Shown here piece by piece: positions 1 to 64,000 of a stretch of DNA of 64,000 bases (its first letter is position 1; each line of letters opens with the position of its first letter). The stretch spans positions 434,001 to 498,000 of the forward strand of contig RQOL01000618.1 of assembly GCA_013076295.1 (NCBI GenBank), read 5' to 3'. The notes beneath the pieces were generated by a model. The model made no database searches. It was not told where the DNA came from and was given only the letters and a program-made list of their open reading frames with translations. The position numbers and the translations under genes are program-made. This DNA comes from Sanderia malayensis. Taxonomy: Eukaryota; Cnidaria; Scyphozoa; Semaeostomeae; Pelagiidae.

Positions 1-86
1 TCAGGGAAGTGGTTGGTGGGGGGGGGGGGCAAATTCCGGCAAATCTAATCTCAAGAGTGTGGTAATAGATGATGATCTCCACATAC

Positions 87-396
87 CTTGTCCAAATGTA
101 TAAAATCCAACATCTACTCCAGTCTTCTTAGCTGCAGGCCATGTTTCTTTGGTGAATTTAGTTTCGCTCCAAGGAATATCCCCGTAAGCCATCAGCATCC
201 GGATTGCTTCTCCCCTTCCTCTGCCTGCAAAGTAATGCAGTGTCACATTACCTACTGCAGGGATGGGGTTGCAGCCAGGCTTTCTGTGCACAATTTCATT
301 CAGTTTTTGGGTGACAAAACTTGTTCGACCACTGTAGATAATTGCCGCAACAAGAGCTATGAAGGCAATAACGATGTTCGCAAAAATCGCAGGCAT
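87..396 (-). CDS. Sigma-class GST / hematopoietic prostaglandin D synthase-like, first coding exon (partial gene)
   Basis: The minus-strand ATG is at 396-394. The exon ends at 87 before a GTATGT donor (86-81), and the rest of the gene lies beyond the left edge. The roughly 103 visible residues start with a hydrophobic segment (about residues 4-25, core NIVIAFIALVAAIIYSG). This leads into a thioredoxin-fold GST N-terminus: LHYFAGRGRGEAIRMLMAYG, then a KETWPAAKKTG stretch and FGQ at the splice. The Tyr of HYFAGRGRGE matches the catalytic Tyr of sigma GSTs and HPGDS, which use glutathione to conjugate electrophiles or isomerise prostaglandin H2. The FGQ phase-1 boundary also fits the family. The N-terminal hydrophobic stretch is unusual for a cytosolic GST and suggests a membrane anchor or signal. 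The frame stays open upstream to 603, so a longer N-terminus is possible but looks unlike protein. Confidence 0.75.
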
Positions 397-650
397 TTTT
401 AACACGTGGCTCTTCCCTGCTTCTTTTTTGCTGCCACACGTCAAAGCATATACACGAGATGCAGATGAAAAGAAAGACGACCACGACATAGGGCTGCCAG
501 ATCGTTTCAGAAAGTTGCAAAGTTCCAAAGTCCAAAATAGCACCAGCAGCACCCTCCCTCCGTTCTTTTTCCTGCTCTTTGCTCTGCTCGCATCTGCCAG
601 CAAGCAGTTTTCTTTCTCCAGCCAAGGCTTGGCTCAAACCAACTACAAAT
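397..650. promoter_or_regulatory. Divergent promoter region between the GST-like gene and SCP2
   Basis: This stretch of 254 bp separates the start codon of the minus-strand GST-like gene from that of plus-strand SCP2, so the two genes are head to head and probably share a bidirectional promoter. No clear TATA box was seen. The 5' UTRs of both genes must lie inside it unless upstream noncoding exons exist. Confidence 0.5.
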
Positions 651-3600
651 ATGGTTTCAAATCGGGTATTTGTGTGTGGTGTCGGCATGACAAAGGTAAA
701 GCTGCAAATTTTAGGCTAAATATCGAGCAAATCTGTGTCAGCCATTTGCAAAGTCCCTCTTGTAATTCCTTTATATCCATCACATCAGAACTAGGCCAGG
801 CAAGGTTAATTCGTATCACAGGTCAACCTATCTGGAAACTGACAATAATTGATTTTTTTTACGGAAAGAGTTTTTTGTAGAAATATTGCATTATTCACAA
901 ATGTTCAGTGACATTGAAAAATTTTATCCCCTGCTTGTTCTTTACCCATACCCTGCCATTCATGCTACTGATATTAAATTAATTTTTGTTTCCTTGCAGT
1001 TTGAGAAGCCAGGCAAAAGAGAAAACTTTGATTACCCTCAGATGGCAACAGAGGCTGGTAAGTCAAACATGCAAATTTTTAAAATCTACATGCATGCTAT
1101 GCTTCTCACTGATAAACATATTTTTATTCTTAGGTACAGAAGCTCTTAAAGATGCAAAGCTTCACTACAAAGATATTCAACAAGCAATTGTTGGCTATGT
1201 CTATGGTACGATTGCTGCAACTTATTTTGAGTATGATACAGGTGCCTAGTCCTTCAGGGTACAGAAGGGACCAAGGGAACTGTTATGTTATGTATATATT
1301 TCATGCTAGCTCTGCAGTTTGCATGAACATCTTTTTTTATCCCATATTACCAGTGCAGATTTTAACATACATGTCTTTATCTCATAATCCAGGAGATTCA
1401 ACTTGTGGCCAACGGGCATTATATGAGCTTGGATTAACTGGGATTCCAATATACAATGTAAGAAAAAATATTTTCCATGCAGAACGTAATCAGGAGACAC
1501 AGAGCCTAAGATGTCATCTGACCCTTTTGACTGTGATCTTTGTTATTTCAAAGAACTCACGGTGTTCCAAGCAATAGTTCCTTCAATGTCAGCCTTAGTT
1601 TTTGGATTGAGCCTTTAGCAAATGTATACACAACTAACAGTTTTTTTTTTGTTTGAAGGTAAACAACAATTGTGCCACAGGGTCATCAGCTTTGTTGCTT
1701 GGAAAGCAGCTCATAGAAGGAGGTGTGCGTGTGCCAGAGCATATTTATTCAACATTCTTATCAATATGTTTTTGTGTTTTGCTTATGTCCCTATTGTGTA
1801 AATTTTGCAAAGGCTGACTTTTCAGCATTCATTTTTAGGGATTGCTGATTGTATATTAGCTATTGGTTTTGAGAAAATGGAAAAAGGATCACTAGGCGTG
1901 AAGGTGAGAAATTTGACTCAGCAGGTAATGTATTTTGCAATGCTCATTCTGCAGAGGTTAGCTTGCAGTGCATTGTCATTCTTTGCAGTACAATGATAGA
2001 ACAATCCCTTTGGACAAGCACATTGAGTTGATGGGTAGCCTCAGAGACTTCAGTGCCTCACCAATGACTTGTCAAATATTTGGAAATGCAGGAAGAGAGC
2101 ATATGGACAAATTTGGTAAATTTATAATCCAAATTTCACTTATCATTGTACAGACTATTGTTAGTGCTTAGTCCGAAAGTATTGGAACACCCTGGGTAGA
2201 AATAGAGCAAAATTCTCACATTTTCTTGCTGTAATTTCATGCCCCCTGTAGCCCTGCCTTCTTTCCAGCATCACAGGCTAGAGCAACTCAATAATCATTT
2301 AGGTTACAGTGAGGCTGTATACCCTGCATCTTGTCTGGTGTATTGTATTTGTCTTTAAATGGAACAGAACCCATTATTTAATGACCACTGTAATAAAAAT
2401 CATCGTTTTTGCAAAAGCGAAATTTCGATCTTTACTGATTATTTTTGTGCCTGTTTTGCTTTTATTTGACCAGGATAAGCACATTAAATTTGGTTTTGAA
2501 ATGGGAAACTACCGTCTTTCCTCGATTAAATGCCCCCCTCGATTAAAAGCCCCCCTCTAATAAACGCCCCCTTATGCTACCAACTTTTGCAATAAACGCC
2601 CTCCTCGATTAAACGCCCCCTCCTTTTGCAAAACCATGGCGACTTTCATTTTCTACGTCGTTGCTTGATAAAGGCAAGGCACAACTAAACCATTTTCTCT
2701 TTTTCTGGACCCAATGACAGAGCCTGTGATCTTGTACTTTCTAATAAACGCCCCCCATCAAATAATGGCCCCCCCTCGATTAGCCCCCCCAAAAGTGCCG
2801 AGAGTAATAAACGCCCCGGGGCGTTTAATCGAGGAAATACGGTAACTGCAACATGGTATGACGTCATAACTATGACAACTTGATTTTATAATGGAAGAGT
2901 ATCGTGAAAACGTTTTCGAATCTGCGCTGTGCGTAGCCTACAAAACTATAATATCCCGCGCGTTGTTTTAGCCATTAACCAAAATGATTGAACTTATGGT
3001 AACTCCACAGCGGCATTTTGTAAAGGGGTACTAACAACCGTACCTGATTTCCGAGCTACAAGAATCATCTACACCACAAAGGAGATTTATATTTCTGATA
3101 TGAAATTTAAATTTGCTCTCCCGCAAGTTTAACGTCACAACCAAAATTACCCCAATTCAGACCCCAATTATTTCCTTTAAGCCTTTTTCTAAATTTAAAT
3201 TTTATGCTTTTGGAAACGTAGAATAAAGTTATGTAAAAAGCTATATACACTCTAATACAAAAAGTGGAAATGTGTCTTTGTTATGACGTCACGTCTGTCA
3301 CCGTTGCAATGGCAAAATCGACATCTTTGCATTCTTGTTAAACAGATCGTCTGGCTGCTTCATTGGTTTTAGTGACGTTTGATTATTTTAATGTATGGCT
3401 GCTTGCTATGTTCAAGCTAACTAAGTTGTTCTTACAACTTCCACTACCTCATTTTTTATGTATCGCTTGTTTCTTGAAGGTACAAAAAAGGAACATTTTG
3501 CGAAAATTGCAGAAAAGAACCACAGACATTCTGTCAACAACAAGTGAGTGAATCATTATGCTATGCATGCACGATATTTGCGCCATCTTTGCATAAAATC

Positions 3601-6600
3601 AACCACACAGTTATATTTGCACGAACAGAAAACCATACCGTAAGTCCTCGATTAAGCCCCCCGGGGGCTAATTTTGTAAAACATAATTTACGTTGGGGGC
3701 TTATTCGGGTGGGGGTTTATTCAAAGTTGGGGGCTTAATCGAGGACACAACGATATAGCGAAATAGCGAAAGCGAAAACAGCGATACCCAAGTTCATAGT
3801 TAAATTGTGTGAAGTTAATTTTTCCATAATGTATTGTGTCATTTTAACTAGACTATTCACTGTTTTCTTTTATACAACAGGCTTTCACAGTTTACCAAGG
3901 ACTACTCTCTTAAAGAAGTTATGGATTCTCCACAAATTCACGACCCTATCACCAAACTCCAATGCTGGTAACAAGAACCTGCATTTTAGTTTGAATACCC
4001 GTCTCTCTTGATATTATAAAACTAATTGACACACTTGGATTGACTAAAATGTTTTCATATTAACACAATGGGAACATTTGACATTATTTGACAATGGACT
4101 GGATTAATGGAGAAGTCCCCAGATATAAGAAACTTTATCCTACTTGTTTGTGGAAACAAACATGAAAGACAATGGCTTGTTGCTAAAAAAAATAGGCTGT
4201 ACCAAAGCAAAGTCTTTGTGCAGGCCAAGTTTCATCCTTGGGGACGTACTGCATCACAAAATACAACATTATGTTGTTAAAATTAAGTGAACGTTTTGAT
4301 GTAACCAGCAACAAACATTCTTCTTTTTATCTTGCTTTTATGAAATTAAATGAATACAAAAATAAAAATAATAAATGCTATTTTTTAGCCCGACTTCTGA
4401 TGGCGGAGCTGCAGTTATTCTGTGCAGTGAGAAGTTTGTTAAAGAACGGGGACTTGAGAATCAAGCAGTGGAGATTCTGGCAATGGAAATGGCCACTGAT
4501 CTACCCAGTACCTTTGAAGATAAAAGTTGCATCAAATTGGTAATTGCTACTTTTTGTTACTCCACTGCCTACAGTGACATTTAGATTCCTTCTTGTCTGT
4601 TACTTTTGTAGCAGTTGCTTTTTAAGCCTATTTTTTAATATTCAGTTGACATGGCTTTACTCTTCTTCAGGCTGGTTTTGACATGACAAAAATGGCAGCT
4701 GAGACTGCTTTCCACAAGACCGGTATGCCGATGCAATTTACCGTTAATACTGGTTTCTGCCTTTCACTATTACTTCTACTTTCTGTTACTGTCCATCTAC
4801 GAGCTTACTATCTTGAATCTTTATTGATACCCCTTTTTTATTACTCGCTTGTTTCTCTGCATTAATGTGTGTACTAAAGAGACAATATAATATTTAGATA
4901 GTTCTTCAGACATGCAGCTGTAAGTTATAAGCTGGGGTGGGAAATTCGAGCAAGAACCATTGTACAAGGAGGGGAGGCAACTTTTAAAGGGGATAAGTTG
5001 GATGATGTGTATCTTTGTTTGAAATGACGCTATTCTCTTACTTGTCCATTGTAACTGTAGTCAAAAGGTGTTGCAGTTACAACGTTTCAGCATTTTCTGC
5101 AGGACTGAAACCGAGTGACATGGACGTGATTGAATTGCATGACTGTTTTTCTGTCAACGAATTGATCACATACGAAGCATTAGGTCTTTGCAATGAAGGT
5201 ATCTATCAATATATGTACATCATTCCTTGCCAAACACCCTGCAGTCAAAGCCTTGCAATATGTTTGCTACTGCCCCACAGCATAATGCTTGCTACTGTAT
5301 TTATCGCAGGCAAAGGAGGGGAGCTGGTTGATCGAGGTGACAATACTTATGGTGGAAAATACGTCATCAACCCAAGTGGGGGACTGATTTCTAAAGGACA
5401 TCCACTGGGGGCAACTGGTTCGTATCATCTTATGCCTCAGCGAATTGCTTACATGATCAAAATCATAATCACTTTCATTGTCACTTGAATCGCTTTCATT
5501 ATTATTCATCGTAATAATAATCATCATTTTGCGTCATTGTAATCATTATGTGGGAGCATTCATTGGGCGTTATTACCATAACCATTATCATAATTATAAT
5601 CACAATATTCTTCATCTCATCATAGTCTTTCATACTCTATCAACATTTAAACATTATCGTCATTAGCACCGTTACAATTTCATTTTTGTCATCTTAGGTC
5701 TGGCACAGTGCACAGAGCTGTGCAACCAGTTGAGAGGTAAATGCGACAAGCGACAAGTTCCCGGAGCAAAGATCGCACTGCAGCATAATCTTGGACTCGG
5801 GGGCGCATGCGTGGTCGGTATTTACCAGCTTGGCTTTCCCAATCAGAGGTATTGTTATTTGCGAATTGCCAATGTATTTTTTTTGGCTTGGCGCAAGTTT
5901 ACTCCCAGATCAACTATATATATAACTTTAGCCCATACGAATTTAACAGCCTTTTTAATTTCAGTGGAATCCCATTGTAGCAAACCTTAAAGGTTCATTC
6001 CACAAAATTGATATCAGTAAACTGCTTTTATGATCTGCTACTTGATCGGCACAACCATGTAAATCATAGCATGCATTTGTTTTTTGCGGAATGTCCCTTT
6101 AAAACAACCCAAATCCGTCATTGTATTAGATTCGATGCAATAGAACCATACGGAATATCATTGTATGTGAATACTGCACAGATTATTTGAATTTCGAGGT
6201 TTTGCAGCATCCTAAATAGCCGTAATATGAAATTTTTGGTTTTCCGTATCGAGAAGGTCGTTATAATCAAAGGCTTTTATATGGTCCACTGTACGGCAAT
6301 TACTTCACTGTTTTATTTTTCTCGTAGCTTGAGATCACGCTTAAGACTTACGTCACTTGCTGAGTCGATTGAAACAAAATTCAAGTCCTTCGGTGTTTTT
6401 CAAGAAATTAAGCACAGGGTTGAGAAAGTAAGCCACTTTCCATATTTTATATTTGCTGACTGAAATTGTCAATTGTTGAAGCACCCCCGATTTTCTTGGG
6501 GTAGGTTATTGTCACAGAAAGCAGACACTCCAGGCCAGGAAATCAGAAAATCCAGGTCATATTTTACCATTGATTAAAGGCTAGGTTTTTCAGCAATTGA

Positions 6601-8117
6601 CCTTTAAAATTAGTGTCATATAGGCCTTGTCACTCCATCACAATGTCCATCGCTGGCCACCCGTTTCCTTTAGTAGGCCTGTATATGCTTTCAATTTCAA
6701 AGTAGAATTCTACGCTGACTTTTTCAACTGCTTGAGTCTTTTCCATCCAGGAAGGTGAGGCCTTAGTCAAGCAGTTCAAAGCCGTTTACTGCTTCAAACT
6801 GTCTGAAGGACCTGACGGCAAAACCGGCACGTGGTTTGTTGATGTGAAAAATGGCAAAGGGTCCGTGAATTTTGGAGAGCAAGGTGTGGTCTTCATTTAT
6901 TTTATACGTTTATTTTCTTTTTTGTAAATGTTTTGGAAAAGGGATTTTCTGGAAACTGCGTTTAAAAAGAGGAGACGCTTATTGAATTTCTACCGAAATT
7001 GGTTCAGCGTTTAGCTAAACAATGAAGCATTTATTCTAAACACTACTGTCATTTGCTTTGTGTTGATTCCATTGACTTTTTGGAATCTTTTGCTTTGTCT
7101 TCTTTAGAATCTTTAGAATTTTGTGTTATCATTCAAGATTATATGTGATTTATAATATGTTCGGATGAAAGCAAAGACCATTAATCGTTTTCATGCTCTT
7201 TCACCCATTTATGTGTTTTTGAATCCTGACCAACAAGCATGAACAAAGCTGCCAAAATTATGAGAGTTCATCAATCTTACATATAACACAATTTTTGTTA
7301 ATGTCGCGCGGTGTTCCCCCCTTTCTCTTTGTCTATCTCTCTCTTTCTCTCTCTCTCTCTCTTTCTTTCTTTCCCATTTTTGCTTTCCATGTTTTTTACT
7401 TTACGGCGTATCCCTATGCTCTGTAGTCGGTGAATTCATTAAATTTACCAGGGAATACTGAGATGTACCGTATTATGCTCTAATTCCCATGTTCGTGACA
7501 TATCATTAAATACTTTGTATTCCGCAGTTCCATGCCCTTCTGGTAACTTGGATTGTATGTCTTTGCCTGTTTATTTGTGCAGATTTGAAAGCTGATGTCA
7601 CGTTTAAGATGAGTGACGCTGATTGCCTGAAGCTTATGAGAGGAGAGTTGAATCCACAGATGGTAAGTCTTGTTTATCTGTGTTTTACGAATGATTTTGT
7701 CTTCCATTCCACTCTGAAAGCCCAGCTTAAATTTAGTTGGTGTGAATATTGTTCTCTGTGCATTTCAACCTGGTTAAATTGGCTCTGGTGGTCTTTTTAT
7801 AGCGGTCTCTATTCTGCAGAGGTGCAAGCCTAAACATGGCAAGACGGGCTGCATGGGCATAAATGTGGAAAGAGGTTTTTTCTACAGGGATCAAAATTAT
7901 GTTTACAAGAAGCATGACTTGATGGATGTTCAATTAGAAAATGTTCTTGTTTTAATGCTGTGTATTGTTTGATGTTTTTGTGTGAACATAGTAGGTATTG
8001 ATTTTTATTATAATCTTTCAGGCATTCATGAAAGGGAAAGTAAAAATCAGTGGAAACATTGGCTTGGCAATGAAATTAAAGAATCTGCAGCCACCGAAGC
8101 CGAAAGCTAAGTTGTGA
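651..8117 (+). CDS. SCP2: Sterol carrier protein X: peroxisomal 3-oxoacyl-CoA thiolase fused to SCP2 domain
   Basis: Coding exons: 651-695, 1000-1057, 1134-1205, 1393-1457, 1659-1722, 1839-1903, 1989-2115, 3480-3543, 3881-3967, 4389-4539, 4671-4722, 5103-5198, 5310-5417, 5698-5848, 6328-6427, 6751-6883, 7583-7662, 8022-8117. They total 1614 nt (537 aa; human SCPx is 547). All junctions are GT-AG and phase-consistent. The N-terminal thiolase shows NNNCATGS with the nucleophilic Cys at about residue 85, VIELHDCFS, and [14 protein letters not shown] near its end. The sterol/lipid-binding SCP2 domain begins in the exon at 6328 and ends KAKL, so AKL is a PTS1 peroxisomal signal. The enzyme thiolytically cleaves branched-chain 3-oxoacyl-CoAs, including bile-acid-type side chains. 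No separate internal SCP2 promoter could be judged. The 2116-3479 intron carries repeats listed separately. Confidence 0.95.
2510..2844. mobile_element. MITE-like inverted-repeat element, TAAACGCCCC family, copy 1
   Basis: The element starts TACCGTCTTTCCTCGATTAA and ends with the inverse (TTAATCGAGGAAATACGGTA). Near each end TAAACGCCCC units repeat with short spacers. The interior (for example GGACCCAATGACAGAGCCT) is nearly identical to the copy at 39870-40209, in the same orientation. It has no coding capacity. It lies inside a SCP2 intron. Confidence 0.85.
2843..3013 (+). repeat. Dispersed repeat, copy 1 (palindromic CRE-like TGACGTCA)
   Basis: This segment resembles the reverse complement of 10290-10480. 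Shared blocks include CATGGTATGACGT, TTATAATGG, AGAGTATCGT, TCTGCGCTGTGC, ACAAAACTAT and CATTAACCAAA. It is directly adjacent to the MITE at 2510-2844. TGACGTCA at 2859-2866 is a full CRE palindrome, but regulatory use is not shown. Confidence 0.5.
3636..3750. mobile_element. Short TAAGCCCCC-family inverted-repeat element
   Basis: It begins TACCGTAAGTCCTCGATTAA followed by GCCCCCC and ends GGGGGCTTAATCGAGGAC, an inverted terminal repeat. GGGGGCTTATT units lie inside. It sits in the SCP2 intron 3544-3880 and seems to be an internally deleted relative of the copies at 8763-9285 and 13690-14092. Confidence 0.65.
7319..7375. repeat. CT-rich simple repeat
   Basis: Polypyrimidine run dominated by TCTCTC and TTTC units inside the SCP2 intron 6884-7582. 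Nothing else was seen in it. Confidence 0.8.
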
Positions 8118-8314
8118 ATTTTTTTCAAGCTGGATTTTCGTAGGCTTCTGGACTTTAATTGTGGTTTATTATTCGTCTGAAGTGGATCAAAATTCATATA
8201 CTCCTATCTTGAATCCATTCGTAAGCAATTCAATATTCATTATTATTGCTATTAACAACATGGTATGTGAAATACTGATATGGTAATGATGTAAATTCGA
8301 GTAAATTTATTGGA

Positions 8315-8320
8315 AATAAA
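8315..8320 (+). terminator. Candidate SCP2 polyadenylation signal
   Basis: An AATAAA hexamer lies 198 nt after the SCP2 stop codon, in AT-rich sequence. The assignment rests on the motif and its distance from the stop. Confidence 0.45.
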
Positions 8321-8762
8321 TCTGAGCTTTAATGCTACTAACAGTGGTCTTATTTTAGGAGTTTTTTTGTCAAATACAATGGGCAGTTTTTCAGAATGAA
8401 AATTATCTAGAGAATGTTCACAAACTTTGAAATTGTTCAATAATTTTGAAACACGGATTGGGGGGAGTACGTGGGGTCTGGATCGGATGCAAACAACGGG
8501 GACTGTCAGTGTCGATATAAAAATACTCTTGTAATTGACGAAGTCCCAATATGAATATGTGAAACAATAATTAAGGGATGTTATGTTTACAGAATCTACA
8601 TGGACAATTTATGCTCAGAGTTGTCTTTTTAAGATATATCTCATGCTGCTAAGTTATTGTCAGCTCAGCGTTATGGAAATGAATTACTTTTATTTTATAT
8701 CACGTTTGGCTGGATGGAAGGCAAGGCCTGGCTGCTAACCAGCGGTTTGGCAAAAGATGCTA

Positions 8763-9285
8763 GTGTCCTCGAGTAAGCCCCCACCTCAAATTATTTTTTG
8801 CAAAATAAGCTCTGACTCTCGAATAAGCCCCCATGGGGGATTATTCGATTTTAGTAGAAATCGAATAGCTGGATGAAATTTTTATCAAAAGTTTATAGGA
8901 TGACTTTTGGATAACTTTTGATTAAGCTATTTCAAGAAATTGGGCGGTTAGGTTTCTCTGCTCAAGCATTGGGCGGTTTCTCAAGCAATCCGGGCCTGCT
9001 GGCCCGGATTGCTTGAGCAGAGAAAGGCATTTACGGTCGGTGACTCCGACAAACTCCGGCCGGTACACCAAGCAGTACTGACCGAATGGTCAAACTACAG
9101 AATAATGACTGAAATCATAATGTAAATCAATAAACAATAATAAGGCAGGGAGGATGGGAGAATATAGATGTCGCCACGAAAACAGCATATCTTACTGACA
9201 ATGTTTGCATAAACAGAATAAACCCCCACCCTGAAATATTTTTCGCGAAATAAGCCCCCGGAGGCTTAATCGAGGACTTACGCGG
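8763..9285. mobile_element. TAAGCCCCC-family inverted-repeat element, long copy 1
   Basis: The left end is GTCCTCGAGTAAGCCCCCAC and the right end GGCTTAATCGAGGACTTACG, forming terminal inverted repeats. The interior shares blocks with the reverse complement of 13690-14092: ATAAGCCCCCATGG, TTTTGGATAACTTTTGAT, TCGCCACGAAAACAGCA. No long open reading frame is present. It lies between SCP2 and the acidic/Arg-rich gene. Confidence 0.65.
8980..9017. repeat. Perfect 17-bp hairpin (CTCAAGCAATCCGGGCC arms)
   Basis: The arms at 8980-8996 and 9001-9017 are exact reverse complements separated by TGCT. The hairpin lies inside the long TAAGCCCCC-family element and probably arose as an internal inverted repeat of it. 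Confidence 0.85.
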
Positions 9286-10289
9286 TTCTTAGTACCTTTT
9301 TGCTCACGGCAGTGAGAGTATAACATCACTGGGGAAAATTCATGTGAACTTTTTTCGGCTTTTATATCTCCTACCATAATACATTGCGGGGAGGCACCTA
9401 TTTTCATTGGTCAATTTATAATTTCCTTATCAATCAAAGGACACAACAACAAAGGACGCAATTGGATTAGTGCAAAACGCAACAGGGATTCATTGTTTCG
9501 AAAATGCTCAACAACGCACGATCGATCCGGAAGCATTACATCATCCAGTCGCAATAATTGTCAGGGAGTCGCATAGCTCAACAGGCTTTGTTCGAATCGA
9601 AGAATTCAGTACGCGAGGAAGCTCGGGACATCTCCCCCTCGCACGCAAAACAAAAGCCTAGGCACTGCAGCATCTGCTGACAGAGCACACAACAAAGCAC
9701 TAGCAGAGATTAGACGAAAACAAAGGGCGGAAGAATTTTCGAAGGAGAAAAGTGTAAAAATTTCGAAAAATACAGGTACAGGGAATTTTTAGCTGAAAAA
9801 GAGCCATTACATCGAAGGAGGCGAAGGGGAATAAGTTGAAGTGTTTTCGGAAAAGAACAGGCAAGGAACGAAAGGGCCAGGCGTGGGAAATCGATCTCAT
9901 CTCACGAACAATAAAATTGAATAAAGGAAGGATTCAAAATAACCGTGTTTAAATGAAAACCTTTTCACATTTTCCTGTCAACATGAAAAGAAGCTTCCAA
10001 CAGTCGTGGAACACTTGCAGAACACTGTCGGAGATCATCTGTAATTTCACAAAAAATTCAAATTCCTGAAAACTTATTCCAGCGAAAGTTTTAACTCATT
10101 CACTAAAGTAAATTCCAAGAACTGCGCGTTTTTCTTTCTTTACAGTCACGAAAGTTTCTCCCCGCTAGAGTTTCTTCCCTTAATTAAATATTATCAGTAA
10201 CAACTACCATCCATCATATTCAATAACCAAAGTGCCGTGAGCACCGAAAGGTTACCCTTTGATTTAAAACGCCGTTATAGCGTTACCGT
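9286..10289. other. Intergenic stretch with no recognisable gene
   Basis: Only short frames without family resemblance were seen on either strand, and no clear repeat boundaries. Confidence 0.5.
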
Positions 10290-10480
10290 AAGTTATTGTT
10301 TTTTGGTTAATGACCGAAACGACGCGAGGAAAGCTATAGTTTTGTACCCTGGGAAACGACTTTTATGATAAAGGCCGAGGTTGTGCACAGCGCAGATTTG
10401 AAAACCTATTGACGATACTCTCCCATTATAAAAGTCTCTCTCTCTCATGGTTATTACGTCATACCATGTCGCAGACAGTG
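10290..10480 (-). repeat. Dispersed repeat, copy 2
   Basis: Diverged copy, in opposite orientation, of 2843-3013. A short CT run (10435-10446) interrupts the similarity. It ends about 190 bp from the 3' end of the minus-strand acidic/Arg-rich gene. Confidence 0.45.
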
Positions 10481-10673
10481 TCCCATTTTAACGCCGAATT
10501 TAATATATTTAATATACAGGCATCAACGATCTTCTAGTGGTGTTAGGTCAAATCAAAACAAACTCAAGTAGAAATGTTCGTCATAATAATTAAAAAGTAA
10601 ACGTGAGTAAGGTACATGAATTTGCAATCAGCTATTTAACTACATGTTGTTCATGCATTACACAGCAGCCAAT

Positions 10674-11498
10674 CTATTTTCCCCAGCGTCTGAAGCTGAC
10701 GCGTCTGAAGCTAACTCTTCTGAAGCGGTATCTTCTGTAGCTGATGCGTCTGAAGCGATATCTTCTGTAGCTGATGCGTCTGAAGCGATATCTTCTGTAG
10801 CTGATGCGTCTGAAGCGATATCTTCTGTAGCTGATGCGTCTGAAGCGGAATCTTCTGTAGCTGATGCGTCTGAAGCTAACGCGTCTCAAGCGAACACGTC
10901 TGAAGCTGACACGTCTGAAGCTGACACGTCTGAAGCGAATACGTCTGAAGAAGGGTTTCGGGTCTGCTTGCTCGGACAAATCTTCATTTGGATCTCCTGG
11001 CAGAACAAATGGTCAAATATTTAGTTAATGTAACGTTAATTGTGCTCATGAAATTTACATATTGAATTATAAAATTGACTTACTGTTTTCTATTTCAGTC
11101 TCATCTTCATCCTCACTTGGCTCTTTTGATTCATCAGCATCGGACTCAGATTCTGGATCAGCATCGGAATCGGATTCTGGATCAGCATCGGAATCGGATT
11201 CTGGATCAGCATCTTCATCGCCATCAGATTCAGCATCAGATTCGGCATCAGGGGCTTCTTTTGCTTGATCTTGCTGTTCCTCTGCCGCACCTACAAGATA
11301 AAACAACATTTCATCGAACTTTTCCGCCCAACGTATCTATCATACAAGTCAATAGCTATGATAATATACAAAACAAATATAGTAAATTTGACGATATTAT
11401 GAAAAGGCGATAGAGAAAGGTTAATAAAACGCCGTAAATTTACCGAGTTGGCAGAAAACCAATCCGAGCAGAAGGAGTGCCAAGAAAATCGACTTCAT
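10674..11498 (-). CDS. Unrecognised secreted precursor: signal peptide, acidic domain, Arg-rich pentapeptide repeats
   Basis: Three minus-strand exons, 11498-11444, 11290-11084 and 10996-10674, total 585 nt (194 aa). All junctions are GT-AG, phase 1 both times, closing exactly on TAG. Exon 1 encodes a textbook signal peptide, MKSIFLALLLLGLVFCQLG. Exon 2 (residues 19-87) is strongly acidic, with EEQQDQAKEAPDAES and three DPESDSDA-type units. Exon 3 encodes a linker (88-103) and then 18 pentapeptides of the form (F/Y/L)RR(I/V/Y/F)(S/R), ending FRRWGK. The acidic half could neutralise the cationic half, as in antimicrobial-peptide or other cationic-peptide precursors such as Hydra arminins; biomineral or extracellular-matrix protein is an alternative. 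RRIS and RRVS also fit basophilic kinase sites. No homologue is recognised. The repeats read as an Ala/Ser/Glu frame on the plus strand, but only the minus model supplies a signal peptide and in-phase splicing. Confidence 0.7.
10690..10950 (-). repeat. Coding minisatellite, 15/30-nt units
   Basis: The DNA is built of 15-nt units ending CTTCAGACG on the minus strand. In the middle are near-identical 30-nt pairs (plus-strand unit includes GCGTCTGAAGCGATATCTTC). It encodes the Arg-rich pentads of the gene at 10674-11498. The outer units are more diverged than the central ones, as expected for recent central expansion. Confidence 0.85.
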
Positions 11499-11550
11499 CT
11501 TCAGCTGGAATGAGCCACAAATCAATCTGTCAATTCAAATGAAAAGAAAA

Positions 11551-11563
11551 TATTATATATAAA
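11551..11563 (-). promoter_or_regulatory. TATA-like element upstream of the acidic/Arg-rich gene
   Basis: On the minus strand this reads TTTATATATAATA, 53-65 nt upstream of the ATG at 11498. It is compatible with a TATA box, but AT-rich background makes chance likely. Confidence 0.25.
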
Positions 11564-12356
11564 TTGTACTGCACATTAAATCTTGCAGACGAAGAGCTAT
11601 TTAACAAATTCAATGTTTTGTAAAAAATTACAAACCTGTGTGCAGCAAAACTATGTAGTCCACGAATTCGTTACAGCTTTCACCGAAACGATTAGTGGAG
11701 TGACTTGATTGGCAATGAGCGGTGAAATTTATGTGGCATTAAACAATAGAAAATTCCAATCGTCATTGGAATAACAGAGGAAGAACTTCGCAGAACTTCC
11801 CCCTCAAAACAAAGCAGTAACCAAGTGACAAATATACAAACAAATGCAAGCATAATTTCATTTGTTGCTTGTTTGATTTAAAATCAAATCGTTTTTCTCT
11901 TACCCTTTGTTCGAAGGAAGTATTTTTCTCTTTATGAGAGAGGAAGTTTTGGTAAGAACGTCTTTGTCAGTAACAATGGGAAATTTCATTGGCCGCCGAA
12001 GTTGAATGAAAGTTTTGAATGTTGACGCATGTGAAGCGAGTGCTGAGCTGATTTTTGGACCTTGCAATCTTTTTAAGGGCTTATATACACCCCAAAATGA
12101 CATATCGATTTTTTTACGGATTTTTTTTTATGTGTATCACCATGAACTTATTTTGAGTGTTTTCTGATGAGTACAAGTATATTTTTCAAACTCAAGCTAC
12201 TTAATTTACACCGATTTCAATTCTTTCACCAGTGGCTAAAATTACGATGTTTTCCCTCACATTATCAATCAATTTCCGTTGCCTTCAATTAAACACAAAA
12301 TGTTTAGCAAATTTTGGAAAAAATAGAGTGTTCATGATTTTTGTTCAAAATCACGT

Positions 12357-12525
12357 AAGCTACATTTTTTTATAAGAAACCGCTTTATAAGAAACTGACT
12401 TTAAAAGGCCAAAAAAATTAAAACTGCCACTGATATAATGAAAATTCGCTAAAAAAACGTTTCAACTTTCTGTTCTTGTTTGAAATACCGGTGAAGCTTC
12501 AGCCAGGTTTCTTATAAAATGATAA
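12357..12525. mobile_element. Diverged TTCTTATAA-family MITE fragment
   Basis: The left part has TTTTTTATAAGAAACC and the right part GGTTTCTTATAAAATG, an inverted pair. This matches the ends of the better-preserved element at 15681-15987. Confidence 0.4.
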
Positions 12526-12603
12526 ACGTGTGTTGTTCTTTAACTATTTTTCTCTGAAAAAGAGCTGCCTATTGAAACAGTGTCTAACAAAGATCTTTTC
12601 AAA

Positions 12604-12860
12604 ATGTCGGATTGCGAAAATAGTAGCTCAAAACAAATTCTTCTGACAACGAAGGAGGAAGTCTTCTTGAGGATAGGGAAGAAGTCGAAGACTATTCAGT
12701 AGTCAGTTCGTATAGTCGAAATTCGTACGAAGGAGAACTTTTTGTAAGAAGACCCGGAGCTGAGCTTGGTACGGCAGTGATGATGAAGAATAGGGTTGTG
12801 ACGATGACCTATCCCTGAAAGAGCTAGATGCCCGTTTTGGCAATGAAACTTCTTTTGATA
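12604..12860 (+). pseudogene. Degraded relic resembling repetitive P2X7-like-domain ORFs
   Basis: Broken frames read MSDCENSSSKQILL, then in another frame EDYSVVSSYSRNSYEGEL, then DDDLSLKELDARF followed soon by SW, with several stops and frame changes. This order (acidic start, SYxxPYxGE-like, then L-LEARF---SW) resembles from memory the N-terminus of multicopy P2X7-like-domain ORFs that are abundant in cnidarian genomes. The family assignment is an inference and the copy is certainly not functional. Confidence 0.3.
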
Positions 12861-13622
12861 GTTGGTTAGTAGTTCATTTGCCATTTAATTAATTTTTAGC
12901 AGATGTTAAACATTAATTTTATGGAATCATATCATAGGTCTTTAGAAGAGTTATGAAGAGGAACTTATGAAGAGAGATGGGTTTAGTGTTTGGTGCAACT
13001 CGCACTGTTGGGTTCCCCTAAAATAAATGATTGACCATGAACTGCCTTTTAATACTCTTTATTAGTAGGTATTTATTTCCATTGCATTTGAGGTTGTGTA
13101 ATCATTGACGACCTTTAGGCCTGTTTTGGTTAATTAGCTGGAAAACAAAGGTGTCTGGAATTACGCATCATGATGCGGAATCATTCATTTTGACTCAAAG
13201 GCGTGTTTATTTCTTCAACACAGTTTTTCCAAGTTCCATGTTTTGACAATAAATAACCCAAAAACTACAAAACCTTTTTAAATTCTATCTGTGGCATGTT
13301 GATAAGCATATTGAAGTCTATACTTTTCAGCAAAAAAGCTTAGTTTTATTATGTCATTTTTTTGCTGCATATGCCCTTTAAAGTCTCAAATCAGTTTCTT
13401 GGTACGTCAGACAAGCAGAAAATACGGCTACCTGCAAAAGGGAGAATGGGAATCAGGGCACGTAGAACGAGGAATATGAGGTCACACTTTGTCACCGTTT
13501 TTGCATTATTTTTATAAAAGAATGAAAGAGAATTATTTTTCTATTTTCAATTCAAGAAATTTGCGATGTTTTAAGTTTAAAACTATATGAGTTATATAAT
13601 TACGCTTAAAGCTAGCCAAAAT

Positions 13623-13658
13623 TTAGTAACGACGGGCAAAATGCCCCGTCGTTACTAA
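13623..13658. repeat. 14-bp perfect hairpin
   Basis: TTAGTAACGACGGG (13623-13636) and its exact reverse complement (13645-13658) are separated by CAAAATGC. It lies just outside the element at 13690-14092. Confidence 0.8.
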
Positions 13659-13689
13659 CAAGCTGAACAAGCCAAGAGCAACCCAACTT

Positions 13690-14092
13690 TATTTCGCAAA
13701 AATATCTTAGGGTAGGGGCTTATTCGAGGGGGAGGGGTGTTCTTATTCAAGGGGGGCATATTCTTTATAGGCAAAAATGTCAGTTGCTGTTTTCGTGGCG
13801 ATATCTATGTTCTTCTTTTTTCAATACATACTTATGTTGAAAACATACTTATGTTGAAAAAACAAGAAAAAGTCAGTAAAAAATAAAATTAATATATTTA
13901 CTAAAACAACAAACAATCTCCAGAACTTTCAAATATAAAGTTACCAAGTTTTATCAAAAGTTATCCAAAAGTTAAGCCGAATAGCCCTCCATGGGGGCTT
14001 ATTCTAGGGTGAGGGCTCATTTTGCAAAAAATAATTTGGGGTGAGGGCTTATTGGAGGGTGGGGGCTTAATCGAGGACTCACGGTACATGGA
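13690..14092. mobile_element. TAAGCCCCC-family inverted-repeat element, long copy 2
   Basis: The right end GGGGGCTTAATCGAGGACTC followed by ACGGTA mirrors the family terminus. The left end has GGGGCTTATTCGAGGG. The interior contains TCGTGGCGATATCTATG and TTATCAAAAGTTATCCAAAAG, shared with 8763-9285 in reverse orientation. Confidence 0.65.
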
Positions 14093-14569
14093 GAATGCAA
14101 GCGAAGCGAGCTGAAACTTGGCGGTAAAGATTTTGTTCACAAGCAAACATGATGATAAATACATAGTCATCTTGTTGGCATGGATTGATGATATTATCCT
14201 GCCTGGCTTTTTGCAATGCATCCATATCCTGCCGCTCGCTTCTCTTTTTCCTACTTTTCTTTTTCTTACTTGGCTTCTGAGTTTTTTTCAAGTGCCCTAA
14301 ACTTGCCCAATTACATTTTTATATCCCTAATAATATATTGTAATTAAAAAGCTTAAATTTGAATAAATGAAATGAAATGAAAAAATGAAATGAACTCCCA
14401 CCTTTTTAGATTTAAGTTTTTGTTTTACTCCCCCCCCCCACCTTTATTTGCCGACCAATGTGAGGGTGAGGAGTCGAGGAGTAGTTAGTGAGGAAGAAAG
14501 AGGAAAGACTCGACGTGGAGTTGATGTACGCTGGGTTAGTTTTCTTCTGTGTCTGTATATTTTCATAAG

Positions 14570-17500
14570 ATGGTGTCAGTTCACAAATTGAAGTTGAACA
14601 CTGGCTTTGACATTCCAGCATTAGGATTGGGAACATGGAAAAGTAAACCTGGGGAAGTTGGCAATGCAATCTGCACAGCGATTGATTGTGGCTACCGACA
14701 CATCGACTGTGCCTGGGTTTATGGAAATGAAAAAGAAGTTGGCGAGGCTTTGGCTAAGAAGATCGGCAAAGTAAACGAACTTTAAATGCACTATTTAGAT
14801 TTACGTGGGATGGGAGGGCCATTTACAGTCCTAAAAGTGAGCAAAACATGCGAAAGATTAAATGTTCTTCTTTGCTATTTTGGATTTTTTCACCTGTTGG
14901 GGCAGGTTTGAGTGTCACTGGTTTTCTGGCTGAGTTCCTTCCCATCTTCACATTTTGCAGTGGAAAATTTAATTTATTTTTATTTGATTGAGCAAAATGC
15001 TATTGGCGATGCTCAGTAGTGGCGTTAAAGTTAAAGTTAAAGTCTTATTATTATTCAAAAATCTTTCAGCTGAAAATTTACATTTATTGCAAAACGTGGG
15101 CTGCGAATTTTTTCTGGCCCAATGTCGTACAGAATTTTATTCGGACACAAAAATTCTAGACATTTTTCATATTACGATTTTTGTGTAAAGCCATTTCCAA
15201 GCGTTCTCTTTACAAAATGTATATGCAATTAATAGACAACACAAGCAATGTATAACAAGTCACTTGTTATACATTGGGTCTTCAAGTCTCACAAGTGGGT
15301 CTTCGTCCTCTTGTGGAAGCACAATAGCATTTTTGAGGCAGGATGATAAGATGCTGTTTTATTAAAATTTAAACTCATTTAGAAATTTTCGAATGATTTC
15401 AGAAGGAGAAACAATTTGGGTCTTTGTGTAACATTAATAATTTGTGTCCAGTAAACTACTTCTCATTGCCATCTTCCCAGGTGCCCATTGTGTTTGCCAT
15501 TTGCCACTTGCCTGTTATCTCTTGGCTATGTCACTAGCCTTGTCACCATGCCCTTCACACTCTTGCAGTAAGTCACCCTGTAAACAGTTTTGAAAATTTC
15601 CAATTTTTTACTAAAATCTCAACACACAAGGACCAATTTTCTGCATTCTCCTTTATTTCTTCATTATTATCTTGCTGATATACACCCATTTTTTTTATAA
15701 GAAGCTATGCAAAATTTTCGTACCAGGGTTTCTTAGTTGCTTAGGGTTTTGTACCTAATTATGGTACGAAAAGTTTCTTAGCAAGTTTCTTAATATTGCT
15801 GAGATTTGTTAAAAATCTATGGGAATGAAATGCGCAAGTTGTTTTTAACATGTTTTCCCCTTAAAACAACATAGAAAATTTCTTTACTTTTTTCAGTCAC
15901 ACTAAATCTCCTACCGAAGTTTCTTAAGTTTTGAAATTAGTAGCCTATGGTTTCTTATAAAGGGTTTCTTATAAAAAAATGGGTGTAGTTTATGGAGATC
16001 ACAATCTCATCAGGCAGAAAATAACAGTTTTCCAGATTCCACATTTAAATTAAACAGTCTAAAATAAGTATTCTTTGTGCTGTTTGTTCATTAAATGATA
16101 CTCAACTTTTTGAAAAAGGGTCCAAACAAGTGCACCAAAAACTTTGTATTTTGTTTTTTACTGGGTCAGGAAGAATTAAAATATGAAATAGTTACAATGG
16201 AAAAATATGCCATAATTCAAAACAAGTTCTAGAAATTGCTTTCATTGTTGACTATCTGAGTGCTACCTTACCTATAAACCACTAACTTATTAAAAAAATA
16301 TATAAATACGATATTGGTAGACATTGTCCCAGTCTAGCTAGTCTTTTTATGTTGTCTACAGATTTACTGTTCTGGAAAGGTTTTGTTTTTACCATGAATG
16401 TGTAAGCTCAACTTGGATATATAATTTTTTATTTCATTTTTATTTTCTACATTTAAGGGAGTGAAAAGGGAAGATATATTCATCACATCAAAACTTTGGA
16501 ATACAAAGCATAACCCGGATGATGTTATGCCTGCTTTGAAGACCTCACTAAAGCTATTAGGATTGGAATATCTTGATTTGTATCTCATTCACTGGCCTGT
16601 GGGATTTAAAGCTGGAGACAATCCTTTTCCGAAAGATGACCATGGTCATATAATATACTCTGATGTCCATTTTTTAAACACATGGCGTGCTCTTGAGGAA
16701 TGCGTCAGAGCTGGCCTTGTCAGATCTATTGGTATGCAATGTCAAGTGAAGTAATACTTTACTATAGCCCATTTTGGAAGAAGCCCCCATAGGGTTTTAG
16801 TTTTGGATCATTTTTTATTAAGCTTTACCGCTTCTTAGAAAAGTAAAATTATTCCGTATAAAAAAGGTTATTACCAATATTTAACATGAGAATGGCTATT
16901 AACCCCTTCATAGAATTTTAACAAAGTAAAATGTGCAATATACTATTGAGCCAGAAACCAGCTGAATTTTATTCAACAGCTGATTTTCAGTTAAAGAGCA
17001 TCTGGCTCTCAGCAGACCAGTCTCTTATTTATACAGCCATAGACACATTGAAATCAACCACACAAATTATAGATTCATTATTCATTATGGCTTACTGCCA
17101 GACTTTACCACCAGGCTGTGATTCTCCTTGTGAAAACTTAGAATAAAGCTTTATTCTATTTCAGGGGTGTCAAATTTCAACAGCATTCAAATTGAAGAAA
17201 TTTGTACAAAAGGCAAAATCAAGCCAGCTGTTTTGCAAATTGAATGCCACCCATACTTGTGTCAGAAGAAATTGCTCGAATTCTGCAAGGAAAGAGATAT
17301 TGTTGGTAGGTCGATATTTGGTACAAGCACCAACTTGTACTATATGTCACTCATATGACAGAAAGGTATTGACCACTTAACCATCACATCCTAACAAAAC
17401 TTAAGTAAAATATATAACAACTGGATCATGAATGGCTCAGTCTAACATGGCTGCAGTCTAGTATGCTTTGCAATTGTATTATTTCACCCTGAATGCCTTT

Positions 17501-19772
17501 TATATATAACAGGTTTTTCTAAATGTTTTGCAAAGTGCCCCTTGGTCCCTGGCTCCTCTGCAAGTGTGCATGTTATTATGTTTTGGTCTTATCTCAATTT
17601 CACTGCAAGTTTCTGTAATATAATAATAGCGATGGCATGACCTCATTAGTTTGCTTATATCAAACATTCTGCTACTTTTCTTCACTGAATTAGCTTCCAA
17701 GCTGCCTAACACTACTGAGTATAATTCCCCATCACAACAGGGGGCACCAGGCCATATGCACCCCCATCTCCCCAATATTTAAAAACGCTAAGTAAAAAAC
17801 TGGATGAACTGGATTTTTTTTGTTTCTTGAAATGTGTCCCTTTCTTATTGAAAGGGTTCTTCCTAGCTATCTATCTTTTTTGTTGTTTTTGACATCTCTG
17901 TATTTGCCATGTACTCATGTAAGCTTATGTAATACAATGATAGATACATAATGCTGAGTCTCATTATTTACAGTCACAGCATACAGTCCTCTTGGATCTC
18001 CAGATCGTCCTTGGGCCAAGCCAACAGACCCCACTTTAATGGACGACCCAAAAATAGTTCAAATTGCTGTAAAACATCACAAATCGCCAGCACAGATATG
18101 CATCCGATTTCAGTTGGAGAGAGGACTGTGTGTCATTCCTAAAAGTTGTCATCCAACAAGAATCAAACAGAACACTGAAGTTTTTGATTTTCACTTGACA
18201 AGTGCAGATATTGCTGAGATTGAATCTTTTGATGTTGGCTGGAGAGCTTGCATTCCTAAAGTTACAACAGTAAGTTTCATATGGAGATCTTTTCTCAAAT
18301 GTGGGTCTACGTAATCACACATAGTACCTGCCTGGGGGAATGTGGGGGCCAGAGCACTTAGATGGGCCCTAAAAGCATTATAATTATTATTGTTAGTTGC
18401 GCCCTCAAGGGACATTATTATACCGTATTTACTCGAGTGAGCGCCGCCCCCGTATGAGCGCAGCCCCGAATGAGCGCCGCAGTTATCTTTTGTGTAAATG
18501 CGGCGCTACCTCGGGAATTTATGTACAATCATAAGGCAGAAGGCCTCACTAAACATCAAAGCAGTAAGATGCTGTGTGACTCAGGTTATGAAATTCAGAG
18601 TAGGTGGCCAAACCTGAAGCCACTTATTTTAGCTTGCCTTTCAGCTTGCAGCTGTAAAAATTTCCAGGAAACTTGAAAAAGAAATAATAATAATGATATA
18701 ACGTATAGATGGCAAGGCCGAGTCCCAATTATGTTGATTATGTGGAGCGGGGAATGAAGTGGTGCATCTTATAACACCGTAAATCTTTGAATTAGCCCTG
18801 CAGAAATAATATTTATTTCATGAAAGCCCTAACAGGACAATAGAGCTGTACAGTATTACTTTCTTTGACTGGAGACAAAAAGGAATTATAAGTTTTGTTG
18901 GATATTTATACAGCAGTTTGTAACTCTTTTAATGGTATTAGTTTTTAATTTAGTTGAATAAGAAAATCATGTCGTTTATCACGTCAACCTTTGAGGAAAA
19001 GGCCAAACTTCAAAATAGACCAAATAGACGCTCCCTGGAATAAGCACCCACTCCAAGATTGATTTTTGCAAATAAGCCCCTGGGAGCTTATTCGAGGATT
19101 TACTGTATGCAAGAGCAGTAAATTGGCTACCAGGAGGGGTGCCGGGATAACTTTGCAAAGACCTTACATTGAAGTTATGTGAGAAGTATGTCCGATGGGG
19201 TCGTTGAAAATGAAGATATAAAACTAATTTGGGGTTTGGGGTGTGAAGATATAATACAATTTGACCATATGGTATCAGTTGCGATAGAAATTTTAGGTAG
19301 TGTATTGCAGAGGACCTGGATCTATCTTTGAATCAATAGCGATCTGATCAAAACAGCATTTATAGAAAAAACCAAGTTTCACAAACAATCAGGTTATCGA
19401 GGAAGGTGCTAGAGTAGTTTACTAAGTGGGAAGACTATTTGAAGGACTCTTGATCATTTGTTATGACTCACACTTTTAAAATAATTATTATCATAAGATC
19501 AAATTGCGTGCATGAATTATACTAATCTACAATAATAATAGTCAGAAAATTTACAGCTGTACAAGTAGCAGCTTTCAGTAAAAACCCCTTCGGTGTGTCA
19601 ATGTATTTATTGCGGTTTTAGTAAATGTATAAATAATAATAAAGACAATAACTATAATGACAAACGATTTATGGTTAATAATAACAATTTGCCTTTTTTC
19701 TTACAGGCTGATGGTAAAGAAGTTGCAAGGGATGCAAAACACCCTCATTTCCCTTTCATGACTGAGTTTTAA
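14570..19772 (+). CDS. AKR1A1: Aldo-keto reductase, AKR1A1-like (NADP+-dependent aldehyde reductase)
   Basis: Coding exons: 14570-14770, 16458-16731, 17165-17305, 17974-18269, 19707-19772. They total 978 nt, 325 aa, the same length as human AKR1A1. The (beta/alpha)8 family motifs are all present: [68 protein letters not shown]. The catalytic tetrad is intact (Asp46, Tyr51, Lys79, His112). The enzyme reduces aldehydes with NADPH in the cytosol. The C-terminus [11 protein letters not shown] resembles the AKR1A tail. The junction at 16731/17165 gives SIGGVSNF, one Gly more than usual, with no alternative AG or GT close by. Introns carry a TA-flanked MITE (15681-15987) and repeat fragments. An AKR1B/E-type assignment is less likely. 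Confidence 0.93.
15681..15987. mobile_element. TTCTTATAA-family MITE with TA-flanked inverted repeats
   Basis: The left end is TACACCCATTTTTTTTATAA followed by GAA. The right end is TTCTTATAAAAAAATGGGTG followed by TA. The terminal inverted repeats are about 24 bp and the element is 307 bp with no ORF. The flanking TA on both sides suggests Tc1/mariner-type target duplication. It lies inside AKR1A1 intron 1. Confidence 0.7.
18424..18490. mobile_element. Fragment of GAGCGCCGCCCC-type repeat
   Basis: It reads ACCGTATTTACTCGAGTGAG and then repeats GAGCGC(C/A)GCCCC-like units. The terminus matches the TAAACGCCCC and TAAGCCCCC families, but the internal unit differs. It lies in the last AKR1A1 intron. 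Confidence 0.5.
19025..19108. mobile_element. Degraded TAAGCCCCC-family fragment
   Basis: It contains GGAATAAGCACCCACTCC, TTTTTGCAAATAAGCCCCTG and the family end GAGCTTATTCGAGGATTTAC. It lies in the last AKR1A1 intron. Confidence 0.5.
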
Positions 19773-19834
19773 CCAACTGATAGAAAAAGAGACTGCTTTC
19801 ATACCCAAATATTGCATTTTTTTAAATTGGAAGA

Positions 19835-19840
19835 AATAAA
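19835..19840 (+). terminator. Candidate AKR1A1 polyadenylation signal
   Basis: AATAAA 63 nt after the AKR1A1 stop codon. Confidence 0.55.
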
Positions 19841-20399
19841 ATTGCCTACAAAGATATACAAATATTTACAATATAATGTCTTTGCTGGGATTTTTGCTGT
19901 TGCTGTTATTTTCTGTGGTAAAAGTAGCGTGTATGATTTGGTGATTTTACAAGCAGATGCGAGGCGACGGTTTCTTTGTTGTTCTTTATTCAATCCATGC
20001 TAATTATATTTATAATTTACACTTTTGTTATCCACTCTAAGAACACTATTCCTTCTAAATCCCCCCTCTCCCCTTTCTTTAAAACTAATTATCAGCCCTT
20101 GTGCTATTGCTCACTGTCCCTATTGTGTTAATTGTTGACACATTTCATTCCCACAACTCTTTGCAGAATGCTTTTTGTCTGTCTGTGTCTTACCTTTCGT
20201 CGCTTTGCGCTAAGTCGATCACAACAACAGAAGTTTTGTCTACATTTTAAAAGAAGACTTTAGTACTAATCGCCACAGACTAACATCTAGTTTGGAAGGA
20301 ATGTTTTACCGGAGTATTTGTTAAGTTATCCAGAGCTACATGAAGGGAACGTTTATAAACAGAAGCAGATATATTTTGTGGTGGTAAGAGGACGCTGTG

Positions 20400-23300
20400 A
20401 TGTGGAAATCCAATATTCTTGCCTTTGCGACCATTATTTTATGGACAGGTAAGTTTTTTCTAATGACTTTTGTTTGCACGAAACTATTACTAAAAGCACG
20501 TAATGTTGAATTTAATTATGCTTAACGCTTTTCTCTGCTGAAACAGATTTTTGTGTCTCAAAAGTTTTTCGGAGTTCTTTATCAGTTTGACAAACGCTAC
20601 CCATTAATTAATTTTCAGCCAGCCATTTTAATAATATCTTTAGGCCGAAGATGGGCAGCTCAAAACATTATTTAGATTTTTATGCAATGAACTGAGTTCC
20701 TTGGATAAAAGATAAAATTACGTACAGATAGCTTTTTATATTAGGATAAACATTTTCTTTATGAAAGAATGCGTGAATTTGCACTTTATTTTGAGTCAAG
20801 GTGCGAATTAATACTTCAGCGGCAAATCTTCCGTTTCCTTTGTTTCCACAGACTCAATTCTTTATTCAAGAATTATGGCCTTGTCTTCAAGATTTGATAG
20901 GTACGTTGACTATGTTTGTTATTATATTTGCTTGGAAATCTGTCTTGAGTTATACTTCTTTGATTATCAAAGGTGTTTTAATGTAAATATGTAGTTAATT
21001 TTACCCAACACGCAATGCTGAGAGCCTCTCAGTCTTACGTGTTGGGGAAAATCGCTGTGGCGAAGTCGAAGCTTGGCTTGTTTGCCTCCGTGCACGCGCA
21101 CTCTATTGCAGCATTCCGCTTCAAGACTTCAAATTTTTGCTGCATGTATTATTTAGAAAACATAGAATATAATAAATCTTATCAAAACCCTGGGATCTTT
21201 TTGCAACTTTTGGTTCTTTCCATATTTTTATATCTGCGGGCCGGGCGATAAAACCAAAACCGAAGGTCAAACAAACTAACGTTGCTAATCCTCAAGGTCC
21301 CATAAAAGAGTATAACCAACTCCTGCTGTGATATTGTAAAAATGACATTGCCCTCATAGCTGGAGCAAGCTCAAGGAAAGAAATCTTCCTGCTGAGCCCT
21401 TTTCGAAGCTGTGGATAGTTATTAAATTTAGTGAGAAGTCGCATTTGTCATGCTTTTCTATCATGCTCGTTTTTATGCAAATTATTATTATTGGTTTCCA
21501 ATGTCAAACGGAGAAGCCACCCCCCATATTTACAATCCTTGAGATCCTATTAACTTCTATTGAATTTCAATAATGGCAACATGAGAACCTTTCTTTTCAA
21601 CCCTGCCAAATGGAAATTAATTATGGTAGAAAAATAGCAGTTAGTTTTATCTTCTACATACCTAATGCAAAATTCCTTGTTTTGATAATATTAAGTGGAC
21701 AATTTCAGAAGAGTCAATCAGATGTTTAAAATAGAGCAAGTCCTTCTTTCATGATGACCTTTTTATTTTTGAATTTTTCAATCTTATTAGCCTATAGTTT
21801 ATGTAATTTTCACTTTTTACCTTAAAATTAACAAGTTTAAAAAGAAAAGAGGCCTCTTTAAACAATGGAGATAAGTGTTAATACCATAATCCCCTGGGAC
21901 TAATTTCCAAAACTATATTTTTAGTTGGGGGCTTATTTTGAATTTTGGAATTTCTCTCAAAGGTTGACATAAAAGAATTTTTTCTATTTAACTGCAATCA
22001 GCTATATTCAATGTATGTTTATGCAAATAATAACCAATTTTCAATCAACATTATTTAATCACAAATGATTTCTTTGTCAGAGTAAAGTTTTGGCCAGTAA
22101 CATTTTTGGATTCCAATTTTGTCCCAAACCTTTATTTAAACAGCCGTAATATTCAATTTTAAGTTCCATAGTTTTTATAAAACAAGGCACATATTCTCTT
22201 ATTTTTATACTCTTTTGGTGTCTTTTAGTCATGGTGCAATCTCTAATTATGTATCATTTATATTTTCAGGTCATTGGGATCATCATTGTCATCTTGCAGC
22301 AGTTGCAAGGGTATGCAATTTTTTATTTTTCACAAAACCTGACAAAGTCAACTATTTGCTTGCCCTAAAGTGTTGGAATGTTGCCAGCTCCTGATCCAAA
22401 TATTCAGGACTTTTGGGCCAATAAAGTTCATTTCCCACATTACTACACTAAAGTACACATAGAAAATACTGGGTGATAATTAACTGATAATACAAAAATG
22501 ATTTAGATAATAAAATACACACAAAAATATTGCAGAGGAGCTTTTATGATAAATGGATTTATGCTCTGAGATTTAATTCATAATTTATTAATAAAAACTG
22601 CTTGTAGTGTTTAACAAAAATTTCACCTGTATATTCCCCATATATACAGATGTAGATCCCTTGTTTTACTGAAACTGTTGGGCGTGGAATATTCTTTTGT
22701 GAAGGCATGAGCCTATTAAACCTTGAATTATTAATTTCAACCCTAGCTTAAGTAGTTAACCAATCCGTTAAAATATAAAATATTTCATTTTGGCATGTGT
22801 GCTAGTTTCATTTACAAAAAAATCATGAACATTTAAGAGATCCATGCATGCATCCATACATCTATCTGTATGTGCATACATTCATCTATACATAAATGCA
22901 TGCATGCACATTTATTGAAAAATTTGTCCAACATTAACAACAACTGAGATCATTTTGTGCATGACATTATTGATGACATTAGAATAGAAGGGAACAGACA
23001 TTCTCAGGACCATTTTACATTGAAAATGGCTGTTTTGAGGCAGCATGTAAAAACTGTCTAATATATATATTCTGTGTTGTAGCGCTGGACTTTACGAGAA
23101 GTCCTAAGAACAAAACAGTTCTTGTCAAGACAAGAGTTAAATTGCGTTGTCGAGTAACTGGCTCTCCAACTCCCCATGTTGTCTTTTTGTGGAATGGAAG
23201 AGTAATGTCTGAAAATGAACAGGGAAAAACTGGGAAAACCCAATCAGCGAGAATCACAACTGACAGAAAGTAAGTTGATTTGGTTATTTTGTTCTATAAT

Positions 23301-26300
23301 TGATACAGGGTGGGCCAAAAACATCAACCCCCTAAAATATTTTCAGGAAAGGCATTTGTGAACAATATTTTTGCAGATTTCTATCATGCAATATTCAACC
23401 CGAAAAGCCATCTTGTGTAAAAATATTTTGTAGTTGTGCTATGTTTTGTAGTTATGTAGTTATATTTTGTCATTTTTGAGCAGTTCTAATGTGAAAATTT
23501 CTAATCACGAAAACTAATGTTATGTTGGAAGAGCAATATGTTTTGTCATTTTTAATTTGTTCAGAGGAAAGCAATATGCCAAAATATCACAAGGAAATAA
23601 ACATTTCAACCAAAATTTGTGATTTGAGAAAGGTTGGAGAAGACAGAGAATCATTTCTGAATTTCCTAACAAAAACATGTCTATTTGCCTGAGAATAACA
23701 TACATAAGGGAGTATGTTACCCTGTTTCATAAACTAAAGGGAACCCAAGAAGTTACAGTGATTGTATCTTTAACATAGGTTTTTGTAGTGTAACTAGAAT
23801 ATCACCAACAATTCTGATTAAAATCTTTTCTTTTTTTAGGAGCAAAGGTTCAAAGATCTCTTTAATAATATATAGAGCACGTTTCTCTGATCAAGGTTAC
23901 TATCAATGCAGGGCTACTAATAAATACGAGACAACTTTTAGCAAGAAAGGATTCATTAAAGGTATGTTTTGTCCTCATCTTTTTTATCTATTTTTAGTCT
24001 TACTTGATTTTTATCAAGCAATTGGTTTACTTTGCTGTTTCGGTTAACTTTGTGGCAAATTAGTAAAACTTTGGTTATTATTTATTTAACAGTTCAAAGA
24101 CCAGCTTCAAATGGGTGAGTGATTCTGTTGCATGTGCTTTCAATATTGTTTTCGTTTTACTAACCTCAGATAAATCTGTCGACTTTTATCAAAAGACAAA
24201 GTTTTAATTTTTTGAAATTCAATAATTATCAAGTGATTTAAAGCCTTGTTTGATACATATTTTTGTGAGAACTTCTTAAGCCAAGACTTTATATTTTTCC
24301 TTGCTATTTATTTTCAAATTTCCATTAATTTTCCTTATTTTAAACCTCAGTCTTCTTATAGACACATTATTGTTTCGAAAATATTGTGATGGTTTTTCCC
24401 AATAGTATTGTTTCTGGAATGAATTTTGATTTTATAGGAAAAACACAGAAAGAAGACTAAATGCAGCCAATACGCCAATCTGCACTTTGTATAAGAATGA
24501 AACATGTCAAAATGTTTTAAATCCCCATCGACCTATTTTTGCTGTCAGTCGTCAGAGTTTTCTATTCAAGGAAAAGAAGTTAAGAGGTGACGAATTAAAT
24601 ATTCTTTTTTAATTTTGTAATGCAAATAATGACAACCAAGTAGTGGTCATTATTTGCAAATTATTTTTCGAGAATTCTCCCATTCTTCGTCTTAGAATGT
24701 TATTAAGGTATTTTCTTGACTTTGAGCATACATAATCATGGAAATAATTGAAATCTTTAATGCAATATCTAATGCTGTCATTGCAGATACCTACAGATCA
24801 ATAATAAAACAGAATCTGATATCATCATCATGCCGTCCATATGTTTTACCGTTGCTGTGTCACACGCAGTTCCCTTATTGTGCACAGAGAGTTCCGGATG
24901 CAAATAGGTTAATTCAGCTATGCCGTGCCGATTGCCTTAAACTTCAGACTGATGTTTGTGCCACTGAATATATAGCTGGCAAAGCTGATTCATTCTTTTC
25001 TGCTGAGTTGTTGCCAGACTGCTCCAAACTGCCTATGAAGAATTGCATTAGAATCTATCCGAAATCAGCAAGCAATGATTACAACAACGAACGTCTCTTT
25101 CCTGTTGCAACGTGTAAGTACAATTTCGGGTCTTATACGCTTTTGCCTAATTGCAGCAATATGCATTTGTCTGCCCTTTTGACAATTGCATTTGCCAATC
25201 GTCCTCTCACTGTGACTTTTAAATGTGTCAATTTGACAGTTTGTCCTAAATTTATCTCGTACCATTTGACATAGAGGACTTGTATGGCCACCTTTTTAGT
25301 CACAAGGTTGTCATTTACCTCGGCTAAAACATCTCATTTTTCGTCAATCAACTTTAATAAAATTAACCAAGGCGTTTCTTCAAGTGACAGTTTTACACAG
25401 CTTGTGTGTCATTGACACTGTCTTGATTTTTAATGATTTGCTAAATTATTGCTTTCATCTGCTTTCAATTTTATCCTTTGCGGTTGTTGTAAAACATAGA
25501 ACGACCGAAGATCAGTTTCCTGTTCACACTATCATGACTGTGCGCTATTGAAAGTGGTAGACGAATGGTTCCAATTTTTAACACACTGTATAAGCTTATT
25601 AGTAGTGAAAAGATCAGAGATTCTCAGCCCATGAAGGTCGCTTGTAAAACTCTAACCCCACCGTAAATGTGGATAAGGTTTTGTTTTAAGTCGTTAAAAC
25701 ATCTCTGACATTGTTTGACGTCTGAAATTGTGACATGTTAAACTCTTCCCACAATGCAGCGAGTCAGCCGTTCATGATGCATTGCGGGTATGAACAGAAT
25801 TAAACTAACAACTGCACATGACAAACATATGACAAGTTGTACACGACAACACAAGTTGACGACGACACGGGTTTCTTCTTACGTGCCAGTAGACAGAAAA
25901 TCTGTTAAAATGAATTCTTTTGGGGCGATTTTGGTCTTGGAAATTTGAGATGAGGAGAATAATCCTGAAATTGTGGTGTTGTAACGGTTGAGAGCTTTTG
26001 GTTGAAAGTTAAAACTCCTCCGTAGCCAACCTGCCCCCGTCCACCATATTGTGTATTCACACACCAGGCTTTGTTAGTCCGGTGTTGTGAGTTGCCCATT
26101 GTCATAGGTTTAGAGATGGATTTAGAGCAAAGAAGCCGACTCCGTAATTTTAATTATTCAAAACGCTGTCACTCTTTGAAGTAAACGATCTTTTCGCTTC
26201 TGTTCGACTCGACTGATAATCGCACCTTGCTTGCATGGTTGGCAAAGTCTCGTTCACTGATCTGACATTTCATTTACTTTTTTACACATTGCACGTTCCG

Positions 26301-29300
26301 CTTGGCTTTTTGCAATCAGCTTTCAATGTTTTCAATATCAAGGCATTTTTTGAAAGCATCACCAAGTATCTTCATTGTATTCATCTGTAGAAATGGGTGA
26401 GAATTTGCCCTTGTTTTTATTTCATCTTCTCTTTATTTGTCTTTTGGGAAACATGTCTGACATGTTTGTATTTGCGTTTTGTGGTGTTTGTCCTCATAGG
26501 CCTATCAATATCGAGCAGGGAAATGTTCCGTGATCAAATAGATATTTTGCCAGATAGTAGGACCATATATTGCTTGTTGATGAAGCAGAACATTTCCTTT
26601 TGTTCATACGTTTTAACCGAATCAAGTTGTTCGCTTTTTTTATTATGAAATCGATAGCCATTATCTAATTCAGTCACATGATTTTGTACAAATGACCGTA
26701 GTGACGGTAAGGACAGTTTCATCATCTTCGAGAATAAGCATGTATCTTCTTCATTCCCCTTAATAACACTGAACAATTGGCCATTAAATATTTTCTCGTT
26801 TTCTGTTGTATTTGGTAAGATGCTACGCCACCACGGCACGTGTAATTTATAAGTAGTTACTTTTATTTTCCGTCTATTCGGGCTACCCGATTCGAAGTAC
26901 ATTTAGTTAATATAGTTGAAGTCATTTGATGGGTGAAGTATATATTTTTTCAGTTAAGTGTCATGACTTATTTGGCTGAAGAAACTTAAGTGTTGTTGAC
27001 AGTTTCTATCACTGTCTCATTTTCATTGCGTCGTCGTTTGACCATGGACGGCAGCTGGCCAAAATTTCAAAGCCTTGTGCAACATAACCTGTTGCGGAGA
27101 TTTTTTTGTTTTTGCGATGTTTCTGTACACCTATGCATGAAGCCACAAAGCTATACATCAACTTAGTCGTCTATCTTATTGCAATACTAATGCAATGGGA
27201 AAAGCTACAACATTGTCATACGGGCCTACACAATATGTTCACATCCGCAAGAAATCAGTCATACGGTTTTCTGAGCGCGGAAGCCTGCAAGGCGGTTTTT
27301 GAATTGGCAAGGAATCAATAAAAGCAGCAAAACATAGAAGAAGCAGTTGACTTACACACACAGTTGCATGTTCAAATCTTCGAAAGTTTCCCCCAAAGAG
27401 GAACTGTTGGAATATAAGAACTTAAAAGCCTTTGTTGTTTTTATTTACATGTATAACCATATTTTTATTCCATTGTTTATGGAAACTTTCGTAACAACTC
27501 CACGATTTCAAAATCGAAACGTCCTATTTTGTTATCAAACATTTCGAAAGCACCACAACCGAAATCGAATTTGGACTCAGTTCTTTGTTCTAGCATGTTT
27601 TTCTATTTGGTTATTAGTTTCATGTTTTTTTGAAGTTCTTTTTCCTTGTAATATATTTATGAGAGGAATTTGAAGAGATTTACGTCTCAGACGTGTGACA
27701 AATAAGCGATCAGATGTAGGGTATTTCTAATCGGTTGACCCCACGACTCGACGACTCTCGGACGGGCGACTATACGACCTAGGGAAATACGACCCATGTC
27801 TTTAAAACTGCCAAATTTGCATTATTTTCACTGTAATTATTGTAGCGAAGTCAAAGGCACTGTTTTGAAGTATGAAACGCAGTTTGGTGAGCATAGGAAC
27901 AGAAATAAATGCTTTTCGAGCAAGCAATTTTGTCGCAAAAAGCACGCTGTCGTTGCAAATCACTGAGGTTTTCGTATCGTAAGCAAGGAAACTGTGGTGG
28001 CAGTAATCGAAATCCTGTGGAGCCACGACATTGACATTTGCACCGTAATCAAAATTCCACCCTTTTCAGAAGCGTTGCGCAATCTGAAACCACCGGTAGT
28101 AAGAGAGAACAATTTTAAAGCATTTCATATAAATGCAGAAAGACTATTCTGCTATTGTAACGTCTGTGTTTGTTATCATCCATCAAATATAGCAACAAAA
28201 TGTGAATATATCACAACATAACAACAGCTAAAGCAACGAAGCATGGAAACCTTATCAACGTCATCATGCTCGTCATTATGATCGTGATCATTTTTATTAT
28301 TATTGCACCCTGCACAGTGCACCCTGCACTGCGCAGGTATATTGAGTTTTTTTACCGCCAGAAAACACTTGCAAAGTATTCTATGGGATGCAAAAGGGCC
28401 TTAGTTACCCGAGGTTCGAGTTACTCCTGGCCCGACTTATCATGATTTTGCTGTTTTTATGAATATTATTTCTTTTGGAGTTTACTTCATTTATCTTTAT
28501 CAAGTAAGAACACATTCCACCAAAATATTCACAATACACAACTACTCAGATCTACTTCTTGATAAATGCAGACATACGAAATCCAAGCACGTTTTATTCT
28601 AAATACAAACTATATCGGCAACATGAACAAGAGAAGTATAACTAGAACTGGAAGCTGCAAGTTATATAAAGAGTTACAAATAGTTAACCTTCTAATCTGC
28701 AATGGTTTCTAAAATGTAAATATTTCTAACTGAAAACTAAACAATGTCTGGGTCAAATAGATCATTCGAGTCACTCCCTTACTTCCATTCAAAGTCACAA
28801 CCTCGTTCTCAATTTGTCTCTTTTTCGTGTCAAGCACGCCACGATGGAATGTCAAGCATGCTGGCAGTGGTTCTTTCTAAAAGGGGGAACGGCAATTACA
28901 GGAATGATGATGATGATGATACTGATGATGACTGCGTAAAACCTGATACGCCAGATTAAGATAGCCTGCCTTTCTCAAGTCATTAACATACCAAAGGGAG
29001 GGAATATATCAACTTTCCTTGTTGATGAGCGTCAAATCAGATCACGCGATGAAAAACTTCTGTGCATAATTAATTCAAGTTAATATATTTTATATATTAA
29101 CCAACATCATCAGATGCATTCCATCTTTGAGACAAAATAGATCTATCCTGTCCATGACTCTTCTCAAGAATCTATCAAAAAATTTATAACTCTGTTTATG
29201 CCAAACAGAGGTTGTGTTACAATGACATGATCGGAGTAGTTGTGTATTGTGAATATTTTGGTAGAATGTGCTCTTTCTTGATAAAGACAAATGAAATAAA

Positions 29301-32300
29301 CTCCAAAAGAAATAATATTCATAAAACAGCGAAATCATGATACGTCGGGCCAGGAGTAACTCGAACCTCGGGTAACTAAGGCCCTTTTGCATCCCATAGA
29401 ATACTTTGCAAGTGTTTTCTAGCGGTAAAAAACTCAATATACCTGCGCAGTGCAGGGTGCAGGGTGCAATAATAATAAAAATGATCACGATCATAATGAC
29501 GAGCATGATGACGTTGATAAGGTTTCCATGCTTCGTTGTTTTAGCTGTTGTTATGTTGTGATATATTCACATTTTGTTGCTATATTTGATGGATGATAAC
29601 AAACACAGACGTTACAATAGCAGAATAGTCTTTCTGCATTTATATGAAATGCTTTAAAATTGTTCTCTCTTACTACCGGTGGTTTCAGATTGCGCAACGC
29701 TTCTGAAAAGGGTGGAATTTTGATTACGGTGCAAATGTCAATGTCGTGGCTCCACAGGATTTCGATTACTGCCACCACAGTTTCCTTGCTTACGATACGA
29801 AAACCTCAGTGATTTGCAACGACAGCGTGCTTTTTGCGACAAAATTGCTTGCTCGAAAAGCATTTATTTCTGTTCCTATGCTCACCAAACTGCGTTTCAT
29901 ACTTCAAAACAGTGTCTTTGACTTCGCTACAATAATTACAGTGAAAATAATGCAAATTTGGCAGTTTTAAAGACATGGGTCGTATTTCCCTAGGTCGTAT
30001 AGTCGCCCGTCCGAGAGTCCCCGAGTCGTGGGGTCAACCGATTAGAAATACCCATCAGATGTACGAAGTGTTCAGGATGGTTTCTTGATTTGAAAAGAAT
30101 AATAAAACGCAGCTTAAGCTCGAACAATTAGCGACGATTGTTCTGTTAAGAACATTACTTTGTCGTGTCTTTACGAAGAGGAAAGTTTTTATTTTATTTG
30201 TTGAATAGGATAAGTGTGGCTCTGTCTAATTGCATTTCACTACCTCAAATAAGATTTACCACAATCCAAGCTCCTTTTTTCAATTTTAATAATGCATGAA
30301 GATTTATTGGGCACGTCTGCTTCATTTCGGTCTTATTTTATCTTTTTAAACGACTTAGTGGAGGAAGTTGTCACCGGGGGATCAAAATTATACTGCCGCA
30401 ATCATATTTCTCTTCTGCCAAATTCTATGAAAATTCTACACAGGACAAAGTAGGAAGTTATACAATCGAACCTTCACTAACGACCACCTCTGGATAGCGA
30501 CCAATAAACTTGAGAGTCTCGAGCGATTTGCCAGCCTTTGTTGTGAGGTCTGGATTAGCATCTATCTCCTAATAGCGTTTAACGGTCGCCCTGCTCGGTC
30601 CCAATTGAGAAATTGTTCTTGGATTCGTGCATACGCATGAAAGTTGAAGAGAGGAAACATGTTATCGATGAGGCGTGTAAAGAGGAAAGCAGAAGGGGAA
30701 ATTGAATTATTATAGGTCTATGTATTTATCATTTTATAACTTAAGAATGGAAATTGAGTTTTTTGTAATGATATAGTATTCCTATGCTTGTAATCTTTTA
30801 TCTTAATTTTATTATCATTAATCGCAATATTTTTCCGTTGCAAATTTCGAAGTCTTTTGAAATTTTTCATATATTCAAGTTTTCTGCTTCATAGTTGGTG
30901 CTTTGTTTATCTTTTTTCTCTTACTGTAAATACGCTTTTGATTTCGAGTTGCGCTTGCTTATACTGTGTTATATTTCACATTTGCATAATCTTTACTTGA
31001 CATTATCATCTTTTCTTATAGATGCACCTGCTGTTTCAAAGTGGCCAGGGAAAGCAACTGAAGGTCGGTCGAGTTCATTGTTCTCTCATCCAATTCATTC
31101 TTAACTTTAAGAGAAAAATCTAGCAATCGTTTGTTATTATTATTTTGTTTTTCATACAGAGAATGTACCGCAACATATTCAATGGTCTTCCGTTGTAGAT
31201 GAAGGTGAGCAAAATTATGCAACACTTGTTAAATATTTGGTTTTTATTTCTGGATGGATGAATTGCTCTTATGCATTTAAGTATTCCCCGTGATTGGACA
31301 AGGTAGTGCAGCTGTATTTAGCTAATGATCATTTGATAAGCCCTTCCCTTCAACCAAGGCTGCAACGAATCACGAAGCAATTGCATTTATTGCACGATTA
31401 CACATTTTTTCATGAAGAACTTCTTTATGAGGAACCTACAGGTAGAGGGCCTAAAAATTTAAAGAATTTATACTACTAAAGGCACTCCCTCTCTAAGGAA
31501 CTATTCAAAATTGAGCATTTTAGTACCACGAATAACTGAAAATCACACATGTGTGCCATGCCATATGCCACATGATACTGCTTGGTTGACATTGTTTGAT
31601 TGATTTCAAAACAGGCCCTGAAATAAGGAACTTTAAGAACCAAGCCTTAGGTGGACTCTTTATATAGAAAATCGTGTACGTAAAATACACACAAGTTACT
31701 GCGCAGCTCAATCTCAAGCAGAGTTGTCCTTTCTGTATTTATGTAATTCACTGAATGAACCCTACCAACAAATTTAACGACCACATCATGCACACGAGTG
31801 GGTCATTTTTAGGTTCATTTTTATTTTGAGCAAATTTGAATTTTATTCGTGTGCACACGAGCCCAAATTGCATCGGTAGAGGTATTGTAGTGTGCATTGT
31901 CCAAATTGTGAGAATGGTCTGAACATTGTGTTTGGATGTATTAAGAGATTGGTAATTTTCTTCTTGCAGATGACAATTGTTTTTTGGACCGAGGTGATGA
32001 CTATCGCGGAATGTTGAACATAAGTGAATCTCATTTTCGATGCAAGCGATGGGATGACACGAAATTCTCATTTCTCAGCAAGAAATACCCAGAGTTGCAT
32101 GGTGGACATAATTTCTGTCGAAATCCAGGTAGAACTAAAGACAGGCCTTGGTGTTATGTGGATTACAATGGCAAAGACATTGCTCAGTTCTGCAGCATTC
32201 CTAAATGTGGTATGCATAGACTGTCTATTCTTTCAATTGTCTATAGAAACTTTCTTTGCTTCTGGGAATATTTTATCCCCAAGTAATCGACCTGTTTGCT

Positions 32301-34210
32301 CAAGATTTTTTCTGTTTATTTCATTCTATTGTTTTGCATAAAAGTACAATAAAACACGCTCGAACATGAAACAGGAACATGCACACATGACTCGAATTTT
32401 CCTTTATTTAAGTCCATCAAGTCCATAAATTATTCTTATTTGATCTTTATTATTTAAAGGATTATTATTAAATCCATTGATGAGTCTTATTTGACTTATT
32501 TTACCAGCTTTGCCAAAAAAAGTCGAAGTCGTGAGCATACTTTGGACAATCATTCCTTGCCTCGTATTCGCTCTGGCATTGTCTCTTGCGATTATCATCA
32601 TTGCATGGCGACGCCACAAGCAAATCCTCTATCGCAGTCCAACCTCGATTCCGATCACACCAATTCAGCCAAGAGTAAATCCAAAGGTATCAAATCCATC
32701 GCTTTTCATTATCCTTCATCCAGTTGAATATTTCTAAAGGAGCGACGTCAATTATAAGCACTGTTTATTCTTGTTTTAGATTCCAGAAATCAAACGTGAA
32801 GATCTTTGTGATTTCCATTTGATGGGTGAAGGTAATTTTGGTCGCGTGTATTGTGCTGACATGATAATAAATAAGGACAATAGAACGCTGAATTCAACTG
32901 TTGCTGTCAAGATTCTGATAGAAAAAGCGACAAATAAACAGACTGAGAATTTCATACGAGAAGCGGAGACGAGGGTGAATTTGAAGCATGAAAACGTGGC
33001 TGCGTTGATTGGTGTGATCATGAAAGAGGATCCACTCTGTTTGATATACGAGTACACGGAATTCGGTGATCTTCACGAACACTTGCTACTTCATTCACCG
33101 AACTTCAGCGGTGCTCATGCTGGGGATGATTGTGAACCATTGGACTATACTGATCTCATAGACATTTGCACTCAGATATGTAATGGTATGTTATTCCTGT
33201 CCTCGCAATCGTTTGTGCACAAGGATCTCGCTACACGTAATTGTCTTGTGGCCGACAATGGTGTCATCAAGATTAGCGATTTCAGCGGCTTACGGGATTT
33301 GTATGCCGGCGATTATTACCGTGTGCCAGCACGAGCGCCGATCCCCGTGCGCTGGATGAGTCCAGAGAGTCTGTTGCTCAGCTCTTATTCATCGGCCAGT
33401 GACGTATGGTCGTTCGGTGTAGTCATGTGGGAAGTTTTCTCCTACGGTCTGCAGCCTCATTTTGGCTATAGCAATCAAGAAGTGATCGAGAGAATCCAAA
33501 CGAGACATCATCTACCGTGCCCTGATGGTTGCCCGACAACCCTGTTTTCAATCATGAAGGACTGTTGGGTCGAAGATGCAGCTTGTCGCATCGGATTCAA
33601 CGACGTCATGACAAAACTGAAAGCCATGAACGAACCGGCAAACATCTCGTACATGAACGGACATGCTAGAAACGGACACATGAATGCGATTCCTTATCAT
33701 ATGAAAGCTACGCACCCAGCAATGCACCAAACTGGCTCTGGACACATTTCATCGAGGAGCCACTCTCCATCTGGACACAGCATGCATCACAATGGCTCGG
33801 TGCGCAGTCATTCACCTTCTGGCCATAGCATACCACCACCTGGCCACAGCGTACACAGCATGCCCCCGTCAGTCATCGAAGGTCACTGTCCATCCATGAT
33901 CAGCCATTCTGACATGATCACCCATCGTGCAATGTCATTAGCAAGTCATCCAGGCTCGTTGATAAGTCATCCAGGATCTATGAAAAGTTATCCACCTTCA
34001 ATGTTAAGTAATCACATTCCCTATGTGAACAGTCAAGCAATACCTGCGCATATGTATCACAGTCTACCACGCACAATGATGAACTACCCAGCTCATCATA
34101 ACAACATGCCATCTATTCATAGCCGAGCATCATCCGTTGCTAGTCATTCCACTTCGGATAGAAGCTATGAGTCCAGAAGCTATTCTTGCTCTAGCAACAG
34201 TTACACATAA
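20400..34210 (+). CDS. ROR: ROR-family receptor tyrosine kinase (Ig, Frizzled-like, kringle, TM, kinase)
   Basis: Coding exons: 20400-20448, 23083-23269, 23840-23961, 24093-24114, 24438-24586, 24787-25113, 31022-31063, 31160-31204, 31970-32209, 32508-32686, 32780-34210. They total 2793 nt, 930 aa; human RORs are about 940. The signal peptide is MWKSNILAFATIILWT. An Ig domain follows (VKLRCRVTG ... DQGYYQCRA), then a Cys-rich Frizzled-like domain (CHTQFPYCAQ, LCRADC), a kringle (RPWCYVDYNG), a membrane helix (about CLVFALALSLAIIIIAW) and a kinase in one exon. This order is diagnostic of ROR, a Wnt5-type receptor. Kinase features: GEGNFGRVY, VAVKIL, and HKDLATRN as in other RORs. The DFG position reads DFS, where vertebrate RORs have DLG, so activity is doubtful. 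The C-terminal tail is rich in His, Ser and Pro. Confidence 0.93.
22846..22912. repeat. CATGCATG / CATACATC simple repeat
   Basis: Imperfect tandem CATG, CATC and CATA units inside ROR intron 1. Confidence 0.7.
25114..27708. other. Left part of the 5.9-kb ROR intron, no recognisable gene
   Basis: Only short unsupported frames were seen. The rest of the intron is the foldback element at 27719-30053 and unremarkable AT-rich sequence to 31021. Confidence 0.5.
27719..30053. mobile_element. Mutator-like foldback element with ~830-bp inverted arms and 10-bp target duplication
   Basis: The left arm (27719 to about 28551) is nearly identical to the reverse complement of the right arm (about 29229 to 30053), with a central spacer of about 680 bp. 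The termini are GGGTATTTCTAATCGGTTGA and its inverse. A direct repeat ATCAGATGTA flanks both sides (27709-27718 and 30054-30063). A 10-bp duplication, very long terminal inverted repeats and a leading G fit non-autonomous Mutator-like (MULE) transposons. The 74-75-codon frames mirrored in both arms are a by-product of symmetry; no transposase is visible. Arm similarity is high, so insertion or arm homogenisation is recent. Confidence 0.85.
31388..31685. mobile_element. TTCTTATAA-family MITE, diverged copy
   Basis: The left part has GATTACACATTTTTTCATGA and GAGGAACCTACAGGTAGAGG. The latter block is close to GGAACCTACATGTAGAAGG in the copy at 42184-42590. It lies in the ROR intron before the kringle exon. 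Its ends are approximate. Confidence 0.45.
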
Positions 34211-34458
34211 AAGGTAGTTGATAGATTTTCATTTGCTTTTTTGCTGCATTGCGCCACCGCGACCATTGCTCCGATAGCATTGGTTGCGAAAGTTCTGAAA
34301 GTGAGGCTGTTGTCTCACCCACGATGGCACACGACTGGAGGAATTGCAAGACATCCATTGGATAAGATTGCAACAACGGTATGCAATTGACAACACAAAG
34401 GAAACATGTTAACATCAAAACATTTATTTTCTCTGTCTGTAAATATCTGTGTGCGTGT

Positions 34459-34464
34459 AATAAA
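34459..34464 (+). terminator. Candidate ROR polyadenylation signal
   Basis: AATAAA 249 nt downstream of the ROR stop codon, followed by T/G-rich sequence. Confidence 0.5.
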
Positions 34465-35640
34465 TTTCCAATTTATTCCGTCTGTTTATCTGTTTGTTTA
34501 CTTGACTTTGTATAATTGAGAACCATTATTTCAAGCCATGTAGCCATGTAGATGTGTTTTGTTTACTAGTTTGTTAATTATTGAATTTGAAGGTTTCAGA
34601 ATTGAGGTTAGTTGTTATGCTTCAATATTGCAGAAACAATCACGATGTTTTTAATCTCTAAACTCAAAGTTTTGATCACCAAATCGATTTATTATTCTGT
34701 TCTCTTCGATTATTAAAACTACTATAATGATAATAATATTGCACACAGCATTGTGTTTTAGAGAATAGAGTATTCAGGTTGTATTGTTTTGAAATTTTGT
34801 ACTCATGAAGTTGTTCGTGCATTACAAATGTTTTCATTTTGTCTTTGATCTTTTTTGTAATCTTCAAAGCAAAATCACAATAACACGACCTTATTATCTG
34901 CTTACAAAGTGCTGTCTGTCTATCATAACATTTATTGTTTTATTCTTCCTTCGTGTTTCCATTCCGATTCATGACTGCATTCACTTTGTACCTGAGCATT
35001 CTTTTGAAACACACTTAATTTTTCATAAGAAACCAACCTCGACAGTCAGTTTTGCGCTCCAGTTTCTTAAGTCATCAGAAAACTTCAGGTCCCAAAATTC
35101 TTAAAAGTTGCTTAGTTTTTTGTTTCACGCCATCCAGCCAAAATTATCAATGAAAACATGAATTTTGGATTTTTGCTTATTTCAGTTTCTCAAAATGTTT
35201 CCCTTGAGCAGTGCAGTTTTTTTAACCCTTCTTGTTTTTGAGTGATGGCTTCTGATGGACAGTTTCGTAAAAAAATAGGTATTACGCACAAAGCCGTGGG
35301 GCCTGTGACAAATTTCTAAATATAGCAAAAACTTGCGCACAAGTATATAAAGTGGACTTGGAACGATTCATTCGACGGAAGCACATGTTGTCTTTATTGG
35401 TTGATGTGAATGACGACGAATGGCCTAGCCTGGTAGAGTAGGTTGCATTTTGAGCTTTGCCTTGGGTTGGTTCGGCAAAGTAGTAACCGAATAAGCATTT
35501 TACTCATTACTACAAGGTACTACATCGATAAGATTTATATCTGCTTGAGTTATAGGAACAGTGCTTTATAGCGTGATTTTTAGTGGCCTGTTGAAGAAGA
35601 TTGTGATTGTTTTGTTATCATCCATCAAATCAAGTGAACG
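34465..35640. other. Intergenic interval between ROR and HMG-CoA synthase
   Basis: No gene seen. Around 35015-35115 there is a TTCATAAGAAACC ... TTCTTAA motif set resembling the TTCTTATAA MITE family. The promoter and 5' UTR of HMG-CoA synthase must lie near the right end, but no clear element was seen. Confidence 0.45.
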
Positions 35641-38600
35641 ATGTCACAGACGCAGCAGGATAAATGGCCGGAAAATGTTGGAATTGTTGCAATCGAAGTT
35701 TACTTTCCTTCCACGTATGTTTCACAAAAAGAATTAGAAAAATATGACTGTGTCAGTGAAGGAAAGTATACAATTGGACTAGGCCAGCAGGCAATGGGTT
35801 TTTGTGAAGATCGAGAAGACATCAATTCAATGTGTCTAACAGCTGTTAAAGGGCTTCTGGAGAAAAACAAAGTTGCCATGTCCCACGTTGGAAGACTGGA
35901 AGTTGGCACAGAAACTATAATCGACAAATCCAAGTCTGTGAAAACAGTACTTATGCAACTATTTGAAGAATCAGGCAATACAGACATTGAAGGGATTGAC
36001 ACCACGAATGCATGCTATGGAGGAACTGCAGCTTTGTTCAATGCATTGAATTGGATAGAAAGCAGTTCATGGGATGGTAGGTTATTAATTCCCGTGGAAT
36101 AGCTTTAGCATACAGATGTCTCTGTTGAGGGCAAGCTTCAGCCCCAGGGTCATTTGGACCAAGATTATAAGCACTAATAGAGTGCCAGCATTGTTTTATT
36201 GCCACATGCTGGCTTCACAGTAGTATGATGGCATAGAAGGCATGCCTTTGCTATCAAGAGACTTTGCAGGCTGGACAGGCAAACTAACAGTAGTAAAACA
36301 AAGCTTGCATGCTATCTGAATATTTAAAATCTCTGGCTCATACAATTTGCCACAGAAAGTCACCTATACAGTTGCCATATCAAGACATCTAATTGCTAAT
36401 GCTTATTTAGCAGTATTTCGGAGACATTGTTGCTGTAATTTATTGGTCTGAAATTAGGGTTGACAGATTGAAGCTGACAGCTGATCCAAAATTAGAAAGC
36501 TACTAATCATGGGGCAAGTTGACATTAGGTTGAGTTGTCAATTAAGTGCTACCTATAGCAGTTTATGTGTAAGTGCTATAGCTATTGCTGTGGGATTTTG
36601 TGCTATTAAGATCCTATCATTGTTCAATAATAATAATACTGCTTTAGACTAACTGCTATTGTTGAGTCTATGTTATTTCATTCAAGTTACTTTTATTTAT
36701 TGCCTCTGTTTTTTTAAACGTAGGCAGATATGCTGTTGTTGTGATGGGAGACATTGCAGTGTATGCAGAAGGAAATGCAAGATGCACTGGTGGTGCCGGT
36801 GCTATAGCATTTCTTGTTGGAAAAGATGCACCTTTGGTAATTGACAGAAGTAAGCTCAAAATCTCTTATGTAGATCTTCAAAATCACTGCCCCACCTAAT
36901 CAGACTTTCTTACCAACTTTTGTGCATAGCATAACATTGCACTTCTGTCAGTGTGAATGTTTGGTAATTTAAAACTTTTTAATTGTTGCTAAGGAAGCCC
37001 CTAGAAAGCTTTAGTGCTTATTGCCCCTAGAAAGCTGCAAGTTGGGAAATTGCTAAGAAAGTCTGGGTACTGACCTGTGAAGAACCTGTGAAAATATGTG
37101 TAGTAACATTGTTTAATGATATTGGAAATCAATGTTCAATAAAAAATGTTCCTTTGTTCATGTGTTTTTGCTATTTTTCGCAGAGTTAAGAGGCAGCCAT
37201 ATGCAGCACGTCTATGATTTTTACAAACCGGACATGGTATCAGAATATCCAGTTGTTGATGGAAAGCTATCAATAAAATGCTTCCTGAATGCTTTGGATA
37301 AATGTTATGAACGTTACCTGAAGAGTGCAGAGAAGCATCTTGGTAATGATAAAAAGATCAGTACACTTGAAGATGTAGATTTCTTTATATTTCACACACC
37401 ATTTTGCAAGATGGTTCAAAAGTCACTTGCAAGGTGCATGTTCCAAGACTTCCTCAACCAGAAAGATGAAACCATTAAAGAAAGTGAAGACAAATATGCA
37501 GATTTGTTAAAATACAGGTATTCACATTTTTGTCTTCATCTTCTCTTTATCTTCTGATATTTTCTTATATAAATTGTGCTTCTATCCTATTACAATCGTC
37601 TCTCCCTATCTCGAATCGTCGCATCGCACGGGAAATGAAAATTTGTTCGACATAGCGAGAGTTCGAGATAGCCGAACTAAATTCACCCAACTAGACAACA
37701 AGGGGACATGGGAATCTGTTTGAGATAGCGAGTTGTTCGAGATTGTGCGAGATTGGACCGTATGCTGAATACAATTTTCCTAATTATGATCATTTTTGGT
37801 CTTTGCACAACGACTAAATTATACTTTTGTTTGAAAAGGGGTATAAGTCTGAGAGAGACACTAGAAAATGATGTCCTTTATAAAGAAGTTGAAAGGTCAT
37901 CTGTCAAATGCAGCAACAATTTGTTTAACCGAATAACAAAGCCATCGCTGCTCCTTGCTCAAAACATTGGCAACATGTATACTCCATCCTTGTATGGAGG
38001 CTTAGTAAGCCTTCTTATCAGGTATGTTTATTTTTGATAATCTGCCTAAATTAGGACAGTTTGCAACAAGAAATTAATTCTCTATCTAACTTGCATGTTT
38101 GCTTTATTCTTTGTCATTGTCTGCTCTGATGAGGAAACTATAGAAAGTATTTTACGTAGCCTTGCACTTGTTGTAAAACGAGGTTTCCACGAGGCAGTGA
38201 AAGCAATTCAGAAGTTATAACAAAACATGGATATGTATATATAAATATGATTGAATAAATGCTGTTACTTACATGATGCTAAAACTATGGTTCACGTGAG
38301 CCCTTACAATCACGTGGGTCTTGATTCTTGCTCTTGACCACAACTAACATAACTATTACAACAACGCTTGCTATTAAGATCAATGTGATAGTAGTTATGA
38401 TAATAATAGTAATAATGACAATAATAACGTGTTTTAACAGGATAACTTATCAGTGCAATCAAATAAATCTATATACTGTTATCATTAGGGTCCTGATAGC
38501 TAAGCATTTATCATTAATGGTAATAATAGTAATAATGACAATAATAACGTGTTTTAACAGGATAACTTATCAGTGCAATCAAATAAATTTATATACTGTT

Positions 38601-39365
38601 ATCATTAGGGTCCTGATAGCTAAGCATTTATCATTAATGGTAATAATAGTAATAATGACAATAATAACGTGTTTTAACAGGATAACTTATCAGTGCAATC
38701 AAATAAATCTATATACTGTTATCATTAGGGTCCTGATAGCTAAGCATTTATCATTAATGGTAAAATATCTAAAACTGAGGAGAATATCCACAGGACTGGG
38801 GCGAGTTTGGAGTTATCATATTTATAATCCATACAGATAATTTTGATACATAATATACTTTACATTACATAATTCTACACTACACATCGTAGAATTCAAC
38901 TGTACTTGTGCTTAAGCCTTTAGTAATTCTCCCGTTTATTCCGTGCTATTACTTTGCTTCTGTCAATTTTTTAGCATTGCTGAAGAAGATTTGATAAACA
39001 AACGTGTCGTTTTGTTTTCGTATGGCTCTGGTCTTGCTTCATCAATGTTCTCTTTAACAATTTGCCCTGATGAAGTTCACCGCTTGAAGTTGTTAAAAAT
39101 TATCTATCAAATGCAAAAAGTCAACCAGAAATTAGAAGAAAGAATAGAGATAGAACCAGCAAGTTTTGTTGAAATTCTCAAGAGAAGAGAGGACACTCAT
39201 CATTTATCTGATTATGAGCCATCTGCTTCAGTTGACAATTTGTGGCCTGCCACATATTATCTCACCCATGTCGATAAGCAATTTCGTAGGTTCTACGCAA
39301 GAAAACAGAGAGAACGAAACGCTTTAAATTTAAATTCTTTGGGAAGTCGTTGTGATTTCCTTTAG
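35641..39365 (+). CDS. HMGCS1: Hydroxymethylglutaryl-CoA synthase
   Basis: Coding exons: 35641-36076, 36724-36849, 37184-37517, 37839-38021, 38975-39365. They total 1470 nt, 489 aa; human HMGCS1 is 520 and has a longer tail. The enzyme condenses acetyl-CoA with acetoacetyl-CoA to HMG-CoA, entering the mevalonate pathway (or ketogenesis for the mitochondrial form). No mitochondrial presequence precedes the start [17 protein letters not shown], so the cytosolic type is favoured. Motifs: [17 protein letters not shown] with general base Glu91, [13 protein letters not shown] with nucleophile Cys125, [18 protein letters not shown] with the conserved His, [13 protein letters not shown] and REDTHHL near the C-terminus. 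The acceptor at 37838 has a weak pyrimidine tract and follows a small repeat. Intron 4 holds three 120-bp tandem repeats. Confidence 0.95.
37590..37762. mobile_element. Possible small MITE in HMG-CoA synthase intron 3
   Basis: It begins TACAATCGTCTCTCCCTATC and ends GTGCGAGATTGGACCGTA. Related blocks (TCGAGATAGCC, GATAGCGAG, TTCGAGATTG) occur in both orientations. The terminal symmetry is imperfect, so the limits are approximate. Confidence 0.4.
38401..38760 (+). repeat. Three tandem 120-bp repeats
   Basis: The lines starting at 38401, 38521 and 38641 are almost identical, each exactly 120 bp. Each contains a TTTTAACAG/GATAAC splice-acceptor-like site. The unit lacks stops in one frame and its length is a multiple of three, giving a spurious 170-codon frame. 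It lies in HMG-CoA synthase intron 4. Confidence 0.95.
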
Positions 39366-39444
39366 TGAATTTTACTTCCAATAACTTTACAGCCAATTGT
39401 TTGTTCAAATATTTTTAAATGCAGCTAATGAGAATTAATTTCTT

Positions 39445-39450
39445 ATTAAA
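39445..39450 (+). terminator. Candidate HMG-CoA synthase polyadenylation signal
   Basis: ATTAAA 79 nt after the stop codon. A later AATAAA at 39725-39730 is an alternative. Confidence 0.45.
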
Positions 39451-39869
39451 GATGTCTTGATTGTCGCCTGGCTTTATTCGAATTTTTATTGATAATTTTT
39501 GCATACATTTCTAAAGACGATAGTTGTGATGCTTGCAAAATATTATTGTATGATAATGAATGCTTTATTAATCGTGTATAGTCTCTAAGGAAGTATTGTC
39601 TACTGCCAACCTTGTGTTGCAACTTGAGCAGAAGAGACGAGAAACCACAGAAGGGCTTGATCAAAATATCTGCCTCTTTGTGAAGACGTGGGAGACTGGT
39701 TGAAGATATTCATTCTTGAGCAATAATAAATCGAAATTGATATATTCACGTATTGATTTGATTATCGATATTGTGAATCGCCACACTCGTGTTTTGACTA
39801 TCTGCATGTGGCAAACCGAATACCGAATCATAGCAGTTCAATTATCAGCAGTCTTGCGGTGAAAACAAT

Positions 39870-40209
39870 TACCGTATTTCCTCGATTAAACGCCCCCCCC
39901 TCGATTAAACGCCCCCCTCGAATAAACGCCCCCTTATGCTGCCAGCTTTTGCAATAAACGCCCCCCCTCGATTAGACGCCCCCTCTTTGTGCAAAACCAT
40001 GACGACTTTCATTTTCTACGTTGTTGCTCGATAAAGCAAGGCTCAACTAAACCATTTTCTTTTTTTCTGGACCCAATGACAGAGCCTATGATCTTGTACT
40101 TTTTAATAAACGCCCCCCCTCGAATAATGGCCCCCCTTGATTAGGCGCCCCCTCAAAAAGTGCCGAGATTAATAAACGCCCCGGGGCGTTTAATCGAGGA
40201 AATACGGTA
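39870..40209. mobile_element. MITE-like inverted-repeat element, TAAACGCCCC family, copy 2
   Basis: It starts TACCGTATTTCCTCGATTAA and ends with the inverse, giving terminal inverted repeats of more than 20 bp. The interior matches 2510-2844 almost base for base, including TTTCATTTTCTACGT and GGACCCAATGACAGAGCCT. It has no coding potential and lies between HMG-CoA synthase and TESK. Confidence 0.88.
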
Positions 40210-41053
40210 TAAACAGAAATCAGACTATGTACTACCAACGCAAATAGAAGTTATAATGTTTGGAACAATTATTTATGATGACAACGGTTTAACTTCAGGA
40301 ACGAAAAGAAATGGCACAGCATACTTAACTTTTTTCATTAATTTTGAGTCATTGAGTCTGATGTTAATATCTCAACAGAGAAAGGCTTATGTATGTATCT
40401 GAAATCTTTTTTCCATTCACTTCACTTGATTTTAAACAGGCGATAAACCGTTGAAAATTGAAGAAAACGACAATCACCAGAGCTTGTAAACACGAAGATG
40501 TTATTTCTATGATAAATATTGTTACTGATCAACGAGAAGCGACATCTCAAAGTAGGCCACTACAAAAAAATTGAATCTGTCTGGGTATCATGGTCATTGT
40601 ATTGAAATTGAAAATTGAATACATATTATCTTGGCTTTGATTTGAGCAACATGACACATTTTATTGCAAAGTAGGAATAAAGATGGTAAATCTTCTAAAT
40701 GCACAGGAACTATTATAAAAATAGAATAAACGTGAATGTAAATTGTATGTATATACATAAACTAATCCGTCGGGTACGGTAATGATAAAACATTCTGATG
40801 CGACGAGTTCAATTCCAGTTCTGCAGTGCAGCGAGTGAAACGGCTAAAAAGAAAACAACAACAGCAACATTATTAGGCAAGGAACAAGGAAGGTTTTTGT
40901 TGCGAATTGTCTTCCAAACACACACACAAATATATTTTATGATGACTTTATGTCCTGGTTTGGGTCTTTATTCTCATTATTCATGATGTTTCATCTATTT
41001 TTGAATCGTCGAGTTTGTGATATAGTTGATTATGGTTCACAGGAACTGTAATC
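40210..41053. other. Upstream region of the TESK-like gene
   Basis: No coding region or clear promoter element was recognised. The 5' UTR of the downstream kinase presumably lies in its right half. Confidence 0.4.
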
Positions 41054-43889
41054 ATGATGCTGATGTGTACAGACATGAATGCAAATGGACTTCCTTGCAC
41101 GATTGCCGAGGAGGACAACTGCAACACCATCAGCTCGCATGCCTTGCATTTCGAGAGCAAAGCGTCTTCAGAATATCCAAGTAATTTTCAAGGTATGATC
41201 CAGACAGGGCAAACTTGCAGACCTGATGGCGATTTTCAAGAAGATCTTTTCGGCGGCCTTAAGGCCTGGAATTATGACGACTTTTCGTTTAAGCAGATTG
41301 GTGAAGGGTTTTTTGGAACTGTCTATAAGGTGAGCTTTCAAAAATGTCTGCAATAATCACGCAAATAAGTTATACAGTAGGATATCTGTCTGTTAAAATT
41401 GTATTGTACGATATATATTTGATTTAAAGCGGAGAAAAGCGCCACATTGAATATTTAGTTTTAATAGCATTAAGTAGATAGATGGGTTATTATTCGAATC
41501 ACGTTAATACTGATAAATTATGACTTTGAAGAAGTATTTTATGGGTCTTGTTGGAGTTTTCGAAACCGCAGGAATTTCTTTCGACAAACACGGAAGTAGA
41601 AGGTTCCCTGATTAAAGCATCCTATTGCAATAAATTACAGGATATTGTATTTGCATTTATTTGTTTTTATGTCTTATCGTTATTATGTCACATATACTTA
41701 TCTGCTGCTATGTTTGTTTAATTTCAAAGGTGTGCCACAGAAGTTCTGGTGAGATATTAGTCCTTAAAGAATTGAAGAGTGTCTCAGATGAAGAACACAA
41801 AACAATGTTTATGGAAGAAATTCATACTCTTGGCCAATTATGTCACCCCAATGTTCTAAAGTCAGTAATACATTCATTATTCATTAGTTTAGCTAAATTG
41901 AGCTAAATTTATGGAATACCAGATCCAATGGAAGTCACAAGAGAATATTTTATCACATATTGTTAACTATTGGTTTAGCTCCAGGGGGTATCTTTACAAA
42001 AATGAATTTTGGTTGCTTGTTTGAGGGAGACTTACTTTAAATTGCAGCATTTCCTCCAGGATTGAGCATAAAGTGACATAGTTTTCAATCCCAACATGAA
42101 ACTGCTTCCATTCACATTTCAAGTTCACAAAAAATAAGCTAATATTTTGCAAATAAACTTCTTGAGTAAGCTCCTATGGGCTTTACATGCTTTTTTTATA
42201 AGGAACCGTTTTAAGGAACCTACATGTAGAAGGTCAAAAGACTTAAGGAACTTTTACTACTAAAGGCCAAATCACTAAGGAACTTTTTAATTTTGAATAT
42301 ATTTATAGTTACGCACAATTTACAATTAGGAAGCCGGTTCCATTGATTTTCAGTACTTTTACATTATATGACGCTTCTTCATGTTTTAACCTGTTATCTT
42401 TTCATAAGTTTATAGCAAAACGTTGAATTTGAATGCTTTTCTTGCGTCTGTACTAATTATGTCCACTAAATGCGAACTTAAGATTAAGGAACTTTTAGAA
42501 CTACAAAGTGGCCAAAAGAGGTCTCAAAATAAGGAACTTAAAGAACTAGGCCCTGAGCTAGGTTCCTTATAAAACAAAGCGTGTATTTGGGGGAGGCTTT
42601 ATTTGCAAAACTGATTTTTTATTAGGCGTTTCATTTTAACCAGGTGCTGATACAAGGATTTATAGTTACCTAGTAGATGTGAGTTGAATGCTAATCAAAT
42701 TGTTGAATGTTCACTATAAATTGAAGTTAACTACTTAAATTTTTATTATAGATGTGAGGGATATGCAGTACATGGACCAAACCTTTGCCTCCTAACAGAG
42801 GTACTAAGTTTTGCATGTTGTCATATATCATTGCATTAAGAATTATGAAGGTGAATAATGGGTGTTTGTGATGTGAATGTTTTTTACATTTCTTCTTAAT
42901 TGCAGTACATTGAAGGAGGATCATTGGGTGATCTGCTTATAAAGAGAGATGCAATGTTTTCTAATTGGGAGTACAGATTGTCTGTTGCCATGGATGTTGC
43001 CATCGGTATGATTTACCTGCACACAGCTGGAATTATCCACAGAGATCTGACGTCAGGGGTAATTATTTTTCATCATTTAATATCAATGATTTTTGTTGTT
43101 TTTTCGAATGGGCACATATTAGCATGAGTCAGTGCAAGCATTGTGATGTGTTCTTCTTCGTGCATTCACTAATTATGATTATATTCATTATGTAGAATAT
43201 TTTGATACGAAAGCGCAGCAGTGGAAAAGTTCAAGCAATAGTTGCTGACCTTGGCTTGTCCCATAAAGTGCCATCAGAAGGTATTAGGTAAGGGAACATA
43301 ACAGGCAATGAGTATTCATCTCAAGAATAGATGCCCTGATGTATGCCTATGATTCACAAATAAACATGTTTTAGATTGTTTCCTATAAAATCTACATCAT
43401 CAGTAGTAAAATTTTGAATGACTTCATTACAAATGTTTTTTTATCTTTATGTTTTAGTGAGGAGGTTTATGATCTGGCAACTGTTGGCTCACCCTTTCAC
43501 ATGGCTCCAGAGGTACTCAATCACAAACCCTACAACATGAAGGTTAATATAAATATCTCTATTGTGCTTTGGTGAATAATAATTTTTTGATTTGTTAAGA
43601 TTAGAGACATCTTTCATTTGTGATTTTAATCCCTTTTATACGTTTCTTCAATTGTTTAGGCTGATGTATTTTCTTATGGCATTATACTTTGTGAATTAAT
43701 CACCATGTGTCCAGGTGCAGATCCTGATGATGTACCAAGAACAAATGCAAGTTCATTACTGTGACCAATTTTTATTGTATTAAAACCAGGTCCATCAAAT
43801 TTTCAGGGAGGAAAGTTTATTTCAGTCAGTAAAGTTTGAGTCGTTGATTGATTGATTGATGGATTGATTGATTGACTGATTGATTGATG

Positions 43890-43921
<32 letters not shown>

Positions 43922-45459
43922 TGCCTATCAATCAGTCAATCAATCAATCCATCAATCATGATGGATTGATTGATTGACTGATTGATAGGCAAATACGCTT
44001 ACTATCTTCGTAAGGTATTGGTTTATGCGCTAAGCACAAAAAGGGCCCACTGAATAGCTAGACTAATTGAAGCAGTGCGACCCTGGTCATAAAACATGTC
44101 AAGTTCTAATGTGATTTTGGTTTAGTTTTGTCCATAAAATAAGGGGAATTTCCATTACTTTCCCTTTATGGCAAGAAAGAGCTTTACCAGAATGATCTTG
44201 AGAGAACTTCACCAGAGTGTTTTCGCTCTTGAAAGGGCATTTCTTTTGTAGAACCTTAAGGACACAGGGCTCCTCGTGCATACAACCAGCTCTTACATCT
44301 AATGATAATACCAAATACAAAGTTTTACCACTTTGTCAAGAAATTGATCCATGCCTTGTGTCTTGTATGAGATTTTGAAAGAGCATGGGGCCTCTTTCCA
44401 TTTGATGATTTAAACCATGGGTATTGTAAAAATTATCATGAAGGCTGTAGGTTCTATTGTCTATGCCACCAACTAGAATTTCAGCTCTTTTTTGTTTTTC
44501 TTATTACAGGATTTTGGCTTAGCTGTTGACGATCTCTCAACTATTGCAACTGATTGTCCGTCAAAAGTTTTAGACTTAACAGTACGCTGTTGTCAGGTGA
44601 TAAGAATTCATTTCTTATTATTTTTATTTTTCTTGTAAGAGCTTTGGTCTTCGCTACAACCAGTTTCTGCAGATTCAGCTCAATCATCATAATTGCAACA
44701 ATTTTTAATTGATTGCGTTTCACATTTGTGTTTTATTTTTTGAAGGTGGACCCAACCGAAAGACCACCATTCAGCCATATAGCCATAGCAATTGATATCA
44801 TACTTGATAGTCTGATTGAAAGCTGCGATGAAGAGATAAGTATTGGCGATGATGGCCCTGTTAATGCAAGGCCGAACAGCAAACTTGATTGTGTTATTGA
44901 AAAAAGTCTTCTCTGCAGATGTGGTAATGGTTGCAGTGATGACAGCGAATTTGCTATAAATGAGGCTATGCTTGGCATAAGAGACGTGAAGGATCGGTTT
45001 GGATCAGTTCAAAAAACCGCTTCACGGCGGTTGCTAAAGCGCCATATTCCAAGATGCAAGACGTGTGGAGGACGAAGCTGGAAGAGTGATGCAGAATTTT
45101 CCACTCCTGGTGATTGTGGCAGGAAACTGCTGTTTGCAGAACGGGCGGAGAATTCTCGTACACCGCCAATGTCAATCAAAGACGCGATGCCAGGAGAACA
45201 GAAAGATTTTAATGTTGTCTCACTCTTGAACGAAAGTCCACGTACACTGGAAACCCATTTGAATGAACTTGCGGAGAACACCCCTGGCAAATTGCCGAGA
45301 TTTTTCCAGAACATTTTACGATGGAAATTTGCCAGAATACCGAGGGATGTTAAGCGAAGATGGAGGAAAAGTTTACACGATATATTCTCCTCCACAGCTC
45401 CCCATACCCCATATGCTCCTGCAGTGTCGCATAATGAAGATGAGACAGTGCAACCATGA
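41054..45459 (+). CDS. TESK1: TESK-like dual-specificity protein kinase
   Basis: Coding exons: 41054-41329, 41730-41860, 42752-42800, 42906-43058, 43196-43287, 43458-43542, 43660-43746, 44510-44596, 44746-45459. They total 1674 nt, 557 aa. TESK kinases phosphorylate cofilin and regulate actin; LIM kinases are relatives, but no LIM or PDZ domain is present. Motifs: GEGFFGTVYK, LVLKELK, HPNVLK, IHRDLTSGN, VADLGLSHK, GSPFHMAPEVL, SYGIILCELI, PRT-N/DFGLAV as in TESK (PRTEDFGL), and DPTERPPFS. The magnesium-binding motif is DLG rather than DFG. The intron after 43746 starts GC (AAT/GCAAGT), a GC-AG intron. The frame stays open beyond the TGA at 45457-45459 (see next entry). Which vertebrate paralogue (TESK1 or TESK2) is nearest cannot be told. 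Confidence 0.9.
42184..42590. mobile_element. TTCTTATAA/TTCCTTATAA-family MITE in TESK intron
   Basis: The left end has GCTTTTTTTATAAGGAACCG and the right end AGGTTCCTTATAAAACAAAG, forming inverted ends. Internal TTAAGGAAC and its inverse recur. Related to 15681-15987 and 31388-31685. Confidence 0.55.
43840..43994. repeat. (GATT)n microsatellite ending in a 36-bp perfect hairpin
   Basis: GATT units run from about 43845. From 43919 to 43994 the sequence is a perfect inverted repeat (arms 43919-43954 and 43959-43994, loop ATCA), bounded by ATTTGCC and GGCAAAT. It lies within the GC-AG intron of the TESK-like gene. Confidence 0.9.
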
Positions 45460-45945
45460 CAATATGGCGCAGACGTTGCCACAGATGGCACCAGATCTTA
45501 TTTGCAACTCAAATGGGAAAGGAGGAGGAAAACCTCTAGAATCCGTAAGATGTCTGACGATAAGAAGACCGATGTAAGTAGTGAGGGTGTAACAGCAAAA
45601 CGACGTGACAAGGAACAGCGTATTTGCATTGAAACCAAAGCTGCTCATTTCTCAAACGATGTTAATGTTGCCTCGAGTTTGTTGACGAAACCATTGCAGC
45701 AGTCTTTATCGAAAAATCTTGCTGTGTCAATAGATTCACTGGATAAACTTAGTTTGTCGTCTGAAGGGCGTAAGGAAACAGCACGCCACAGAAGACGGTA
45801 CAGTGTGCCGAGCAAAAAGACCCAGCATAGTCATACCCAGTCGAATGATCCTTCCATCCATCCGCCATTAAGAAAACAGAGTTCCAGCTCAAGTAAAATA
45901 TTGAACTTTCTCCGACGCAAGACTCATTCAACATCAGGTGACTAA
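45460..45945 (+). other. Open in-frame extension of the TESK-like gene after a TGA stop
   Basis: Directly after TGA, in the same frame, 161 codons run without a stop to TAA at 45943-45945. Their composition is like a kinase tail: basic, Ser-rich, with RRRYSVPSKK (a 14-3-3 mode-1-like RRYSVP) and a terminal KILNFLRRKTHSTSGD. An untranslated region would rarely stay open this long. Possibilities are stop readthrough (context CCA-TGA-CAA), a recent or polymorphic nonsense change, a sequencing error, or an unseen intron. The in-frame intron candidates need a poor GTTTAC donor at 45371. Confidence 0.55.
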
Positions 45946-46664
45946 AGACATTTGTTGTTTGTTTCTTGTTTACTCAAATTCGAAATACAGTTGACCATCT
46001 TTTCAATCAAAACAACACTCACTTTCATGTGGATTGACATACATATTTAGATACATGCCTTTAAGAAAAATTTATTGCTAATATTAAATATTTGCTTGTT
46101 AATTAGCAACGGTTTTCTATCAAATTTTTGTTATTTACTAACTTTGCACATATCTAATTAAAAAACGGTTATTCATAAGATTATTCATAAGACTATTTAA
46201 TAGAATACGTTTACTCTTTATCGTTTAGAGCTTTATGTTTCTAACATTGGCATCAAATATTCTTGCATTCACTTATTTGCTATCAGCTTATCGCTGCAAT
46301 ATTGCGCTAAATTATAATGGGGTCTGTGTTAATATGTAATTAAGAAAAAAAAACCTTTATTGTCGGGGCTCTGTTTTAATATATTGTGAAAGATTTGTTT
46401 CTAATTTTGGCGTAGATTTTAAGTTTGATTTAAAAATTACAAGGTAATCATTGAGAAGTTTATTTTGTGTTTTTCGAAGTAATTATGGATGAGTGATCTT
46501 TGCAAACATCCCTTGTATCAGGAGGTACTCTCAATTCTCATCAATATTGGATTGCGTCATTACGCGGGTGAATGCTCAAGAAACATCGCGGGAAAACGCA
46601 GCACACTTCTGCAAGGACGACGATTGACAGATTTTTTAATCCACCAAATGATCCGGCATACAAT
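45946..46664. other. Intergenic interval between TESK-like and MYSM1-like genes
   Basis: AT-rich sequence without a supported coding region. It must contain the end of the TESK transcript and the MYSM1 promoter. Confidence 0.4.
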
Positions 46665-49600
46665 ATGGCGGATGAACCGGAATCTGGTGAACACGAAGAA
46701 GATGCAGAAATAGAAATAGATGTTGGAACGTACGAATTTAAGTAAGTACAATAAACCTAAATGTGTAAAATACTGTTCCGTTTGCTTGAAATAGCTATGA
46801 GTAAAAGGCTGCAGTGTTTTTCATTCATCAGTTTACTTGCGTAAAAATGGAAAAACTCCTGCTGCAGCCTAACCAGCAAGCAAGGCTGCAGACGTTGTTT
46901 ACCTCATGGATTTTATGATATTTTGACGGTAAATGACAATTTTCAGTGGTTAAAGTGAGATAATTATTCGTGAAAAATTGCAGCCAATATTATTTGCTTA
47001 ATTTGCGAAGACATATCTAGCACTAATTTCGAGTCGCTTGCAAGATTTCTTGATGCGGTTCGTGAGTCGATTGTTTTCCATTCATGGCGGCCTAAGATAA
47101 TCCGTCCTCTCATATTGGTTAACGCCGCTTTACCAGTGTGGATTGCAGTTTCAACCCTTCACTGTAAATATTTGGTCATCGTGGGTTACTTGGGTCCTCT
47201 TTTAACCCACGATGTTTTGCGGGAAGGACATTTTGCACAACAATCTTAATTTTCGGAGTGGTCTTGTATAACTGCCCAGACAGTGACCGAACCGACCTGA
47301 AAAATTGTTTGTGAAGTGCACGCACGCATGCACACGCACGTAACAGCGGGAAGGAAATTCGTGACAATTCATTCTGCACAAAATCTTGCAAACACCACAC
47401 AGTTGCCAAGAAATTAAGTTTGACGAATTTAGCTTAGAGTAATTTTAAAAGTAAATCATTGCAGGTTGCAGAACACAAATACATAAAAAGGAGGTGTCAA
47501 GTTTCCTGTCCCTCCTTTGTGAAGACATCATAACCTAACCTGGCTTGACACTTGGCATGCTCAAGTGTCAAGCCAGGCCAGTGTTTGAGAAAAGGCAACC
47601 AGATGTTTTGTTAAGTGTTACCAAACAATCTTCAGTTCTTTGTTTAGACTTTTATGACACAATATGTAGAAAAATAATGGGATAAAAATGTTTTATACCT
47701 TCCAAATATGATATGGGGATAACTCCCATTGCATTTATTTGTGAACAGATTGAACATGGATCCAAATAATGTTGCTATAAAAGGAGGCAAAATCTTACAA
47801 TTCAGTTCCCAAACAGGAATGGGGCCCAGACATATTTTCATTTAAAATGAAGTCCCTGACTTCATTGTTTTGGTAGCAAGGGCTTCAACTGGCAATGGAT
47901 AAATCTTTCTCTTTTTCCAACATTATATTTCAGATGAAGAGTTTCCCTGGTAGAAGCCAAAATATGACTTCTTCTACTTCTATCTATCTGTCAATTACCA
48001 TACATTTTCTATTAACCTCCACAACCCTGGGGCCTATTTATATCAAGCACTTTAGAGAGGGGGTAATAAATTTTTTGAAATATGAATGATTCTCAGAAGA
48101 AGATTAAAATATTTTGCTTATTCAGAAAATAAACAAATAATTACAGTATTGCTCAAGGAATTAGAAAAAAAGGTAGCAGGACAACCAACATTCACATTAT
48201 TCAAACTTTAAGGGGGGCTTAATGGAGATGAGTGCTTAACAGAGAACTTATGGTAATGCAAACTTCAACAATTTGAAGGTTATTGCATATAGCAAAAAAG
48301 AAAATAAAATAAAGAAGAACAATAGTTGTATGGTTCTTTATAGTGAGGTCAAGATTGCTTTATCCTCCTTTTCCACGAATGGAAGAAAGTAACTTGAATC
48401 ATTTACCCCTGTCCTTTGATGGCTTGAATGCAAATCATAATCCCCCTCCCAGCTTTAAATTGCCATGAAGTTAATTTATTTTCTGCTGATGTATGTTGAA
48501 CAATGCGTATGAGTGTATGATTTTTTTTCAGACAATCAGATCACAAGTTGCGAAGAAGTAGAAAGAATCCATGGTCATTTGAAGAAGTTCAAGTTTTTCA
48601 AAAGGGACTGGTATGACAACGTTCGCAATATGTTGATGTATTTTTCATCCTTGAATGAACCTCTAACTCTGAATGAGTGCTTAACTCAAATAAGCCCCCA
48701 TCTTGGTGATTACTTGTAAGGATATTGAGCCCATGTGTCAAGACATTGAAACCGTGTAGTGAATGTACTACAAATAACAGCATATTTGAACCAATAATTC
48801 TATTCTTTAGCTACATAGGTACTATAGCTTTTAAAAAGCATCATGTTGTGTGAAAATCCTGCTAAAATTTTGTTTTTGCTCGAGATTTCCAATATGAATC
48901 ATCTAATATGAATTTGTAAACTATTTTATATTTGACTAATTTTTTCTAAGATGTTATTGCTGTCAAATCTCTCTAGGAACTGTTTGGACACAAATGGACC
49001 AAAATCGCTGATCTGCTTGAGACAAGAAGTGCATTGCAAGTTAAGAGTTACGCCAACAGATATCTGAAGCAGAAGGTTGGAAGTTTTCAAGATGTTTAAT
49101 TGAAATTTAAGATTTTTTTATTTAACAAGATTTTTCTATGCATTTCTGGGAGTTTTCAGCACTGTTAATTGGTTTTTTAATTTCTGTACAGGCTCAGCAA
49201 GAATCTGATTCTCTTGTAATGATATCAGCTTTAACCAGTTCTGTGCGTATGAAAAATGAAGAGACAAATGATGAAGTTGATGTTGAAGATGTAGCACCAG
49301 TTGTTGACCACAGATGCCTTGATCAAGGTAATTATTATTTCTTTTTTCCCACAGCTGAATCTCCTATTTAGAGAGATCATTCAACTTAGAGTAGATTGTT
49401 CATGTAAACAGTTTGATAGGGTGTGGCCCTTTAACCTGGGAACCCTGCAGCCAGTTTTTGGTATTATAATTTCTTCCCTGTGTTACTAAATTTATTTCTC
49501 TCAATTGCAATCAACTTTGCAAGGAGTTGGGAGACGACTCACGTTCTGTGGTTTCCAATCTGCTTTCTTGATCATGGTTAAGAAATTATGTTTTTATGAT

Positions 49601-52600
49601 AAAGTTGATTTGATTCAGATCAGGGACGTTGGAACTTGAGCGCACCAGAACCATGTTCCTGTCAATCACTTTAGAAAACTTTCCCTGTCTACCTGTAACC
49701 CCCGGCTGACAAATTAATTTATAATGATTTTTAATTTAGTGACAGGCCCTTTTCTGCGGCTGGTGCTTATTATTTTACCTGGGTGGTGGTATTTTAGTAA
49801 TGTACTAGGGGTCATCACTCGCTTTGTTCGCTCGCCCCAGCCCGTCAAGTAAAAAAAACATTATTTGGTTGGCGCACTTGCCCCTTCCGACCTCACGTAC
49901 TATGGGTGGGCTCGCTCCGCTCGCCTGAGTATCCAACGTACAATGGGTTGGCTTGCTCCGCTCGCCAAGAAACTAAATGGAAAATTATTACAAAGATAAA
50001 CTAGGAACTAGGAAACATAGAAACTAGCAATTTTCTAGTTTCTAGCTATAGACGAGTGTTTTTCCCCATTAATATTCCTGTGCAATAACGTGAATAATTA
50101 TTTATGCAGTCTTCTTATTGAATTCATCAAAGGTGAGCCAATGGCGGGCAATACAGCTTCTCATTGCAGATTTAAGCCCGTTTCTCTATAGTCGTTGAGA
50201 GTTTTTAGCAGTTTTTGTGAGTCCCTTGAAAATTGGAACCGGGCATGTATTTGCATATAGTTTTTAGTAGTCGTTGACAGCATTTGATAGACTTCTGCGC
50301 TTTTCAGCAATTTGCGACAATTTAATAAATTGAAAATTAGCAGAAGCAAGGAGGCATATTTATCTTCGCTTCTCAGGTGCCAAATTTGTTAGAAAATTTG
50401 CTCAGCTACTTACTTTTTTGTATTTATTACGAAGTTTTTTATTAACTTTATTGTAGCTACAACCAATTATAAACTCGAATTTCTACCATAAATCTAGGTA
50501 TATTTAAAGTTTTAAACTCTAAATGGCTAATTTGCTGATCGTATCAGGTCCAGGTCAAACTTCGCTCTCTTCACGCGCCAAATCAAATTGTCGCAATGTG
50601 TATATGAGTAACATGGCGTTTCTCGTAATTTATTGTAGATGTGACAGAATCAGTCGTTCTATTTCACTGCGAAGCGATTCGGGTTTATCCTTCTTGGGTT
50701 TTGTTTGTTTGTTTTGCATATCCAAAATGTAACAAAGACATAGCTAGACCCGGCCAAACGTACTGTACTTATATATCCATTGCAGCTTCCCTGCAGCGGA
50801 TCCATGTGGGATTGATGATCTTGTCTGTTGTAAGAAGGTCTCTATCGCGGAGAGGTTGCTTTTGCAAGCAGATGACCGATTTTGAAAATTTTTTGGACAA
50901 GAATATTTATATGCCCGTTTTTCAGAGTTGTCCGCCCTATAAACGTGTTGGTTAATAGCCGTTCCGCTGTGTAGGCGTTTTCAAAGTAATCTACATTTAT
51001 AAGCCCTAGTTCATAAAGTTTCTTTGGACATCTTCTGATATAATTGAAGTTGCTTGTCCAAACGTTGCTTAAATAGTTTCTCATTTTTAACTGCACTTTT
51101 ACTTCCCTGAGATTCTCTTCTCATACTCAGGGTGTTATGATTATTGTACAGATGCATTTTCATGTAAGCAAAGCCGGACAGTGCGCGTAGCACACATTTC
51201 ATGTCAGATTTGACTGCAAATAAGCTATTTGCTGTCAAATCTGAATTATTTGCATAAAAATATTCAAAGCTGCGAAGAATCGAATTAGAGCGAAGAAAGA
51301 ATGGGTAGTTGCCAATCAATGAACCAATCATTGCTACAAGGGCCGAATGTTTAATCTTTTATACGGGGAAAATTTCTATACATCGGAAGCTCTGAAAATA
51401 TGCGAATAAGACCCATCTATCCATACAGAAATATTTTGAATGGTGACTATTTCTTTATACTTTTTGAGGCAGGTGAGATCTTCCACCACACCTAATGCAG
51501 TAGCTATAAAAGCACTCATTGTGAGGGCAAAATGCTGTTTGCCAAAGAGAGCTGATACCTGTTGCATTTATTTGTCAAGTAGTAAATATGGACAAAGTTT
51601 TTCAAGTGAAATTTGGCATTGTTTGCAGTCGTGAAGCGCCATGCTAATGAATGATTTTAAAGTCATTAATTCTTGTGCATTTATGTTACTACCTGTTTGT
51701 TGGGTACAGCGACAGTACGGGGGGCGTCTATTTCTTCACAACCTCAAAGCACAATATGTTATGATAATTATTGGGAGAGACCTGTGTTTGCTAAGAGAAA
51801 TCTTACATCTGTGTGGTTGCTATACTGCTGCTAACTTTAGCTTGGTTTTGCTTCAGGTGTTGTTTGAGGGGCCGGTTGTTTTTGAGCATTTTGATATGAA
51901 GTAAAGAGTTTCCTTTAGCGTTGCCTAACTTTAAATGCTAATTTAGTGGAGCCAAGCCAGGCCCGGCTTGTCAAGCCAACTATATACTACCTACGCATGG
52001 AGATGAAAACCAAAATTAGTTTTTACTTCGCCGTGCTGTCATTTGAAGATGCCGCTTAATTGAAATTTAACCGAAAATGCTTCCACCTGCTTCCTTTTGC
52101 TTTGACCCCCGTGCTGGTTACAGATAGCTATTTTCCACCTGCCCTAAACCTATTTTTGTTATCCGTACGTGTTTCGCTTTCTGGTGAATTGTTTCTCACA
52201 AGAACACGACAGAGGAGCAACCAAATTTTCATTTCTTGTCTATCTTGATATTTGATGCTGTCATAGTTGGAAAGTTTCGTGTACCAGCAATACCAAGATC
52301 GATACAATTTTATCTACGTGATGCTTGTGTGTGCTGGGTTATTCGCCACATATTAAAATGGATATATTAATTCTCTTATTACATGACATATGCATATTTT
52401 ATATCTGATGTTCAACCAGAACTGATGCTGCAATTATCCAACTAGATGTTTTCATTGATAATTGGTGTCGTTACAATAACAATTACAATTGAGTGGATTA
52501 AATGAAACTTGCCAACGTACGATTTAAATCTAAATTTCGAATTCATTATTTCTTCTATCATTCGAAGAATCTGCGTTACGACTGCTGTTGCTATTGGTCA

Positions 52601-55600
52601 TTGTTTTCGTAATTGAACGGCTGCTTGGAAAAGGAACTTGGTATGCAAATGCTAATGGTATTGCTGTTGACTATTTGGAGCTGGTATTTTTTTTGCTACA
52701 ACGCATTTCGAGGATTTCCATGACTATCTTGTTGCTTTGCTAATACTTTTCGCCTTCATTCGTCGACATTTCCTTCTTTCTTGCGTGTGAGAAGTGTTAA
52801 CATACTGCACTTTGTAAACGCAGCCTAGGATCGGATCGAATAGTTTAAGATCAAGTCAATTGTTGATTTGGTGATTCAAAAGCATTTTCAAGCGTATCTT
52901 CAACTTTGACCGATTGCCAAATTTTGAAGAAGAAGATTCGCCATTAAAATGGATCTACGTTCTTGTACACTGGCGACAGAAGTTGCGCAATAACTCTGGA
53001 GAGTTATCCAAAAACTTACTAACGGCACAGTATATCAAAAATGCGTCACCAATGTAATTCCACTTTGCCACCTGTTGGTTTAACTTATTTCAGTTTTATA
53101 GCATCAATTGCCTTTTCCCTATTTGCGTTTGTCGGCAACGGAACTATAGCCATCCTCGTCCTTGTTGATCCGATGAAGTCACTGCGCACTCCGGCAAATT
53201 ATTTCATACTGAATCTTGCGTTCAGTGACATGATCGTGGCTTGTATAACACTGCCAATGTCCGCTTGGGCTCATTACGTGGAGATCACCGGCTTAGAACC
53301 AGCTACTGTCAATGTTCCCCTTCATGTGGCGTTTTTCGTGTCAGTTACCGCGTGCTGCCTCAGTGTTATTGCTCTCACTGTCGATAGATACGTTGCAATT
53401 CGCTGGCCTATTGCGTACAGGAGGAAATTCAGATTGCGACGCTCGGCATGGGTGTCCATATCAATCTGGACCATAGCCGGTGCGCTGTCGCTTGCGTATT
53501 TCCTACTGGGGTATATCACCTACTTGATGGTATTTGCCAATGGAATTCTTCTTCTCACATTGATGGTATTGACTGCATTGTATATCGCTGTGCATCGTGC
53601 TTTGTCCGGACACGAAAAGGAACTCGTGTCAAATCATTCACAATCGCGAAGACGCATCTCAATATCCTTAGAACATAGACAGAAGAAAGTTACACGCGTG
53701 TTCTTGGTCGTCATTATCGTGTTCCTCTTGTGCACAACCCCAGCAGAGATTTCAATATACATCATCAATTTCTGCTCAAAGTGTTCGTGCACCACGATAC
53801 ACGTTCTGCGAGATCTCCAGCTGATGTTTGTCCTATCTACCAGTGCAATGAATCCATTTATTTCTACCCTGCGCCTTCCCACTTTTCACAATTCGCTGCG
53901 CAAGATAACAAGCCAGCTGTTGTCGCGCTTGCCCTTCTTCAGAGACCATCCATTGGACAATTCCTCGGAGGAAAGGTCGAGAAGCCCTTCGCCATATTTC
54001 GCAAAGTACAACGGCGCTTGTGCCACAATTCAACCCTGTGTGACATCACGGAAGTTATCCCCCCTTCCTCTTGCCAGTGCTTCGGCGATATCTCCAATTA
54101 GATGCTCTCAGACTCAGATGTTGTAGTTTTCAGGCCCGTAATTAACTTGTACATTATTAATCTGTGTTTTTGAATAATGTTGTTCTTATCATAATTATGA
54201 TGAACGTTTGATGTCATAGTTGTGAAACTAAACGCATGTTGTAGAGACGCTTTGCATATCAATTGAAATGGTCCCGAGTCTTGTACTGAAAATAAACATA
54301 ACAAGTAGATATGGCTGTCGCTGTTAAGGTTATAATGCTAACATGTTGGCTATAAATGACTTATTGTTTTCTCTTCAGTTTCGTTTTCTATTGATGCTTA
54401 ACACACGTATACAACTTACGTGTGCGCATCTCTAGCAATGCAGCTTGTTTAATCACGCGCGAATTTCACTTCTTCGGGAAGATGAGTTGAATTTTTACAA
54501 CGCAGAATCTGAGCATTTAAATCGCGTCGCGGCATATTTAAATCATTATAGTTTACATTTTAAGGGTATCATATATCTTTGACGACGATAATTACAATAT
54601 ATTGTATGCGTTAGCTACTTTCACGCAAATTTGTGAAGATAAAATGGATTATAATAAACTGACTTAGCTTTTCCCAGCTTTCATTGTAGTTGTATGTTGT
54701 ATGATAGACTTTTTCCCTCAAGGAAGTGATACTATTGAAATTAATGCAATTGATAGCCGTTCTTTTATGCACGACTTTGTTTACAGCTCTTACGACATTC
54801 TTCTTGCTCACATTGGTGTAATTATCGGTATGCATACACAGTTAAAATCATACTATGCAACCAAATAACGTGTTTTTATTTGTGTTGATATTGATGAAAC
54901 TTGCAAAAGTTTTGCTTTGATACTTGAATTGAAGAATACTACTCTTCTTGGAGACATTGCTGATACTGTTATGAAGGCCTACGACAATACTAAATTATAG
55001 TAACATGATTATTCCATATATCACATATATGTTAATTTAACATGTTTTCTTTGCATATCATATGGGTGTTAATGTATTACGGCTTCCTGATGAATGCTTT
55101 TTCTTTGAAGTTTCTTTTTATTTTGCTCAATATATTGTTCTCTTTTTCAGATGCAATCGTGAGAAATGATAGTAGGAACCCAAGCGAAGCTGGAAATTCA
55201 CCACCGACAACCTTATCCGTTAAAGAATCGTCGCAAAACATTTCAGGCGAAGAAAGTAAAGAAGGTGAAATTGTGATATCCTCTCTGGAAGATGCAAGCA
55301 ACTCCTGTCAAACATCTTCCGACTGTAAAGACATCAAACTAAGCTTTGATCATGATTCCCATTCACCATCAAACGGTCTTACTTGTTGCAAATCACTGGA
55401 GTCCCAAAACGTTTCTTGCTGCCCTTCGGACGAAAATATGCAAGTAGAAAATCAGTCGAATAAGGTGGAAGTCCAGTCGCCTCAAAGTAGTGACGTTTTG
55501 TATAGTAGTGACGTTTTGTATAGTATTGAAGAGTCGGATAAAATATTTGAGTCAAACAAAGCATTGGATGCAGAGAAAGGAGAAGGAAGTGAAGAGGAAG

Positions 55601-58600
55601 TAAAACAACAACAACAACAACAACAAGATGACGCAGATGGAGGGAATAAAGAAATAAGCTTTCTTGTTAAAACTAACACCGACAAAGATGAAAGATGTGC
55701 AAGTCGAGCCAGTGAAATTATACCTGAGGATGAAGCTACTGAAATATGCCATGCATTGCTGGAGAATTCATCTAAATCCGTGAAATTATGCGAAGACGAA
55801 GAAGCCAACGACAGACTTTGTATTTCTATCAAATTGGATCATTTACGGCAGCGCAACCGGTTGGTGAATACTTCGCCATCGCAAATCGACAATGGATGCA
55901 AATTGGTGTCGGTAAGATCAGAAGAGAATAAAAGCAATGAGACAGTATCAGCTAGCTCTATGAACAGACGCTCGTGTAATGAAATAACAACTAGTCATGT
56001 TAGAGGGCGAAGCTCTAAACATAAACCATCGAACTCCAGCAGTTTATTATTAAAGCGTCGAACAACACGACATAGCAGGCCGATCACTGAAGTTCCTGAT
56101 AAACTAGAGGTCTCGATTAAGCTAGACAATTTGAAACCATCCTCACAAGAAGAAGATGATGATAATAATCGTGATGATAAACCATCGTGCGTCTTGGTAG
56201 CACAGACACTCAGTGAAGGCTGGATGATGCAAGAAGACATTTCAGATAATATAAAGAAACGGTTTTGTGTTGAGAACATCAATGTTGACCGCTCTGCATT
56301 CGGTGTGATAAAGCACAAGATCATTGATGCTGGTGGTCACGTTACTGAGAAGCTTGAAATTCTAGCTGGTAAAAATACTTCAATTAGTTTCAGCAGTGCG
56401 TTAGCTAACAACGATAAATGTATTGTTGTGGATCCACTTCAAACAGTTGCTAGCCTTTCACAAGGAACGCGGCAGGAGGTTGGGTCTACAGCTGACGATG
56501 TTAAGTCGCATTCTTTGCTACCAACTACTTTCGATCAAACAGCCACTTCGCATCAAGCTGATATTCCGATCTCTGATAGCAGGAACGGAATAGACAGTCG
56601 TAAAGATAGTGTTGCACAGGTCGAACCTACACTTTCTGTGGCGCTTGCAAACAGTGAAACAATGGAAAATATTGACCATGATAATGGTAAAGAGTTCCAT
56701 CTTGATGGCGGTTCACATGATGTACTTGTAGATTGCAAATCAAGCAAATCAGAATGTAATGTTTTATGTGACCGACGGAAGCAAGACATCACGAATGATA
56801 ATTTTTCAACAGTTGAGCCGAAAGTAATTGGTTCTGCTGATAGAAGCATGAAACATGAAGACTCACACAGTGACACGGGTTATTGCAGCAGGATATTAGC
56901 TGAAGAGATTTCTATTGATTCAGGTTGTACCACGGCAGAGTTTGGTTGTTCACGATTCGTCTCGACAGCCGTAACCAATGAATTAGTCCACGAACGGTGC
57001 ATTGAACGAAATAAGAGCTCTATCGATATCAATGTTGTTGCTCCTGGTGAGAAATATCCATTGCTGGACACAATTGCCGAAAAAAATGCAGAGAATTTGG
57101 AAAGCAGTGGTGAAGATGATTTAAGTTGCAGTGACCGTTCGCAGACGCACAGCAATAGTGATGATGATAGTGATAGCATTAGCAGTTGTAGTAATGGTGA
57201 ACTGCTTAAAGTCTCTCCTTCTCATGGCGATTATGAAGAAGTCACGTTCGCAGATGGTCGACCAACTCTGTATCCATCATCTTCGAGTGAAACACAAGAT
57301 ATTTTTAAAAATTCAACAAACGTATGCCTTGAGATATTGAATAGCGACATGTCCAGTTCACTCGAAAGACGTCCTGAGAGGGAAAACATGTGCTCGGCAT
57401 ATGCAGGACATTGCCCTTGTGACCAATCTGACATTTCTTCAGCTGGTATCTCAAAGGAGAGTTTACTGTATTGTACACCCTACGCTGATGAATGCCAGAA
57501 TGTCAAATCTGTTTTTCAATCTTCGGGTATGAAAGATTCCAGGATTTTCACCGATAAGGATGATGTGTTAATTGACCAGAATGATATTGTTCGTAATGAC
57601 AGAGACTTTGAGCATGGCATGGCAGATGATGAACGTGCCGACAGATGGGACTGCATTCAACAACCTGAAGCTGAATCATACAATGACGTCGCACCGTTTT
57701 TACCACATCATGACGTGCCTAAATTAGAAAACGACCCATTTCTAGGTGCGGATCAACAGAGTTTCATTGAAGGAAGTAATTCCAGGTTTTCGTCGACATT
57801 CATGGACGATAAGCTTTCAGATGGACCCTACTTGAGCTCTTCGTCGCCAATCAGTGAAGCGGAGTGTTCGTATGATGTACAAAGCGGCCAATTTGACGGC
57901 AGCGCGCAGTTGAGTGAGATGACACTGAACAAAATCCAATCTTCGAAGACCATTAGTGAATGCTACGATGACAGTAGTGATAGCAGTACAGACGATGGGA
58001 ATAGTTATCACGATGACAGTGTCAGCTCGGATTCTGACAGTGATAACAGTTGCAGTGGCAGCAGTTCGTCGCACAGCGCCATGCAACGACACGATGATTA
58101 TAGCGACAGTAGTGAAAGTAATTCCGAGTCTGATGAGAGTGCCCTTGGTTCCTTGGAAAACGACGACGTTAATGATGGTTTCTGTGCTGAAAAACGTGAA
58201 CACAAACTGTCTCCGGGAATAATCAAGGAAATTGGTTTTCCTGAAGACTCTGTATGTGCTATTGAACGCAAGGAATGCAGGGAGTTCTTCATGGGGAAAC
58301 CCTCAAAATCCCCCGCCAAGTATATCAATGTGAGGAATTTCATCATTCGCGAATGGAAACTGATTAAGCCACTGTATCTTACAAAGAACTCAATAAGAAG
58401 CAAGGTGGACCCGGTAGATGCAAACGCTGCCGGCCGTATACACGTGTTTCTTGAGAACCATGGGGCGATTAATGTTGGCTGCACTTCCAAGAGCAAGTGG
58501 GTGGAGCGAATGGAAAAGAGGAGAGAGAAGTTTCTACACAACAAACGATCAGGCGTCTTCACAGAAAGACAAACAATGGAAAGCAACGACGATCTGATCC

Positions 58601-61600
58601 AGCCAAGTAAAAAAATAGAACTTGATTACAATGAGATCATGGATTACGAAAGACGATCCCATCCACAGTTCTTCACGGGTAACAAGCATAAATCGCCTGA
58701 TAAATACCTAAAGATTCGCAATTCAATAATAGATTGCTGGAAGGATTCCGAACCCGCATACCTGACGAAACAGGCAGCAAGAGCGGCGATGTCTTGGTAT
58801 TGTGGTGACGCGAATACTGTTAGTCGTGTTCATGACTTTCTCGAACAGATAGGTGCCATTAATTTCGGGTGTGCGCATGAGCCCAGAAGAGGGCGTCCAA
58901 GTCGCGCAAGAATGAACCAAGAACAGCGTTCGACAACAGCAGCAACCACTGCTGCCAAACAAAAAGCGATGAAGAACAGTAGCCATGTTCCAGTATCTGG
59001 AAGGGATGCTATGTTTCAAGGTGGTGTTCCGGATTTGGAATTGTCAAAGCTGAATTATTTAGACGCAAGGCAAAGTGGAGGGCGTGAAGGTAACAGAATA
59101 CGTGACACAGGTGAAATCAGGCCGGAAATCAATGATATCAGTAATGTTTCACTGTTCATGGATGATGACGAAAAGGCAAGAAGACAGAAACAGCAATGTT
59201 CTCAGGACATCTCAGTAGATAGAATATATTCAGAACGACAATGTTATTTAAAGGAACCAGACTCTGCAAACATCTCCAAAAGTCAGTATGAAAACAATAA
59301 ATATTTCGCAGGCGACCAGGAACCCGGCCTGTCTTCGGATAAGAGTTCAGCTGGTGATTCAGGATTTGATTCCATATCAGAAGTGAGTCCAATTTTGGAT
59401 ACAGAGTTGATTTCTTCAGCCTCTAAGACACCTGAATGTAAGGAAAATTTAGGCCAGACAATCGCAGGAGACTATTCAAAATCGCCATATGCAGGCGAAG
59501 AGAGAGTTTTGGATATGAATATCATAATAGAAGAAGAAAAAATTGGCTGCCCAGAATTCTTCTGTGGCAGTCGAGTGAAGCCGCCAGAAAAGTATATCAA
59601 AATCAGAAGTTCGATAATCAAATCTTGGCAATCAAGAAAGCCGTGCTATTTGAACAAGCATAATGCAAGGTGTGAAATGCCCTGGTACACAGGAGATATC
59701 AATTCAATTGGTCGAGTGCATGCGTTTCTTGAAGGCATCGGTGCTATCAATTTCGGAGCCGTGCGCAAGGCCAGGAAAAGTGGTGGTCGTACCAGTGCCG
59801 GCTCTGGTGTTGCTGTGAAAAGGAAGCGCAGAATAATTGATTCACCGAAATACAGCAATGCATCTTCACCGGAGACGATTGATTTCTACGATAGTGCGGA
59901 CAGGGTCATGGAAGATGAATTGCTACAAAATAGCAATAAGCTGGCGAAGATTGAGAATGGTGTGCTTAAAATTTCAACACTGGATGACGAAATCAGGAAT
60001 TCAGGCATCTGTATGAAAATCCGCAACGAAATCATCGACATGTGGAATAAATGCAAGCCGAAATATCTGCAAAAATCAGATGTGTACGAGAGTTTTATTG
60101 ACGACTATGAATCATTGAATTTTGTCGCAGAGGTATACTCATTCTTGGAAGCATCTGGCCTAATCAATACCGGTTCCATAGCTTCAACTGAACATCAACA
60201 ATTGAAAAACGCTCCATGGGATGTCGAAAAGAGGTTTAGCCTCGGACTGAGGCCGAGAAAGCGCTGGAAATCTGACATTAATCAAGATTGGATGGACAAA
60301 TCGGAATCCGAAGGCTTCACAATTAAGGTATGTGTGCTCACAGATTCGCATGTTGAACTTCGAGAGGAACCGAAAAGTGCTTTGCTATATCAAGGGTCCT
60401 TTAAACCGTGGTTAAATTGTGAACGCTGTGTTTAGTAGTTCAGGAGACAAGATTTTTATTTCGTTATTTAGGGTGATGCACAGATTTCTAACTTTTGCCT
60501 CGCTTGTAGCTAACACTGATGTCATCGCTATGCTAATAGCAAACATGTATCTTTAACTGGTATCTCTAGTAATATTGTGTTGTGCTTTATTTCAGCATTT
60601 GTCTGCCGAGGAAGAGCGACAAGAGTCCAGACTAAAGCAACTCATGTGTGCGAATAAGATGCAAAAATCACTCCAAGAATCCGACCCATATAAACTTGTA
60701 CCTTGTCGAACTTTCCCATCGGACAGTGCCACGCCTTTCACAGTAACGATCTGTCTCAAAGCTTTACTCGTTATGGACTTTCATTCCTATCTTTCTTCAT
60801 CCGAAGTTATTGGGCTTGTGGGCGGAAAATATTATCATGCAAGCAGGCGATTAGAGGTATGCAGTATTCCAGTCACACTTATCAACATGGCCAAGCCATT
60901 CAATAATGTCAATTGCGTACTTACGTCGGAATCGGTTATGTATTCAAACACATTTGTGGATATGTGGTTGTATCTTTGTATTCTAGATAATGAGAGTAGC
61001 ACCTTGCAGCAATGTTGGAACGAATTTACAATGTGAGATGGATCCTGTGTCTCAGGCAAAAGCATCCAGTGATTTGGCACAGCATGGCTTGGAGGTCGTT
61101 GGCTGGTACCATTCTCATCCTACATTTGCTCCAACACCTTCACTAAGAGATATTGATACCCAATCAACATTTCAGGTACGCAAATATTTGCATTCATTCA
61201 CATTACACAACTGTTTTTCGGCCGTGCAAGTAATGAAACTGTGAAAGTAATAATGTAACTACTTGGTATGAACCGTTGTTATCGTTTTTATCAGGAATGG
61301 TTTTCAAGAGCAGGCGCACCATTCGTTGGCATAATCATCAGTCCTTATAATATGAGCCACATTGAAACCCCACACAAATCACAGATAACATGCTTGACGA
61401 TCAGTGACCAATGGGATGAGAGCAAGTCATATCAAATACCTTACATGTTCAAATTTAAGACGGAGGATCTTGAAAAATCAGATTCTTTTGACGACACGAT
61501 TGATCAGCTTAAAAGCACGATGCAAACAGTTGAAGGTTGCAAAAGGTCAGTTGTATGACGATATCTCATTTACCAATGGTTGTAAAATAGTTTCGTAGTG

Positions 61601-61937
61601 ATTTTATCTCGAGGGTACTACCACCTTATTTTGCTACACATCTCACTGTAATGTGATGTACTGGCCGAGTTCTCCCATATATTATAAGAGACAGGATTTT
61701 TCAGTCTCGTTCTCGTATTTTCGACCGATATTGACATGAAGGAAGTGTGAGGGAAATATTTGTGGAAGTGCTTATGGAAGTGTTTAATTGCTTTTTTCTA
61801 GATATCTTTGTGACGGAAGGCTTGGGGATAGTCCACCTGGTTTGCTTCTGTCGAAATCTTTGGAAGCGAAATTGAGCAGGAAAATTGCGAAGAAAGACGA
61901 CTTTCTATATCGGGTCAGAGATTTGATTGGTATTTGA
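46665..61937 (+). CDS. MYSM1: MYSM1-like histone H2A deubiquitinase with four SWIRM repeats
   Basis: Coding exons: 46665-46741, 48532-48610, 48977-49075, 49192-49327, 55151-60327, 60596-60856, 60987-61175, 61295-61545, 61802-61937. They total 6405 nt, 2134 aa; human MYSM1 is 828. The SANT domain is at about residues 38-85 ([35 protein letters not shown]). About 1030 low-complexity residues rich in Ser, Asp and Glu follow. Four SWIRM-like repeats come next (about 1166, 1294, 1594 and 1736), each with a K-x-R-x-x-I-I-x-x-W core and ending near GAINFG. The JAMM/MPN+ domain is complete: Glu in [10 protein letters not shown] and [14 protein letters not shown] (HxHx7SxxD), with [10 protein letters not shown] and LRDIDTQ. 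It removes ubiquitin from histone H2A in chromatin. [10 protein letters not shown] before the JAMM matches vertebrate MYSM1. The 5.8-kb intron 4 holds a GPCR gene. Confidence 0.93.
47539..47577. repeat. 16-bp perfect hairpin (CCTGGCTTGACACTTG)
   Basis: The arms at 47539-47554 and 47562-47577 are exact reverse complements with loop GCATGCT. A related GCCAAGCCAGGC motif occurs at about 51953. It lies in MYSM1 intron 1. Confidence 0.8.
49328..53040. other. MYSM1 intron 4, left part: repeats, no supported gene
   Basis: At 49805-49975 short direct repeats of GCTCGCTCCGCTCGCC type occur. Two overlapping minus-strand frames (50842-51096, 51011-51331) have no family resemblance, no signal peptide and no convincing splice context. 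The last 300 bp before 53041 presumably contain the GPCR promoter and 5' UTR. Confidence 0.45.
53041..54126 (+). CDS. Class A (rhodopsin-like) GPCR, single exon, nested in MYSM1 intron 4
   Basis: Uninterrupted 361-aa frame with seven hydrophobic helices. TM1 has VGNGT (Asn1.50), TM2 LNLAFSDM (Asp2.50), TM3 ends [15 protein letters not shown] (DRY), TM4 has SISIWTIAG (Trp4.50), TM6 carries CTTP in place of CWxP, and TM7 has SAMNPFIST in place of NPxxY. The usual Cys3.25 and an extracellular-loop-2 Cys are not visible, and loop 2 (LGYITY) is very short. This pattern occurs in melanocortin/adenosine-type (MECA-like) receptors. The third cytoplasmic loop is basic ([15 protein letters not shown]). 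The C-tail is about 60 residues, Ser/Pro-rich ([10 protein letters not shown]). The ligand is unknown. An upstream in-frame stop was not checked codon by codon; the N-terminus with one Asn-Ser-Thr glycosylation site fits a receptor. Confidence 0.88.
   Translation: MRHQCNSTLPPVGLTYFSFIASIAFSLFAFVGNGTIAILVLVDPMKSLRTPANYFILNLAFSDMIVACITLPMSAWAHYVEITGLEPATVNVPLHVAFFVSVTACCLSVIALTVDRYVAIRWPIAYRRKFRLRRSAWVSISIWTIAGALSLAYFLLGYITYLMVFANGILLLTLMVLTALYIAVHRALSGHEKELVSNHSQSRRRISISLEHRQKKVTRVFLVVIIVFLLCTTPAEISIYIINFCSKCSCTTIHVLRDLQLMFVLSTSAMNPFISTLRLPTFHNSLRKITSQLLSRLPFFRDHPLDNSSEERSRSPSPYFAKYNGACATIQPCVTSRKLSPLPLASASAISPIRCSQTQML
54291..54296 (+). terminator. Candidate GPCR polyadenylation signal
   Basis: AATAAA 165 nt after the GPCR stop, still inside MYSM1 intron 4. 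It supports an independent transcript for the nested gene. Confidence 0.5.
54297..55150. other. MYSM1 intron 4, right part
   Basis: AT-rich, no gene seen. It ends in a good TCTTTTTCAG acceptor for the 5.2-kb exon; the frame is open upstream to 55042, but the splice phase requires 55151. Confidence 0.5.
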
Positions 61938-64000
61938 AAGCAAACATAAAATCAGTATGTTTTTATCAAACATTTATTTCTATTTTGCTTTTTAATATAA
62001 GAGTATTACGTGATGGACCTAATGTAGCTGTGTAGCATTTTTGAGGATTTATTGTCAACCTTTGACAACAGAATGCTAGCAGAAAACATGTCTTATCTAT
62101 ATTTGATGAGTTCTATTTCATTTGACGAGTATTCCACCCCATCGTCATTTGTATCACCATTGTTTGATGCGTTGATGACGCTGCTACCACCCTTGAAAAG
62201 ACACAATTATGCTAATATTTATGTTAACATTATTCGTTAGCTTTTGTTTGTATAATATTGCTTTGTTTTTAGTTAAATTTTTACCCAGCAGAACTTAACA
62301 GCAAAATGCAAGTGAATATAAGTATACACATCTTTTTTGTTGGGGTAGACTACATTATTTCATCTTTGTTGCTTTTTCGCACAAAAGCAGAAGAAAATAT
62401 TTTACTTGTAAGTATTTGTAAACATTTGCCCAAATTTTTTGCAATTTCCTTTCTCGGTTTTAACATTTGCACTATTACTTTTATCAGCTGGACTTTTATT
62501 ATTTTTTCTGAAAGCGACACAATTTTCCATGAAATATTTAATCTCATTGCATTTGGTTTGATTGTTCAAGACGGACGGGTGCTTTTTGGTCAATATGTGG
62601 CCTCTGAGATACAAATAATAAAATCTAAGAGAGATTTGCTTTTCTTACATTTTATTGTTGTGTTTTATTATTTTGTAGCCATGGGGGCGTTGGGAGATAG
62701 GAGAAAACGTTACATGGTCATCACGTTAAGGCCGGGTTACACGATCACTTTTTTCAAAGGCACCAATAAATTCTTACATCACGTGGTGATTTGGTAAAGA
62801 GGAGATATAGATTTGTGAGAAAAGAATCATGCAACTTGTAATGGTGCTGCGAAACATAATCATTTGCAGAAAATGAATTCATAGCAAAATTTTCAATGAT
62901 GGAGGATTAACACCTCATAAACCCATTAAATTCTGCTGCAAAACCATTTTTGCTTGTTACACTATCACTTTTTAGCATGGCAGTCAAATATCAAAGTGAT
63001 GGAAAAAGTGATCGTATAACCCAGCCTGTACTGAATATTATTGACTGTGAAAACCAATATTCATCTCGCACCAACTTCGAATATCACAAATTCAGTATAT
63101 ACATTTGTTTTAAGTTAGTATTCTAGTGTCGTAATGTAAATATGTTATGTTAAATGTAAGCCTTGTTGCTCGTGAGTTGTTAAAATAACTATTTAAATTT
63201 TGTCGGCATATAGATATGTATTTAGAATTGGACATAGATATATAGAATTGACAAACATTTAAAATGATTATTCTTCTTCAAAATCAAATGCTTTGTATTT
63301 TGTGTGTTCCGTATTTTTTAGTATGACGCCCCGCATTTCCAAGCTTATAAAAGTAATATTTTCTATGCTTTCAGATGAATTGCACTGCTGAACTAGAATA
63401 ATGAAAGCGGATGAACGAAAATCTTGAATTCCATAACAATGGTATCAACCTGATTCAAAGTAGTATCTCAGTGTAAAAACAGCAACCAGTGTGAAAATGT
63501 TTCATGAAAAGAAATCGTCCTTGGTTTGAAATTAAAGTTAGTAGAGAATTTTTCTTTGATAACCATGTTTTTATTTCTGCATCTAGATTTCTTACCATAC
63601 ATACATCCATGGCTTCTAAAATTATACATACATTGAAGCAGATGTCATTGCGTTGATTGCAGCCGCGACTGTCGATAAATAGTGTGTTCTCTGCGCATTC
63701 TACCATATCTGGTAATTGCTTCAATTTTCTGCATTTTGGTCTTGCGTAAATGTATTCTTGCCGTACTCAAAGAACAACCATGGCACGTTGCGGAATATTT
63801 TGTTCATCTTATTGTAGGTACGTAAAACACAATTTTTAATGTTGTTCACGAATACTTTCATGCCGTTAGCTTGCCTGAAGTTATTTGTCAGTGCCGAATT
63901 TGTTTCTAATATTTATGAGGATTTTTTACTCTGAGTTTTCGATCAACATTTTAATCGTACAGATGTTTTTCTTCTTTTAAAGTCATCTCTACTAGTGTGT
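61938..64000. other. Downstream region without a recognised gene
   Basis: The MYSM1 3' UTR must lie at the left end. A 163-codon hydrophobic frame at 62306-62797 overlaps an inverted-repeat element and is probably not a gene. At 63635-63745 (minus) a possible short exon lies between an AATGCAG acceptor and an AAT/GTATGT donor, unidentified. Confidence 0.4.
62729..63027. mobile_element. MITE with AGGCCGGGTTACACGATCAC termini
   Basis: The left end AGGCCGGGTTACACGATCAC, followed by a T run, is matched at the right by the inverse of AGGCTGGGTTATACGATCAC. Agreement is about 24 of 27 bp. The element is 299 bp with an internal ACACTATCACTTTTTAGC block. It has no coding potential. Confidence 0.6.

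Follow-up and report, generated by a model that had tools for sequence, protein, structure and literature searches.

A short gene on the minus strand of a jellyfish contig codes for a protein in which an acidic part is followed by a block of arginine-rich pentapeptides, and this raises the question of which function such a charge-segregated product may have. The gene occupies positions 11498-10674 of a stretch of 64,000 nucleotides (GenBank assembly GCA_013076295.1, contig RQOL01000618.1, positions 434,001 to 498,000), here called the window. The original prediction, made from the letters alone, had described a secreted precursor in which an anionic pro-region shields a polycationic peptide, either antimicrobial or signalling, with mineral or matrix binding as a further option; a cnidarian source had been presumed, and the DNA is indeed from Sanderia malayensis (Scyphozoa, Pelagiidae). 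The reading that we favour, with a probability of roughly 65%, is that of a scyphozoan family of precursors of amidated polycationic host-defence peptides with an anionic pro-region, a proposal based on architecture and association. What would be new is the unusual arginine repeat and its modular use, within a known type of antimicrobial peptide (AMP) precursor.

The gene and its product

The gene consists of three exons separated by GT-AG introns of compatible phases, and its spliced product of 194 aa contains, in this order, a signal peptide, an acidic stretch and 18 xRRxx pentads, ending in FRRWGK before the stop codon. Exon 1 (11444..11498, minus strand, as all the following features) starts with ATG and encodes the signal peptide MKSIFLALLLLGLVFCQLG, with its hydrophobic core; the last codon, interrupted by the donor CTCG/GTAAAT, is completed in exon 2. 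After intron 1 (11291..11443, 153 bases), exon 2 (11084..11290, with borders TTGTAG/GTGCGG and AACA/GTAAGT) provides the acidic pro-region, rich in Asp, Glu and Ser. Intron 2 (10997..11083, 87 bases) is followed by exon 3 (10674..10996), which begins at CTGCCAG/GAGATCC, closes with TAG, and contains the linker DPNEDLSEQADPKPF, the pentad repeat and the stop codon. The 18 pentads, of the form (F/Y/L)RR(I/V/Y/F/W)(S/R/G) with FRRWG as the last one, extend over 10680..10949, and the C-terminal Trp-Gly-Lys (10677..10685) is a predicted amidation signal, of the kind found at the ends of the intact paralog domains. Exon coordinates, phases and composition are those originally predicted, where the junctions 11443/11291 and 11083/10997 denote the outermost intron bases; the order of signal, acid and base also stands, but the Gly-Lys end of amidation type had been missed.

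Between the signal peptide and FFRR, that is in exon 2 and the linker of exon 3, 39 of the 83 residues are Asp or Glu and 4 are Lys or Arg; the repeat part contains 44 Lys or Arg and no acidic residue, and the single Cys of the protein is located in the signal peptide. These counts agree with the proposal of a precursor of the secreted type, in which the pro-region is anionic and the product polycationic. No Pfam family scored above its cut-off for the window protein, consistent with the earlier remark that no family could be recognised, and scans of the window for Rfam families and tRNAs gave no match. Both other minus-strand frames run into stops within exon 3, which rules out that another phase of this exon extends the acidic protein. 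A plus-strand frame coding for Ala, Ser and Glu is open in the window, but it was rejected, its residues being variable across paralogs where Arg is not.

An expanded gene family

The S. malayensis assembly searched comprises 184,004,477 bases in 918 contigs; the published one (Nong et al. 2020, PMC7305137) is given as 184,371,355 bases in 970 scaffolds, and the slightly smaller size suggests that the searched assembly is a filtered version of it. Including its own locus, the gene has DNA matches at 54 stretches of the genome, and exon 1 has 25 near-identical copies beyond that of the window, on six contigs and with 92.7-96.4% identity, two further copies being cut off by contig starts. The same three-exon gene recurs across the genome, introns included, and thus the window gene is more than a chance occurrence. 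A segment formed by the gene and its flanks (10547..11996) is common in full to 20 of the 25 array copies, with 84.8-89.7% identity in blastn over about 1,450 bases.

The copies lie in repeating array units of about 5.3-6.2 kb, in which reading of the translations also revealed fragments resembling reverse transcriptase and integrase. In the assembly, the frame of 14 array copies out of 25 stays open to the C-terminal GK, ten copies show frame breaks or premature stops, and one (contig C829, 6131934) has GG instead of AG at the second acceptor; this total of 11 damaged copies counts against the favoured reading, and the broken copies may be either real or due to consensus errors. Since several array contigs are small, the true copy number is uncertain. 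Near-identical units of 6.2 kb are present in C309:1-45000, which is inverted mid-contig (plus copies, then minus), and in C829:6128000-6190213, where the array runs to the contig end; this layout reflects either a recent amplification or a fold-back of the assembly.

Seven further contigs (C616, C613, C137, C580, C825, C479, C569) carry divergent paralogs, and C571 has one at a second locus. Contig C616 carries two clusters, with 4 and 5 exon 1 matches, and the match figures of C137 are identical to those of C613:2453569, of which it may be a duplicate. When the genome was searched with a DNA pattern encoding the linker motif DLS(E/D)QADP, 37 places matched; the reversed control matched none. 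Signal, acidic and basic parts are all present in the genes of the array, of C616 and of C613. The assignment of signal, acid and base to one exon each, as originally proposed, applies to the subfamily of the window; it fails in a second subfamily, described below, in which one exon encodes both acid and base.

Conservation of the arginine frame

Repeat domains were anchored at the conserved linker and the repeat start, yielding 31 distinct domains; 22 of them end in GK or RWG and are here called intact, and the remaining nine, which are frame-broken copies or lose the frame earlier, were excluded from the counts. The pattern xRRxx is found in 414 of the 414 pentads of the intact domains, 22 of which are RR by construction, as the anchor required RR in the first pentad. 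Arg is thus present at positions 2 and 3 in 828 of 828 cases, encoded by six synonymous codons at the former and by five at the latter. Of the 414 pentads, 407 have F, Y or L at position 1 and 323 have I or V at position 4. When the six frames were compared over the 414 units, fully conserved positions appeared in the RR frame alone (1.00 twice; best elsewhere 0.86), and the other five frames had stops in 5 to 258 units; zero stops in the RR frame is a result by construction, the domains having been chosen as open frames. Repeat number had been expected to vary between individuals; variation was seen between paralogs, with 7 to 61 pentads and repeat lengths of 36-306 aa in the intact set.

Two identical C829 copies, C137, C613:1156979 (L041) and C569 (L038) lay outside the anchor or the script input, and a table of 146 pentads, selected for RR, was excluded as evidence of conservation. 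Exceptions to the rule are found here: the identical C829 copies at 6172821 and 6178093 have the linker NPNEDL, the end FRPWGK and RR in 13 of 14 units each, and the repeat of C137 is degenerate, with SRRWW as its end.

For the window gene against three array copies, whole-gene dN and dS were 0.054 and 0.252, 0.066 and 0.201, and 0.034 and 0.187, respectively; in the repeat part the same comparisons gave 0.075 and 0.470, 0.071 and 0.287, and 0.030 and 0.304, figures that are rough, given that repeat alignments may pair non-homologous units. Outside the repeat dN was 0.037, 0.061 and 0.037, to be compared with an intron 1 divergence of 5/151 and 4/151 in two copies; intron 2 divergence was 7/87 in both copies compared. 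Non-repeat dN is not below intron 1 divergence, and therefore the constraint visible in this recent comparison resides mainly in the repeat. Across divergent paralogs, linker and C-terminus are also kept.

These data bear on the explanation that the locus is no functional gene at all. The pentad DNA is a 15-bp tandem repeat that might be open by chance, a view to which the ten frame-broken array copies, the changed acceptor and the weak constraint outside the repeat lend some support. However, divergent paralogs keep the RR frame while using synonymous codons, dN was lower than dS in each of the three comparisons, the linker and the C-terminus are conserved, and relatives have gene models in EukProt; this explanation is already largely contradicted and its likelihood is minimal. 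From the sequence comparisons, it can be considered as confirmed that the gene family is real and expanded and that its cationic frame is conserved.

C-terminus, charge and periodicity of the repeat

The C-termini of the 22 intact domains are RWGK in 17 cases, VRWG in four and RFGK in one, intactness itself being defined by a GK or RWG end; a Gly-containing end of amidation type is thus found in 22 of the 31 anchored domains. Ends of the WGK or RWG type, together with the many dibasic pairs, would also suit the precursor of a neuropeptide or hormone, from which an RRW-amide, or short peptides after cleavage at the RR sites, would be released, and cnidarians have many amidated neuropeptides (PMC6909153). 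Nevertheless, such a role appears improbable. The window precursor has one Gly-based site, at its C-terminus, and no internal Gly before RR; it falls short of the three copies used as a criterion in a survey of scyphozoan neuropeptides, whose script misses precursors with fewer copies, and the main text of that survey, which does not include Sanderia, contains "RRW" and "RWamide" 0 times (PMC6909153). Moreover, one paralog of the family is fused to an enzyme-type domain.

The net charge of the window protein is -35 in the pro-region and +44 in the repeat (about +43 once the last Lys is removed). For the longest of the copies read, the values are -25 for the acidic part and +161 for the basic one: the acid does not scale with the base, and thus full charge masking is impossible in this copy and could be partial at best. 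The longest repeats, of about 300 aa, exceed the usual length of antimicrobial peptides, a further point against the host-defence reading.

In the window protein no dibasic site, and in particular no KR, occurs between the acidic and the basic part, apart from the RR pairs of the repeat itself. The release of the basic part is hence unexplained in this subfamily, which also counts against the favoured reading. In principle, convertases might cut at every RR. These enzymes may disfavour aliphatic residues after the cut, and I, V or L follows 326 of the 414 RR pairs; a literature search for this aliphatic rule found no paper. If convertases do dislike aliphatic residues, the array would survive under conditions in which a KR-Glu site is cut, 88 pairs not being protected in this way.

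The window repeat has no alpha-helical amphipathicity, its hydrophobic moment at 100 degrees being 0.24 (shuffles 0.35 +- 0.07). Conversely, the moment peaks at 144 degrees per residue, with 0.85 versus 0.36 +- 0.07 for the shuffles, and the hydrophobic residues of the pentads are spaced by 3,2,3,2; such a strong 144-degree amphipathicity would be as in a beta-helix or a twisted strand. Pentapeptide-repeat proteins (PF00805, PF13599) likewise have a five-residue period with two hydrophobic positions, and both spacing and moments would fit their right-handed quadrilateral beta-helix, with an Arg surface binding nucleic acids or the bacterial surface. Indeed, the longest copy, on C613, exceeds both Pfam thresholds, with 61.9 bits for Pentapeptide_4 (threshold 38) and 24.3 for Pentapeptide (threshold 20.2); the window protein, however, remains below both (30.9 and 19.0, respectively), and therefore the family is not filed as a pentapeptide-repeat protein. 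In addition, no family was found for one C616 and one C580 repeat and no pentapeptide family for the C569 protein, the invariant Arg-Arg and the aliphatic I/V set the pentads apart, the pentapeptide-repeat fold prefers small residues where the pentads have I/V, and low-complexity periodicity can score alone. This fold is on balance rather unlikely, and it could coexist with an antimicrobial function.

Architectural variants and a lysozyme-like fusion

In the subfamily represented by C580, C825, C571:2349809 and C479, acidic and basic parts are encoded by one exon and separated by EEKLAKR/EPFFRR, a classic predicted convertase site; KR directly precedes EPFFRR, with acid and base on either side, in four out of the four loci read. 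A signal exon of this KR subfamily was seen in the C479 gene (L040) and in the EukProt models P0006 and P0007. Neither a signal nor an acidic part was found for C613:1156979.

A cluster of five loci at C479:4328580-4349489 matches a cationic peptide with eight Cys (CxxCxxCxxC...C...CxxCxxC). The two loci read, L044 and L045, contain a near-identical signal, an acidic part and the 8-Cys cationic peptide; in L045 this peptide runs into RR pentads ending in RIRRIRW, with no Gly, and in L044 it is followed by an irregular Arg-rich tail. The signal of this cluster is also near-identical to that of the nearby RR-pentad gene L040. Another architecture is that of the EukProt model P0004 (gene7187-7993_t), tentatively linked to the Sanderia set by its naming series, which comprises an acidic part, RR/LPRV Arg pentads (Pro variants), an amphipathic cationic helix with a moment of 0.54 at 100 degrees (shuffles 0.31 +- 0.09), a glycine linker and a Cys-containing domain for which Pfam and PDB sequence searches gave no match.

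The most distinct variant is found on C569 (3997391-3999200; L038, L043), where an open frame of 377 aa contains an acidic stretch with EKR at its end, then about 40 pentads within an Arg-rich part, and finally the first part of a Pesticin-type domain (PF16754, phage-lysozyme-like). In Pfam, where the cut-off is 25.8 bits, this domain scores 28.9 by itself, 39.4 when the next exon is added and 23.8, below the cut-off, when the query includes the whole repeat. It is the sole Pesticin domain found in the genome (26.2 bits), and none was found in the 14 control genomes; the window gene lacks it. The EukProt model P0008 is the same gene as this paralog (100% over the region searched). In P0009, a signal peptide, an acidic part and RRR repeats with Ser, Thr and Trp are accompanied by a domain identical at 124 of 196 positions (63%); its names, Seg3730.2 and GoldUCD, are presumably those of an Aurelia genome, and the gene set is thus probably that of another jellyfish. 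Glu369, Thr393 and Asp399 of P0008, which we take to be the catalytic triad of this domain type, are invariant in the six sequences aligned out of 23 matches. Four bacterial-type relatives compared are 36-46% identical to the C569-type domain and the other matches are mostly of bacterial type, which suggests that the lysozyme-like domain reached the jellyfish by gene transfer from bacteria.

These variants are relevant for the idea that the repeat is a structural or packaging polycation, not mainly antibacterial, whose Arg block binds a polyanion (poly-gamma-glutamate of nematocysts, glycans of mucus or mesoglea) or whose acidic and basic blocks form a coacervate or an adhesive. Very long repeats, of 53 and 61 pentads, strong blocks of opposite charge and a tandem amplification suited to bulk production are what it would lead one to find. 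It would predict neither the amidation-type end and the KR site, nor pentads behind a Cys-rich cationic peptide, nor a lysozyme-like domain fused to Arg-rich repeats in the gene sets of two jellyfish, and we judge it unlikely. Among the functions originally listed, the antimicrobial one is favoured over signalling and over mineral or matrix binding by three features: one paralog is fused to a lysozyme-like domain, sister precursors carry a Cys-rich peptide, and the genes have multiplied in tandem.

A candidate host-defence precursor

The host-defence reading is drawn from the layout of signal, acid and base, the RR conservation, the Gly end and the KR site; from the Pesticin fusion, the second jellyfish gene set with the same layout, the 8-Cys precursors and P0004; and from matching traits of Hydra AMPs and of myticalins. 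Starting from features that can be read in the DNA, namely the gene model, the family, the RR frame, the shared amidation-type C-terminus and the lysozyme-like fusion of one paralog, we infer processing, masking, target and killing as follows. The signal peptide would route the precursor to secretion, and the acidic pro-region would mask the arginine block in storage; a protease would then cut the linker between acid and base, at the Lys-Arg site in the divergent subfamily, and free the arginine block. A carboxypeptidase and an amidating enzyme might convert ...RRWGK into ...RRW-amide, giving a product of about 90 residues with a net charge of about +43 and with an Arg face and an aromatic/aliphatic face alternating every 2.5 residues, which would most likely bind and disrupt the anionic envelopes of bacteria.

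An anionic pro-region joined to an amidatable polycation would correspond to a standard design of stored host-defence peptides, and the window gene has a signal peptide, separate charged pro- and mature parts and membership in a clustered multigene family. In its working, the pentad family would resemble myticalins, Hydra AMPs and dermaseptins, as compared by their published descriptions. Myticalins of mussels are described as having a signal peptide, an Arg-rich Cys-free mature peptide (with PRX repeats in subfamily A), an anionic low-complexity extension, a dibasic site, an amidation Gly in many members and lineage-specific genes in tandem clusters (PMC12294457); of these traits, the signal, the Arg-rich product, the anionic part, the dibasic site, the amidation Gly and the clustering have counterparts in the pentad family. 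However, according to the same description, the anionic part is C-terminal in myticalins and N-terminal here, and the mature peptides of subfamilies B and C measure 17-38 aa, as opposed to a repeat of 36-306 aa built on the xRRxx unit. The arminins and periculins of Hydra, as outlined in PMC10945409, share with the pentad family a signal peptide, negative and positive halves and many clustered paralogues, which in Hydra are restricted to the genus; many Hydra AMPs are instead Cys-rich, and pentad Arg repeats are not mentioned in the part of that paper describing them.

The precursors of frog dermaseptins are reported to contain a signal, an acidic spacer, Lys-Arg, a cationic peptide and a C-terminal Gly amidation motif (PMC6151546), the same order as in the KR subfamily; the window protein has the C-terminal Gly signal and lacks Lys-Arg after the acidic spacer. 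The dermaseptin peptide is also short (23 residues, PMC6151546), unlike the pentad block, which has no alpha-helical moment. Among scyphozoans, the sole AMP isolated from tissue so far is, according to a 2025 review, aurelin, which is similar to defensins (PMC12194522); it has in common with the pentad family its scyphozoan origin and its cationic character, the antimicrobial role of the window protein being a prediction. The defence of exposed epithelia with no adaptive immunity would, on the host-defence reading, become directly testable in jellyfish. Aurelin is stabilised by Cys.

A broader proposal, put forward here tentatively and with more doubt than confidence, is that xRRxx pentads form an antibacterial module that can be reused, of a new structural class: an Arg-coated rod with 2.5-residue periodicity (beta-helical or extended amphipathic), which jellyfish would use by itself in amidated form, after an 8-Cys cationic peptide, and as the envelope-targeting arm of a bacterially derived lysozyme; tens of copies with 7 to 61 units would tune length and charge. 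If the host-defence reading is true, a true jellyfish would possess a large, genetically encoded arsenal of candidate AMPs, the same arginine repeat, alone and beside a phage-type lysozyme domain, would represent a modular architecture, and a regular repeat with natural length variants would offer a ready series for structure-activity work.

Database relatives and genomic surroundings

Two protein searches retrieved five EukProt models and one ENA frame, besides a chance match: the first gave one match among 751 scored candidates, the second six among 8000. Neither brought up an arminin, myticalin or aurelin by name. The product of the C479 gene L040 is contained letter for letter, as compared by eye, in P0003, and the remaining EukProt models were assigned to Sanderia by naming. 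P0001 was dropped after reading its sequence, as a chance match of acidic low complexity. No pentad relative assignable to another animal was present among the scored candidates, the databases being poor in animal genomes; PDB sequence searches returned nothing useful (one match with E 0.7; three at E 0.11 to 0.74; none in a third search), and a literature search, a weak test covering titles and the starts of abstracts, gave no description of an arginine-pentad family. In the ENA frame (P0005, 182 aa, from a contig of 2,667 bases), about seven units of the LRRVS/FRRVS type occur in a protein that otherwise looks unrelated; the repeat may be due to chance, or a different sample may have contained animal DNA.

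The surroundings of the gene are, from the reading of translations, an ordinary gene-dense animal context. Exons of kringle-like and receptor tyrosine kinase type lie at 31945-34207 of the window; together with a Cys-rich, frizzled-like exon located upstream of them (24726-25271), they probably belong to a ROR-type receptor. They are followed by HMG-CoA-synthase-like exons at 35638-39362 and, at 55036-60432, by an open frame of 1,799 aa with repeated similar segments.
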